From assembly GCA_025738555.1 (NCBI GenBank), contig JAOVFP010000006.1:5890001-5954000 (forward strand): a DNA stretch of 64,000 bases, in the 5' to 3' direction. Positions 1-64,000 of this stretch are shown here, piece by piece. Numbering within the stretch: the first letter of the stretch is position 1; each line of letters begins with the position of its first letter. The position numbers were made by a program, and so were the translations under genes. Source of the stretch: Cyathus striatus. Lineage: Eukaryota; Basidiomycota; Agaricomycetes; Agaricales; Nidulariaceae. The notes below the pieces were generated by a model that saw nothing but the letters and a program-made list of their open reading frames with translations, was not told the DNA's origin and did no database searches.

Positions 1-545
1 ATTACTGCAATTTACCATTGATACAGTATATTACACTTGTTCTTTAGAATAGATTTCATTCATTAGAGGTATGTATTACTCATAGACCAATATTTACATT
101 CTGTAGAGTTTTGTACTCCGAGTAATGCATAGATTTCCTTATTAATATTCCATTATATCATGTCTGACTAATTGTTTAATATCATTCCTGTTGCCAAATA
201 AACAATTATATCGGTCTTAGAACATAACAAACACCTGTACAAGTCATGTGACTGATGCTAAAGCGGTCCATTTTAATGATTATATTCTCATTCCTTTATT
301 TCCAGGTTAGTGGTAGGTTGGACATTGGAGCACTTATACTGTATAAGTATATTTGTAGATGGTATATGACTATGAATATTAAGTCAATTTGTTGAGTGCT
401 TGCTATTAAATAGCAGTCCATGGATCTTTATTTATTATATGGGCTTCCTCAATGTGTTCAGCTTTAATGCTGAAAATGATAAAAATGCGCAAGCGGCGTC
501 ACATCGCTTTACCTAAAGTAAAGAAAGGAAAGGACAACTGGGCCC
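1..545. other. AT-rich sequence without a recognised gene
   Basis: I see no coding region, terminal repeat or RNA gene here. The sequence leads into the Ty3 gag remnant and may include its untranslated leader. I found no segment matching the Ty3 LTR at 62323-62774, so a 5' LTR of that family is not visible. Confidence 0.5.
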
Positions 546-547
546 AA

Positions 548-1426
548 TGATGGGTAGATACATTTTTAGGAGATCTGATCTTATTCAATGAAGAAAGATC
601 AAGATGGAGATCAAACCATAATGGAACAGAACCCACATATCAAGACACACAGAAGGTAGATATAGCGGCAACAGAAACTACCCCAGTGATCAAACATGAC
701 AGATTTGAACATCAATACCCATTCCCAAACTGGATGACATTCATAGAACAAATGCAATTCTTTTTCATTTCACAAGAAACCCAGAACAATGTGATCAAAC
801 AGATCAATAAAGTAGTTCAAGGAAACTGACCAATCAAAGATGATATGATCGACTTCATGCAATGGGTAAACCTATCAGAATTTGACAACACAGCCTTAGT
901 AGACAAATATCAATGTGAAATGCACCCACTTCTAGCCAGGAGACTCATGGAAGTCAGCAGACTAAAAGTCACTGACAAACTCATCATATGGATTGAAAAG
1001 GCTGCAGAATTTGAAAGGAATCGATGAGAGGCTAATTTAGGACAAATTCAACAAACACCTTGGTCTCAGACCCAGAACTTTGGATGACCACAGAACACCC
1101 CAAACACCAGAACACATCAAGAACAAAATATGCAAAGAACACCAGACCGATCTAATCTTACAGTTTCACAAGGAGGAAACCACATAGATCTCAATCAACT
1201 CAAAAAGGAAGGACATTGTTTTTATTGCAAGGAAAAAGGACACATGTCTAACACATGTCCCAAGAAACCTCACAGACCCTATGTACAACATAATGTAAAT
1301 ATGGACAATTCTATCCCTATAGCTTCAACTAGCCACATAGTAGAATTACCTGATGTAACTAAATTATCTGAAGAGCAATGTGCTCTACTTATTGCTCAAC
1401 TGGGTTTTCCCCAAGGCCAGCAGTAA
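548..1426 (+). pseudogene. Ty3-type retrotransposon Gag remnant
   Basis: One reading frame runs from about 548 to 1426 and encodes a retrotransposon Gag: a helical capsid-like part followed by a nucleocapsid CCHC zinc knuckle at about 1217-1258, of the form CFYC-KEKGH-MSNTC. Gag would package the element RNA into cytoplasmic particles. The frame is broken by TGA codons at 827, 1025 and 1082. All three are compatible with mutated CGA codons. No protease or polymerase follows; recognisable similarity stops near 1430. The call rests on the zinc knuckle and on the Gag-like block before it (WMTFIEQMQFFFISQETQN). Confidence 0.8.
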
Positions 1427-1430
1427 GGAC

Positions 1431-3416
1431 GAACTCACCAGCCTCTATTTACATACCTTATAATGTAGCAGTACCTATGATAGATCTGGAATCTAAATTT
1501 GTATCACTTCAAAAGGAATGATCTAAGCACAATGGGCAGACCTGACTTATCCTTCTGCCAAATATTTGTAAAATATACATATGATATGACATGTATTAAT
1601 CTCTACATTATTGCTTTAATATTTAACATATCCTATAGTATAATTGTCCAACTAATATCACATATATATTATAAACATTCTGCGGGTGAGAGCATTTAAG
1701 AAAGTGCTTGATTATTTAGAATATTTAGAAAATATAAAACAGTTACTCAATGGCATAATATATTGAAAAGTCCAACTTTAAATGTTTCCAAAATTTTCGT
1801 TAATTTATTTTCATTTTCAAGTAGTATTTTGGAAATTTTTCACCGCAGAATGTTTTACATATTCTTCGGAGAAGTGTTTACAAAATATTCTAATAATGTT
1901 TGCTTATCTAAGATGCTGATAGGAACAATCAGATCATTCGGGATGGTGCCAAGAGTGATCAAACTACCATCACAACCAACAATGCATCATCACATAGTGA
2001 CACATTTGAGTGGGAATGTAGAATCATTTCATAAGCTGCAACTAGTGATATTTATCAGAAGAGTGATGAGATCATGATTAAAGTTAGCAATGCAAGTACA
2101 AAATGCTAAATTACTCAGAAAAATGTAAATAATGTGCAAGTAACTTGGAAGTAACTGTAAATATACAAGACCAGTGTGCGGCTGTATTTGTTAATGGGTT
2201 CGTTCAGTCCTGAGAAACTCAATAGGCACTCCATATATTCAATAATGGTGTTATAATCACTTGAAATCAGTTGGACTGCTACTCAAATCTTTCTATGTTC
2301 TAATTTCTTTTCTAAGTGATTAAAAAATGTTGTTGCCTCATCCTACATACATTTCCCTATACAATTTTTGTTTCATTGCTTTATACATTTCATAATCAGT
2401 TGGAATGTGTCTTGCTTAATTTAATAGTTCTGACAAGCAGAAAGGTCTTGGTTTGTTAGGCTGGATCTTGAACTCAGAGCACCTTCCTTGTCCATTTGGC
2501 TTCCACTCAAATGCTAGTTGATGGACATTCGTCCATCTTCCAGTTCTAGTGAAGTATGATACAAATTGAACTGAAGGGAAAGTAACCTGAATTCACTGAG
2601 TGTACGTATGCCAGTTTAAGTAGGTAAAAAATGCAGTATGTATGGATGTCCCAGCTCCTTCCATACCTCCCATCCGTGTGGTGTCTCTATATTTTCATAA
2701 GTCAGGCTGCAAGACTGTAATAATTGTCTGGCATTGAAGGGAATGCGACTGATTATTTATTTAACTGCTGTGATATGCCAGTTAACAACTATCAGAAGAT
2801 CCAAGTAGTCCCAATATGAAGGCATTGGGCTAGCATACAGATTGTATCTAAGAGCCTATATATACTTTCCATAGGTGCCACTGGGGCATAGAGTGAATAA
2901 AGGATGAAAGGGAAGGAAAGGTAAATAAAACAAATGAAGAACTTATGAGCACTACCATGAATGCCTTTTCTCACTTAGCTCAAAACTTCTACTCACCATA
3001 GTATGTGCTTCCTTGCATGGAGTCGTGTAGCTGAACTAACTTGATGGAAGACTGAGGCTAAGGAAACCGCAAAGCCAACAGGTGTTGAGGCAGTTTGTCC
3101 AATCTGAGTCCATGAATCCGATAGGAGTAATAGTGTTGTCCCCACTGTCAGGCATGATTTTTGATTATATATAATGCATGCAAATGCACTGTATACCACA
3201 ATTAAAGAAATTGCACTGTCATGTCACATGACTGAATACTTCACACCATCACATGATATAATACACTACTAGTCAAATATACCCAATACCATACATGAAC
3301 AAACCAATACCTTACATGAACAAATAACTTTAAATCACCATTAAACATCATACACATATCAATAATTAATCACTTGCATAAACAATGCACTAACAAAGGA
3401 TAATATGACACTCTTT
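1431..3416. other. Intergenic AT-rich DNA
   Basis: Short open frames exist on both strands (for example 1763-2077 + and 2993-3199 -). None shows a family motif, splice structure or codon pattern that supports a gene. It may be decayed transposon DNA. Confidence 0.5.
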
Positions 3417-3690
3417 CATTGTGTTATTCACCTATTGTTGAAGACAATGAGAAAACTATTTATATACAACTCCATTGTTTTCAATACTATTGTTCATAAC
3501 TAATGAACTACATTGTGCTATTTACCCATTGTCTGAGGACAATGCAAAAACTATTTATATATGACACTATTGTTTTCACCACCATTGTTCATAATAAATG
3601 AACTGCATTGTACTGTTCATTTAATATTTGAAGACAATGTGGAACTATTTATATATAACTCCATTGTTTTTCACTGCCATTGTTCACACA
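3417..3690. repeat. Triple tandem repeat, 94-95 bp unit
   Basis: Three head-to-tail copies start with CATTGT at 3417, 3511 and 3606. Each has the same order of blocks: CATTGT, an ACAATG block, CTATTTATATA, CATTGTTTT and TTGTTCA. The third copy is slightly shorter. CATTGT and its complement ACAATG continue to occur densely to about 3910, so the triplet sits in a wider zone of inverted ATTGT/ACAAT words. Confidence 0.85.
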
Positions 3691-3960
3691 ATGGCAGATA
3701 GGTATCTATTGTTCACTACTCCATTGTTATAAAAATGGATTCCTATTGTTCTTGCCCAGAACAATGTAGCTCTTTATTTAGAACAATGTAATTCATTACA
3801 CATTGTTCTAACATAAGCTATTGTTCTCTGCTGACTAACCCTCAAATACCATTGTCCTGTACAGCCTCTGATCTAAAATTTACACTTGCACACTACTCAT
3901 TTTGGAGAACAATGTAGGATGGTAGAGTGGGAATTGGATTACTAAGCAGGTTGGGAAAAG

Positions 3961-4160
3961 GTATATAAGGAGAGCAGTTTGGCAGTAGATAGATAGCTAC
4001 CCACCCCCTAGTAGTCTCACCCATTTGTCATTAGTCATCAGTTATTAGTACAGTTTTATCAGCACAGCCAGTCCAGTCAGAAATAGTATCAGTATCAGCA
4101 ACAGTAAACAGATCAGTAACAGTCAGAGTAACAGTAACAGAATAATAAGCAGATCATAGG
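3961..4160 (+). promoter_or_regulatory. TATA-containing LTR-like or promoter-like block
   Basis: A good TATA box (GTATATAAGG) at 3961-3970 is followed by a stretch rich in CAGTA/AGTAACAG words to about 4145. This resembles the U3/R part of a fungal LTR, or a promoter pointing right. No matching second LTR or coding region was found, so the assignment is tentative. Confidence 0.35.
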
Positions 4161-4441
4161 TCAAGTTCTAAGCAAGTTGAACATTGATCTATACAACATA
4201 CACATTATAAATAGCATTAGGTCTATAGTGTGTACTATACCCCTTTCATTGTACTTGACATTGTATACAGCCTTTGCTGTACAATATCCTTCACACTCAG
4301 TTCTATACAATTCATACAGTTTTTGCTGTACAAGATCACCCATTAAATTTCCAAGAATATCCTCACTAAATATTTCCTGACACTCAGGTGTTGTAACACG
4401 AACAAAGTCAATTCCTGTTAGCACCTTAGATTAACTAAATC

Positions 4442-4729
4442 TTAAATGACACCACCTAGGGTAAGTTGTATATTTTGCATTTCCTTGAAGTATTGAATGA
4501 TGCATAAAGCTGTGTTCTTGGAATTGAATGATAATTTATCTGGGCAGTGGAGCTTGAGACCAGGTTCCATGAGTGTGCTAACCGAACTCATGTTGATTTG
4601 TCCAAATTGTGATACTATCTTATCTATTAGATTGGTCTGAGAGAGAAATACCTTACGGTTCAGACCATCCCATGTCACCCCTATACCAATAATGTGCTTA
4701 ACATCACCAAGATCAGAGATAACCCCCAC
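4442..4729 (-). pseudogene. Copia-type reverse transcriptase fragment
   Basis: The minus-strand frame resembles the C-terminal part of Ty1/Copia reverse transcriptase. It has a block of the kind DLGDVKHIIGIGVTWD, then FLSQTNLIDKIVSQFG and VSTLMEPGLKL, in the order usual for Copia Pol. Only about 95 residues remain. The polymerase catalytic motif, integrase and RNase H are not visible. The fragment lies next to the TATA-containing block at 3961, which points the other way, so the two need not belong to one element. Confidence 0.75.
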
Positions 4730-5945
4730 TGCATATCATTCCCATGCACCTGCTCCGCTGATCGTGGTATCCTGCCCCCATGCCCATTGTTTCTCATGCA
4801 CATCCTACCATGGCATTATAACACCCTACCATCCATCCTGTAGAGTAGTCAATCTGCTCTATCCAATTATTATCATTATTCATCTTTGTTTGGAATGCAA
4901 TGTCATTGGTAAACAACTTTGTCAGTGCCAAAATCACATTGGTGCACAAAGTACACTCCAGTTCTTAACATTTACTTCCCTGCCACCATTTCTACCATTG
5001 GTGATGGTATTTTTTATTTGACCATTTTCATTATATGGTAACTAACATCTTCTATTCTTGTAGATGCCCAAGAGGATCCCACCTATTTGACATCCCAAGT
5101 ATGAAGAAAAGTTAGCAACCTACAAAGTATGTGTTTAATTTTTCTCCTTTTTTGAGCTAATGTGTACATAGTGTGGAAACTGTGTCATGATACTAATCGA
5201 TCAAAGATACCACAGAGGTCATAGACTTGGACCAATATGGAGGTCAGGAATGGTGGACAAAATTATTGAACATAAAAAGAAAAAATATAAAATAAGTGAT
5301 TCATTTCTATTACTAGTACTCGATACTTACTTACATATCGAATTCTATCAGTACCTCAAGTTTGTCGTCCAGACTGGAAAGCATACATATTGCTCAGTAG
5401 GCTGGGATCATATTTGTTACCCTGTATAGTAAGTACTTTCATTTTATATTCTCCCAGTCCTCAACTTCCTATAGGACTCTATTATATTTTTTTGATATGT
5501 ATTCACATATTATAACACTTTATATATGTCAGAGAGATGATCCATAAAGCTCAACAGAAGTACAGTTGAATGAGGTTGGATTTACAGTCTGATGAGTGTG
5601 GGGATAAAAACGGAGATTTCCGATGCTGCAAAAAGTTATCAAAACAATCCATTTCTCTAACATATCTAAAGTGTTATAATATGTGAATACATAGCATATA
5701 AAAATATAATAGATTTATCTTTAAAATAGTGAAAAATGAACCAATTCTGAGTTTATGGTGACACTTAAGTATGGCACTCCAAATTACAGTGCAGGCTTTA
5801 CATAACTACAGTGAATTTATTAATAGACTTGGATGGAGCATCATACATCATACTACCAAGAAATTGTGATGCCGCTAAGTAAGAAATCAGTTAAAAAGTC
5901 TGCATTTACAACAATCCCAACATTTATCCCGCTAATGACTATGAT
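4730..5945. other. No assigned gene; weak exon-like pieces
   Basis: A possible exon start lies at about 5064 (+), after a TTCTTGTAG acceptor. It reads MPKRIPPI, an in-frame TGA, then HPKYEEKLATYK. A second open piece at 5187-5429 begins MILIDQRYHRGHRLGPIW. I recognise neither and cannot link them convincingly. The rest is AT-rich without motifs. Confidence 0.25.
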
Positions 5946-8900
5946 TCATTCTTCCAAATAATGAAGATAAGTGGTGATGAAAAGTACTAATAATGCATGT
6001 TTGCTCACTCTGTTTAATGATAATATGACCTTCACTGGTTTAGAAGTCACAGGATCACCATAAGGACACATAACAACATGGCAAATAACATCCTCTTCAG
6101 CGATGATGAAGATATTGTCATCGAAATCACTGTATGTCAGCTGAACCTGTAACAATGGATTCAGGCAGTAGGGATCCAGATGTTCATCAACTTGGGAAAG
6201 TTCACAATATTTCCTAACAGTAAGAAAATATTCCACTTTATGACCTTCACATAACTGTTGTTTATGAACAAATATTTTCTCGATTTGTCCAGCAACTGCA
6301 TGGTTATTAGTTCTGAATAATATTTGAGAGTTTCCTGCTGACTCTTGTGCCATACAGTTGTGTGGTGGGCATATTGAAAACCAGCAGTCTTCCTGTTTAG
6401 CATCATGAGAAACTCTTCGTATTCTCCATTGGAAAGAGTACTGACACTCTTGTTCTCATACCACACAGCTTGTTGTATAAGTTTGCCACTTGCCCCAAGT
6501 GCAAGAAGATCACTTGTCAGTGTTCCCTTCAACTCTGTTCCAAGATATTGCTTAAAAGCAGGCTTTAGTTGCTCTAGCATGTCTGGGATGCCTTCACAAG
6601 TCATCAAGGCCTTAATATTTCCTCCACGGCAAAAAATTCTTAAAAATGCTAACTCTAGCTTGCCTAATTATATTTCAAGAGCTTTCAGAATGTATTTAGT
6701 ATAATTTAAAATAACAATGAACCGAATTTGCTATTGGTGTTCATTTTTTGTATTATACCATTGTATCATTCAAATGCAAATGTCCACCAACCATGCACTG
6801 GTCCAAAATTTCTCATGCATTTAGCCAGATGTAAGCTGAGGTGATGATTCAGTTTCAGTTCTTCAGTGGAGAATAGAACTATAAAAGAACTTAAATAGGA
6901 ATGTAGATGTTTTTCCACAATCTGGATATTTTTCTCTGAAATCGACCACATGGTACTCCACCTGATGGCAATGACCAAGTCAATGAAGTTTTTCAATAAC
7001 TCTTTATGCTGAGGAGATGCTTCCTCTCGGCCCCACAGGCGAGTGAGGGTAATTACCAGACACACCATACAGAGAGTCCTCCACTGGTCTGCAATCAATT
7101 TTCCACCTTTCCTTGTGCCTAATTCCTGAGGGGGCCTGGTAAGCCAGGAAGGAAAAGTCATGTTCTTGATATCTGTTGTGATCTCTGTGATCACTGCCTG
7201 ATTCAAAATTATTGGTCTCTCTCCTGGAAGAGGGAGGTTGTAGATGGGTACTGTGTGAGCCATGGGTACCTTGATTTCAATGTTGGGGTTCTCTACATGC
7301 TAAGTGATAAAATTAATGAAAATTAGGAAGAAATGGTACAAGTCAGATGTACCCATTTTATGAGTGCTTCTACCAGCTCTTTGCTCAGGGGGTTTGATTT
7401 CTTGATGTAAACTGAATTCTTGCGAACAAAGGCAGCTATTTAGGTCTTTTGATGTTCAAGGATAGCACTTCTTGATAACATCTGTATTCCTCAAAGCACT
7501 TTCTCGATTTCTTCCTTTTGTTTCTCAGGGGAATGTGAAAGCATGCATTTGTTGGGAGTGACACTGTTATCCATTCCCCATGAAACATGGCAGTGATTTT
7601 GTAGAATTCCAAGAAATAGATTATGCATAGAATCTACCATAGTGTATTGCATTGGATCCCAATATGAGAGGCATAAGAGTTCAGACCACCATATACCGGA
7701 TTCTTGTAGCCCAATAAGACGTGTTTCATGATTCAGAGCATCTCAATATTTGTGTGAAGCTGCTAGATGTTCCTCGCATGTGTGGCATTCCCAGGTTTTG
7801 TAATTTAAATTGCTAATATTGCTTTGAAGTAACTTGCAGAAGGAACAAAAGCGGTGTGCTGTATGAGATACAAATCCTGAAACCTTCTGTAGAGCAGGAA
7901 GGTCAGACACCACTATGAGTAGAGCACATCATACAAGATATGTATAATGATGTGAGGCTGGCCATTTAAATTGAATCCCAGGACTCCATAACTTTAGCAA
8001 TAATTCAACCAAAGGACATAGTATGTGATTCATTGCATTGACATCTGGTTCATTTGGACCTGGAATTATGCCAACCAGATAGACATTTTCTATCCTATAA
8101 TGTAGATGGATGGGCAAATTCGTACAAACCATATATATTCCGCCAACAGAGCTGTGTTTTCCCGCCTGCTTTCGACTGAATGGATTGAACCAGTCAATGT
8201 TAAGAGTAAAGCTGAGACATAACTCACCCTCAGTACTATTGAAAAAAAAATTCTATCAGGCCCTAAAAATGAGTGATAGGTGGTGCCATCGAATACATCT
8301 TTTCTGATAGCTGGAGGATTGCCTTGAATATTTGGTATATTTTTCAACTTATCTATGTATCCTGGCCTTGACAGGATTCGGGCTATCCAAGACTCCATGG
8401 GCTGATACCCATAGGGCATGATTGGCACAGAAGCTGTACCCCGATCCTTTTTCCATAATATATCTGCCCTGCAAAGATCATCCCCAGGAAATGCTTGAAA
8501 TGTACAAGTTCCAGGATACATATCTACACCCAGATCCGAGGAACATGGAGGATATAATGTGTAACATTTAGGACAGCATGCATATGTTATGACATCAGGA
8601 TTGAGCTCGAATTTGTCCATCGCAGTGCATATGTCAATCGGAAAGCTAGAGGCCCCACCTATTATCTTTAAAGGGTTTCCTTGGGTGGGTTTGAACAATC
8701 CAAGCTTCTGCACATAAGTAATACAGGAGCTTGCCACAATTAATTGCAAAGCTACGAGAAGGAAATTGCTACCAGGGTGAGCTAAACCTGATAATAGATG
8801 AAGAATAACCAGTGTCGCAAGACATGCTAGCAGTGGTCCAGGTATGGCTTCCATGTGAGACCAATGTCAATGAAAGTGTGCTTTGCTAAAATGAGCTTGA

Positions 8901-9057
8901 AACGTTAAGATGAAATAAATTAATTCTCACTGCAATCAATGATTTGAGGAATCTGTGAGTTCTCTCCATTTTTCATGGTGCACCAGTGCTTCCACACTGT
9001 TTGTATTGAATCATTCAAGGTTGGCAGATGATTTTGCATATCTTGTGTGATTTTCAA

Positions 9058-10506
9058 GGGGTGTCAGCCAATTTGATCATAAAAAGCCCTGGCTTTCGAG
9101 CTCTTTACACTTAGCCATGTGTTCTGTACAGATCTGCGTGGAATCCATGCGGAATCCATATGGAATTTTCGGAGTCCATGCGGAATCTGCACAGATTTTT
9201 TTCATTTTGGCAGAGGTTTTTTTGGGTCTGTACAGATTCCACACAGATTCCGAAAATTCCGTACGGATTATGCAGAATTCCTCGGAATTCCACATTACAG
9301 ACCTGAAAATTCTGTACAGATGCTGTACAGAATCTGTACAGAATTTTATTGTACTTATTTCCTTGCATGTGACACTCTGCATTAAGCGTGACACTAGGTG
9401 TTGAGTGTGATACTAGGTGTTGAGTGTGACACTAGGTGTTGAGTGTGACACTATACATTAAATGTGACACTATAAGCGTGACACTAGGTGTTGAGTGTGA
9501 CACTATACATTAAATGTGACATGATAAATGTGACACTAGGTGTTGAGTGTGATACTAGGTGTTGAGTGTGATACTAGGTGTTGAGTGTGACTAAGCGTGA
9601 CACTAAGTGTTGAGTGTAACTAAGCATTGAGTGTGACACTAAGCATTGAGTGTGACACTAAGCGTTGAGTGTGACACTAAGCGTTGAGTGTGACACTATA
9701 CATTGAGTGTGACACTATACATTAAACATGACACTATGCATTAAGTGTGACACTATACATTAAACATAACACTATACATTAAGCATGACACAAAGTATTG
9801 AGTGTGACACTATGCATTAAGCATAACACTAAGTGATGAGTGTGACACTATACATTAAGCATAACACTATGCATTAAGTATGATACTATGCATTGAGAAT
9901 GATACTATATATTAAGTGTATCATGGATTTTGTATAGTGTGACACTTTTCACCTAGGGTTACACTTGACATGTGTGACAAGGCAGCAATGCATAAATCCA
10001 CACAGAATCCATGCAGAATATGTATGGAATCCATATAGAATAATCACCTCTAATAATAATAATAGCTACTATATAAATTCTGTATGGATCCGCATGGAAT
10101 CCACACAGATCCGTACGGAATTTTCGGATTCCATGTGGATTCCGTACAGATCCATACAGACCTCTTGGGGGAGTGTAAATTACTGTGGCTTTCTGTGATC
10201 ACCATGATCACAAAAAGCCATACACCCTTGAAAGGCTTAATGATCACCTATGATCACCTATACATTTACTAGTAATAATTATAAGCCAATACACCCTTGA
10301 AAGGCTTAATGATCACCTATGATCACTTATACATTCATTAGTACCAATAATATGCTAATACTCTTGAAACACTATATGACCACCTATGATCACCTATGAT
10401 CACATATACATCCACTAGTACCTCATAGATTCATTAGTAAATATATAATAGTAGGTGATCATCAAAAGCCAGGGCTTTTTATGATCAAATTGGCTGACAC
10501 TCATGG
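9058..10506. mobile_element. 1.45-kb non-autonomous TIR element, 8-bp target duplication
   Basis: The ends are inverted repeats of about 35 bp. They carry GTGTCAGCCAATTTG next to TGATCATAAAAAGCCCTGG at the left, with the complement at 10470-10500. ATTTTCAA is duplicated at 9050-9057 and 10507-10514; a shared preceding G makes 9 identical bases. The inside has no gene. It holds palindromic subterminal blocks rich in GGAATCC/TTCCGNA words (9117-9350, 10000-10170), a 19-bp satellite (9370-9960), and TGATCACC repeats (10190-10460). The TIR is nearly the same as that of the 16.58-kb KDZ element, so mobilisation by that transposase is likely. It sits inside the Tnp2 gene. Confidence 0.9.
9370..9960. 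repeat. 19-bp minisatellite, about 30 copies
   Basis: The unit is close to GTGTGACACTAGGTGTTGA, with variants such as ...CTATACATTAA and ...CTAAGCATTGA. Copies are in direct tandem with increasing divergence to the right. It forms the core of the 1.45-kb TIR element. Confidence 0.9.
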
Positions 10507-11225
10507 ATTTTCAACTTCACTGATTCAAGCTTGATATCATCTGGATAAATTGCTTCTTCACCAAGGGAAGTTATTGCATTCTCGATTCAGAGCTTATGAA
10601 GACTAAACACATGATTTCTCTTAAAAAATATTTCAGGAATCACATTCTCAGTACTTTCACCATCTTCATTTTCAAATGTAATATCAGAATAAGTGAATGA
10701 ATAGCTTTGATGCTCGAATTCTTCTTGATAGGTACAGATCAGGACAAGCATGTTGGTGCCTACGTGCTGTTTAGAATAATATACATACATGTAGAGAAAG
10801 TATCTTATGTCTTTGTTCTAGGGTAGGTAGGAAATCATTCCAAGATATGTTCAGTGCAGGTTGGTCTGTACATTGTTTATACAATATTAATAAAAATTGT
10901 ATACATGAAAGACTAGTGCTCACCTCCTTCTGGAGCACAAGGTGTATCATTATTTGCCTCCCTTTCATAGTTCCCAGCAAATCCTTCAACTACATCTATG
11001 TCCATCTGATCGTCTCTGATCCATCTGGTAGAAAATAAGGGGTTATCGGCTGCAGCAGGCTGTCCTTGGCCAATTGTTGTGTTCATGACAGCATCACTAA
11101 ATTCCTCTCAGAATGTTGCCTCTAAGTTATTTTTCTGCCATTTAGTGAAATTCTTTTGATGAATCACCCAAACTCCTCGCTTTAGTATCAATCCTGGCAC
11201 CCTTTCTTGGACTCTGCATCAAACA

Positions 11226-13018
11226 CTGTATGTTGAGTACAGACGTTATGAAATAAAAACAGATTGAATATGCTATCAACTTGGATTGAATTCAGGTTGC
11301 AGTGATTAGTGACTAGGAAGCAGTGGGGGAGGAATTCAATATTGGGTAAACCCAATTGCTGTTATTGAGGGTTCAATAAAGATGCCAAGAACTCCAGAGT
11401 TGATGTGCAATATTGATAACAAAGATTGTCATATGATAGATATCAACAGAAGTTCGTTAGGGTTGGGTGCATATGGTACAATAACAGATAACATGGGAAT
11501 TGCATGAACATCAAGAATGCTCCACGACCTGCTCTGACTGGCTACAGTCTACATATGACCAGACAATTTCAACAGTTACACTGATATTATCAACCTAGAA
11601 CCTTAAAGTACCATAGCAAAAACAAACCTACATCTCCTGCACTTCCGGATACCAAAAAATTTATCTTCAGCACATTTTATTTGTAGCCATGCAGGAAGCT
11701 GTTTGCACCCAGGGACTCTGGATTTAATGAAACACATGTGCTTTGATGATTATCAGATTCATAGGCTTGCCTCGGTTAGAAGGCTTGCACCGGTAACTCC
11801 AGTACATCAACATATTTCAATAACCATGTGTTTATTGAAACAAGTGTGTGTCTTGTGTGTGTCCCTACATAACAGTAACTATCTTGAAGCATCCACTTGG
11901 TCTCGTTATAGATACAATACATTAGTATACAACTTGAATACAGACTCATCTTTCATATATCTACACTGGATGTGATTTCTCCACCATACAGGAATTCTCT
12001 CACTCGCCAGTTTGTAACTACTGTCACCAAGGCATACAAGTCTTCACAGCAAATATTTTTTTATAGCGCTCTTTCACTTGTCAAATAGATGTAAAGATCT
12101 AACATATTTGCCATCACAGTATTTAGGCGCATGATCACATGTTTTTATATGCCGTTAGGGAGCCATATCTGAGGAATCACAACCAGCATACTCAGAAATC
12201 AAGCCTTGCATTACAACATTTCGCCATGAAGTATCATCGAGTTCGGACCACGAAGGCAGGAACACGTCAAAATTCAACCGCATTTGGATAAATTTGGATA
12301 ATTTGAATGGTATCTGCACTTCAAAGCGCATCACCAAGTGGTATGTTGATGATAATACACTTGCTCCCTCTTCCATCGCATGATGTGAAGAACCTTGTGG
12401 CTTGCCGGCATGGTAAAGAAAACACTTCTTCCTTGCCACAAAGATGATTTGTCTCCCTGTTGTAGAGATGATGCTCTTGTACATAAACACATTGATATAT
12501 TCAACCATCCTACATGGGTTACTTGAACTCTACTGTCTAGATTATCTGGCATAAATATAATAAATATAAATCGCACCAAAAGTTAAAATGATACCTTTCT
12601 TTATATTCCTAATGAAATATACATGAATCATCATTCTGTAAATAACTGTGTGGGTCTCAAAAATTGTGTTGCTCTCCAAATGTTTGTGCTATAGAAAGAG
12701 TTTTCGCTCAGTTGAAATGTTTGCGCTCACATCAAAAAGTTCTTGCACACCTTACAAAAAGAGCACTTTGACCATCATATCAAGAATGTAGTTGTGACAT
12801 TACCAAACAATATACATGTAGATCGTGTAAATACTATACATATGTCAATCTGAAGCCCATTGAGAATGCAGACTAGATTTTGTCCATCTGATCAGAATAT
12901 ACATATACCTGTATGCAAATCTCCTCTCATATTATTTGTGTAGTATAGTATAGTATATCATATTAATTCCAATAGTGATTATGGTCAAAGATATAGGTAT
13001 ATCTCGAAATGCTATGTG
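11226..13018. other. Unassigned stretch with a possible minus-strand coding remnant
   Basis: Overlapping minus-strand frames at 12155-12579 contain ISTTGRQIIFVARKKCFLYH and FKLSKFIQMRLNFDVFLPSW, which look protein-like, but I do not recognise a family. They could be a last exon of a neighbour or a decayed gene. The remaining sequence shows nothing clear. Confidence 0.25.
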
Positions 13019-15427
13019 TTACTTCCCCAAAAATATGCCAAGATCATGAGTTGGTATATTTTTCCTCTTACTGTTTTCATATCTAAGCTTTCCTTTCCAA
13101 GGATGGACTGTGGTCTCATTCCCATTCATTGTGTATACCTGGAATTCTTGTCCAAATAAAGTGACGTTTCCTGGATTCACTACTATGACACATTGGATCA
13201 TTCTATCTGGAGATACTATCCATACAAATCTTGTGGGTATATCAATGCACCCTTCAGAGCTGGTAGGATTGGCATCTAAGTCAAGTCGGAAACACTTTGT
13301 GGTGTTCACCAACTCAATGAAGTTTCCAATTCGGTTTTCATAACATCCATTTTCAAATCCTGCATTGTCGGGTGTCAGAAAGGAGCCAGCAATAAAAGTA
13401 CGTAGTTTTTTTCTTTTTAAATCCTATTTATATTCGACTAGCTGTGTGATCCAATGTTCTGTATTAAAATTGTTAGCGTTGACATATCAACTATTGCTGT
13501 ACAATTACACACCATTGAAACAATCTAATGAGTCAGATCCAGCATTGGCAGGAATGGTTGCAGTGCCTGCTGCAAACATACCCATTGACTCTGGAAGCAA
13601 AGCAGATGGTTGCAATGGAAGATGTGAAGGATTGTTCTCAGGAACTATGAATGTAGCTGGTAAGTCTCGTGAGTTAGTCTAATGATCTGAAAAACTAACT
13701 GTGATGACAAAAAGATAACAATTCAAGATCTTCGATATTGGAACTAGAACTTGGCTTCATGTGGTGTGAGGTGGTAATCAAATAATAATGTGATAAAGTT
13801 ACCTGTGGAGTTTTTGAACTGGGATTCCACGCAGGTGTCTGTGATCCAATCCCATAATTGTGTTGCCAATGTGGTGTTGAACAAGGAGGTAATGGTTGTT
13901 CAGGAAGACTTCTGGAATCTGGGACATTTGTTGTTAAATTATTAAATCTGTAATGTATTATTAGATACTGGTGGAAGCATAATGTACTGTGTAAATACCC
14001 AGGGATGAATATATCCTTCAATGACATGCTCTCACAGTGATTTGAAGTCATCAGATGCATCTGTATCTCCACTATAGCGACACCATTGAAATTTACATCT
14101 TGTAGTATTCCAAGCTCTCCTTTCAGAGGACCAGCTTTGATTATAATGTAACACCTATATAAAGATTTGTAGTGATCATTTCATATGAGCATGTCATCTA
14201 ATGAAACAGGCTCAGTACAACTGCTGGATCAGCTTGCAGAAAATCTGCCAAAGTCGCTATCCTGCCACCTAAATGTTGTATTTCAATGAACTTCATTGCA
14301 GAAGTCTAAATTTGAAGATAGGACCTGTATGTGGTTACACTACATAATATTAGAATGTATATAATGCTATTCCCCAAGTGAATATTACCTTCTTCAGTGG
14401 AAAAGTGACTATCATGACATTATCCTCTCCAATCCTCCCATATGGCTCACTGTTAATGACCATTCCAACCGATCCTTTATGCTCGCCAGTGATCACTCAA
14501 ACACCATCTCCAAGCTTAAAGCATTTCTGCAACAGAATTAATGAGTATACGAATGCACCTGTATGTGAATTGGCAAGTTTTAATGTTGCACTATCTTCTT
14601 GGATGTCCTGAACTGAAGCAAGAGAGTATGTTCTGTGATTTAGTGATACCTTTACCTGATCGCCTATTCGTATGCTTGATGCTGGTATTGCATGTCTCGT
14701 ATGGTCCAGAATTTGAGTGGGTACATGCCTGCAGTTCTGAAAAGCTCTTAGCTCTGACATTGTAGGAATCGCTTCAACCTGGTAGAATTTTTCAATGTTG
14801 AGTTTTCATCATAGAATAAATCCTTCTGTCATATATAATAAACCATGAAAATCATATCCAGTGATAACATTTTTATCAGAACCTTTGTGTTGAATCTCAA
14901 ATTTATCTGGACTTGTCTTTCTTGCAAGATCGGGGTTAAACAGATCACAGTGTGGGCAAGACTTTGAAGATCCTGGGGACCACTTTCATTTCAAGGATCT
15001 CTTGTAGATCACTTGTGGAAGATGAATAACATCAATCCACAGAGTGCACTGGCATACATTTGTGATGAAGGCGAGGTCATAACAGTATTTTCCCTTCAAT
15101 CTTACCCATGTGTGGTGAGAAGGTATGTACATTGACATGAGTGTTAGCCAGAATGATCATAAAAGTGAAGTGTTTTATGATTGTGGCAATTATCTATCTC
15201 ATGATTGCCTGTTTCTAATGTAACTACTATGTGCCTATTACAATTATAAATGGTGATCATATGCAATCATTGGTTAGTTTGAAGTGTATATTGATATTGT
15301 AGGCCTATTATAAATAGTGATTATATGCAATCGTTGGTTAATTTGAAGTGTATATTGCTATTGTAGGCCTATTATAAATGGTGATCATATGCAATCATTG
15401 GTTAATATGTAGTGTATATTACTACTG

Positions 15428-17608
15428 GGAAGCGTCGACATTGTCGACGGAAACCTTGCTTGCATATGTTAAGATAAGGGATTTTTCGATAAAAAAAACT
15501 GAATAAAAAAATAGCAATTAATATACAGTATAAGAGGGTCATGAAGGCACAAATATGTATTAGATAATATTTAATGTGTTGGTGCAAACCTCGACATTAG
15601 TTTCTCAATTTCAGTGAGCAGTAGCATTGTTTTCTTTATGTTCATTATAGCTCTGATAGTGATTTGTTATTTTACTCTCCTCCCGAAGAGATGACCAATG
15701 ATCATTTATCGGTGGCAGGCTTAGGAGAGAGAGGAGGAGTGACGAGATATGGAGGAGGAGTGATTACAGGAGGAGCCATGATATTGTGAGGAGGAGGAAG
15801 TATAGTATAGATTGCTACCAGGTCAGCTGTGTATAAATGCCAGGAAGGTGCATTATCGCGGGTAATGTCCGGAATGTGCCAATGAATAAGTGAATAAGTT
15901 CAAAGTGAATTTCAGCAGTGGCATTGACAAGGCAACATTGATAATCGACTGGATGAATTTTATTTTTGTTGATGTTGTAAACGGCAGGACGATTGATACT
16001 ATGCATGGCAAAAAGTTTTGGCATGGCATCATGAGCCGAGCAGCTTACAAGTGCTCTCTAGGGCGGTAGACAATATGATCCTATTATACAAAAAGTGATG
16101 AGTGGAGATACGAAGAATGGCAGGTGCAGGTGATGGTATGAGGAAGGATGGTAAGCAAGTGGTCGGATGAAGGAATGATACAGGACAAACGAAAACATGA
16201 GTGAGGAATTTCAGAGAATCATAAGAGAATGCGGACGAACCACGAGTGTCTGCGGTACACTGATGAAGGGGATTGCACCGCATTCATAGAGGAATGTGAC
16301 TAGGATGCTACCCCTTGTTACAAAGATAAGTAAGAGGTCAGATGAAGGAATAATACGGAATGAACAAAAATATTATTCTGGATCGAAGGTAATTCTTTAC
16401 AAAGAATTTGCGAGTGGATAGCGCATCCATCTATCCTCAGGTGCTAGTGAGGTACATTGAGAAGTGAAGAAGGGGGGAAGAGTAACCTGATATTAAATAG
16501 GTACAGAAAAATGTAAACGAGCGGACTAATAAAAACCGACACGAGGCCGATTCTATGGTACAGGCAAATTGCCTGCTCTACAATGAACACGAACCATGAG
16601 CGTCTGCGGTACTTTGGTGAAGGGGATTACACCGCAACATGCATTCAGTCGAAGCCCTATCTGTTCACCATTCGACTTTTGCTTCCCAACCAATCCCTCT
16701 CTCCCCATTGATATCTCCAGCTGTCCAACCTTTAAATGTCTTCACAGTTACGAGGTTCTTGTGGATACGCTAGGGAAAAGCACTATCTTGGTTGCAGCGA
16801 CTAAGCCTGCGAAGTTTTTTAACATGCCGAATAAGTGTAAAGTCACGGATGAAGCAATGCGGGAGTGCATTTGGCAATTGTCGTTGTGTTCTACTCGAGC
16901 TCCCAAGCTCTTTGGGGTCTGCGCAATTGGCAGGAACCTCGCTTGCTATAAATATGACTGAGAGACTGGCAAGATTACGCCCCCGAAGATTCCTCAGCCT
17001 GATTTTGTTGATATAGATAGCGAGAAACCCGTTGACACAGCCCCGATCGAATGGTAAAGTACAAACACCATATGTATTGATACATTGCATATATGCCTGT
17101 CAGCCTCCTCACTCTCAGGTTTAAAACTATAGAGCTAGACTTCTCGGAGTTAGCAGAAGACATTCCATAACGAACAAGGTAAGTTTTAATCAGTGAAGTT
17201 GGTACATATTCTGACTTACTCATTAAAGTTATCTCAGTGACTTTACTATCCTAGCGCCCGAATGTTGATTCAATCAAACTATTGGAATCTTGTTTGCTTC
17301 AGTGTCGTATTACCAGACAAAGGGAGGCGCTACTCACACAGAACAGCCTTGCCAGACCACACGACACATCAAAACCTATCAGACTCCGGGTGTCGGGTTT
17401 CGTGTTGAAGATATTTTCATAGCAGCAAGTAACACAATACACGAAGGGACTAAACGAGAGAAGGTAGAGGAGAATGCATCGGAGAGAGACTTGCAATGTT
17501 CCGCTGAGAAGAGAGCCGAGTGAGAGCAGGTGACTGTAGGAGAGTTCACGTGAAGGTTGAAAAGTGCAACCCATTTTAACCCAGACAGAATACCTTGCAA
17601 GCAAGGTG
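15428..17608. mobile_element. Nested CpG-rich insert with inverted ends
   Basis: The insert splits a 64-bp subterminal repeat unit. ACTG occurs on both sides (15424-15427 and 17609-17612), which may be a 4-bp target duplication. An inverted 12-mer, ACCTTGCTTGCA at 15453-15464 and its complement at 17596-17607, lies near the ends, though the left copy is about 25 bases inside. Base composition is much richer in CpG than the surroundings, which suggests a recent arrival. It contains the hypothetical coding piece at 16740-17056. I cannot name the element class. Confidence 0.6.
16596..17056 (+). pseudogene. Uncharacterised fungal protein, mobile-element cargo
   Basis: The open frame reads ...SYEVLVDTLGKSTILVAATK, then FFNMPNKCKVTDEAMRECIW and APKLFGVCAIGRNLACYKYD. 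It meets a TGA at about 16959 and continues in frame with ETGKITPPKIPQPDFVDIDS and TAPIEW, to a stop near 17056. The pattern, with a 'LFGVCAIGRNLACYKYD-x-ETG-ITPP' core, resembles proteins of unknown function that recur in agaricomycete repeats. This is my recollection and was not searched. The start is unclear. The internal TGA may be a mutated CGA. No function is proposed. Confidence 0.5.
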
Positions 17609-17611
17609 ACT

Positions 17612-18990
17612 GTAGGCCTATTATAAATAGTGATCATATGCAATCATTGGTTAATTTGAAGTGTATATTATTATTGTAGGTTTATTATAAATGGTGATTA
17701 TATGCAATCATTGGTTAACTTGAAGTGTATATTACTACTATAGACCTATTATAAATGGTGATCATATGCAATCATTGGTTAATATGAAGTGTATATTACT
17801 ACTATAGACCTATTATAAATGGTGATCATATGCAATCATTGGTTAATATGAAGTGTATATTACTACTGTAGGCCTATTATAAATAGTGATCATATGCAAT
17901 CATTGGTTAGTTTGAAGTGTATATTACTACTGTAGGCCTATTATAAATGGTGATTTGTCATTCCCACGCATTACATTTGTCACGCATCAATGCACGTCAT
18001 GTTTGTCACATCATTCCTGCACTCTACATATTTCCCATGCATTACATTTGTCACATTTGTCACGCTTTCACCTGATACATGTGAATTTGATGTGATGTGA
18101 AATTACATATTCACCATTCTTTCACATTTGTCATACATATGTAGATCTTTTATAACCTCATCATCTCTCATATCCAGACAAACCATTATAGTTTTTACTA
18201 TGTCATTTCATTACATCTCTAGACCTGATTATAAAACTTCTCATACCATCTCATTTTCAAATATCTCATGCTCTGTCAATAGTGGTAAGACTCCAGCTAC
18301 ATAAACACTCTACATCATTCATTCTAGTTTCTTATTACTACCACAATTCCACAACTTTCCAATTGTCATTTTCCATGTTAAGTCTTCCAATTCTACCAGT
18401 ACATATTGTTTCATCTGTATTTATAATTCACTCTGTACCATTAGATACTTACTCCACTTCCATGGCAATTTCAATAGTTGTAGAGACAGATAAATCTCAT
18501 ATGATTGGAAAGTGTGACATTTGCAAAAAAGTTGCAAAGTGCTTGACAAACACAACACACATGAAAAATACAACACACATGAAAAACACATCATGCATCT
18601 CAAAAACATGACATATGTGACACTCATGCAAAATGTGACAAATGTGACATGTGACGCACTTCCAAAGCATGACAAATGCATTAAAGTGTGACAAATATGT
18701 TAAAGCGTGACAAACACGTTAAAGCATGACAAATGTGACGAGTGTGATGCGTGGGAAATGTGTGAAGCGCGGGAAATATGTGGAGCGCGGGATTGATGTG
18801 ACAAACATGACGCGCATTGATGCATGACAAATGTAATGCATGGGAATGACAAATCACAATTTATAATAGGTCTATAGTAGTAATACACACTTCAAGTTAA
18901 CCAATGATTGCATATGATCACTATTTATAATAGGCCTACAATAGTAATATACACTTCAAACTAACCAATGATTGCATATGATCACCATTT
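17612..18990. repeat. 64-bp subterminal repeats and inner inverted repeats
   Basis: Five to six direct copies of a 64-bp unit (GCCTATTATAAATGGTGATC... GCAATCATTGGTTA...) run from 17612 to about 17950. Inverted copies follow at 18860-18990. Between them, 17948-18030 and 18780-18857 are inverted copies of a block beginning GATTTGTCATTCCCACGCAT. The whole makes a nested palindrome inside the 3.97-kb element. Confidence 0.8.
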
Positions 18991-20088
18991 ATAATTGTAA
19001 TAGGCACATAGTAGTTACATTATAAACAGGCAATCATGAGATAGATGATTGCTGCAATCATAAAACACTTCACTTTTATAATCATTCTGGCTAACACCAC
19101 TCACATTGACCTGTTAACTTTGTAGAAAGAAACCCATGCCTCGGTCAGCACTGGGTGGATGTATTTGGAATATATGTCTTGATAAATAGAAGTGATGGCC
19201 TGAATGTCGCTGATGTTATGAGCCTCAACATATATGTGACCCGGAATAACCACTAATGCAAATGCACTGCATATATGTTTTGAGCCAGCTTGATATGAGA
19301 GCGCATGTACAATAAGTTCCTCTGTTCCATCCTGTAAAATCATGTTACAGTTGTTTTCAACATAACAGGCTTGAATTCCACTTACTTTCACTGGAACATC
19401 AAATAATGCCCAGTCATCATCGCATATTCCCTTGTGGCTAATAGAGTGCTTGCTCTTGGTAAGCTGTGAATTGGTTTCCTTTGGTGATTCACTACTTCCT
19501 TCATTGATCCCATACTTGTCGAGCAAGTATCCAATGAAACCGTGGTTTGGCACTGATTCAAAAGCACATGTTAATGCCTGCCAGCTGATAGATATATTAT
19601 CTTCGTTGTCCATGCCATTGATATCCTTGTCGTCGAAATGGTTGTTGATGAAGTTTTCTATGCAATTAGCATAATATTACCTCTTGAAGGTCATATTACA
19701 TACTGGCATGGTCTGTGTCCACTTCATTGTCAGTGGGCGACCCTGTCGATACCTCAGCTTCCAAATCTAAGAACAACTTCTCTTCATTAGCATCAGGTCC
19801 AATATCTTATACTCTCCAGCTCTTACCTCTACAAGCCGTCTCTTGGTTGTTTTCTTTTTCTTACCACTCATGCTAGGCAGTTGAGAGATAGGTATCTCAT
19901 CATCAGGGTCGTTGTACCACACAATGTCATGTGCCTCCTTCAATGTGCCATTTTGATTTAAAGCACAGTTTTCTTGACTCATTGTATATACTATTGTAAC
20001 TACACTGAATACTACTTTTCCAGAGTTGATGCGAATAGAGCAGAGGAAAAAATTTAAAAAGGTGAGGTTCAATGAGTTAATCCAAAAT

Positions 20089-21198
20089 CATCTTCTTGAG
20101 GGCAGGTTGAACGTTGAACCATCACGTGATGATGTCGAATTTCCACCAGCATAAGCATTCTGTGATTTGGTTGTGATACTTACTCCATCTAATGAATTAG
20201 CTCAACATTGTTCATTTAGTCATGTGCAATAAGTGTGGTCATAATATATTCACTTCTGTCTAATAGATACATATTGTAATACTGTAGATAGATATATTTG
20301 TGAAATTGACGTCATCTATGACAGCTTTTTGAGGCCTTGGTAATTGCCGTTATAATCCCCATGATCTCTAAGCATTCACCCTGGGAGACATGGAGCGGTG
20401 ACGTGACCTTTGTAAAGCAAATTGCACATTCAGTGGGTCTTGGTAGTGTGCAATGACAACAATCTTGAGTTCCTGCTGAGAAATTACGACATTTCAAACA
20501 GTATATGTGTGTCGGCATTGGATGGAACCTGCAGGAGGGGCCAAGTGAGAGGGGGAGAGCAAACATGAATAGCGTGCTCTACTATAAGCAATCAAGACAC
20601 TAAATTAAACAAAGTCAGTTACAAAACACATTTGTCAAGTAAAAAAACAATACTCACTATTATGTACCCTTCTGCCCTGCCCTGCATTTGTCATTGCAAA
20701 TTAAGTGCAAGCTGGTGTACAAGCAGGGGGTTATTAATGTTACATGGGCAGCATTGGTAGAGATAATGCAAAACTAATGGCTTGTTTGATTGTCAGAAGA
20801 TCCAATGGGGTGGCAAAGTCAACATAGAGCCTGGTTGTCCGATATTTAGTGCCACCTTAATCTTATAGTATATCTTGCTGGAGATTTTTACACAAGAAAA
20901 AGAATATATTGAAAACTTATTGAGGGACATTTATTAATTCTATTACTACCTTACTATACCAATCAAGCCCAAGTACATAAACAGAATGTTTGCAAGCTGC
21001 ATATTTGCACGACTGAACCCACATAGTGCATGAAGTGCAAGAGGCTGGTGGGAGAAAGGGAAGGGCATACACAGTGAGTCCTGGATGCACTTATGCAATT
21101 TGATTTTCTTGAGGGCAGGTGGTTGGTAATGGCATTGGCCAGTAACTATACCGTTACATAACATAATGCAACATGTTATGCCTGCCCTCAAGAAGATG
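20089..21198. mobile_element. Possible 1.1-kb TIR element
   Basis: An 18-base perfect inverted repeat, CATCTTCTTGAGGGCAGG, lies at 20089-20106 with its complement at 21181-21198. A third partial copy in direct orientation lies at about 21106-21119. The interval has no convincing gene; the cysteine-rich minus-strand frame at 20312-20566 is not recognised. No target duplication is visible at the borders, so it could also be an unrelated inverted repeat. It lies just upstream of the SPT5-like start. Confidence 0.4.
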
Positions 21199-21995
21199 GG
21201 GCCCACTTTTCAATGCATGTGTAGGCATGCCTCTACTCTCTTTCTAGTTGCACATACTCTGTAGATTATAAGTAGTAGTAAGATGTGATGTATATGCTAC
21301 TTTATGCTACCGTCGGTCTGAGGATATATACCATAATTTTGAATCTCTACAAGCACGCTAAACTTGGGTAAAGCAATGAGAGTTGGAGGGAAGGTGAAAG
21401 GCACTGGTGGGAATATTGATCAACAGGAGACAACTGTACCATTATGGCCAAGTTGAACCTAGTGTTCAAGGGTAGCTGTGATACACATCAAATGTGGTAT
21501 TGGTTCACAACTGTCAACTGAAGGGAGTGAGGGCTTGTTGAACAAGTTGTCAGGATAACATGTATGCCCTGGTTTTTCATATCTCTGTAATCGTTTCTCA
21601 GTCTACTAATCTTCAGCATAAACAGCCATTTCATAGTACATACCAAGTGTTGCTGTATCGGTTGGGATTTGATAGGATTAGGAAAAAATGTATGTTCCAT
21701 TTCTTAATGTCTTTTCAACACACTAACATATTGTCTGCATGTTTCTTCACTCTATTTTGAGCTCTCTATCCACAGAATATGTTTCTGCTATGCCGTTCAA
21801 TGCCTCTGCTCCTTACATGCTATGGTGCTTCTCTACATGAACAATCCACCCCAACCCCTTTATACCCATCCTGCCATGTCACCACTGTGCCTTATATATC
21901 ACTCCAAGACATGATCTACTTCACCTTCAATTCCCTTTGTGCTCATTATTGATCTACATGTAATATAGGGTATAAATATACTGTCCTTGAAACCT
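21199..21995. other. No recognised feature
   Basis: AT-rich sequence between the inverted-repeat element and the glycosyltransferase remnant. The short frames at 21488-21760 have no family signature. Confidence 0.5.
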
Positions 21996-22818
21996 CTATG
22001 CCTGAGAATGAACACATTCAATGTACTTGAACAACTTAAGCGAGTTGTCGCATGCCTTGCCTCCCTCTTTCCAAGCAGCATCGAGTGAATCAGCCATCTT
22101 AGTAGTGTTCACATCGATCTTGGCCCTCTCATCCTTGTTGAAGAAAGCCTTTTGGAACATCTCCTTAGCCTCGGAGGTGACATCCTCTATTGTCCCCGTG
22201 AGTGTCTGCCAAGTGCTAGTGTGGTACTTCAATCCATAGCCCAAGTGCACCTGCAATAGCTCGTAACCGCATCCATACACCTGGGAGACAAGGATGGAGA
22301 GCATGGGCTCATCTGCAAAGAGAGGCCAGCAGATTATGGCCACGTGGAAGCATAGACTCTCAAGGGTTTTGTTGATACCACAGTGAGTGATTAACCATCC
22401 AACCACAGGATGTGCGAGGGTATATTGCTGAGGGAGCTAGGGCCCGATGAAGGTGTTCTTGTTGCCCTTCAGGTCCTTCAGGGAGGGCAGCCAAGGCAGC
22501 ACCACTCATAACCATAATGTCTGGGATGTTGAGCTCCTTGAGGACGCGGAGGACAGCATACAGCATCTCAATGTTGTTAGGAAGAAGGATGGAGCCAAAG
22601 GAGATCTATATGAAACTGTGAGCTACAAATATGATAAGATATTGAGTATACACATGTAGATAGCAGATTTCTCTCCTTTCTCCTTGTGCACCCTCTCCAA
22701 GAACAATATAAGCCCACTGCTCTACAATTTGGGTAACATTTTCATTATTGTCTGTGTTCATGAGATTAAAATATTCTGCATGAGCAATGCCCTGCAATGC
22801 TAACAGGCATACATACAC
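21996..22818 (-). pseudogene. UDP-glycosyltransferase, C-terminal half
   Basis: The minus strand encodes the donor-binding half of a family 1 UDP-glycosyltransferase. A SFGS-like strand and the block IEMLYAVLRVLKELNIPDIM lie at about 22600-22540. After a frame change come GNKNTFIGP and LPQQYTLAHPVVGWLITHCG (22460-22390), then NKTLESL, ICWPLFADEP and a tail to 21996. Such enzymes transfer sugars from UDP-sugars to small hydrophobic acceptors. The conserved Trp after FIGP is a TAG stop (about 22438), the frame shifts upstream of it, and the N-terminal acceptor domain is missing. It is therefore a truncated pseudogene. The signature motif HCGxN is intact. Confidence 0.85.
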
Positions 22819-23153
22819 AATACATCATTGAAAAGTGGTAAGCATGCTTAGGAAGTTCTTTGAACTCCCTGATGCTTTTGCATCTGTCAACGTGCCACAA
22901 CAGTCAGATAACCGAAATGCATTACAGTATACTAATTCAGTACACCAGTCTGACTATTTTATGACTTTTGACTACAAATTAACTTTTAAATGACTAAGTT
23001 ACAACCAATTGCAAGCAAGTAAGTGACTATGAATGACTGACTGTTTTTGCTGAGCACACAGGGTCATGAACAGGAACAGATGTCCTGTTTGTCATGCATC
23101 ACAGAGCCATTTGAACAGAGATACATCGAAAAATTGAGGTTAAGAATCTTAAG

Positions 23154-23381
23154 TGTAGAAGGTGTGATCCTCTATGTTAACTTATGCTTACTCACGCACC
23201 ACGTAAACCTGACCAAGTGTATTGGTGTCTACGAATGTGTGAGTAAAAAAGTTATCTAATATGTACAAATAATGATTATTTATATGGGCAACACCTGACG
23301 GCATTGCCAAACAACGTGTATGTAAACAAATGTATGTAAGCGGTGATAGTATGTAAGCAGCGCCTGACACGGCACCTTACA
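23154..23381 (-). mobile_element. LTR (3' LTR in minus orientation)
   Basis: On the minus strand the block begins TGTAAGGTGCCG (23381) and ends CACACCTTCTACA (23154), with TG...CA ends and an internal TATAAATAATC. A purine-rich tract, CAAGGGAGGTG, lies immediately before it (23382-23392), as expected for a polypurine primer before a 3' LTR. TTAAG borders it at 23149-23153. A truncated copy of the same LTR lies at 58346-58493 at the end of the other palindrome arm, also next to TTAAG in the matching position. Confidence 0.75.
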
Positions 23382-24447
23382 CACCTCCCTTGAGACCGAA
23401 TCCACTCGGTCTAATACACACAAAAGAAAAAGGGGGGGGACAATTTACGCCGAAGAAGGGCCAGGCGGTGGTGAGGGATGAGGTGGTGGCTGAGGCATCA
23501 TTGGACGAGGAGGCCGTACGCCATCATCCACTTCCATAGCAGAGGGAGCCTCTTGACCGACCAGATTGAGTACAGCAGGGTCGTTAGACCCATGACTGCT
23601 CGATGCAACGGAGGAGGGTAGCAACACACGAGGGGGCGCGGAACCAGATGTTTCTTCAACGTCCATGGCGGGGTCGTTAGACCCCAGGTCGACGACTCCC
23701 TGTGTGGCCACGCTAGGCCCGGCGAGAGGGGGCAGATTGGGATGGGGACGATTCCTGAGGTATAGGAACGTCGATGACTCTGCATAGGATAGCCATCGCC
23801 CATCCCTAACCTGGTTCCCGTGGGCGAGCCTGTCGATCCGCATCAACGTATGGATGCGGTCGAAGTCCTCTGGCGACGGGGACCAGAACCCGGACCACTG
23901 AGTTATCTCCCGTGGTTCGCCATACTGGCGGAGGCGCTCCAATCTCCTGTCATCGGCTTCCAAAAACAATGATCGCCTCAGCGGCGAGTTGATAAAGTGG
24001 GTATCGAGGTAGTTCAGACCGAATGGATACGCGTGGTCAATCCACGCTACGGGGACTCCGTTCCGTATGAGCGTAGTGACTACGTCAGTCATCCCAACGT
24101 TATTTGCAGCATTGGGGGGGCAGACGAGTCGTCGGCTAACGAAGTCAGGCCCAGTCTGAGGGCTGAATGGCTCGGACGGGTGAGAGACATTCCATGCCTC
24201 GATTTCCTCCTGGTACCGATGGGTCTGAGATACAAGGAAGGCAAGCTCCCTCATAAACAGGACCCTGGCTTCACGATTGTTAGGGCCCAGTGCCCGCCCT
24301 AATAAGTAGCCGAAGACACTTCGACGGCATACCTGGAAGGCACGCGTAACTGCGACACCAAGGCCACATATTGGCAATGGAGGTCCACCATCAGCTGGTG
24401 CTCCGGCGGGGGCATTAACAGCCCTGCGCCACCTGTTGCAGATGAGG
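23382..24447 (-). mobile_element. Partial LTR-retrotransposon internal region
   Basis: The region is CpG-rich and lies between the LTR at 23154-23381 and a 39-bp direct repeat at 24448. It holds one long minus-strand frame. No second LTR follows; instead the unoccupied target sequence (ACAGAGATACATCG...CTTAAG) reappears. The element is therefore incomplete, either by deletion or by joining of two alleles. Confidence 0.65.
23445..24377 (-). CDS. Retroelement-borne protein of unknown function
   Basis: An uninterrupted 310-residue frame from Met 24377. It may be open further upstream to about 24440, so the real start may lie in lost sequence. The N-terminal two thirds look folded, with stretches such as RELAFLVSQTHRYQEEIEAW and FDRIHTLMRIDRLAHGNQV. 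The C-terminal third is Pro/Ser-rich and ends in PPPHPSPPPGPSSA. Position just before a polypurine tract and 3' LTR suggests an element-encoded protein, perhaps Gag-like of a non-autonomous family, but no zinc knuckle or enzyme motif is present. Codon use is far richer in CpG than in any neighbour, so it looks young. Confidence 0.6.
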   Translation of the reverse strand: MPICGLGVAVTRAFQVCRRSVFGYLLGRALGPNNREARVLFMRELAFLVSQTHRYQEEIEAWNVSHPSEPFSPQTGPDFVSRRLVCPPNAANNVGMTDVVTTLIRNGVPVAWIDHAYPFGLNYLDTHFINSPLRRSLFLEADDRRLERLRQYGEPREITQWSGFWSPSPEDFDRIHTLMRIDRLAHGNQVRDGRWLSYAESSTFLYLRNRPHPNLPPLAGPSVATQGVVDLGSNDPAMDVEETSGSAPPRVLLPSSVASSSHGSNDPAVLNLVGQEAPSAMEVDDGVRPPRPMMPQPPPHPSPPPGPSSA

Positions 24448-24486
24448 ACAGAGATACATCGAAAAATTGAGGTTAAGAATCTTAAG

Positions 24487-25334
24487 ATTGAATTTTCGGC
24501 AGCTCACTTTGCTCTCATAGATTTCCATGAACAGTTAAGATTTTTGTCACACCTCACATGCCCCGTGATCTACTTCACCTTCAATACCCTTTGTGCCTGT
24601 TATTGCTTGCCTTCAGTCGCCTAAGCTTTATCAATTACACTGTGCTTGCATCACAAGTAGATGTCTTATACTTCTCCTTCCTTTGCCATTGTCACTGCCT
24701 CAGCAGCACATACTGGTAACAAATCGTTTAGATGAGAAATTGTGATGGTGAATGCTCAAGACCAATATATACAGTTTAAATAGTAAAAGAGAAAGAAATA
24801 TACCTAAAAAGAGCGAAATGAGTGTAAGTAAGGCCAAGAAAAGATAGTATTAGAATAGTTGTTTCAAGGAGCTGAAATACGAGCTTATTTTCAATAGAAT
24901 GCAGAGAATGAATAAGGAGATAAGGAGAGGGAGAGGGCATGTTGAGATGTTGGTATGAGGATGATAAGATCTTGAGGTGGACATCTCAACAAACTTGCAT
25001 TAATTGTCTTTGTTATGTATGTGCAATCACACCTTCACTCTTCAACACTGTGCTTCTTTGCCCATCTGTAGAGTTCAGGTATCTTTGGGAAGATTCAGAG
25101 GGCAGAAGACTTGCAGCATTGAATGCCATTTGTGGGGATCGAACTCTGGTCCTTTGACAAGTGGACTACTATCATCTTAATGTATTAATAGACTCCTGCT
25201 ATTATTAGAATACTGAATATGACAGCTTACAAGCTTATAGCTGGATCGATCATTCATTACTTCTGGCACCATTAACCCCAATATATCAAAGTGATTGTTA
25301 CACACATGTAAGATTAAGTACAACTGTTTCAGTC
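24487..25334. other. Arm 1 outer segment without a clear gene
   Basis: A 72-residue open frame (24939-25157) ends at a tRNA-like B-box word (GGATCGAAC on the plus strand). Neither a tRNA nor a protein family is supported. The identical segment lies at 57493-58340 in arm 2. Confidence 0.4.
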
Positions 25335-28300
25335 TCAAGTATCACCATCGAACTGATAAGCAATGCTTAATTTGGCATCCAACAATCGTCTCTCAGATAG
25401 ACAAAGACTCTGATACCATGATTCATCATAATATTTAATTGGAAGCCCTTGTGGTGTGATTGTATCAGGATTCTTTCTAGTTGTATAAACCCTATGGCAC
25501 TTTTCATTTCCTGGCCTTCACTGAGCTCTTCTGATTATTGCTGTACTCTTTTCATAGGTATCTAGACGATGATACTTTTCAAAGGCACTTGTTTCTTAGT
25601 GCGAATGATCATCCTGTGCAAGCCCATTCCTGAAGACGCTAAGTTGGGAATGCAATCACTATGAGGCACCCTACTCAATGATGGAGACTCTCCAGGGACA
25701 CTTCCACCTGTAGAAAGCAATCAATAATCACCCACAATTGGTAGATCTTTGATAAGACAGACCTGTTGACAAAAGTCCTTCGACTGTCGACCTCACTGAC
25801 AATTCGTACTGCTCCACTTGATGTTTCAAAGCCTCACCCAATAACACTCTATCATTCTGCCTTTCCACTTCTCTATTTTTCAGCAAGGCTCTGAACTCAT
25901 CTTCTTGCCGATGTTGCTCACATTCTATCGTGTCTGATATGATATGTCTTATTCTGCTCTTGAAGGAGTAATGCCTTGAATGATTCGTATTCTTTTTCTT
26001 TCTGTTTCTTCAACTCTGAAGCACTGCTATTGTTATATCATTTCTGATCTTCACGAAATGTGTTGAACTGATGACTTATAGCAGTGATAAAATTACCAAT
26101 GTTTAATGGGGGTGTCATTCCAGGATCATTCTGGACATTTGGCTTTTCAATGGCTGTAGCAATCTGAATAGGAGCAGGATTTGATTGTTTAGCAGCAGTG
26201 GTTGACTTAGAGGGAGCGGGATTCAGTGGTTGGTCGACTGTGGTATTGTTTATGGGAGCTGGATTTGGCTGTTGGCTGGGTATGGCATTGTCTGCAGGAG
26301 TGGGAACTTTACTAGGCCTATTAAATATATTCGGCCAGTAGAATTTGGGGGCAGGATTTGGGGGCTGGAATGCTGATTCATTAGTCACTTGTGGACATAT
26401 CCAAAATCCATTCCAATCAATGATTGGCGGCACCTTGGCACTCAATGACTGAGGGCCTAGTTTCTGTTGGCTGCTACCGCTAGGCTATTAATTATAATTA
26501 AAGTGTCGAATGCCTTTATGAAAGTAAATACATACCAAAGCATCCAAATCCATCAGAACTATGGTGTTGGTACCATCAAGCTATCAATTACATTGGAATG
26601 AAGCACTTGGCACAATATCAGTGAACACACCTTGTCTGTCTGTGCCAACTGTATTTCTTTCATGCCATCACCAACCTCCTCATTAATATATTCCAAAGGG
26701 TCCAAATCCATCAGATTTATGCTCTTGTTACTGTCCAGCTATCAAATATGATTAGAATGATGGTCATCAGCAAAAATCAGTGAACGTTGATACCTTGTCA
26801 CATTGCACTGACTCTGAGATAACTTCTTCCACCCCGCTATCCTCATGCTGACTAGGATTGCGAGATGAATCTGTTCTGGGATATGCACTGTCAGATTCTG
26901 TTTCTGTTTCACTTTCACATGCCTCTTTGTATTGCGAACTCGCAGATTTGAGAAGGGGGTTTGAATTGAAGATCGACTTTAGAACTTCTTCAGTGGTTCC
27001 CTAAATATGTTTTTGTAGGATCTGAATAAACAGTTGAAAAGCTATCATTGTTTCAGTTGTTGGTAGTATTTTGTAGTAGAGAATGAACCACACAAGCTAA
27101 TTCAGTGTGATGAATATTAATCCTCATGTTTCTCATAGTTGAATGGGAGCACATTTTTATAACTTTGGATATAGATTACAGAGTATGTATACTATAGTTT
27201 AGACAAGAATTGTGGCATTCTGAAACCCACAAAAAATTATATAATTCAATTGATTTGTTACAGAATGAGAGTGCATATTTATATATAAATACCTTATAAC
27301 ACACTATTGAATAGTTGCATGATGCCTAAAATTTGCATTCCTATGCATACATCAATGGTCAACATATATATAAAGTTAGAACACATTCCAGGAAATGGGT
27401 GATAAACTAGACTTGAAATAATACAACATGTTATTCTCCTTAAGTGTGGGAACTGCCATCACTTTTGGTACCCACGTGTACAGACCTGGACACTGCTTTC
27501 AATTTTCTTCTTTCCATTTTGGACAGCATCTTCCAAGTGGTTGGCTTGTGTCCCATAGCCTGTCTATAGCAAGGCCAGGCAACCATTACTGAGTTAGGTA
27601 TCTGAGGATTGTCCTTGACCAACGTTATCTCCTTCATATCCAAATATCCAACCATCACAGACTGACCGTTATTGTAAAAGGTAACAGATCAAGGTAAACC
27701 TCTTCAATTATGGGGTACATCACAGGCTCCACTTGATCGAGATTGAAGCACACGAGATGAGGGATCACTGAAAGCTTCGCACCCATCATATGCGAGCAAA
27801 TGAAATTTTGCTATATTTTATAAAATAAGATGATAGATCATTTATAATTATGCTCAGGGGAAACGGTCAACTTACCATTGTTTTCTTCAGTGACAACCAG
27901 CAGCAAACAGCATTTACCTCTTCCCACTACAGCCAATCGTGTATCTACTGAGTCCATATCTTCTATTGGGATATCAAGCACCATGATAGCACAGTACAGT
28001 TCAAATGCAGACTAGTAAATAAGTCAGAAGGGTCAAAAGAAGTTATATAGGTATATGTGAGTACCTGTTTTGTGCTCCGCCATAGTTTCAATGTGCCATC
28101 CAACCTCCCTGACACAAGAAATACTGCATCAGGAAATACCTAACATACATGATTAGGAGAAATAACTACAGTAAAGCAATATATAAGCAATGAATAGTAA
28201 TTTAAAGGCAATTAAAGCAAAATTAAGCAAAATTAAGGCCTATAAGTTGTTTTAGGCAAATTAGGATTGGCCCCCCTCTTATTTCAACTTTGATTCACCT

Positions 28301-28958
28301 AATTTTACCTAATTTCAACTTATTCCACCATATTTCAACATATTTTCAAGAATAAGCATTATTAAAGGATGCTTTAGTGTTGAATTAATTGGTTATCTAA
28401 CATGTTGTTTCATAAATAAACAATAAAAATCATTAACATTGGTGTACTACTAGATACATGAACTATGTACTGACTAACATAACTAAGACATTATACATAT
28501 ACAAAGCACCCTTTAATAACCAACATAACATGTACTCAAACATCCACACTCTCAATCATAAAACATATAACATACCTTATACACCAGGTACACCAAATCA
28601 CGAGTCTGTAAACATGATAAGTGCTAGTTGTCACTTGTGAAAATGAAAGAGGAGGTACTTACATACAAAACAACCAGCAACATATGAACTTTAGAAGAAA
28701 GCCAAGAAATCAGAAGTTCTGAACAGTCTAACAAAAGTAAAGGGTGGTGAGCAAAGAGGAGAGCAAGTATCAGATAGCAAGAAAAAAGTTCGAGGTAACA
28801 AGGTGGGGGGTAGGGTGTGGTCCAAGGAGACGAGTGCGTTAAAGTGGGCACACACTGATGGAAAGCAGCCAAACACATCTGAGCGCATTCCATTTCAGGA
28901 AGGGCAGGCAGAGTTTGAGTTAATATACACTGAACTCCCTCAATGTGGTTCCAGACAT
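25335..28958 (-). CDS. Gene B, arm 1 copy (WD40-like and coiled-coil protein)
   Basis: A putative short first exon, MSGTTLREF (ATG at 28958, GCGCC context), is followed by small exons. One encodes VFPDAVFLVSGRLDGTLKLW, a WD40-type repeat (about 28130). Further exons follow with SVMVGYLDMKEITLVKDNPQ (27660), a Pro/Asn-rich linker with repeated NPAP words (26445-26038), a coiled-coil-like stretch (FRALLKNREVERQNDR, about 25880), and a final exon ending YQFDGDT (stop at 25337-25335). The exon model is hand-drawn and some joins are unsure. Function is unknown. This arm keeps the first exon uninterrupted and the linker frame open, so it is the better of the two copies. Confidence 0.5.
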
Positions 28959-29750
28959 GGCGCTGCAGGCAGAGGTAGAGTCTGGGCACAGGTGGAGTCA
29001 GCACAATGGCGGAGGCAGAGGAGCAGGCTTTGAGGATGAAAATGGACGTCGACACAAGCAGGAGATGAAGACACACTTGTACATGTCATAAAGGGGAAGA
29101 GGGCAGAGGAGCAGAAAGGCACAAAGGGCAAGAGGATGGGAGAGGGAGGGAGGGAAGAATAAGCAAGCAGTAAGATTTCATTCAAGTTGAATTCAAGCTC
29201 CGAAGAGCTATGCTGACACATTGACATGTTGATGACAATGTGGCAAATCCAATGTGTCACATGACTGGATTAGACCGGTGCGAACAGAGTTTGAAATGAC
29301 ATAAACGAAATCCTGTCAACTCGTCGTGCATCACTCCCTGGGTGACACATTGACTATGACACATTGACAAGTTCAATTGACATTATGTACTCACTCTTTA
29401 TATATCTCTCCTCTATAATTACTAACAACTACTAAGTACTACAGCCCACTGACAACCTACTTAGGAGTAGTATAGATAATAGTTTCCATAAAAACCATGT
29501 ACTTGATGAAATTCAAAGATATGATTTGCACATAACACTAATGGTGGTCAAATTAAGTTGAACATAATACATTTTAGGGATGTATTAGTATTATCTTTAC
29601 TTATAAACCCTTATTCTGTCCTAACCCAATACTTTATTATCTTAATATTTTCACATTAGCTCAAATAAGCTAAATTTAGTACATATTTAGTACATATTAG
29701 ATACAGTGCACCTTATATTAACTTAAATACACTAAATATGGCTAACTTTT
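28959..29750. other. Arm 1 spacer between gene B and the WD40 gene
   Basis: It contains a pyrimidine-rich tract (minus strand, about 29090-29160) upstream of the gene B start, as often seen in fungal promoters. A low-complexity AT-rich stretch lies at 29575-29760. The open frame at 28940-29260 follows the pyrimidine tract and is not considered coding. Confidence 0.4.
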
Positions 29751-32589
29751 CTAATTTAGCCAGTGGGGAATTTCTTGATGTGTCCGAGAACAATGAGGAG
29801 GTTTGATCCACAACACACACACAACCTGCCCCTGCCTTGTGCTAATTCTTTGAATCTTCTTCCCGGAGTTGGCATTCCAGAGCATAATATAACCATCATC
29901 TGCTGGATGTCAATTAATGCAATTATAACAGTAATTCTAACATGAAATTGTTGTACATTACCTCCGCTGGCAAGGATATCTCCCTCAGTGTTGAGATGGT
30001 ACAATCTTGAAGTACCCAGATCAATCAAGTGTGTTCTCACATCTTCAAGATGCCCAAGAACACCATTATGCGAGAACACTGTAGAACATACATTGTAGAT
30101 TACTGTAGAATATTCTAGATACATTTATGTCTATAAAATACGAAAGAAAATGTGTAGATATAGTTAGTGAATTTACTCCCCATATTTTCCCCACTCCAAA
30201 TCTGTGTGAACCTAAGTTCTCGGTTACTCGCGCACCTCGTCTACACTTTATTTCAGGTGTAAGTACAATACTCAGGAGAGAATCGCAAGAAATTAACTGC
30301 CTGGAAATGCCTGTAACAAGTCAATGCACAATAATACTGAGGAGCCTCATTCACAGGTGTAACTTTCGACATAAGAGCTGCAAGGAATCAAATTTGAAGA
30401 ACATAGTTGGGTGAGTACCCGTGTACTCTCACCTGCATCCTTTAACCAGTTTACAAATAACCTTTGACTCATCTTCGCCAGTCATCTTGGAAGGGGTCTT
30501 ATTATTCAGTAAGGAGTTTGTGATCGTAGACCATTAACACAGGCAATGGAGTTATGCTCTGGCCCTGCAAAAGCAGCCCTCTGCAAAGCTCTCTCGAGAT
30601 TATCCTCAGGTGCTGGCATCAAAGGTGAAGAACTATCATCCGAAGCTGGGTCTTGAATGATTGAGACATTAATCTGAGCATTATATGAGCCATTTAAATG
30701 TGATATTTAGTGATTGTATGAAACATATTTATCTGGAGCTGCTTAGCATGCTTGTTTCGTGTGGTTCTATCTATCAGCATGAAAGATTGATGGTGAATGA
30801 GTATCTCCTAATTCTTTCAATATTCTGACAGTGAAGTCGGCAATGATATCAATTAATGTATGTTTTGTTCAATAGCATGTTTGCCTCTGAGGAATATGTA
30901 CACTGCTCTGCAACTCGAATAACACAGTAGTATTAACCATGACATGCAGAGAAGATGGGAGAATGGTGAACAAAAAGTGAATTTCTACACATTGATTTCT
31001 GCTTATAATGAATTCCTGGAATGCACTGGAATTGAACAAAGGAAAGGTATAAATAATAATAATTAATAAGATGTCCAATCCCATTAGTATGGGCATGTGA
31101 GCAATGAGAGGGTAGCATGGCTAGCATGATGTGTCATGCAATTATGATAGCCAATCAAGTTGATGTTTTTTGCATGCCTCATTATAGCCACATCATGTTG
31201 GCTTGAACTTGTTTAAACAAGAATACGTGTACTACATAGACAGCTCATTTATGAAGGGTATAGCTATGTCTAGTACAAGATATCTATCTCTCTATTTTCA
31301 GCTTCAAGCCACTCCAATGCACGGTCTCTCAGTTTTGTGGACAAATGATTAAGAAATTGTTGCATGTAACTCGAGAGCGACAAGTATCCATAGTAGATAT
31401 GAATCGAAACCCAGTGGCTGAAATCTTTAGCATAACGCTATGTTGAAAACAGCGGATACAATTGCAAGTTTGTCAACTACCCTTGAGAACATTAGTTAAA
31501 TCCAGCAGGAATCCAATGCATGTACTTATGCTAGTAGTATAGGAACGATATACAATGATTAAAATGACAGCTTCTATCATGATCACAAAGCCTCATTGAG
31601 CTACTTCATCATTGGTCAGAATCTTCGATGGGTGTTTGAAATCAAATCATAAATCTAAATTCTGATAAAATGTATGCATGTAAGATTAACAACTTCTTCT
31701 ATGTGTTCTCGCATGCTTCTTTCTGTATGAGGAAGTCATTTAAAATCACTTAATTATGTGTGAAATGATGTTAACTTGCCAACTGCACCCTCCCATACAT
31801 TAACTTGTAGTATCTTATCAGCTATTGCTGCAGCAATGATCTCTCAGTCTTCGATTTGAATGCACTGTTGAAGAGTGACATCAATAATAAAACAAAGGCA
31901 GTAAAAGACCTCTTACCACTAAGGCTTTGACGAAGGCCCTTGGATATTGATAGTGTTAGTGTCTTGAGTCGTGAAATGGATGTAGTACATAAAGTAAATA
32001 CTCACCATTCTCCAGTGTTTGTAGCACCGCTCCAGAGCACACATTCCAAATGTTAATACACCCATTGTGTGAGCCACATGCCACATGATGACCATTGTTT
32101 AGAAATGTGGCTGTGATGGGCTTGTTGCATGATTTATTCATCATGATATGAAACTTCTTCACAAATTGTAGTTTGTCAATTGAATAAACAGTCATCCCGC
32201 CTTCAAGGTGGGATATCAGTATATACTGACAATCCTGGGATAAAGACAAGTAGCCTCTATATTCAGAGGTATATTGTATTAGGAATATCAAAGGCAGTGG
32301 TAGAAACAATGGTGAGGCTTACAAAATTCAGAAAGCGAAGTTATCCTCCATAGTGTCACATTTTCGGTCAGGTTCCAGCAGCTAATAAATAGATATTAGA
32401 ATAAGATTTATTTATATAAAATTTAGATTGGTGTACACAATACTGTGATTAAGATACGTGACAATAAGTTTTGTATCATTGTTGATGAGATGAATACAGC
32501 AGCCACAGATGCGAGTATCTTCATTGTCATCATTCTCCAGAGACCTTGCATCTGGTTTAAGGAGAATATTAGTCGTTGCAAAGTGTTCT
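29751..32589 (-). pseudogene. WD40 repeat gene, arm 1 copy, 5'-truncated
   Basis: Same content as the arm 2 copy at 33653-36491, read on the minus strand. WD40 blade sequences include ICGCCIHLINNDTKLIVTYL (about 32520), LSLSQDCQYILISHLEGGM and ATFLNNGHHVACGSHNGCIN with IWNVCSGAVLQTLENG (32240-32005), IIAAAIADKILQVNVWEG (about 31840), and YHLNTEGDILASGG with DDGYIMLWNANSGKKIQRIS (30010-29840). WD40 propellers are protein-binding scaffolds. The 5' end runs into the central TIR-like block of the palindrome, so N-terminal repeats are missing. A TGA interrupts the fourth block where Arg is expected. Confidence 0.75.
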
Positions 32590-32689
32590 AAAATAGGTCA
32601 GGTACAACAAAAGTAAAAGTGGTCAAATACACACTACTAGTTAGCTTGGTGGCAATACATATTTCAGGTCTGACTCAGTATATTGCACT

Positions 32690-33552
32690 CTCCCACAGTT
32701 ATCACTGGACTCTCACTGGACTCTCACCAGACTATCGAGAGCCTCACTGAACTCTCACTAGACTATCGAGAATCCAGTGAGACTCTCACTGGATTCTCAC
32801 TAGACTATTGAGAATTCAGTGAGAGTCTCACTATACTATCAGTGGAGCACCTAGACTCTATCTGGACTCCACTGAGCTCAAGTGCCTAAGCTGTACTTAG
32901 ACTCTATTGTCACAGTTGTAACATGTTTCCCACAGTCATCACACTTGTCACACATGTGTAAAAGTGTGCCATGTTGGAAAATGTTGGAAAAGCATGATAT
33001 GTGTGACCGCTTTTTCCAACATTTTCCAACATGTCACACTTCATACATGTGTGACAATAGTGTCTAGGTAAAAGGTAAAGCTTAGTCACCACACTTTTTT
33101 TAACATTTTCCAACATGTCACACTTTTCCCACATTTTCCAACCTTTCACATGTGTGTGACAAGTATGATAACTGTGGGAAACACACCACAACTGTGACAA
33201 CAGAGCCTGCATGACATGTCAGAAATGTTGGATGTCACACATATCATGCTTTTCCAACATTTTCCAACATGGCACACTTTTACACATGTGTGACAAGTGT
33301 GATGACTGTGGGAAACATGTTACAACTGTGACAATAGAGTCTAAGTACAGCTTAGGCACTTGAGCTCAGTGGAGTCCAGATAGAGTCTAGGTGCTCCACT
33401 GATAGTATAGTGAGACTCTCACTGAATTCTCAATAGTCTAGTGAGAATCCAGTGAGAGTCTCACTGGATTCTCGATAGTCTAGTGAGAGTTCAGTGAGGC
33501 TCTCGATAGTCTGGTGAGAGTCCAGTGAGAGTCCAGTGATAACTGTGGGAGA
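32690..33552. repeat. Palindrome centre: inverted satellite element and 231-bp spacer
   Basis: The innermost arms carry inverted arrays of a short unit around CTCACTGGACTCTCAC (32700-32880, mirrored at 33365-33545). Inside these are inverted blocks of TGTCACA/TTTTCCAACATTTTCCAACATG words. Mirror symmetry stops at 33005/33237, leaving an asymmetric spacer of 231 bp. No gene is present. The structure looks like a long-TIR element from which, or within which, the duplication was seeded. Confidence 0.8.
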
Positions 33553-33652
33553 GTGCAATATACTGAGTCAGACCTGAAATACGTATTGCCACCAAGCTAA
33601 CTAGTAGTGTGTATTTGACCACTTTTACTTTTGTTGTACCTGACCTATTTTA

Positions 33653-36491
33653 GAACACTTTGCAACGACTAATATTCTCCTTAAACCAGATGCAAGGTCT
33701 CTGGAGAATGATGACAATGAAGATACTCGCATCTGTGGCTGCTGTATTCATCTCATCAACAATGATACAAAACTTATTGTCACGTATCTTAATCACAGTA
33801 TTGTGTACACCAATCTAAATTTTATATAAATAAATCTTATTCTAATATCTATTTATTAGCTGCTGGAACCTGACCGAAAATGTGACACTATGGAGGATAA
33901 CTTCGGCTTTCTGAATTTTGTAAGCCTCACCATTGTTTCTACCACTGCCTTTGATATTCCTAATACAATATACCTCTGAATATAGAGGCTACTTGTCTTT
34001 ATCCCAGGATTGTCAGTATATACTGATATCCCACCTTGAAGGCGGGATGACTGTTTATTCAATTGACAAACTACAATTTGTGAAGAAGTTTCATATCATG
34101 ATGAATAAATCATGCAACAAGCCCATCACAGCCACATTTCTAAACAATGGTCATCATGTGGCATGTGGCTCACACAATGGGTGTATTAACATTTGGAATG
34201 TGTGCTCTGGAGCGGTGCTACAAACACTGGAGAATGGTGAGTATTTACTTTATGTACTACATCCATTTCACGACTCAAGACACTAACACTATCAATATCC
34301 AAGGGCCTTCGTCAAAGCCTTAGTGGTAAGAGGTCTTTTACTGCCTTTGTTTTATTATTGATGTCACTCTTCAACAGTGCATTCAAATCGAAGACTGAGA
34401 GATCATTGCTGCAGCAATAGCTGATAAGATACTACAAGTTAATGTATGGGAGGGTGCAGTTGGCAAGTTAACATCATTTCACACATAATTAAGTGATTTT
34501 AAATGACTTCCTCATACAGAAAGAAGCATGCGAGAACACATAGAAGAAGTTGTTAATCTTACATGCATACATTTTATCAGAATTTAGATTTATGATTTGA
34601 TTTCAAACACCCATCGAAGATTCTGACCAATGATGAAGTAGCTCAATGAGGCTTTGTGATCATGATAGAAGCTGTCATTTTAATCATTGTATATCGTTTA
34701 TATACTACTAGCATAAGTACATGCATTGGATTCCTGCTGGATTTAACTAATGTTCTCAAGGGTAGTTGACAAACTTGCAATTGTATCCGCTGTTTTCAAC
34801 ATAGCGTTATGCTAAAGATTTCAGCCACTGGGTTTCGATTCATATCTACTATGGATACTTGTCGCTCTCGAGTTACATGCAACAATTTCTTAATCATTTG
34901 TCCACAAAACTGAGAGACCGTGCATTGGAGTGGCTTGAAGCTGAAAATAGAGAGATAGATATCTTGTACTAGACATAGCTATACCCTTCATAAATGAGCT
35001 GTCTATGTAGTACACGTATTCTTGTTTAAACAAGTTCAAGCCAACATGATGTGGCTATAATGAGGCATGCAAAAACATCAACTTGATTGGCTATCATAAT
35101 TGCATGACACATCATGCTAGCCATGCTACCCTCTCATTGCTCACATGCCCATACTAATGGGATTGGACATCTTATTAATTATTATTATTTATACCTTTCC
35201 TTTGTTCAATTCCAGTGCATTCCAGGAATTCATTATAAGCAGAAATCAATGTGTAGAAATTCACTTTTTGTTCACCATTCTCCCATCTTCTCTGCATGTC
35301 ATGGTTAATACTACTGTGTTATTCGAGTTGCAGAGCAGTGTACATATTCCTCAGAGGCAAACATGCTATTGAACAAAACATACATTAATTGATATCATTG
35401 CCGACTTCACTGTCAGAATATTGAAAGAATTAGGAGATACTCATTCACCATCAATCTTTCATGCTGATAGATAGAACCACACGAAACAAGCATGCTAAGC
35501 AGCTCCAGATAAATATGTTTCATACAATCACTAAATATCACATTTAAATGGCTCATATAATGCTCAGATTAATGTCTCAATCATTCAAGACCCAGCTTCG
35601 GATGATAGTTCTTCACCTTTGATGCCAGCACCTGAGGATAATCTCGAGAGAGCTTTGCAGAGGGCTGCTTTTGCAGGGCCAGAGCATAACTCCATTGCCT
35701 GTGTTAATGGTCTACGATCACAAACTCCTTACTGAATAATAAGACCCCCTTCCAAGATGACTGGCGAAGATGAGTCAAAGGTTATTTGTAAACTGGTTAA
35801 AGGATGCAGGTGAGAGTACACGGGTACTCACCCAACTATGTTCTTCAAATTTGATTCCTTGCAGCTCTTATGTCGAAAGTTACACCTGTGAATGAGGCTC
35901 CTCAGTATTATTGTGCATTGACTTGTTACAGGCATTTCCAGGCAGTTAATTTCTTGCGATTCTCTCCTGAGTATTGTACTTACACCTGAAATAAAGTGTA
36001 GACGAGGTGCGCGAGTAACCGAGAACTTAGGTTCACACAGATTTGGAGTGGGGAAAATATGGGGAGTAAATTCACTAACTATATCTACACATTTTCTTTC
36101 GTATTTTATAGACATAAATGTATCTAGAATATTCTACAGTAATCTACAATGTATGTTCTACAGTGTTCTCGCATAATGGTGTTCTTGGGCATCTTGAAGA
36201 TGTGAGAACACACTTGATTGATCTGGGTACTTCAAGATTGTACCATCTCAACACTGAGGGAGATATCCTTGCCAGCGGAGGTAATGTACAACAATTTCAT
36301 GTTAGAATTACTGTTATAATTGCATTAATTGACATCCAGCAGATGATGGTTATATTATGCTCTGGAATGCCAACTCCGGGAAGAAGATTCAAAGAATTAG
36401 CACAAGGCAGGGGCAGGTTGTGTGTGTGTTGTGGATCAAACCTCCTCATTGTTCTCGGACACATCAAGAAATTCCCCACTGGCTAAATTAG
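33653..36491 (+). pseudogene. WD40 repeat gene, arm 2 copy, 5'-truncated
   Basis: Exons include a first visible one after TTTTAG at 33653 (HFATTNILLKPDARSLENDD...), WD40 blades around 33985-34236 with a GTGAGT donor, a segment at about 34376-34470 containing a TGA (EDxEIIAAAIAD), a block near 35870-35990 (HFQAVNFLRFSPEY), and terminal blades at 36160-36430 ending HWLN and TAG (36489-36491). WD40 blades form a beta-propeller that binds partner proteins. Both copies point away from the palindrome centre and lack their 5' ends, so truncation predates or accompanied the duplication. Long introns or decayed exons between 34470 and 35860 are not resolved. Confidence 0.75.
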
Positions 36492-37283
36492 AAAAGTTAG
36501 CCATATTTAGTGTATTTAAGTTAATATAAGGTGCACTGTATCTAATATGTACTAAATATGTACTAAATTTAGCTTATTTGAGCTAATGTGAAAATATTAA
36601 GATAATAAAGTATTGGGTTAGGACAGAATAAGGGTTTATAAGTAAAGATAATACTAATACATCCCTAAAATGTATTATGTTCAACTTAATTTGACCACCA
36701 TTAGTGTTATGTGCAAATCATATCTTTGAATTTCATCAAGTACATGGTTTTTATGGAAACTATTATCTATACTACTCCTAAGTAGGTTGTCAGTGGGCTG
36801 TAGTACTTAGTAGTTGTTAGTAATTATAGAGGAGAGATATATAAAGAGTGAGTACATAATGTCAATTGAACTTGTCAATGTGTCATAGTCAATGTGTCAC
36901 CCAGGGAGTGATGCACGACGAGTTGACAGGATTTCGTTTATGTCATTTCAAACTCTGTTCGCACCGGTCTAATCCAGTCATGTGACACATTGGATTTGCC
37001 ACATTGTCATCAACATGTCAATGTGTCAGCATAGCTCTTCGGAGCTTGAATTCAACTTGAATGAAATCTTACTGCTTGCTTATTCTTCCCTCCCTCCCTC
37101 TCCCATCCTCTTGCCCTTTGTGCCTTTCTGCTCCTCTGCCCTCTTCCCCTTTATGACATGTACAAGTGTGTCTTCATCTCCTGCTTGTGTCGACGTCCAT
37201 TTTCATCCTCAAAGCCTGCTCCTCTGCCTCCGCCATTGTGCTGACTCCACCTGTGCCCAGACTCTACCTCTGCCTGCAGCGCC
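36492..37283. other. Arm 2 spacer upstream of gene B
   Basis: Mirror of 28959-29750, with the same pyrimidine-rich tract (about 37080-37150) just upstream of the gene B start codon at 37284. No further feature is supported. Confidence 0.4.
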
Positions 37284-37499
37284 ATGTCTGGAACCACGTT
37301 GAGGGAGCATGAGTGTTAGCCAATATGATCATAAAAAGCCCTGGCTCCCCTTGATCACCATGATCAAAAAATATGGGGCATTTTATGATCACCTACTATT
37401 GTATGTTTACTAATGAATATATGGGTTACTAATGAATGTCATGGTGATCATAGGTGATCATGCCATGTTTTCAAGTGCATATTAGATAATAGATCATTT

Positions 37500-39230
37500 C
37501 AAGCATCTATTAACATATTATTACTACTAATCATTGTGGAGGTGATCATAGGTGATCATAGGTCATTTCAAGCATATATTCACTTATTATTACTATTAAT
37601 CATTGTGGAGGTGATCATAGGTGATCATAGGTCATTTCAAGCATGTATTCACTTATTATTACTACTATTGATTTTAGTAGTGATCAAAGGTGATCATAGG
37701 CCATTTCAAGTGTGTATTAACATATTATTACTACTAATGAATTTAGTAGTGATCAAAGGTGATCATAGGTTATTTCAAGCATGCATTCACATATTATTAC
37801 TATTAATGAATTTAGTAGTGATCAAAGGTGATCATAGGTCATTTCAAGCATCTATTAACATATTATTACTACTAATCAATGTGGAGGTGATCATAAGTGA
37901 TCATAGGTCATTTCAAGCATGTATTCACTTATTATTACTATTAATGAATTTAGTAGTGATCAAAGGTGATCATAGGTCATTTCAAGCATGCATTCACATA
38001 TTATTACTACTAATGAGTTTAGTAGTGATCAAAGGTGATCATAGGTCATTTCAAGCATCTATTAACATATTATTACTACTAATCATTGTGGAGGTGATCA
38101 AAGGTGATCATAGGTCATTTCAGGCATGTATTCACTTATTATTACTATTAATGAATTTAGTAGTGATTAAAGGTGATCATAGGTCATTTCAAGCATGCAT
38201 TCGTTTTCAAGTGCATATTAGATAATAGATCATTTCAAGCATCTATTAACATATTATTACTACTAATCATTGTGGAGGTGATCATAGGTGATCATAGGTC
38301 ATTTCAAGCATCTATTAACATATTATTACTACTAATCATTGTGGAGGTGATCAAAGGTGATCATAGGTCATTTCAGGCATGTATTCACTTATTATTACTA
38401 TTAATGAATTTAGTAGTGATTAAAGGTGATCATAGGTCATTTCAAGCATGCATTCGTTTTCAAGTGCATATTAGATAATAGATCATTTCAAGCATCTATT
38501 AACATATTATTACTACTAATCATTGTGGAGGTGATCATAGGTGATCATAGGTCATTTCAAGCATCTATTAACATATTATTACTACTAATCATTGTGGAGG
38601 TGATCAAAGGTGATCATAGGTCATTTCAGGCATGTATTCACTTATTATTACTATTAATGAATTTAGTAGTGATTAAAGGTGATCATAGGTCATTTCAAGC
38701 ATGCATTCACATATTATTACTACTAATGAATTTAGTAGTGATCAAAGGTGATCATAGGTCATTTCAAGCCTCTATTAACATATTATTACTACTAATCAAT
38801 GTGGAGGTGATCATAAGTGATCATAGGTCATTTCAAGCATGCATTCACATATTATTACTACTAATGAATTTAGTAGTGATCATAGGTGATCATAGGTCAT
38901 TTCAAGCATGTACTCACTTATTATTACTACTAATCATTGTGGAGGTGATCATAGGTAATTATAGGTCATTTCAAGTGTGTATTCATGTATTATTATAACT
39001 AATCATTGTAGAGGTGATCATAGGTGATCATAGGTCATTCCAAGCATGTATTCACATATTATTACTACTAATAATTCTGGAGCTACTCAAAGGTGATCAT
39101 AGGTCATTTCAAGCATATATTGACCTATTATTATTACTAATGATTCTGGGTATGATCAAAGGTGATCATAGGTCATTTCAAGTATGTGTTGACCTATTAT
39201 TACTAGTAATGACACTAAATATTGTCAACC
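37500..39230. repeat. Left subterminal array, 69-bp unit
   Basis: About 25 direct copies of a 69-bp unit of the form GTGATCATAGGTGATCATAG, GTCATTTCAAGCATGTATTC, ACTTATTATTACTACTAAT... run to 39230. A higher-order duplication of about 253 bp, marked by TTTTCAAGTGCATATTAGAT, occurs at 38202-38454 and 38455-38707; the marker also occurs at 37468. TGATCA recurs twice per unit and could be the transposase binding site. Because 69 is a multiple of three, long open frames arise by chance. Confidence 0.95.
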
Positions 39231-39276
39231 ATGTATGCTGAGCAAATACACATTATATTCTTATCTATCATATATG

Positions 39277-40510
39277 CTTAGCAGCTCTAATTCTAGCATC
39301 TAAATCTACTTTGCATGCTTATCAACCATGTATGCTGTAGAGCACACAATTTGTCTGCAATTCAAAAGTCATGTTTTTCATTACCATACCACATTTTATT
39401 CCTGCCACTGCTTACTCATACATATCATATTCATTAGCTACTTAAATTGTGATATGTACACTCATTGAACTTAGGTTTTTGTTTCCCCCCATTTCAACTT
39501 GAATTGTACCTCACTAGAACTGGTAGATGGATGAATGTCCACTGACTTGCAACATTTCTTTGTGTTGAGGATATTGCCTTGCACATAATCTCCTCCACAA
39601 TGCTCAGCAGCTCTAATTCTAGCATCTAAATCTATTTGTATGTTAAGCAGCTCTAATTCTAGCATCTAGTTCTACTTGTATGCTTGGCAGCTCTAATTCT
39701 AGCATCTAGTTCTACTTATATGCTTGGCAGCTCTAATTCTAGCATCTAAATCTACTTGTATATTAAGCAGCTCTAATTCTAGCATCTAGTTCTACTTGTA
39801 TGCTCAGCAGCTCTAATTCTAGCATCTAAATATACCTGTATATTAAGCAGCTCTAATTCTAGCATCTAAATCTACTTGTATGTTAAGCATCTCTAATTCT
39901 AGCATCTAGTTCTACTTGTATGCTTGGCAGCTCTAATTCTAGCATCTAAATCTACTTGTATGTTAAGCATCTCTAATTCTAGCATCTAGTTCTACTTTTA
40001 TGCTCAGCAGCTGTAATTTTAGCATCTAAATCTACTTGTATATTAAGCATCACTAATTCTAGCATCTAGTTCTACTTGTAAGCTCAGCAGCTCTAATTCT
40101 AGCACCTAAATCTACTTGTATGCTTGGCAGCTCTAATTCTAGCATCTAAATCTACTTGTATATTAAGCAGCTCTAATTCTAGCATCTAGTTCTACTTGTA
40201 TGCTCAGCAGCTCTAATTCTAGCATCTAAATCTACCTGTATATTAAGCAGCTCTAATTCTAGCATCTAAATCTACTTGTATGTTAAGCATCTCTAATTCT
40301 AGCATCTAAATCTACTTTTATATTAAGCAGCTCTAATTCTAGCATCTAGTTCTACTTGTATGCTCAGCAGCTCTAATTCTAGCATCTAGTTCTACTTGTA
40401 TGCTCAGCAGCTCTAATTCTAGCATCTAAATCTACTTGTATATTAAGCATCACTAATTCTAGCATCTAGTTCTACTTGTAAGCTCAGCAGCTCTAATTTT
40501 AGCATCTAAA
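39277..40510. repeat. 40-bp satellite array
   Basis: Tandem units of 40 bp, CAGCTCTAATTCTAGCATCT followed by AGTTCTACTTGTATGCTCAG, or by the variant AAATCTACTTGTATATTAAG. About 23 copies lie between 39598 and 40510, with an isolated copy at 39277. The two variants partly alternate. Confidence 0.92.
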
Positions 40511-41208
40511 TCCATGAACAATTTGTCACTCAGCTTTGCAGCACTTTGTTAGCTTTATAAAGCTAACAAAGTCTGGTAACAATTGCTGAACTCACAAAGC
40601 TATGAAATCCAAAAGCTATGTCCTTTTACCTGATCAGCCCTTCTGTATCACATCTGCAGCTCTAGTTTTAGCATCAAAATCCACCTTGTATGTTACACAG
40701 CTCTGTAGCAGGGATTTAAGGGGAGTAGTGAAGGTGCTTTTGGTGGATTAAGGGTAGAGATGGAAGGTTAAGAATATAAACAGTTAGTTAAGGTTCTTGC
40801 CTGTGCAAGAGCTTTAACTTATACATGAGTTAAGCAGTACTGAGTATTAAGTGGATACGAACAGAAGTACACTAAGTTTCTATGGCTAGAAGCTTAGTGT
40901 GAATAACAGATAAGTGCTGTGTGTAAATCAGACTGGAATTGACTGAGGAGTGTAGCTGCATGAGTGGGGTTTATATACTTTATGAAACTACCTAGGTAGA
41001 AAGATGTACCATAATTAATAATACAGTAAGTAAGAGTAATTTTTAGAAGAGGAATTTAGATAAAGGTAAAGGAAAAAAGAAAAGAGGAAAGGAATATGTA
41101 TAAAGGGCACACAGCAGCATTGGAGAAAGTAATACTGATGCAAGCACTTTGCCAAGCATTGTGATTGGTCAGTGCTAAGTCACGTGCCCCTCACTTTGGG
41201 AAGGTACA
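40511..41208. other. Unassigned DNA in the KDZ element
   Basis: No gene seen. A few further CAGCTCT words (about 40660-40705) are decayed satellite. A small hairpin (AGCTTTATAAAGCT) lies at 40551-40564. Confidence 0.4.
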
Positions 41209-41822
41209 GTGTTTTCTTTGGTGTGTCATATTCAATTAGTAAGGATCAATGATTGTTTATGACTGTCTCTCCATTCATACTAATATTCAATTAGTAAGGA
41301 TCAATGATTGTTTATGATCACCTCACCATTCATACAATAATAATATTCAATTAGAAAAAATCAATGATTGTTTATGATTGCCTCACCACCATTCAATATT
41401 AATATTGGATTAGAAAACATCAATGATTGTTTATCATCACTTAATACATTCATACAATAGTAATATTGATTTAGAACTTCAATGATTGCCTATGATCACC
41501 CAATGCATCTATACAATAGTAGTATTCAATTAGATAAATCAATGATTGTCTATGATCACCTAATACATTCATACAATAGTAGTATTCAATTAAAAACAAT
41601 CCAGTGATTGTTTATGATCACCTAACCATCCATACAATAGTAATATCCAATTAGAAACAATCAATGATTGCTTATGATCATTTAATACATTCATACAATA
41701 GTAGTATTCAATTAGAACCTCAATGATTGTTTATGATCCCAATCATAAAATAGCATGGCTTATTCGATTGGGGCAATCATATAACACTGCTGTTATATGA
41801 TCAGAATGGCTGGCACTTATGG
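41209..41822. mobile_element. Probable 0.6-kb TIR element nested in the KDZ element
   Basis: The right end at 41780-41822 carries TGATCAGAATGGCTGGCACT, the complement of the family terminus. It encloses about nine copies of a 60-bp unit (ATTCAATTAG... TCAATGATTGTTTATGATCACC). AATGTACA at 41823-41830 and AAGGTACA at 41201-41208 may be a target duplication with one change. The left terminal motif is not recognisable, so the left border is uncertain. Confidence 0.5.
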
Positions 41823-41859
41823 AATGTACAGTTGTGCATAGTCTGGTAGAGCTTCGATG

Positions 41860-44698
41860 TCATCACCGGTGCTAGCAATCAAGCTGTCTCTATCCGAAAT
41901 AGTTAATAATACATATATGGTTAAGTTTATTATGTGACATCGGACTTACGTTGGTGAATGATCCCGATTGCCAATGTCAGTATTCCTGTCAAGTGAAAGA
42001 AGTTAATCCGAATATTCGGTAATGAGACCTGAAGACTGCAACATACAATATGGCTTCCCCTGTGCTTGCAACATCAACAGATCGGCAAGGCACAGCACTA
42101 GTACAATAAAAAGTTATGGTCAGATGACAAAGACATACTCTAAGCACCTAGAGACCGTAATATACCTTTCAATGTGTGTGTGAAGTTCGTTCCTGTTGTC
42201 AGGTTCAGGGCTGGAAGTGATTAGCTTGAAAACACAGCAAAGAAGAGAATCACAACTCACGCTAGCCGTCTAGATCAATCTTTCCGGGCTTTCTGTGACT
42301 TCTTGGAATGTTTGACTGTTTTGGCAAGACTCGGTGGTGAACATTGGGACATAGAGTGGCCATCAGGGGCAGTATCCTGTCCAACAGCTGGCAGTGTGGG
42401 CCCTACCGCTTGAGTTGTGTCTTCATTATATTCATGTCCTGCTTCCTCATCTACCTCACCCTCACCATTCCCACCATCGCAAGTGCCAGCAGAAGTTGGT
42501 GTGGCTGAGTGTTGTTCCAGACTCCCTTCAAGGCTTCGAGATTTGCAATCATCTACAGCTGGGCATATTTATTAGCACAAGTAAGCACCAGATAATATTA
42601 AATCACGTTGTAGTGTACTTACAAAAGCATCCACAAAGGAAATCATCGAAATTGTCACTAACTTCTTTCGCAAAAATCGTGCTCCCCATCTTTGATTCCC
42701 ATGTATCTCTATTTTTATCCGTGCCACAGTGGAAACTGCATGATCATGTATGGTGAGTACCACGAAAGACAATGGGCCAAGGTAACATTGACTTACATCA
42801 TAGTTTGCATATCCCCACCTAAAAGCGGACGAGGTTAAAGTACCTAGTTTAGCGCAACGTAGTATAAATTAAAATATGTATAATTTCACTCACACCACGT
42901 ACGCTCACTAAGAAAGTGCTCGGTGGGTAAGACTCGGATGCAGGACGCGTCCGGGCGAAGTAAGGTAAAGTAAATGGTGTCGAAGACCGACGCACAAGAT
43001 GGAATGCGTGCTTAGCGAATGCTTTGATGCGCGTTTGATGCGCGTTCCTTAATCTCGGACTTAGCACGGGCTTAGGACTTTGACTCTCGTTACACTCAGA
43101 ATCTCAAGCTCGCACAAATACTCTCGCAGAACTGCTTAATGGTATTTCTCGGGGCACAGGAGACTGCTCTCCCTCTACTTTACTCTACCTATTAAATATC
43201 ATACAGGACTACGGCTAGAGGAACTATATAGTTAGGACAAATACAGTAATTTACATATTAGCTAAGCAGTAAGATAGACTTTTGGACTGGATACAGACGT
43301 CTGGGATGGACCAGAGTAATTCACGCATGTACAAACATACGAGCGCCAAGAATGCGTTCATATGGGAAGATAGCGAAGAACAATAAATCGTCCTGCAGGA
43401 AGAACGCTCCATACGGAGGCGTGATGCCGCGCGCTTTGACTCGTGGAAATGGGAACCGCTGAATCAGCCTGCCGGGAATGCCGGATCTCAGGCCAGGCTA
43501 GGCGCCTATGGCGTGCTGATGCACAGCGCTGGTACAGCGTGGTTAGATAGCGGCAACTGCCGTGGGTCTAGTGCTCATGCCTTTTCCTATGACGCGATAA
43601 CATAGCTTCGATATCCTATTATTAGAATAGACGCGCGCTTAGCTCGATCTCCGGCCTTACTGGTAACTATTTCCCACCGATGTCGAGAATAAGCTCTGAC
43701 CTCGGTGTTTCTATTCTTAGACGCTTTCCTACTTAGGCTAGTTATGTCCCTTATTAGCGCGAGTCGTTCCCACGCTAGCTAACGGTCCGGGACCTCTACC
43801 TTAGCTAATAATTACAACCCAGATATATTATACCGTTTGTAAGTAGCGCGTAGAATATAGAAATAATGTTTTTATAGTAGGTAGAAGTACGCTAGGCGTA
43901 TTAAGGTCCACCTGCCAAAACTGTGAATTTCCAGCCAGTGTTCTTTGAAAATTCTTCTATTGCTGAAGCAAGTGTTGCACGCAACTGCCTAATTGATCTA
44001 CATATTGCATGTAAGTGAATAGCTACAATCTCAGCATTATCTGTCATAAACTTACTTCTCGTACCATTTGTTACGGTCTTTGTCAGTATCCATGTCATCA
44101 ATAGTTACATGGCTGCTTTTGCGTGCTGCTGCATGAATTTCTTGGACTTCTGCTACAACATCTGCAGTTTCATTGGCATAATGGTGGCAAATGAGAGCGC
44201 TCTCAATTTCGAGCTGTGACTTCACATTCTTGGTGTTTGCTGGCAATGTTGAAAGGTACCTGTGCCATGCATCCTCCAATAAGGGCTGAAGATGATCGAT
44301 ATACAAGGTCCTATAGACCTGCCACTCTTGTAATGTCCGCTTTCCAGATGGTTTGAGAATACCTCGCATTGTGGTAGTTGAATTGCGAATGCTGTTATGA
44401 AACCACCTGCTCAGTTGCTACAATGGGGCAAGTTGTGAGTCTACAGTATGAATAATGTTTCTTAAGTGCTGTCACTTACTTTGCACCTCTTCGTCCACTT
44501 ATTAATCTTTGCGTTTGCACCCCACTCACACTTTTCCCTCTTGCTCGGTGTTGGCATACCCCACTGATGCAAGTAATCGACATATAAGTCTGCGAGCCAG
44601 GGCGTTGTCATACCATTGGCCTTTGCATCCAAAAACCCAAATATTCTAGCTTCAAGCCATAGCCGTTGCCCTTTTGTTGTTCATGAACGCGGCATTGT
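41860..44698 (-). pseudogene. Cargo gene of unknown function in the KDZ element
   Basis: A minus-strand gene begins MPRS, TGA, TTKGQRLWLEARIFGFLDAK at 44698. It continues ADLYVDYLHQWGMPTPSKRE to a donor near 44480. It resumes with the frame at 44369 (MRGILKPSGKRTLQEWQVYR, LQPLLEDAWHRYLSTLPA) and then, after a short gap, EEFSKNTGWKFTVLAGGP at about 43950. The last type of block is common in uncharacterised agaricomycete proteins (recollection). The gene is then cut by a CpG-rich insert (42860-43905). A Ser/Gly-rich tail (EGEVDEEAGHEYNEDTTQAV, about 42440) ends in a basic stretch near 42260. Function is unknown. The TGA after MPRS could be a mutated CGA. Confidence 0.45.
42845..43903. mobile_element. 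CpG-rich insert in the cargo gene
   Basis: About 1.06 kb with frequent CGCG, GCGC and CG words, quite unlike the flanks. TTAA occurs at both borders (about 42835 and 43903). The ends are weakly inverted (AGTACCTAG at the left, complement of TACGCCTAG at the right). No coding region is visible. Borders and class are uncertain. Confidence 0.4.
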
Positions 44699-44699
44699 A

Positions 44700-46060
44700 T
44701 GTTACCGGGGAGGTATGAAGTCTAGGGATGTGGTGAAAGACGTCAATGTGGAAGGGGATATGTGGTGACTTCGACAGTGAGGGTTGAGGTGTAACTAAGA
44801 AATACGTGGCAGAGGATATGAGTCAGTACAAAATCGAACGATTATTACTTCCTCGGTTCGTTGCTGTGATACATATGCTAAAGTAATTCAGTTGGGACAC
44901 GATTTTTCGGAATATCCAGCATTGATGCAGCAAGCTTACGTTTACAGAGGTCCCTAGCTAATCAATGTTGATTAGATGGTTGAATGGCTTTGGCTTCTAT
45001 CATTGAAGGGATTGTTGGGTTATCGTACCATGGTGTGTTAAGTGGAAGCATTCAGCCTCCAAATCCAGGAGCTGACTTATTTTTTCCAGTTTGAACTTTG
45101 ATGTGAGCTTGCTTCAGAGCCGCCGAGATGGAGCATAGTCAGATTCAGCAAAGCCTTTGTAGTTGTGAGTGGGGTCATATTGACTTTGTTCCACAGAATA
45201 TTTGCAATAAGTAGTTACTAGTCTCCTTCATGTAACAAAAATCATAATTAAAACATAGTAATAGTAAGAACTGCCCGCAAAGACCAAAGCTGCCTTAACT
45301 GGGATGTCCGTTGGTAAGGTAGATATATCGGATGGTCGAAGGTGATGCCAGAAAACTGTGCCAGGGACCCCCAATAGTGCAGCCGGTCAAACTGTTTTAG
45401 TGTAACTATGGATCTTATATATGCACTGCATTAGCTGTGTATTAGGGCAATCGTGTTGCAGGTAGCCGTCTTAACCTCCAGCTTTCATTACAATGTATGT
45501 AGACCATACATATGTAGAACACATTTTCCTCATCGTAAAACTGTAAAACATCGGTAAAACATGGGTAAAACGAAAGAAAATAATCATTATATCTACTACT
45601 GATATACAACATATGCTATCGAAAACATATCTCTCATACTAACATGATGCTCCATGTCGCCAAAAAGCCTCCCATAGTGTGGAGGTAACTCAAGGATGTG
45701 TGGCGAGCGTCGCACCTGGCCTAGTAGATGGTACTACACTAAACCTAGAATAGAGTATTTAGTGAATTAATATTAAGTCGAACACTTAGCTCGACAGATT
45801 CCCAGTAGCGGTGTTGTGTTGACACTTCCAATCGACATCTTAGCTCAGTTAAACTTAGTGGGCGCACACAAAGATGAAGTCCAAAAGGGAGGTGAACTTG
45901 CCATAAGTGTTTTCTAAACTATATACATGTGCGGCATGGTGAAAGGAATAGCACATGTGTCCTTTCATGTCGCCAGAGCCCAGAATACAGAATAGGTACG
46001 CGAAGGAATGTGAAACATATAAAAAATGAACCATAACGCGAAAAAAAAAACAGAATTCGG
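44700..46060. other. Unassigned DNA in the KDZ element
   Basis: Scattered short frames only. I see no motif, repeat array or splice-consistent gene. Confidence 0.4.
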
Positions 46061-48440
46061 TAAGGTAAAAAGATATGGTAATAAGAGAGACCGTTCATTT
46101 ATAAAGAAAAGAATTAAGAGAGCTCACCGCTACGACTACCCTTTAGGACCTATGAACGACGTGGCTACACACACTGGACGCAACCAAAAACCATGACACT
46201 AGAGCAAAGACGAGAAAACTGCTACCCTCCCCAAGGTAGCAGCGAAGTGGTCTAGACTGCGGCTCAACATGTGTATGGATGGCGGTGGGGTGCTCAGCAA
46301 GGCCCTTCGGCCGTTGGAGTACTCGTAATGAAAGTGACGAAGACAATACCTAGATACGTGAGCGATAACAAAAGAGGGTAAAGAAAGATGATCGAAAGGA
46401 ATCGAGATGAATGGATAATTACTGTCCCAGAACCTCAACATGAAGACCCTTCATTCCACCAGCGATATAGACATAAGCAGAGAGCAGCACTCCGGTTGCC
46501 GCACTCTGGTGGTTGAATGTCTGGTCTTGAGTCGTCGCCAATGCAAAAGTCTTGAGGAAGAAAGAAGGGTAACGAGTGGGCGGGTAACCCTAAACCCTAG
46601 CCTTTGAGCAGTCCGATGGGCACATTGTGCCAAGAAGATCCACACTTCGCCTTACGCAGTCTTGAGGGCGAAGGTTCGAGGCCTAGGTAGCAAGAAGATG
46701 GAGAAAAGTGTTAAGTAAAACAGAGGAATAATTGAGACGCGTTGAAAGCGACGCGACAGCACGTAGGCGAAGTCACGTGGTGTTTGGCATCAGCTGCGCC
46801 GAGTCTCTAAGTCCATCGAAAATAAGAAAAGGAGCATAAATCCCAATGCACTGGATGGCGTGAAGCAAAACTGGGTAAATATAAACAAAGATATAGTAGG
46901 TTATAGTCAGTATGGATAAGCAATTAGATATAAAAGTGAAAATAAATGGAATAATCGAATTATAAGTATTATACTGGGAAACACCAGTACGCCATCTTCT
47001 TCCAGCTACATACCCATAACCCCCTCATGTCATTCCACACTTCCCATATTGTCCTTCTGATACACATGCAGTAGAAGTCTGCATTCAAAGACCGTTAGCT
47101 TCAGGGTTACAAAACGAAAGGAACAAAGGTAGAAACAAAGGAGATGAGTCTACATAAGAGGACAAATATAACAAAGAACTGGCGGAAAGAGAGAACGAAA
47201 AAAGAAAGAGGACAGGAGGGGTGGAGAGAGACGTACCAGCTTCCCAGTCCCCCCGCCGTCGACACCAAGCCGAATGTTGCACTTCGTGAAGGAGAGAAAA
47301 CAGGTGGTGAGAGGTGTGACACTCAATGGTGACGGAACTTCGTCAGATTCAGCACATGTACATATGTCTTCGAGATTCCAATATTCATACGTATGCCAGG
47401 AGAAACGGTAGCGAGAGGTGGAGAGGTCGAGCTTCGATTCCATTCAATGTACTGACAGTGAAAGGGAGGAGACTCGAGAGGGACAGAGTGTCGAGTTTAC
47501 ATTCTGTCTATATGCCACGAGATAAACAGCCACGAGGTGGGGAAGACTCGAGAGCGAGGGGTGTATTATTGAGTTTCAATTGTCCATACATATGCCAGCA
47601 GAAACAGCGGCAAGAGGAGGACGAGACTCAAGAGGGAGTTCCGTTCTCCATAACAGCGGCGGGAGGGAGACTTGAGGAGGATGGTACATCTGCTTCTTCA
47701 TCTGCACCGAAGCTTAATAATTTCATGTTCCTATCATATAATTATCAGCATATCCTTTCTTGAAGCGAGAAGAAAGAGAAACAAATGAACTTTTTAGCAC
47801 CCCTCTGCCTTCCTCCTCCCACTCCCACTGCGCCTATTCATGCGCATCGAGCTGCACGCACTCCTCTTTTGCTGTGATGTGGGGTATGCTGCCATCAAAT
47901 GGGTTATCGATTGTTGGAATGGGTTTTGTTTTCAGTGGGCTGGTATTGTGTTGTCAGTATCTTGCGTAATAGCGGGAGAGAGGCGAGAGAGGGACATACT
48001 ATACAGGTCTCTTGTTCTTATCGATTTCTATGTATAATGTAGATTAGCAAGGAAGGAGGGGAGAGGGAGAAAGTGTTCTTACATATCGTCCGAATAGAGT
48101 GCGTTTGCCGTGTAGTTCGTCCACTCAGTCTGGAGGTGACAATGAACAACGCAGTGTAAGGGGGTGATGGTGAAGAGACCAGAGTGGGGGGTGAGTCGTA
48201 AAAGTTCACAGGTGCAGTGGGAATGAAAGTTCTTCGCTGATGTGTTGACATGCATAGACACGACACATGGCATTGACAGGTGGCATCGCTTGGTGACCTT
48301 TCTGATTGATCAAGGTCTATTAATATATTCTGACCATTCACTTCAGTACGTCTTATCAAGGAGGCTGTGTGCACACTAGCGCCTCGTGGTCTGATAGATG
48401 AGGGTCATTTGATTTATGTTGATATCGATCGCATCATCAT
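46061..48440. other. CpG-rich segment with degenerate repeats
   Basis: Composition is richer in G, C and CpG than the surrounding element. Around 47390-47690 there are about three diverged tandem units sharing ATGCCA, GAGAAAC, a purine-rich GAGAGGTGGAG block, and GACTCGAGAG. Several overlapping short frames on both strands show no family signature. It may be another recent insertion, but no borders are clear. Confidence 0.35.
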
Positions 48441-48526
48441 TACATGGGTAAGGGAATTTCGAAGACATACCAGTGCAAATTTGGCAGAAACATTGCAAAT
48501 TTGCACCTTGCTATCGACCGCGTGAT

Positions 48527-51500
48527 ATGGGTAAGGGGATTTCAAAGATATGGCAAAGGTCTAAAGGTACATGCACAAAATTGGCACAAATGTTATAAAA
48601 TGAACATTGCATATTATTGAACTCTTCCTTTCACTCAATCACCCACTGTCCACTCTATTTCTTCCTACCACCTACTGTCTGTTATTACAATAGCTCGAAA
48701 GCGTTGTAGTTCTTCAAGTGCACCTGAAGGATCAGCAACTAGTCAAAAACGGTTACGGAGTTCATCAAGTGCAAGATCTTCTAATATTTCTATTCAGTTC
48801 CGTCCAACTGCTCGATCTCATGAATCTGCTCAAGCATTAAATCAAAATAAAAGCTCTAGTGTGCCATATCCCTCATCCCATGCTACATCACTTACTACTG
48901 GTGTGGGTGAATCAAGTCAGACATTAAGTCAAAATCAAGGCACTAGCACAAGCTTGGCTCGTGCTTTACCTCATATCACATCATTTAAAATTGGTACAAA
49001 CAAATCAAGTCAAGTATTAAAGAGGAATAAAACTACTAGTGCAGCTTACAGAACATCACATATTTCATCAATTGTTATTAAAGAAAGCCAAAGCAAGAAT
49101 AAAATTGAAAAGGTGTCAAAGAGAAAGCGTACTACTGAGCATCCTGTACTGGAAGAGACTCTAACTCAAAATGATGAGCAGTCATTTCAGGAAATGGAGA
49201 TTGATGATCATCATGAAGAACAGATATTAGTAGTTGAATCCAGTCATGATCGGCCCTCACAACCTAAGCGGCAACGCAATCAAAAATCATCTGTAAGCAG
49301 AAAAAATTGAATAATGTAACAAAGCAGCTAAATCAATTATGTAGGCAAAACTAACAGAGTGGTTGAAATTTAGAGATGTATTTCTTGATGAACTTCTTCG
49401 CCATGATGGCAAGGGAGATTATATCAATGAAGCAAATTGTTCAGTGTGTGAGAAAGAAAGTGGCATTTATAAATGCATTGATTGCTTTCATGGAGGTTTA
49501 CTACGATGCAAAAATTGTATGAAAATAGAACATACACATTTACCACTTCACAGGGTAGAGGTGAGATGAATTGCTTATTACTGTGCATTATTTAAAGCTT
49601 ACAGCTTCTCAGAAGTGGAATGGGCAATATTTTGTGAAGGAATCACTCAAAAATATTGGACTTCAAATACAACTTGGACATGGAGGAGCAGCTTGTTTGA
49701 ATGCAGACAGTGCTATAACCAATATGATTGTTGTTGATATCACTGGAGTTCATTCTGTTTCAATTTCATTCTGTAATTGCAGACCTGAACCCATTCCACG
49801 ATATACACAATTATTGAGGGCTCATTTGTTTCCAGCAAGTTTTGTAAGACCTCAAACTGTAGTTACATTTGAATGCCTTGAAACATTCCATGAACTTACA
49901 CTGCAAGGAAAGATTTCTTTGTATGATTGGTACCATACCCTTTGCCGAAAAACTGATAAATGCAAGTTGGAAAATGAAATTGTGAGCAGTAAACATGAAA
50001 CTTTCAAACTGCACATGTACTAACATATTTATAGAATCGCTACAATGAATTTAGATATATAGTACGAATGTGGAGAATTCTTTTCATGTGTAAGCGAGGT
50101 GGCCGAGGTCAATCTACTGAGGGTATTATGGGTACAAAACTAGGGGAGCTTACAGTGGAATGCCCTGCATGTCCCCATCCTGAGAAAAATCTTCCTGAGG
50201 GTTGGGAAACAACAGAATCAATGAGGTATGCCTAGTTTATTATACTTGAAATAATTTAATTAATTATTTTAAAGATATTTGTATGTTATGTATTTGGCAA
50301 TTGATGCAAATTTTAAATTGAGCTGCAAGGAGCGTGGCATTCAGGACATTGAGCTCATGCCTGGGTGGGGTCCTTTTGTTGAAGATAAAAGTTATCAAGA
50401 ACACCTTGGAAGTCACATTGAAAATCCAGAAGTATGTAATATGCCTTTTCTTTACACAGATCTGATGGATTTCAATAGATCAATACTTGTGACTCAGCTC
50501 ATGATGCAATTCTTCAAGCTGGAATACGTTCAGCTCCTGGCCATTCAGTGACTGGAACGGGACTTGTAATTTGTTCCAGACATACCTTAATTCGTGCAAA
50601 TGGTGCTGGTGATTTACAGAAAGGGGAACGGCAAGTATAAATTGTTAACTATTACAACTTGAATATTTATAACCTTGATAGATACTGCAACATTGACTAC
50701 ATTTTACTTTCAACACTTGCTAGTGTTAATCTTCCATGGATTATGATCACATATGATATTGGATGTCAGTGGTCAAAAAATTTATGGCAGCGAATAAATT
50801 CATACCCTGAGTCTATGAGAGTTTCTCCAAATACAAAGATTGATGTTGGAGTTCCTTCTTGGCATATAAATGGTCATGGAAGTTCATGTCATAGCAATTT
50901 TGCATTGGCATATTTGCCAGGAGCTGGCAGAACTTGTGGGGAGGAAGTTGAAACTACTTGGTCCAGTAGCAATCATCTTCGTCCAAGTACACGTGAAATG
51001 GGTCCAGCAGCACGTCATGAAGTGCTCAATGACCATTGGACTGACTGGAACTTTCAAAAGTCAATTGGCTTTCATTAGTGTTTCACTTTACTATGTGATA
51101 TATATATGAATTGATTACTACAGGCAAACTTTTTCTTAAAAAATATAATGAAGCTGTTCAAATGAGTAAAAAGCAAAAAGATATATTTGATAAATTCAAT
51201 GCTACATTCCTACCTAGTGTAACAGCTAAGTGGGAGTCTCAACTTATAGCATGGAATCTTGACCACACCAACCCAAATCCATATGATGAACCAGAGTGCA
51301 GTAAGTTGAAATTTTATACAAAAATGAAGCTAATATATTGTTAGAAATCACTTTGCAGGATGTGAGACTTGAGCTTACACGTGAAGAAGCTTCAGATACT
51401 AAAAAAGGAATCACCCCAAAACATAAGATGACCTTGACAAAACTTTTACTTGTTGGGTTTGAATTGGAAGAGCAACAGTATGTCAAAAGTTACAAGAACT

Positions 51501-52649
51501 GTACAGTAACTGACATTATATAACAGATTCAAACTTAAACTTAAGATTTCAAAGCTGGGAAATAAACCAACATCAACTCAATTAGCTGATATCGAAGAAA
51601 AACGCATTGCTCTTAGCACACACATTAAAAACTGGCAAGAAGTTCAAATAGTCTATATGCCAGAAGTGGCTGATCTATTGGCATCCACATCAATTAATAA
51701 TAGTGGTGACAACATTAAAACTGAGTTGCTTCCATTATATCTTCCTTCATCTCTTCCAATTCAATTACACACTAACTCAGGAGTCAAAAAAGCAGCGGAT
51801 TCAGAACTAAAATTAAGGCTTGCAGTAGCTAATGATACATTGGCTGAAATTCGACGCCATTTACGAATAACCTCAACTGTACGGTTATTTAAGAGGCTTA
51901 ATACATCTGGAACAGGAAATAAGTCAAATACTCGTATGCGGAAGTTGCATGCAAGTTATAAAGCAAGAGTAAAAGTTTATGCTGATCAATATCAATTGGC
52001 ACATTCTGCAATGGCTAAACTTGATCCGAATGGAGAATGGAAAGAATATTTACTTGAGATTAAAAAAGAGGATTTAAAAGGACCAGAATATGAATCTAAT
52101 GATTCATCAAGCAATGGGTGACATGTAATGTCATGGATATGGCTTGTATCTCGCACATCTTCCAAGGGAGATAATAGTGAAAATGAAGTAAATGATAGTT
52201 TAAGAGTGGAATGGGCAAAATCTCGTGCCAGAAGAGACAGATGGTTGGAAGAATTACATATCCTTAGAGAGGAGATGAGACGTGTTATTCAATATTATGA
52301 GTGGAAAGAAAAATGGTGGAGAAACATATGCAAAACAAGAAACAATGAAAAAAATATTGGTTCTGATATAAAACAAGGTGTTATGGCATATGCTTTAAAG
52401 CAAGCATCAATTTTTAAGATGTTAGCTAAGAGCTGTGCTGAGTGGTGGCTACCTGCTTTTCAAAGAGACAACTACATCCCAGATTGGAGTAAAAAATATA
52501 TTACATCAAATGCACTTTTATCTTCACATGTCAAATCGAGCTCTGAAAGTTCAGAAGAAGAAGTTGGTGATGATAGTGAAGATGATTGGGAAGATGAGCA
52601 AGATACAACATTTGAAGATAATTTGGATCTATTTGATCCAGTAGGTTAG
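48527..52649 (+). CDS. KDZ (Kyakuja-Dileera-Zisupton) transposase
   Basis: A DNA-cutting transposase of the KDZ superfamily with an RNase H-like core. Proposed exons: ATGG at 48527-48530, 48694-49292, 49345-49560, 49613-49981, 50035-50225, 50275-50431, 50479-50630, 50682 to about 51076, about 51125-51300, 51345-51477, and 51527-52649. The N-terminus is basic and Ser-rich (ARKRCSSSSAP). A CxC2-type cysteine cluster lies at 49430-49560 (CSVCEKESGIYKCIDC, CKNC, H..P.H). Core motifs are WNGQYF, LRAHLFPAS, YLAIDANF (probable first Asp), GDLQKGERYCNIDY, YDIGCQW (probable second Asp), STREMGP, and the C-terminal SWIWLV and EEMRRV helices. One in-frame TGA lies at 52119-52121, before SWIWLV, compatible with a mutated CGA. 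One junction near 51076 is unclear. The acidic tail ends at TAG 52647. It lies near the right end of the 16.58-kb element and is the likely mobiliser of the whole TIR family. Confidence 0.9.
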
Positions 52650-52804
52650 GAATAATACCAACAAACATAGTTCTAGTATAGTTTAGAATATGTGTATATA
52701 TGCCTCATGTACTTCTTTCCATTATATAAATGCTACATTATAAATTGTTGGCATGTGACTATTTATTAGCATTGATAATAAGCTAGTATGCACTTGAAAT
52801 TGAG

Positions 52805-53790
52805 GCATGATCATCTATGATCACCTACACAATGATTAATAGTAATAATAAGTGAATACATGTTTGAAATGACCTATGATCACCTATGATCACTACTAAA
52901 TTCATTAATAGTAATAATAAGTGAATACATGCTTGAAATGACCTATGATCACCTATGATCACCTCCAGAATGATTAGTAGTAATAATATGTTAATAGATG
53001 CTTGAAATGACCTATGATCATCTATGATCACCTCCAGAATGATTAGTAGTAATAATATGTTAATAGATGCTTGAAATGACCTATGATCACCTTTGATCAC
53101 TACTAAATTCATTAGTAGTAATAATAAGTGAATAGATGCTTGAAATGACCTGTGATCACCTATGATCACCTCCAGAATGATTAGTAGTAATAATATGTCA
53201 ATAGATACTTGAAATAACCTATGATCACCTATGATCACTACTAAATTCATTAGTAGTAATAATAAGTGAATACATGCTTGAAATGACCTATGATCACCTA
53301 TGATCACCTCCAGAATGATTAGTAGTAACAATATGTTAATACACAGTTGAAATGGCCTATGATCACCTTTGATCACTACTAAATTCATTAGTAGTAATAA
53401 TAAGTGAATACATGCTTGAAATGACCTATGATCACCTATGATCACTGCTAAATTTATTAGTAGTAATAATAAGTGAATACATGCTTGAAATGACTTATGA
53501 TCACCTATGATCACCTCCACAATGATTAATAGTAATAATAAGTGAATACATGCTTGAAATGACCTATGATCACCTATGATCACCTCCTCAATGATTAATA
53601 GTAATAATAAGTGAATACATACTTGAAATGACCTATGATCACCTATGATCACCTCCAGAATTATTAGTAGTAACAATAAGTGAGTACACACTTGAAATGA
53701 CCTATTATCTAATATGTACTTGAAAACATGGCATGATCACCTATGATCACTATAACATTCATTAGCAACCCATATATTCATTAGTAAACA
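52805..53790. repeat. Right subterminal array, 69-bp unit (inverted)
   Basis: About 13 copies of the complement of the left-array unit, with CCTATGATCACCTATGATCA and TTACTATTAATCATT-type blocks, end about 80 bp before the right terminus. The mirror arrangement with 37500-39230 is typical of subterminal transposase-binding repeats. Confidence 0.95.
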
Positions 53791-56700
53791 CACAATAGTA
53801 GGTGATCATAAAATGCCCCATATTTTTTGATCATGGTGATCAAGGGGAGCCAGGGCTTTTTATGATCAAATTGGCTAACACCCCTCGAGGGAGTTCAGTG
53901 TATATTAACTCAAACTCTGCCTGCCCTTCCTGAAATGGAATGTGCTCAGATGTGTTTGGCTGCTTTCCATCAGTGTGTGCCCACTTTAACGCACTCGTCT
54001 CCTTGGACCACACCCTACCCCCCACCTTGTTACCTCGAACTTTTTTCTTGCTATCTGATACTTGCTCTCCTCTTTGCTCACCACCCTTTACTTTTGTTAG
54101 ACTGTTCAGAACTTCTGATTTCTCGGCTTTCTTCTAAAGTTCATATGTTGCTGGTTGTTTTGTATGTAAGTACCTCCTCTTTCATTTTCACAAGTGACAA
54201 CTAGCACTTATCATGTTTACAGACTCGTGATTTGGTGTACCTGGTGTATAAGGTATGTTATATGTTTTATGATTGAGAGTGTGGATGTTTGAGTACATGT
54301 TATGTTGGTTATTAAAGGGTGCTTTGTATATGTATAATGTCTTAGTTATGTTAGTCAGTACATAGTTCATGTATCTAGTAGTACACCAATGTTAATGATT
54401 TTTATTGTTTATTTATGAAACAACATGTTAGATAACCAATTAATTCAACACTAAAGCATCCTTTAATAATGCTTATTCTTGAAAATATGTTGAAATATGG
54501 TGGAATAAGTTGAAATTAGGTAAAATTAGGTGAATCAAAGTTGAAATAAGAGGGGGGCCAATCCTAATTTGCCTAAAACAACTTATAGGCCTTAATTTTG
54601 CTTAATTTTGCTTTAATTGCCTTTAAATTACTATTCATTGCTTATATATTGCTTTACTGTAGTTATTTCTCCTAATCATGTATGTTAGGTATTTCCTGAT
54701 GCAGTATTTCTTGTGTCAGGGAGGTTGGATGGCACATTGAAACTATGGCGGAGCACAAAACAGGTACTCACATATACCTATATAACTTCTTTTGACCCTT
54801 CTGACTTATTTACTAGTCTGCATTTGAACTGTACTGTGCTATCATGGTGCTTGATATCCCAATAGAAGATATGGACTCAGTAGATACACGATTGGCTGTA
54901 GTGGGAAGAGGTAAATGCTGTTTGCTGCTGGTTGTCACTGAAGAAAACAATGGTAAGTTGACCGTTTCCCCTGAGCATAATTATAAATGATCTATCATCT
55001 TATTTTATAAAATATAGCAAAATTTCATTTGCTCGCATATGATGGGTGCGAAGCTTTCAGTGATCCCTCATCTCGTGTGCTTCAATCTCGATCAAGTGGA
55101 GCCTGTGATGTACCCCATAATTGAAGAGGTTTACCTTGATCTGTTACCTTTTACAATAACGGTCAGTCTGTGATGGTTGGATATTTGGATATGAAGGAGA
55201 TAACGTTGGTCAAGGACAATCCTCAGATACCTAACTCAGTAATGGTTGCCTGGCCTTGCTATAGACAGGCTATGGGACACAAGCCAACCACTTGGAAGAT
55301 GCTGTCCAAAATGGAAAGAAGAAAATTGAAAGCAGTGTCCAGGTCTGTACACGTGGGTACCAAAAGTGATGGCAGTTCCCACACTTAAGGAGAATAACAT
55401 GTTGTATTATTTCAAGTCTAGTTTATCACCCATTTCCTGGAATGTGTTCTAACTTTATATATATGTTGACCATTGATGTATGCATAGGAATGCAAATTTT
55501 AGGCATCATGCAACTATTCAATAGTGTGTTATAAGGTATTTATATATAAATATGCACTCTCATTCTGTAACAAATCAATTGAATTATATAATTTTTTGTG
55601 GGTTTCAGAATGCCACAATTCTTGTCTAAACTATAGTATACATACTCTGTAATCTATATCCAAAGTTATAAAAATGTGCTCCCATTCAACTATGAGAAAC
55701 ATGAGGATTAATATTCATCACACTGAATTAGCTTGTGTGGTTCATTCTCTACTACAAAATACTACCAACAACTGAAACAATGATAGCTTTTCAACTGTTT
55801 ATTCAGATCCTACAAAAACATATTTAGGGAACCACTGAAGAAGTTCTAAAGTCGATCTTCAATTCAAACCCCCTTCTCAAATCTGCGAGTTCGCAATACA
55901 AAGAGGCATGTGAAAGTGAAACAGAAACAGAATCTGACAGTGCATATCCCAGAACAGATTCATCTCGCAATCCTAGTCAGCATGAGGATAGCGGGGTGGA
56001 AGAAGTTATCTCAGAGTCAGTGCAATGTGACAAGGTATCAACGTTCACTGATTTTTGCTGATGACCATCATTCTAATCATATTTGATAGCTGGACAGTAA
56101 CAAGAGCATAAATCTGATGGATTTGGACCCTTTGGAATATATTAATGAGGAGGTTGGTGATGGCATGAAAGAAATACAGTTGGCACAGACAGACAAGGTG
56201 TGTTCACTGATATTGTGCCAAGTGCTTCATTCCAATGTAATTGATAGCTTGATGGTACCAACACCATAGTTCTGATGGATTTGGATGCTTTGGTATGTAT
56301 TTACTTTCATAAAGGCATTCGACACTTTAATTATAATTAATAGCCTAGCGGTAGCAGCCAACAGAAACTAGGCCCTCAGTCATTGAGTGCCAAGGTGCCG
56401 CCAATCATTGATTGGAATGGATTTTGGATATGTCCACAAGTGACTAATGAATCAGCATTCCAGCCCCCAAATCCTGCCCCCAAATTCTACTGGCCGAATA
56501 TATTTAATAGGCCTAGTAAAGTTCCCACTCCTGCAGACAATGCCATACCCAGCCAACAGCCAAATCCAGCTCCCATAAACAATACCACAGTCGACCAACC
56601 ACTGAATCCCGCTCCTCTAAGTCAACCACTGCTGCTAAACAATCAAATCCTGCTCCTATTCAGATTGCTACAGCCATTGAAAAGCCAAATGTCCAGAATG

Positions 56701-57492
56701 ATCCTGGAATGACACCCCCATTAAACATTGGTAATTTTATCACTGCTATAAGTCATCAGTTCAACACATTTCGTGAAGATCAGAAATGATATAACAATAG
56801 CAGTGCTTCAGAGTTGAAGAAACAGAAAGAAAAAGAATACGAATCATTCAAGGCATTACTCCTTCAAGAGCAGAATAAGACATATCATATCAGACACGAT
56901 AGAATGTGAGCAACATCGGCAAGAAGATGAGTTCAGAGCCTTGCTGAAAAATAGAGAAGTGGAAAGGCAGAATGATAGAGTGTTATTGGGTGAGGCTTTG
57001 AAACATCAAGTGGAGCAGTACGAATTGTCAGTGAGGTCGACAGTCGAAGGACTTTTGTCAACAGGTCTGTCTTATCAAAGATCTACCAATTGTGGGTGAT
57101 TATTGATTGCTTTCTACAGGTGGAAGTGTCCCTGGAGAGTCTCCATCATTGAGTAGGGTGCCTCATAGTGATTGCATTCCCAACTTAGCGTCTTCAGGAA
57201 TGGGCTTGCACAGGATGATCATTCGCACTAAGAAACAAGTGCCTTTGAAAAGTATCATCGTCTAGATACCTATGAAAAGAGTACAGCAATAATCAGAAGA
57301 GCTCAGTGAAGGCCAGGAAATGAAAAGTGCCATAGGGTTTATACAACTAGAAAGAATCCTGATACAATCACACCACAAGGGCTTCCAATTAAATATTATG
57401 ATGAATCATGGTATCAGAGTCTTTGTCTATCTGAGAGACGATTGTTGGATGCCAAATTAAGCATTGCTTATCAGTTCGATGGTGATACTTGA

Positions 57493-58345
57493 GACTGAAA
57501 CAGTTGTACTTAATCTTACATGTGTGTAACAATCACTTTGATATATTGGGGTTAATGGTGCCAGAAGTAATGAATGATCGATCCAGCTATAAGCTTGTAA
57601 GCTGTCATATTCAGTATTCTAATAATAGCAGGAGTCTATTAATACATTAAGATGATAGTAGTCCACTTGTCAAAGGACCAGAGTTCGATCCCCACAAATG
57701 GCATTCAATGCTGCAAGTCTTCTGCCCTCTGAATCTTCCCAAAGATACCTGAACTCTACAGATGGGCAAAGAAGCACAGTGTTGAAGAGTGAAGGTGTGA
57801 TTGCACATACATAACAAAGACAATTAATGCAAGTTTGTTGAGATGTCCACCTCAAGATCTTATCATCCTCATACCAACATCTCAACATGCCCTCTCCCTC
57901 TCCTTATCTCCTTATTCATTCTCTGCATTCTATTGAAAATAAGCTCGTATTTCAGCTCCTTGAAACAACTATTCTAATACTATCTTTTCTTGGCCTTACT
58001 TACACTCATTTCGCTCTTTTTAGGTATATTTCTTTCTCTTTTACTATTTAAACTGTATATATTGGTCTTGAGCATTCACCATCACAATTTCTCATCTAAA
58101 CGATTTGTTACCAGTATGTGCTGCTGAGGCAGTGACAATGGCAAAGGAAGGAGAAGTATAAGACATCTACTTGTGATGCAAGCACAGTGTAATTGATAAA
58201 GCTTAGGCGACTGAAGGCAAGCAATAACAGGCACAAAGGGTATTGAAGGTGAAGTAGATCACGGGGCATGTGAGGTGTGACAAAAATCTTAACTGTTCAT
58301 GGAAATCTATGAGAGCAAAGCGAGCTGCCGAAAATTCAATCTTAA
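57493..58345. other. Arm 2 outer segment without a clear gene
   Basis: Mirror of 24482-25334. It contains the same tRNA-like word (GTTCGATCC at about 57684) but no foldable tRNA and no recognised protein. Confidence 0.4.
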
Positions 58346-58493
58346 TGTAAGGCGCCGTGTCAGGCACCGCTTACATACTATCACCGCTTACATACATTTG
58401 TTTACATACACGTTGTTTGGCAACACCGTCAGGCGTTGCCCATATAAATAATCATTATTTGTACATATTAGATAACTTTTTTACTCGCACATT
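58346..58493 (+). mobile_element. Truncated LTR at the outer edge of arm 2
   Basis: It begins TGTAAGGCGCCGTG directly after CTTAA and matches the complement of about 23234-23381, including TATAAATAATCATT, until about 58493, where similarity ends. The left neighbour TTAA(G) is the same target word as next to the arm 1 LTR. The insertion therefore predates the duplication. Confidence 0.75.
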
Positions 58494-59490
58494 GCCTGTT
58501 TAGGAGAGAGGAGACTTACTCTTTGGTGCTTTGGCGATAGCATCATTTTTATTCGAGGACGTACACAATGTCAGAATCATTGGTATATTTTCCCAAATCG
58601 ACATCTCATTCACCAATCCATACCATTCATTGTGTTCTCATTACTCAATAGGGATGTTCACATAGAATAGCGGGGGTGGTAGCGTCAATTTGATTAGTTT
58701 GTAAGTTTATCAAATTAAGCTGAAGAGACCAAAAAACTCATACATTCCTACACTGTATTCACCCTACAAAATATACCTACTAGCCTCAATCAAGACTTCT
58801 ACAATGTAATGATCAACTATTTACACTAACAGTCAACTAATTACATGTCTTAATTTCTCTTTTTTCTTGCACTGAAAATATAAGCATGTATAAGGTAGTG
58901 CAATTCAAGAAAAGCTTACATGGGGTATCGGATGTTGTAGCAGTTTACAGTGCGACAACTCCTGGATGTCTTGCCTGTACAGACATAGAAACTTACTTTC
59001 TATTATGAATAAAAGTAAGTGTTCAGCAGCTTGCAAAATACCAGCGACTTACCTCTTTCATTTTGGTTTTGCGACTGTTACCCTTTGCGTTCTTTCACTT
59101 TGTCTTTCTGCACTGTTTGACATGTACTGACTCTGCATCCCTCCAATGTCCTTTCCAGTGCACCATATGTTCAACGCATATCAATTCTGCAGCTCTCCAA
59201 TGTCCTCCCCAGTGGACCATCACCTGATTGTCTACCTACAAATGTTTGTCTATCATAGGAGGGAGAAACGTAATGAATAAAGATGAATGTACCTCATAAA
59301 ATGTAGCTTGGAGATCATAGGTGATGAAGGTAGGTTCAACAACTCTCGGCATGCTCCTATCATAATATTGAGGTAACTTGCCAGTATAGCTCTATCATAT
59401 GTACTCACCTCAGCAACAATTGAAAACTTGGTAGTGATAGGTATTGGCTTTTTACAAAATACAGGAAGATGAATAGTAGCTTTGAATCCA
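58494..59490. other. No recognised gene
   Basis: AT-rich DNA with possible small minus-strand exons between TAG/GT-type signals (for example near 59180-59240). I found no family motif. Confidence 0.35.
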
Positions 59491-59740
59491 TCAAAAGCTT
59501 ATTTTGAACTCCAGCACACGCATTCGTGTCTCTACCCAATCATTCCCACCTCTAACTATACATACCACCTTCTTCTCATCATTTTGCCCAACAACAACAA
59601 CAATAGCTAGATTCAGGAAGAAGAGAGGGACTGTGTTGCTGCTGCTCTTTTGGAGAAGGCACCCTGGTTTCATACCCCAAATGTATGTCCACAACTGCAC
59701 TGTCCTGCCTCCAGCATTTTGAACCAACTGAGGATTATTT
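59491..59740 (-). pseudogene. Unrecognised minus-strand coding remnant
   Basis: A minus-strand frame with NPQLVQNAGGRTVQLWTYIW, and VCIVRGGNDWVETRMRVLEF near its end, looks protein-like and may continue towards 59300 (DGFKATIHLPVFCKKPIPIT). I do not recognise it. It is cut at about 59742 by the start of the Ty3 pol remnant, which lies on the other strand. Confidence 0.35.
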
Positions 59741-59746
59741 GAACTA

Positions 59747-62098
59747 TTAGTCATGTTCTTTGGTCTTATGAATTCACTGGCTACATTCCAAACCATGATG
59801 AATGATATATTCAGAATGGAAATAAATGAAGGAACTGTAATTGTCTATATGAATGATATTCTAATATTTATGGAAACTCTAGAAGAACATAGGAAAATGG
59901 TAAAATGTGTTCTTAGAAAATTAGAAGAACATGAATTATATCTAAAACCAGAAAAATGTTTCTTCTAAAAAGTAAAAGTGGAATATCTCAGACTTATAAT
60001 CTCTAAGACTTCTGTACGAATGGATTCTGGAAAAGTAAAGGCTGTAGTAGACTGGCCAGTTCTGAATAATAAACAAGAACTTCAACAATTTCTTGGATTT
60101 ATTAATTTCTATTGTTGATTTATTCAAGGATTTGCAAAAATTGCAAAACCACTTCATGAATTAACTGGAAAGAACAAATGGAAATGGAAACTCAAACAAG
60201 CTCTTGCCTTCTCTGAATTAAAAGACAAAAAGCCATTCTTTCACAAGAACAATCTAATAGAAAATTCAAACCAATTGCATTCCTTTCACATGCCTTAAGT
60301 CCAACTGAAAGGAATTATGAAATCTATGATAAAGAAATGCTTGCAATCATAAGAGCATTAGACACATGGAGACAGTACCTTTTGGGAGCCAAACAAATAT
60401 TTGAAATCTGGACTGATCATAAAAATCTTCAATACTTCAGAAAACTACAAAAATTAAATTGTCAACATGCAAGATGGTCCACTGAATTATCGGAGTTTCA
60501 TTATACCCTACATTATAAACCAGGAAACAAGATGACAAAGGCAAATTTATTATCCTGAAGAGCCAGACATGAACAGGGAGAACACAATAATGAAGACATT
60601 GTTCTTCTAAAACCAGAACACTTCAGACAAACATATGAAGTACATGGTGAAAATGAAGAAATAATGGAACAAATCAGAAAATCCAGAAAGAATCGAGATG
60701 AAGAAGTTATTAAAATGCTTAATCTCGAATCTAAAGATTAGATTGAATCCCCTGAAGGCATCATCACATGGAAGAACTGAGTATATGTTCCTATAAATTC
60801 TAAACTAAGAGAATGTATAATCAGACTCTGCCATGATTCAGAAATATCAGGACATTATGGAGAATACAAAACAATGGAACTTATCACACAAGATTATTGG
60901 TGGCCCAGACTCATGGCAGATATAAAGAGATATGTATCTGGATGTGAAGCATGTCAAAGAACAAATATTCATAGATCTGCTTCAGTCAGGAAACTTATTC
61001 CAAATTGTGTACCTGAATATCCCTGACATACTGTATCTATAGATTTTGTTGGACCATTACCATTATCTGAAGGACTTGATTTTTTAATGTTGGTTGTTGA
61101 TCAATTTACCAAAATAGCTGCATTCATACTATGCAATAAAGAAATTAATAGTGCTGGAACAGTAGAAAAATATGTGCAAAATGTATTTAAACATTATGGA
61201 GTACCTAAACAAATTATTAGTGATTGAAGAAGTTAATTTGCTTCCTTCTTCACTAAGGAATTAACAAAACAACTTGGCATTCGAATGAATTTATCCACAT
61301 CTTATAGACCTCAAACAAATGGACAGACAGAGAGAGTCAATCAAGAAATTGAACAATACATGAGGATATATGTGAACTATGACCAAGATGATTGATTGGG
61401 CTCAATGCACTGATGTATGCCAATTTAATTATAATAATATGGTACATAGAACTACAGGATATACTCCTTTTTATTTAATGTATAGATATCATCCATACAC
61501 AAGAATAAGACCATCCGGAAAAACAAGAGCTGTAGGAGTTGAAGAATTTGTCAAAATAATGGAAAAAGCAAGAGAAAATGCAAAAGCAGCTTTATCCTTG
61601 CCAAACAAAACTATGGGATGCTATTACAACAAACACTGAAAAGAAGCACCTGAATATCAAATTGGTGATAAAGTTTATCTGGAAGGAATTAATATTAAGT
61701 CTGATCAACCAGTTTTGAAATTAGATGACAAATGCTATAGATCATTTAAGATTATTGAAAAGGTTGCAGAATCTGTCTATAAACTCAAATTACCAAAATC
61801 ATGGAATAGAAAGAATCCAACCTTTAATGTTGAATTATTATCTAAATATACACTGGCTCAATATCCATCACAAAAGAAACCAAAACTACCACCTACAATT
61901 CTAATTGACAATGAAGAACAATACAAAGTAGAATCAATTTTAGCATGGAAAAAGAACTGGAAGTGAATATTATATAAAATAAAGTGGAAAAGCTATTCAT
62001 TTGAAGACTGCACCTGGGAACTGATTAGTGCATTATCAGGAGCCAAAAGTCTATTGAATAAATTTCATTGGGAAAACCCAGAAGCTCTAAATGTATAG
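59747..62098 (+). pseudogene. Ty3 chromovirus Pol, 3' part (RT, RNase H, integrase, chromodomain)
   Basis: Polymerase remnants in order. The RT palm and thumb start at MFFGLMNSLATFQTMMNDIF (59753), with the catalytic box read as YMNDIL where Ty3 elements have two adjacent Asp. RNase H follows (IRALDTWRQYLLG, WTDHKNLQYF, 60337-60558). An H2C2 zinc domain (HDSEISGHYGEY, CEACQRTN, 60836-60965) and an integrase core come next (IDFVGPLP; IISD at 61213-61224; QEIEQY at about 61345). A GPY-like linker (PEYQIGDKVYLEG) and a chromodomain (YKIKWKSYSFEDCTWELI, 61970-62030) complete it. By my reading about 11 stops and at least one frame change break it; eight stops are TGA, most at expected Arg or Trp positions. 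Protease and the RT fingers are missing. Confidence 0.9.
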
Positions 62099-62310
62099 AT
62101 AACATGATGAATTTTGAACAAATAATTATTCTCAAACATGTACTCCAACAAAGTTATTATCATCCTTTACTTCATTACAATCCTTACCTCAATCACCCTC
62201 ATTTTTATAATTGCCCATTATCTCCCCATAGCCCTCATCCAAATACTCAATTACTATTGACTGTGACAACTTGAAGAAATGATAGAAATGTTGTTAGGAC
62301 ATGACTCTTA

Positions 62311-62320
62311 AAGGGGGGGT
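62311..62320 (+). other. Polypurine tract before the Ty3 3' LTR
   Basis: AAGGGGGGGT lies just upstream of the TGTTAGGA start of the LTR. It is the expected plus-strand primer site. Confidence 0.75.
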
Positions 62321-62322
62321 AA

Positions 62323-62774
62323 TGTTAGGATTTCATCCCTTATCTAATCATATATCTAATCATATCTTATCTATTGTCATGTGACTAGTGTCACATGACA
62401 CACAATGCGGACACCATGTGTATCAACATGCATTATCCATCAAGACAATGGACTCAGTCCACAGTTTGACTATGCTTCTTACACACTATAAACATATGTA
62501 GTATATGAGTTTGCACAGTAGAAGCACAGTTACATGCATTGTAGTGAAGGCAGTAGTTACATGTGATTACCTTGAGGACATTACTATTAATACAGTCATT
62601 CTAAATAGTTTTTCTCTATTCTTGTGCCAGTTTATTCCAGAGTAGCAATAAGACTCATCTTCTTTTTCTTTCTTCAAGTGTTTAAGTTCAGCTTTGAGTA
62701 TTTTGCTTGTCTGTCACTAACAAGCTGTGATTGATGCTCAGGACCACCCTGGAGGTTGAATCTTTGCTGTTACA
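62323..62774 (+). mobile_element. Ty3 3' LTR, about 452 bp
   Basis: It starts TGTTAGGATTTCATCC and ends TTTGCTGTTACA, with TG...CA ends. Position after the polypurine tract and downstream of the chromodomain supports a 3' LTR. No 5' partner is in the window. Confidence 0.75.
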
Positions 62775-64000
62775 CCCAATATATAACATGCAACATATCT
62801 CACTTCGCGATGCATGTTAAAGTGCAAGCTTGACGAATCCTAGTTTTAGTTGCATCTTTTTTATACACACTAAGTTAACATGTTATGCTATATTTTAATT
62901 TTTAGTTGTCACTATTTCCAGCTTGAATTTGTTTAAACAGAATATAATCAGTGGTATACTTTTTAGTCTTCAATATCATTCTTATGATTAACTTTTGCTT
63001 CATTTTTACATTAAAAAGCTAGTATAAGGCACTCATTTTGAGTTGATTAAAGTGAAAGAATCAAACTATTGACAATGAGCAGAGAGTGTATATGAGTTTG
63101 ATGCAAAAATTCAAGCATGGTGGATAAATCTGAGCATGGCAGCAAAATCCATATGTGCATACACAACCACTAAGCATTTTCACTTGCCAATGCAGACAAA
63201 TAGGGGGAGCAAGCTCCCCCAACAACTGTATTAATAGACTTATTGTCCAATCAACTATGTGCAAGAACAGTCTACAGTTACATTGTTATAGTCAGTTTTC
63301 CATTGGCACCATTGAATAGTGTAACTTTTGAATAAAATGTTGTAGGTTGAGACATTTAAACTATACTGTTGCACTCAAGTCTGACCATTGAACATTGAAT
63401 TTTTTAATGTGCAAGCTCATAGCACACTTATGGCATGATTTTATATCACACTCACTGCAGTCATCAGAACCTCGTAGTGCTTGATGTCTGTTGTAACTTG
63501 TAAGTTTAACACATTCACATTTAAATTTGCACTCACGTTGTGAGCTGCCAGATATTCCTTTCCTTACAATAACAGGTATGTAAATACTTTTCAACCAGTG
63601 GTTACTGTACTGGTACTTATAAAAAATCTTTTCAGATCCATTTATGTGATTAAGTCATGCTCATGCTCACTATTAGATTGAAGCTGTTGTCTTAACTTTG
63701 TATGAGCAGACACCAATAACAGGCTAAGAAAAATCAGGGTCTTAACAAGCTCTTACTTCTTTTTGGTGTGCACACTCAGTGCTCAGGCCTAAGGTCAAAA
63801 TTCATGCACACAATACTATATTTATACATTGTTCTCTAAGTACTATTCCCTTTAGCACCAATAAATAGTGCAATTTTTAAGCATGGTGTAATACTATCAC
63901 TACCCCTGAGTTCATAGTGTTTTCATTGCTGTTTGATTTAACATATCTTCCCAAAATCCAATCATCTCCAGATCCTCTCAGGCACATGGAGAAATTCATG
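62775..64000. other. AT-rich DNA, no clear gene
   Basis: A cysteine-rich minus-strand frame at 63361-63594 (CKFKCECVKL, DDCSECDIKSCHKCAM) might be a metal-binding exon, but it is short and unrecognised. Nothing else is supported. Confidence 0.35.

Follow-up and report, generated by a model that had tools for sequence, protein, structure and literature searches.

One arm of a palindrome in Cyathus striatus harbors a complete KDZ transposon of 16,579 bp, located in the window analysed here, a stretch of 64,000 nucleotides to which all coordinates refer. The exact borders of the element and its empty site are observed directly, as are a family-wide 7-bp target-site duplication (TSD), TIRs, inward-facing subterminal arrays, a gene for a CxC2-KDZ transposase and, divergently oriented, a companion gene, confirming the initial annotation of an element that is complete at both ends and accompanied by its empty site. 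It is highly likely that this structure results from the insertion of a cut-and-paste KDZ transposon into one arm of a recent inverted duplication, with duplication of 7 bp of the target.

The palindrome comprises a first arm without the element (24482..33007, minus strand) and a second arm with the element (33234..58345, plus strand), separated by a 226-bp spacer and delimited by arm matches and an arm alignment. Two inverted matches join the arms, with 24482-28941 pairing with 58345-53887 (99.91% identity) and 28935-33007 pairing with 37307-33234 (99.83% identity). The matches overlap by 7 bases at 28935-28941, and this overlap, a single copy of GAGGGAG on the minus strand of the first arm, is the empty site. 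Only the second arm contains 37308-53886, the element itself (5'-CATGAG ... CCCCTC-3'), whose extent is supported by the arm matches, the arm alignment and the family copies, and which is flanked by GAGGGAG at 37301-37307 (sequence, arm alignment) and 53887-53893 (sequence). The insert and one copy of the duplication together amount to 16,586 bp, in exact agreement with the gain, the ends and the GAGGGAG duplication initially assigned to the second arm. The empty site had furthermore been described as allelic; the site itself stands, but this description is unproven, as the site lies in the opposite arm of one and the same palindrome.

In the arm alignment, the arms differ at 11 places over approximately 8.5 kb, namely seven substitutions and four one-base indels. 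Their near identity, and the location of the four indels in or beside short homopolymers, could point to an assembly join of two haplotypes, as occurs in dikaryon assemblies, in which case the empty site would be an allele from the second haplotype rather than a duplicate on a single chromosome. However, the arm boundaries at 24482 and 58345 are abrupt, with unlike sequence beyond them, and the arms are held apart by the spacer, such that we consider this explanation unlikely. The borders of the element and its duplication stand whether the palindrome is real or an assembly join. Cut-and-paste elements are also known to excise, and the site may have been occupied before the duplication, with subsequent precise loss from the first arm. 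This arm, however, retains exactly one copy of the TSD and no footprint, and insertion into the second arm alone takes fewer events, making prior occupancy very improbable. We favor insertion of the transposon into one arm of a newly made inverted duplication.

Further copies are present in the genome (107 Mb; 24 contigs), and among the matches listed (100/144 and 100/328) the ends of 29 insertions with available flanks were paired by hand. An exact 7-bp duplication is present in 17/29 of these, and 21/29 match at six or more of the seven bases. Exact 8-bp duplications are found in 0/29 insertions, on which basis the suggestion of an 8-bp duplication with one change was rejected in favor of 7 bp. 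The other copies stop at bases identical to those of the window element, with no homology past 37308 or 53886, and most have the ends CATGAG..CYCTC. Short elements of less than 6 kb with identical ends account for 22 of the 29 tested insertions. All seven long copies examined (15.7-20.4 kb) contain a KDZ match between their TIRs, contrary to what would be expected if these TIRs always accompanied a different transposase. The selection was not blind, as the copy at C6:5313940 was picked in the knowledge of its KDZ match and those of C12 and C13 were taken as their TIR and KDZ matches lay together. For the KDZ loci, the matches listed from 159 were merged by hand into 92 or 91 loci, and in one candidate search 40/221 candidates were scored. 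Across the copies, variability is much higher at CpG columns than elsewhere, and the copies have probably been eroded by CpG-directed mutation. A search of Rfam at gathering thresholds gave no match.

Both the TIRs and the inverted 69-bp subterminal arrays of the initial annotation are evident in the window copy. When the first 175 bases of the left (37308..37482, plus strand) and right (53712..53886, minus strand) ends are compared, bases 6-175 pair at 164/170 positions, and the outermost five bases are unlike (CATGA on the left; GAGGG, on the minus strand, on the right). Internal to the TIRs, the left array (37485..39212, plus strand) contains approximately 25 copies of the 69-bp unit with inward GTGATCAWAG motifs, and the right array (52807..53709, minus strand) approximately 13 copies in the opposite orientation.

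The transposase gene (48690..52649, plus strand) consists of 10 exons encoding 1,168 codons and a stop in the gene model, and is collinear with its close relative P0001. By Pfam and comparison with P0001, a CxC2 zinc-cluster region was located at 49345..50023 (Pfam match within frame 49565-50023; e-value: 1.3e-39), upstream of the KDZ catalytic region (50275..51067, plus strand). The latter region matches PF18758 (frame 50641-51078; e-value: 1.1e-40), for which P0001 provides a full-domain match (e-value: 7.3e-58), and includes the candidate residues D, D and E (codon first bases 50303, 50755 and 50950). The RNase-H/DDE catalytic fold with conserved acids, the PF18758 match and the Cys cluster upstream of the core, as well as the TIRs, TSD and empty site, identify the window element as a DNA transposon of the KDZ group, with a transposase in which a CxC2 zinc cluster is combined with a core of RNase-H/DDE type. 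The founding paper on KDZ is reportedly that of Iyer et al. 2014. The transposase alignment includes 61 of the 120 proteins listed from 144 relatives in all. A PDB sequence search with the transposase profile and a Foldseek search at E ≤ 0.001 returned nothing. The domain matches support the KDZ transposase that had been called nearly intact, but the start site reads ATA, the start codon of the relatives having been lost, and a premature in-frame TGA occurs at 52119-52121. An intron at 52118-52177, which would hide this stop, was modelled and then dropped, as other copies read through the codon and P0001 is collinear there.

The companion gene persists as a remnant on the minus strand (41823..44695), with exons at 44480-44695 (one stop), 44055-44417, 43904-44041, 42624-42737, 42278-42553 and 41823-41987 (partial); its last exon was not found in the window copy. 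A 1,068-bp insertion with AGGT on both sides (42836..43903), absent from the C3 copy, lies inside the gene. With the transposase start lost, one stop acquired and the companion truncated, the window copy is decayed. The label of cargo initially given to this gene is not supported, because across this genome it is often found as a divergent neighbor of KDZ: of 78 companion loci, 55 lie no more than 20 kb from one of the KDZ matches listed, including 53 in head-to-head arrangement (~3 expected; the sizes of contigs C15, C17, C21 and C23 were guessed in the random control for proximity). The protein lacks a convincing Pfam match, and its structure model is poor (mean pLDDT 49.6). A homologue search with the spliced C3 companion, which needs shared 5-residue words, found nothing among 4,329 candidates. 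With a six-sequence profile, 3,893 candidates yielded two Cyathus striatus proteins, the only relatives recovered, which is no proof of absence elsewhere since shared 5-residue words are needed here also, and similar hypothetical proteins are presumably encoded in other mushrooms.

We read the companion as a putative second transposition protein that may be part of the transposition machinery. Two-protein DNA transposons include En/Spm (TnpA/TnpD) and MuDR, which resemble the window element in encoding two genes and, in En/Spm, in their subterminal repeats, although their transposase families are unrelated and nothing found here relates the companion to their accessory proteins. The companion could alternatively be a passenger that occurs near KDZ through the shared ancestry of the copies and has no role in transposition, as might be read from the 35/91 listed KDZ loci that have no companion within 20 kb, the stop in 5/6 companion composites, and the truncated companion of the window copy, whose host element is nonetheless cleanly inserted. 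A neutral gene would, however, be expected to decay or vanish over the divergence observed, whereas the head-to-head arrangement is kept across subfamilies down to ~33% amino acid identity in companion exon 2, and dN/dS is low between subfamilies where dS is computable, rendering a passenger somewhat unlikely. Shielding of the element against silencing by the host, the function put forward for TET/JBP genes of further fungal KDZ elements, in place of a role in transposition, is less probable still. Counter-silencing would pay given the variability of the CpG columns, and several KDZ lineages of fungi carry TET/JBP genes (PMC12730594), but the companion has no Tet_JBP match, and TET/JBP was rejected as its identity. 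A genome search for Tet_JBP (PF12851) gave no match, its controls being equally silent.

The view that transposase-linked borders are available for few KDZ elements of fungi is out of date, as Kyakuja and Dileera families, complete and with their TSDs (PMC12730594, in excerpt), and the insertion of Cryptococcus KDZ1-3 into FRR1, with TSDs (PMC12810828, in excerpt), have been described. What is new therefore lies in the companion gene and in the anatomy of the element; no description of the former was encountered in literature searches directed for the most part at KDZ in general. The element resembles Kyakuja in its 7-bp TSD, left-end CA and Agaricomycetes KDZ transposase. In the excerpted description, the two Laccaria bicolor Kyakuja families lack TIRs, have CA..TG termini and carry a TET/JBP gene (PMC12730594), whereas the window element has CATGAG..CCCCTC ends and TIRs of at least ~170 bp. 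In this family, a TSD of Kyakuja-like length occurs together with TIRs, a feature missing from the Kyakuja families described. Cryptococcus KDZ1, KDZ2 and KDZ3 likewise have a CxC-cluster KDZ transposase, TIRs (139-241 bp) and single-base insertion evidence, but are 9-11 kb in size, with a CxC1 domain and TSDs of 8 bp (KDZ1) or 4-8 bp (KDZ2 and KDZ3), and the excerpted description names no companion gene (PMC12810828). Zisupton and Dileera share the Pfam transposase family, and Zisupton the presence of TIRs, but their published TSDs are 8 bp (PMC12730594, in excerpt), in contrast to the absence of exact 8-mers among the 29 insertions here.

In the proposed mechanism, array binding and end pairing would fall to the CxC2 region, the companion protein or both, and the DDE core would cut and join. 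As both of its genes are damaged and its insertion site is almost unchanged, the window copy may have been mobilised in trans by better-preserved relatives. We tentatively suggest, at somewhat less than even probability, that a two-component KDZ branch exists in at least one agaric lineage, in which a CxC2-KDZ transposase would act with a divergently transcribed, hitherto undescribed protein required to assemble the ends on long inward arrays of a GTGATCA-bearing unit, and the interior could be inverted between the ends with mobility retained. Mushroom genomes commonly contain KDZ elements, with 144 transposase relatives in one search, and to our knowledge their mechanism has been little studied. 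With its exact borders, a 7-bp duplication that recurs from one independent insertion to another, short elements bounded by identical ends and a second conserved gene, this family makes the requirements for KDZ movement testable.

The element spans positions 37308 to 53886 (16,579 bp) and is bordered on either side by GAGGGAG, with a left terminus that begins CATGAG and a right terminus that, as read on the minus strand, begins GAGGGG. It is located in a palindrome (24482-58345) with arms of ~8.5 kb, in which dispersed repeats are present, and a 226 bp spacer. Two inverted matches connect the arms, 24482-28941 with 58345-53887 (99.9% identity) and 28935-33007 with 37307-33234 (99.8% identity), and these overlap by exactly 7 bases in the element-free arm, the signature of an insertion into the second arm with a 7-bp target-site duplication (TSD). 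Alignment of the empty arm with the joined flanks of the occupied arm reveals four one-base indels and seven substitutions, five of which, by eye, are accounted for by CpG to TpG/CpA changes. In the source genome, which comprises 107.45 Mb in 24 contigs and holds the window at C6:5890001-5954000, a 1.5-kb arm probe has full-length matches at two places, namely the two arms, with 40 of its 94 candidates scored, and dispersed repeats match parts of it.

The terminal inverted repeats (TIRs) of this copy comprise bases 6-175, with 164/170 identical positions between the ends, and comparable values were observed for the copies on contigs C2 (166/170) and C3 (165/170), while the ends of the C8 copy were aligned out of register. 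A genome probe with the left 173 bases identified at least 79 matching stretches among the 40 of 221 candidates scored, many of them inward pairs, and pattern scans for the two end types returned 144 and 328 matches at up to two mismatches, a threshold at which the reversed control patterns gave none. In a sample of 29 elements paired by hand with flanks within reach, an exact 7-bp TSD is present in 17 and at least 6/7 positions agree in 21, while exact duplications of 5, 6, 8 or 9 bp occur in none; 2,000 shufflings of the pairing gave a mean of 0.73 exact 7-bp matches and a maximum of five. The initial annotation had allowed for a duplication of 7 bp, or of 8 bp with one change, of which the former stands and the latter can be set aside. 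A 1,450-bp relative at 9056-10505 has both end types of the element and a perfect 7-bp TSD (GATTTTC), and is a short, probably non-autonomous element. Another GAGGGG-type end is located at C6:5957066, 3 kb past the window edge, and an open frame at 6769-7299 with a weak, below-cut-off DUF4218-like match (E 0.001) is perhaps a remnant of another transposase.

In the available portions of the published accounts, two Laccaria Kyakuja families have 7-bp TSDs and CA..TG termini but lack TIRs, and Zisupton and one Dileera family have 8-bp TSDs (PMC12730594), while Cryptococcus KDZ1-3 are 9-11 kb in size, have TIRs of 139-241 bp, were seen to insert into a reporter gene and generate duplications of 8 bp (KDZ1) or 4-8 bp (PMC12810828). 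An exact KDZ border is thus already known and not new. The current element shares the 7-bp TSD with Laccaria Kyakuja but differs in having TIRs (PMC12730594). Neither this pairing of a 7-bp TSD with TIRs nor the asymmetry of the outermost five bases was found in those portions of the two papers (PMC12730594, PMC12810828), and the same holds for the arrays and for the companion gene.

Seven of the 29 paired elements are long (15.7-20.4 kb), namely the window copy, C2:4272055-4292479, C3:694360-712028, C8:2527481-2546998, C12:1707320-1723760, C13:701243-718644 and C6:5313940-5329681. All seven include a KDZ match in a selection that was not blind, as the C6 copy was chosen with its match already known and the C12 and C13 copies where TIR and KDZ matches stood together. 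TSDs flank five of the seven (C2 at 6/7 positions) and are absent from C12 and C13, and the flanking sequences, by eye, differ from copy to copy without resemblance. One end of the C13 copy (L022-L023) is of the TCACTA type, and this copy lacks a duplication. Comparison of the long-copy loci (L009-L018 and L022-L023) with 37308-53886 reveals two gene orientations relative to the ends, an interior flip. Three copies (window, C6 and C13, the last with an unusual other end) have the transposase close to the GAGGGG (GAGTGG) end, and four (C2, C3, C8 and C12) have it close to the CATGAG end. Recombination between the inverted arrays would flip the interior. TSD-bearing members occur in both orientation groups, and the transposition machinery therefore seems indifferent to interior orientation.

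These arrays, of 69-bp tandem units, occupy 37485-39212 and 52807-53709. Of the 12 elements examined, 11 have the motif GTGATCAWAG facing inward at each of their ends, short elements among them; the short element of the window has it at one end. The motif does not occur in the 45.8 kb of window sequence that belongs to neither element. The arrays thus have the appearance expected of binding-site arrays, at which a protein may bind. Arrays with 40-bp (39600-40512) and ~60-bp (41228-41738) units lie further inward, in stretches over which the window copy has mostly no alignment to the other copies. Three arrays at 15243-18995 have a 64 bp unit unlike those of the element, and possibly belong to another element family.

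Among two-state, gap-free columns of five aligned copies, 108/158 majority-CpG columns are variable, against 394/4,183 'other' and 73/793 TpG/CpA columns, suggesting CpG-directed mutation, as methylated DNA would show. A stricter count, restricted to changes that a single copy shows and whose neighbours are unaltered, gives CpG losses in only 15/427 changes (0/135 in the window copy), so that the losses are mostly shared or recurrent. A genome search for Tet_JBP returned no matches, with the controls of the same search equally silent. As the palindrome arms are ~99.9% identical yet both genes of the window copy are damaged, this copy was probably mobilized in trans by relatives.

The companion gene, on the minus strand, was read as seven exon blocks in copy C3, a model supported by the recurrence of these blocks in six diverged loci, with all seven recovered in L059, L060, L063 and L064, six in L061 and four in L062. 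One to three stops occur in five of six exon-joined composites, including that of C3, where the count takes in a stretch of read-through intron. The window copy is a remnant (41823-44695), in which the last exon was not found, the sixth is partial, the first has one stop and the third is interrupted by a 1,068-bp insertion (42836-43903) that has AGGT flanks, is missing from C3 and has no match in the loci compared. The closest annotated proteins found for both element genes are from Cyathus striatus, so the source is probably an agaric close to it. The companion protein has no convincing Pfam or NCBIfam match (best Pfam E 0.021), a profile search across 5.8 billion proteins recovered two relatives, both from C. 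striatus, and no such companion appears in the listed titles and abstract openings of open-licence KDZ papers.

Genome searches gave 57 matches to exon 2 and 73 to the last exon, the latter with a hand-blended query, which merge to 78 loci. For 55, a KDZ locus from a list of 91 lies no more than 20 kb away, and 53 of these pairs are head-to-head, while 1,000 random placements on the same contigs, four with guessed lengths, gave a mean of 3.4 and a maximum of 10. A companion is present at 56/91 listed KDZ loci, and with exon 2 alone 47/57 matches lie near a KDZ locus (45 divergent; 1.9 expected). The cargo gene of the initial annotation does lie inside the element, on the minus strand, but random cargo is a poor description of it. 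Companion dN/dS is 0.33-0.53 among five close copies and 0.11-0.22 between subfamilies, where dS is computable but near saturation and the values rough. An action of the companion protein in transposition is the preferred reading, at about even odds, with a passenger or an anti-silencing role as alternatives. The linkage to KDZ and the dN/dS values show that the companion gene accompanies this KDZ group and has evolved under purifying selection.
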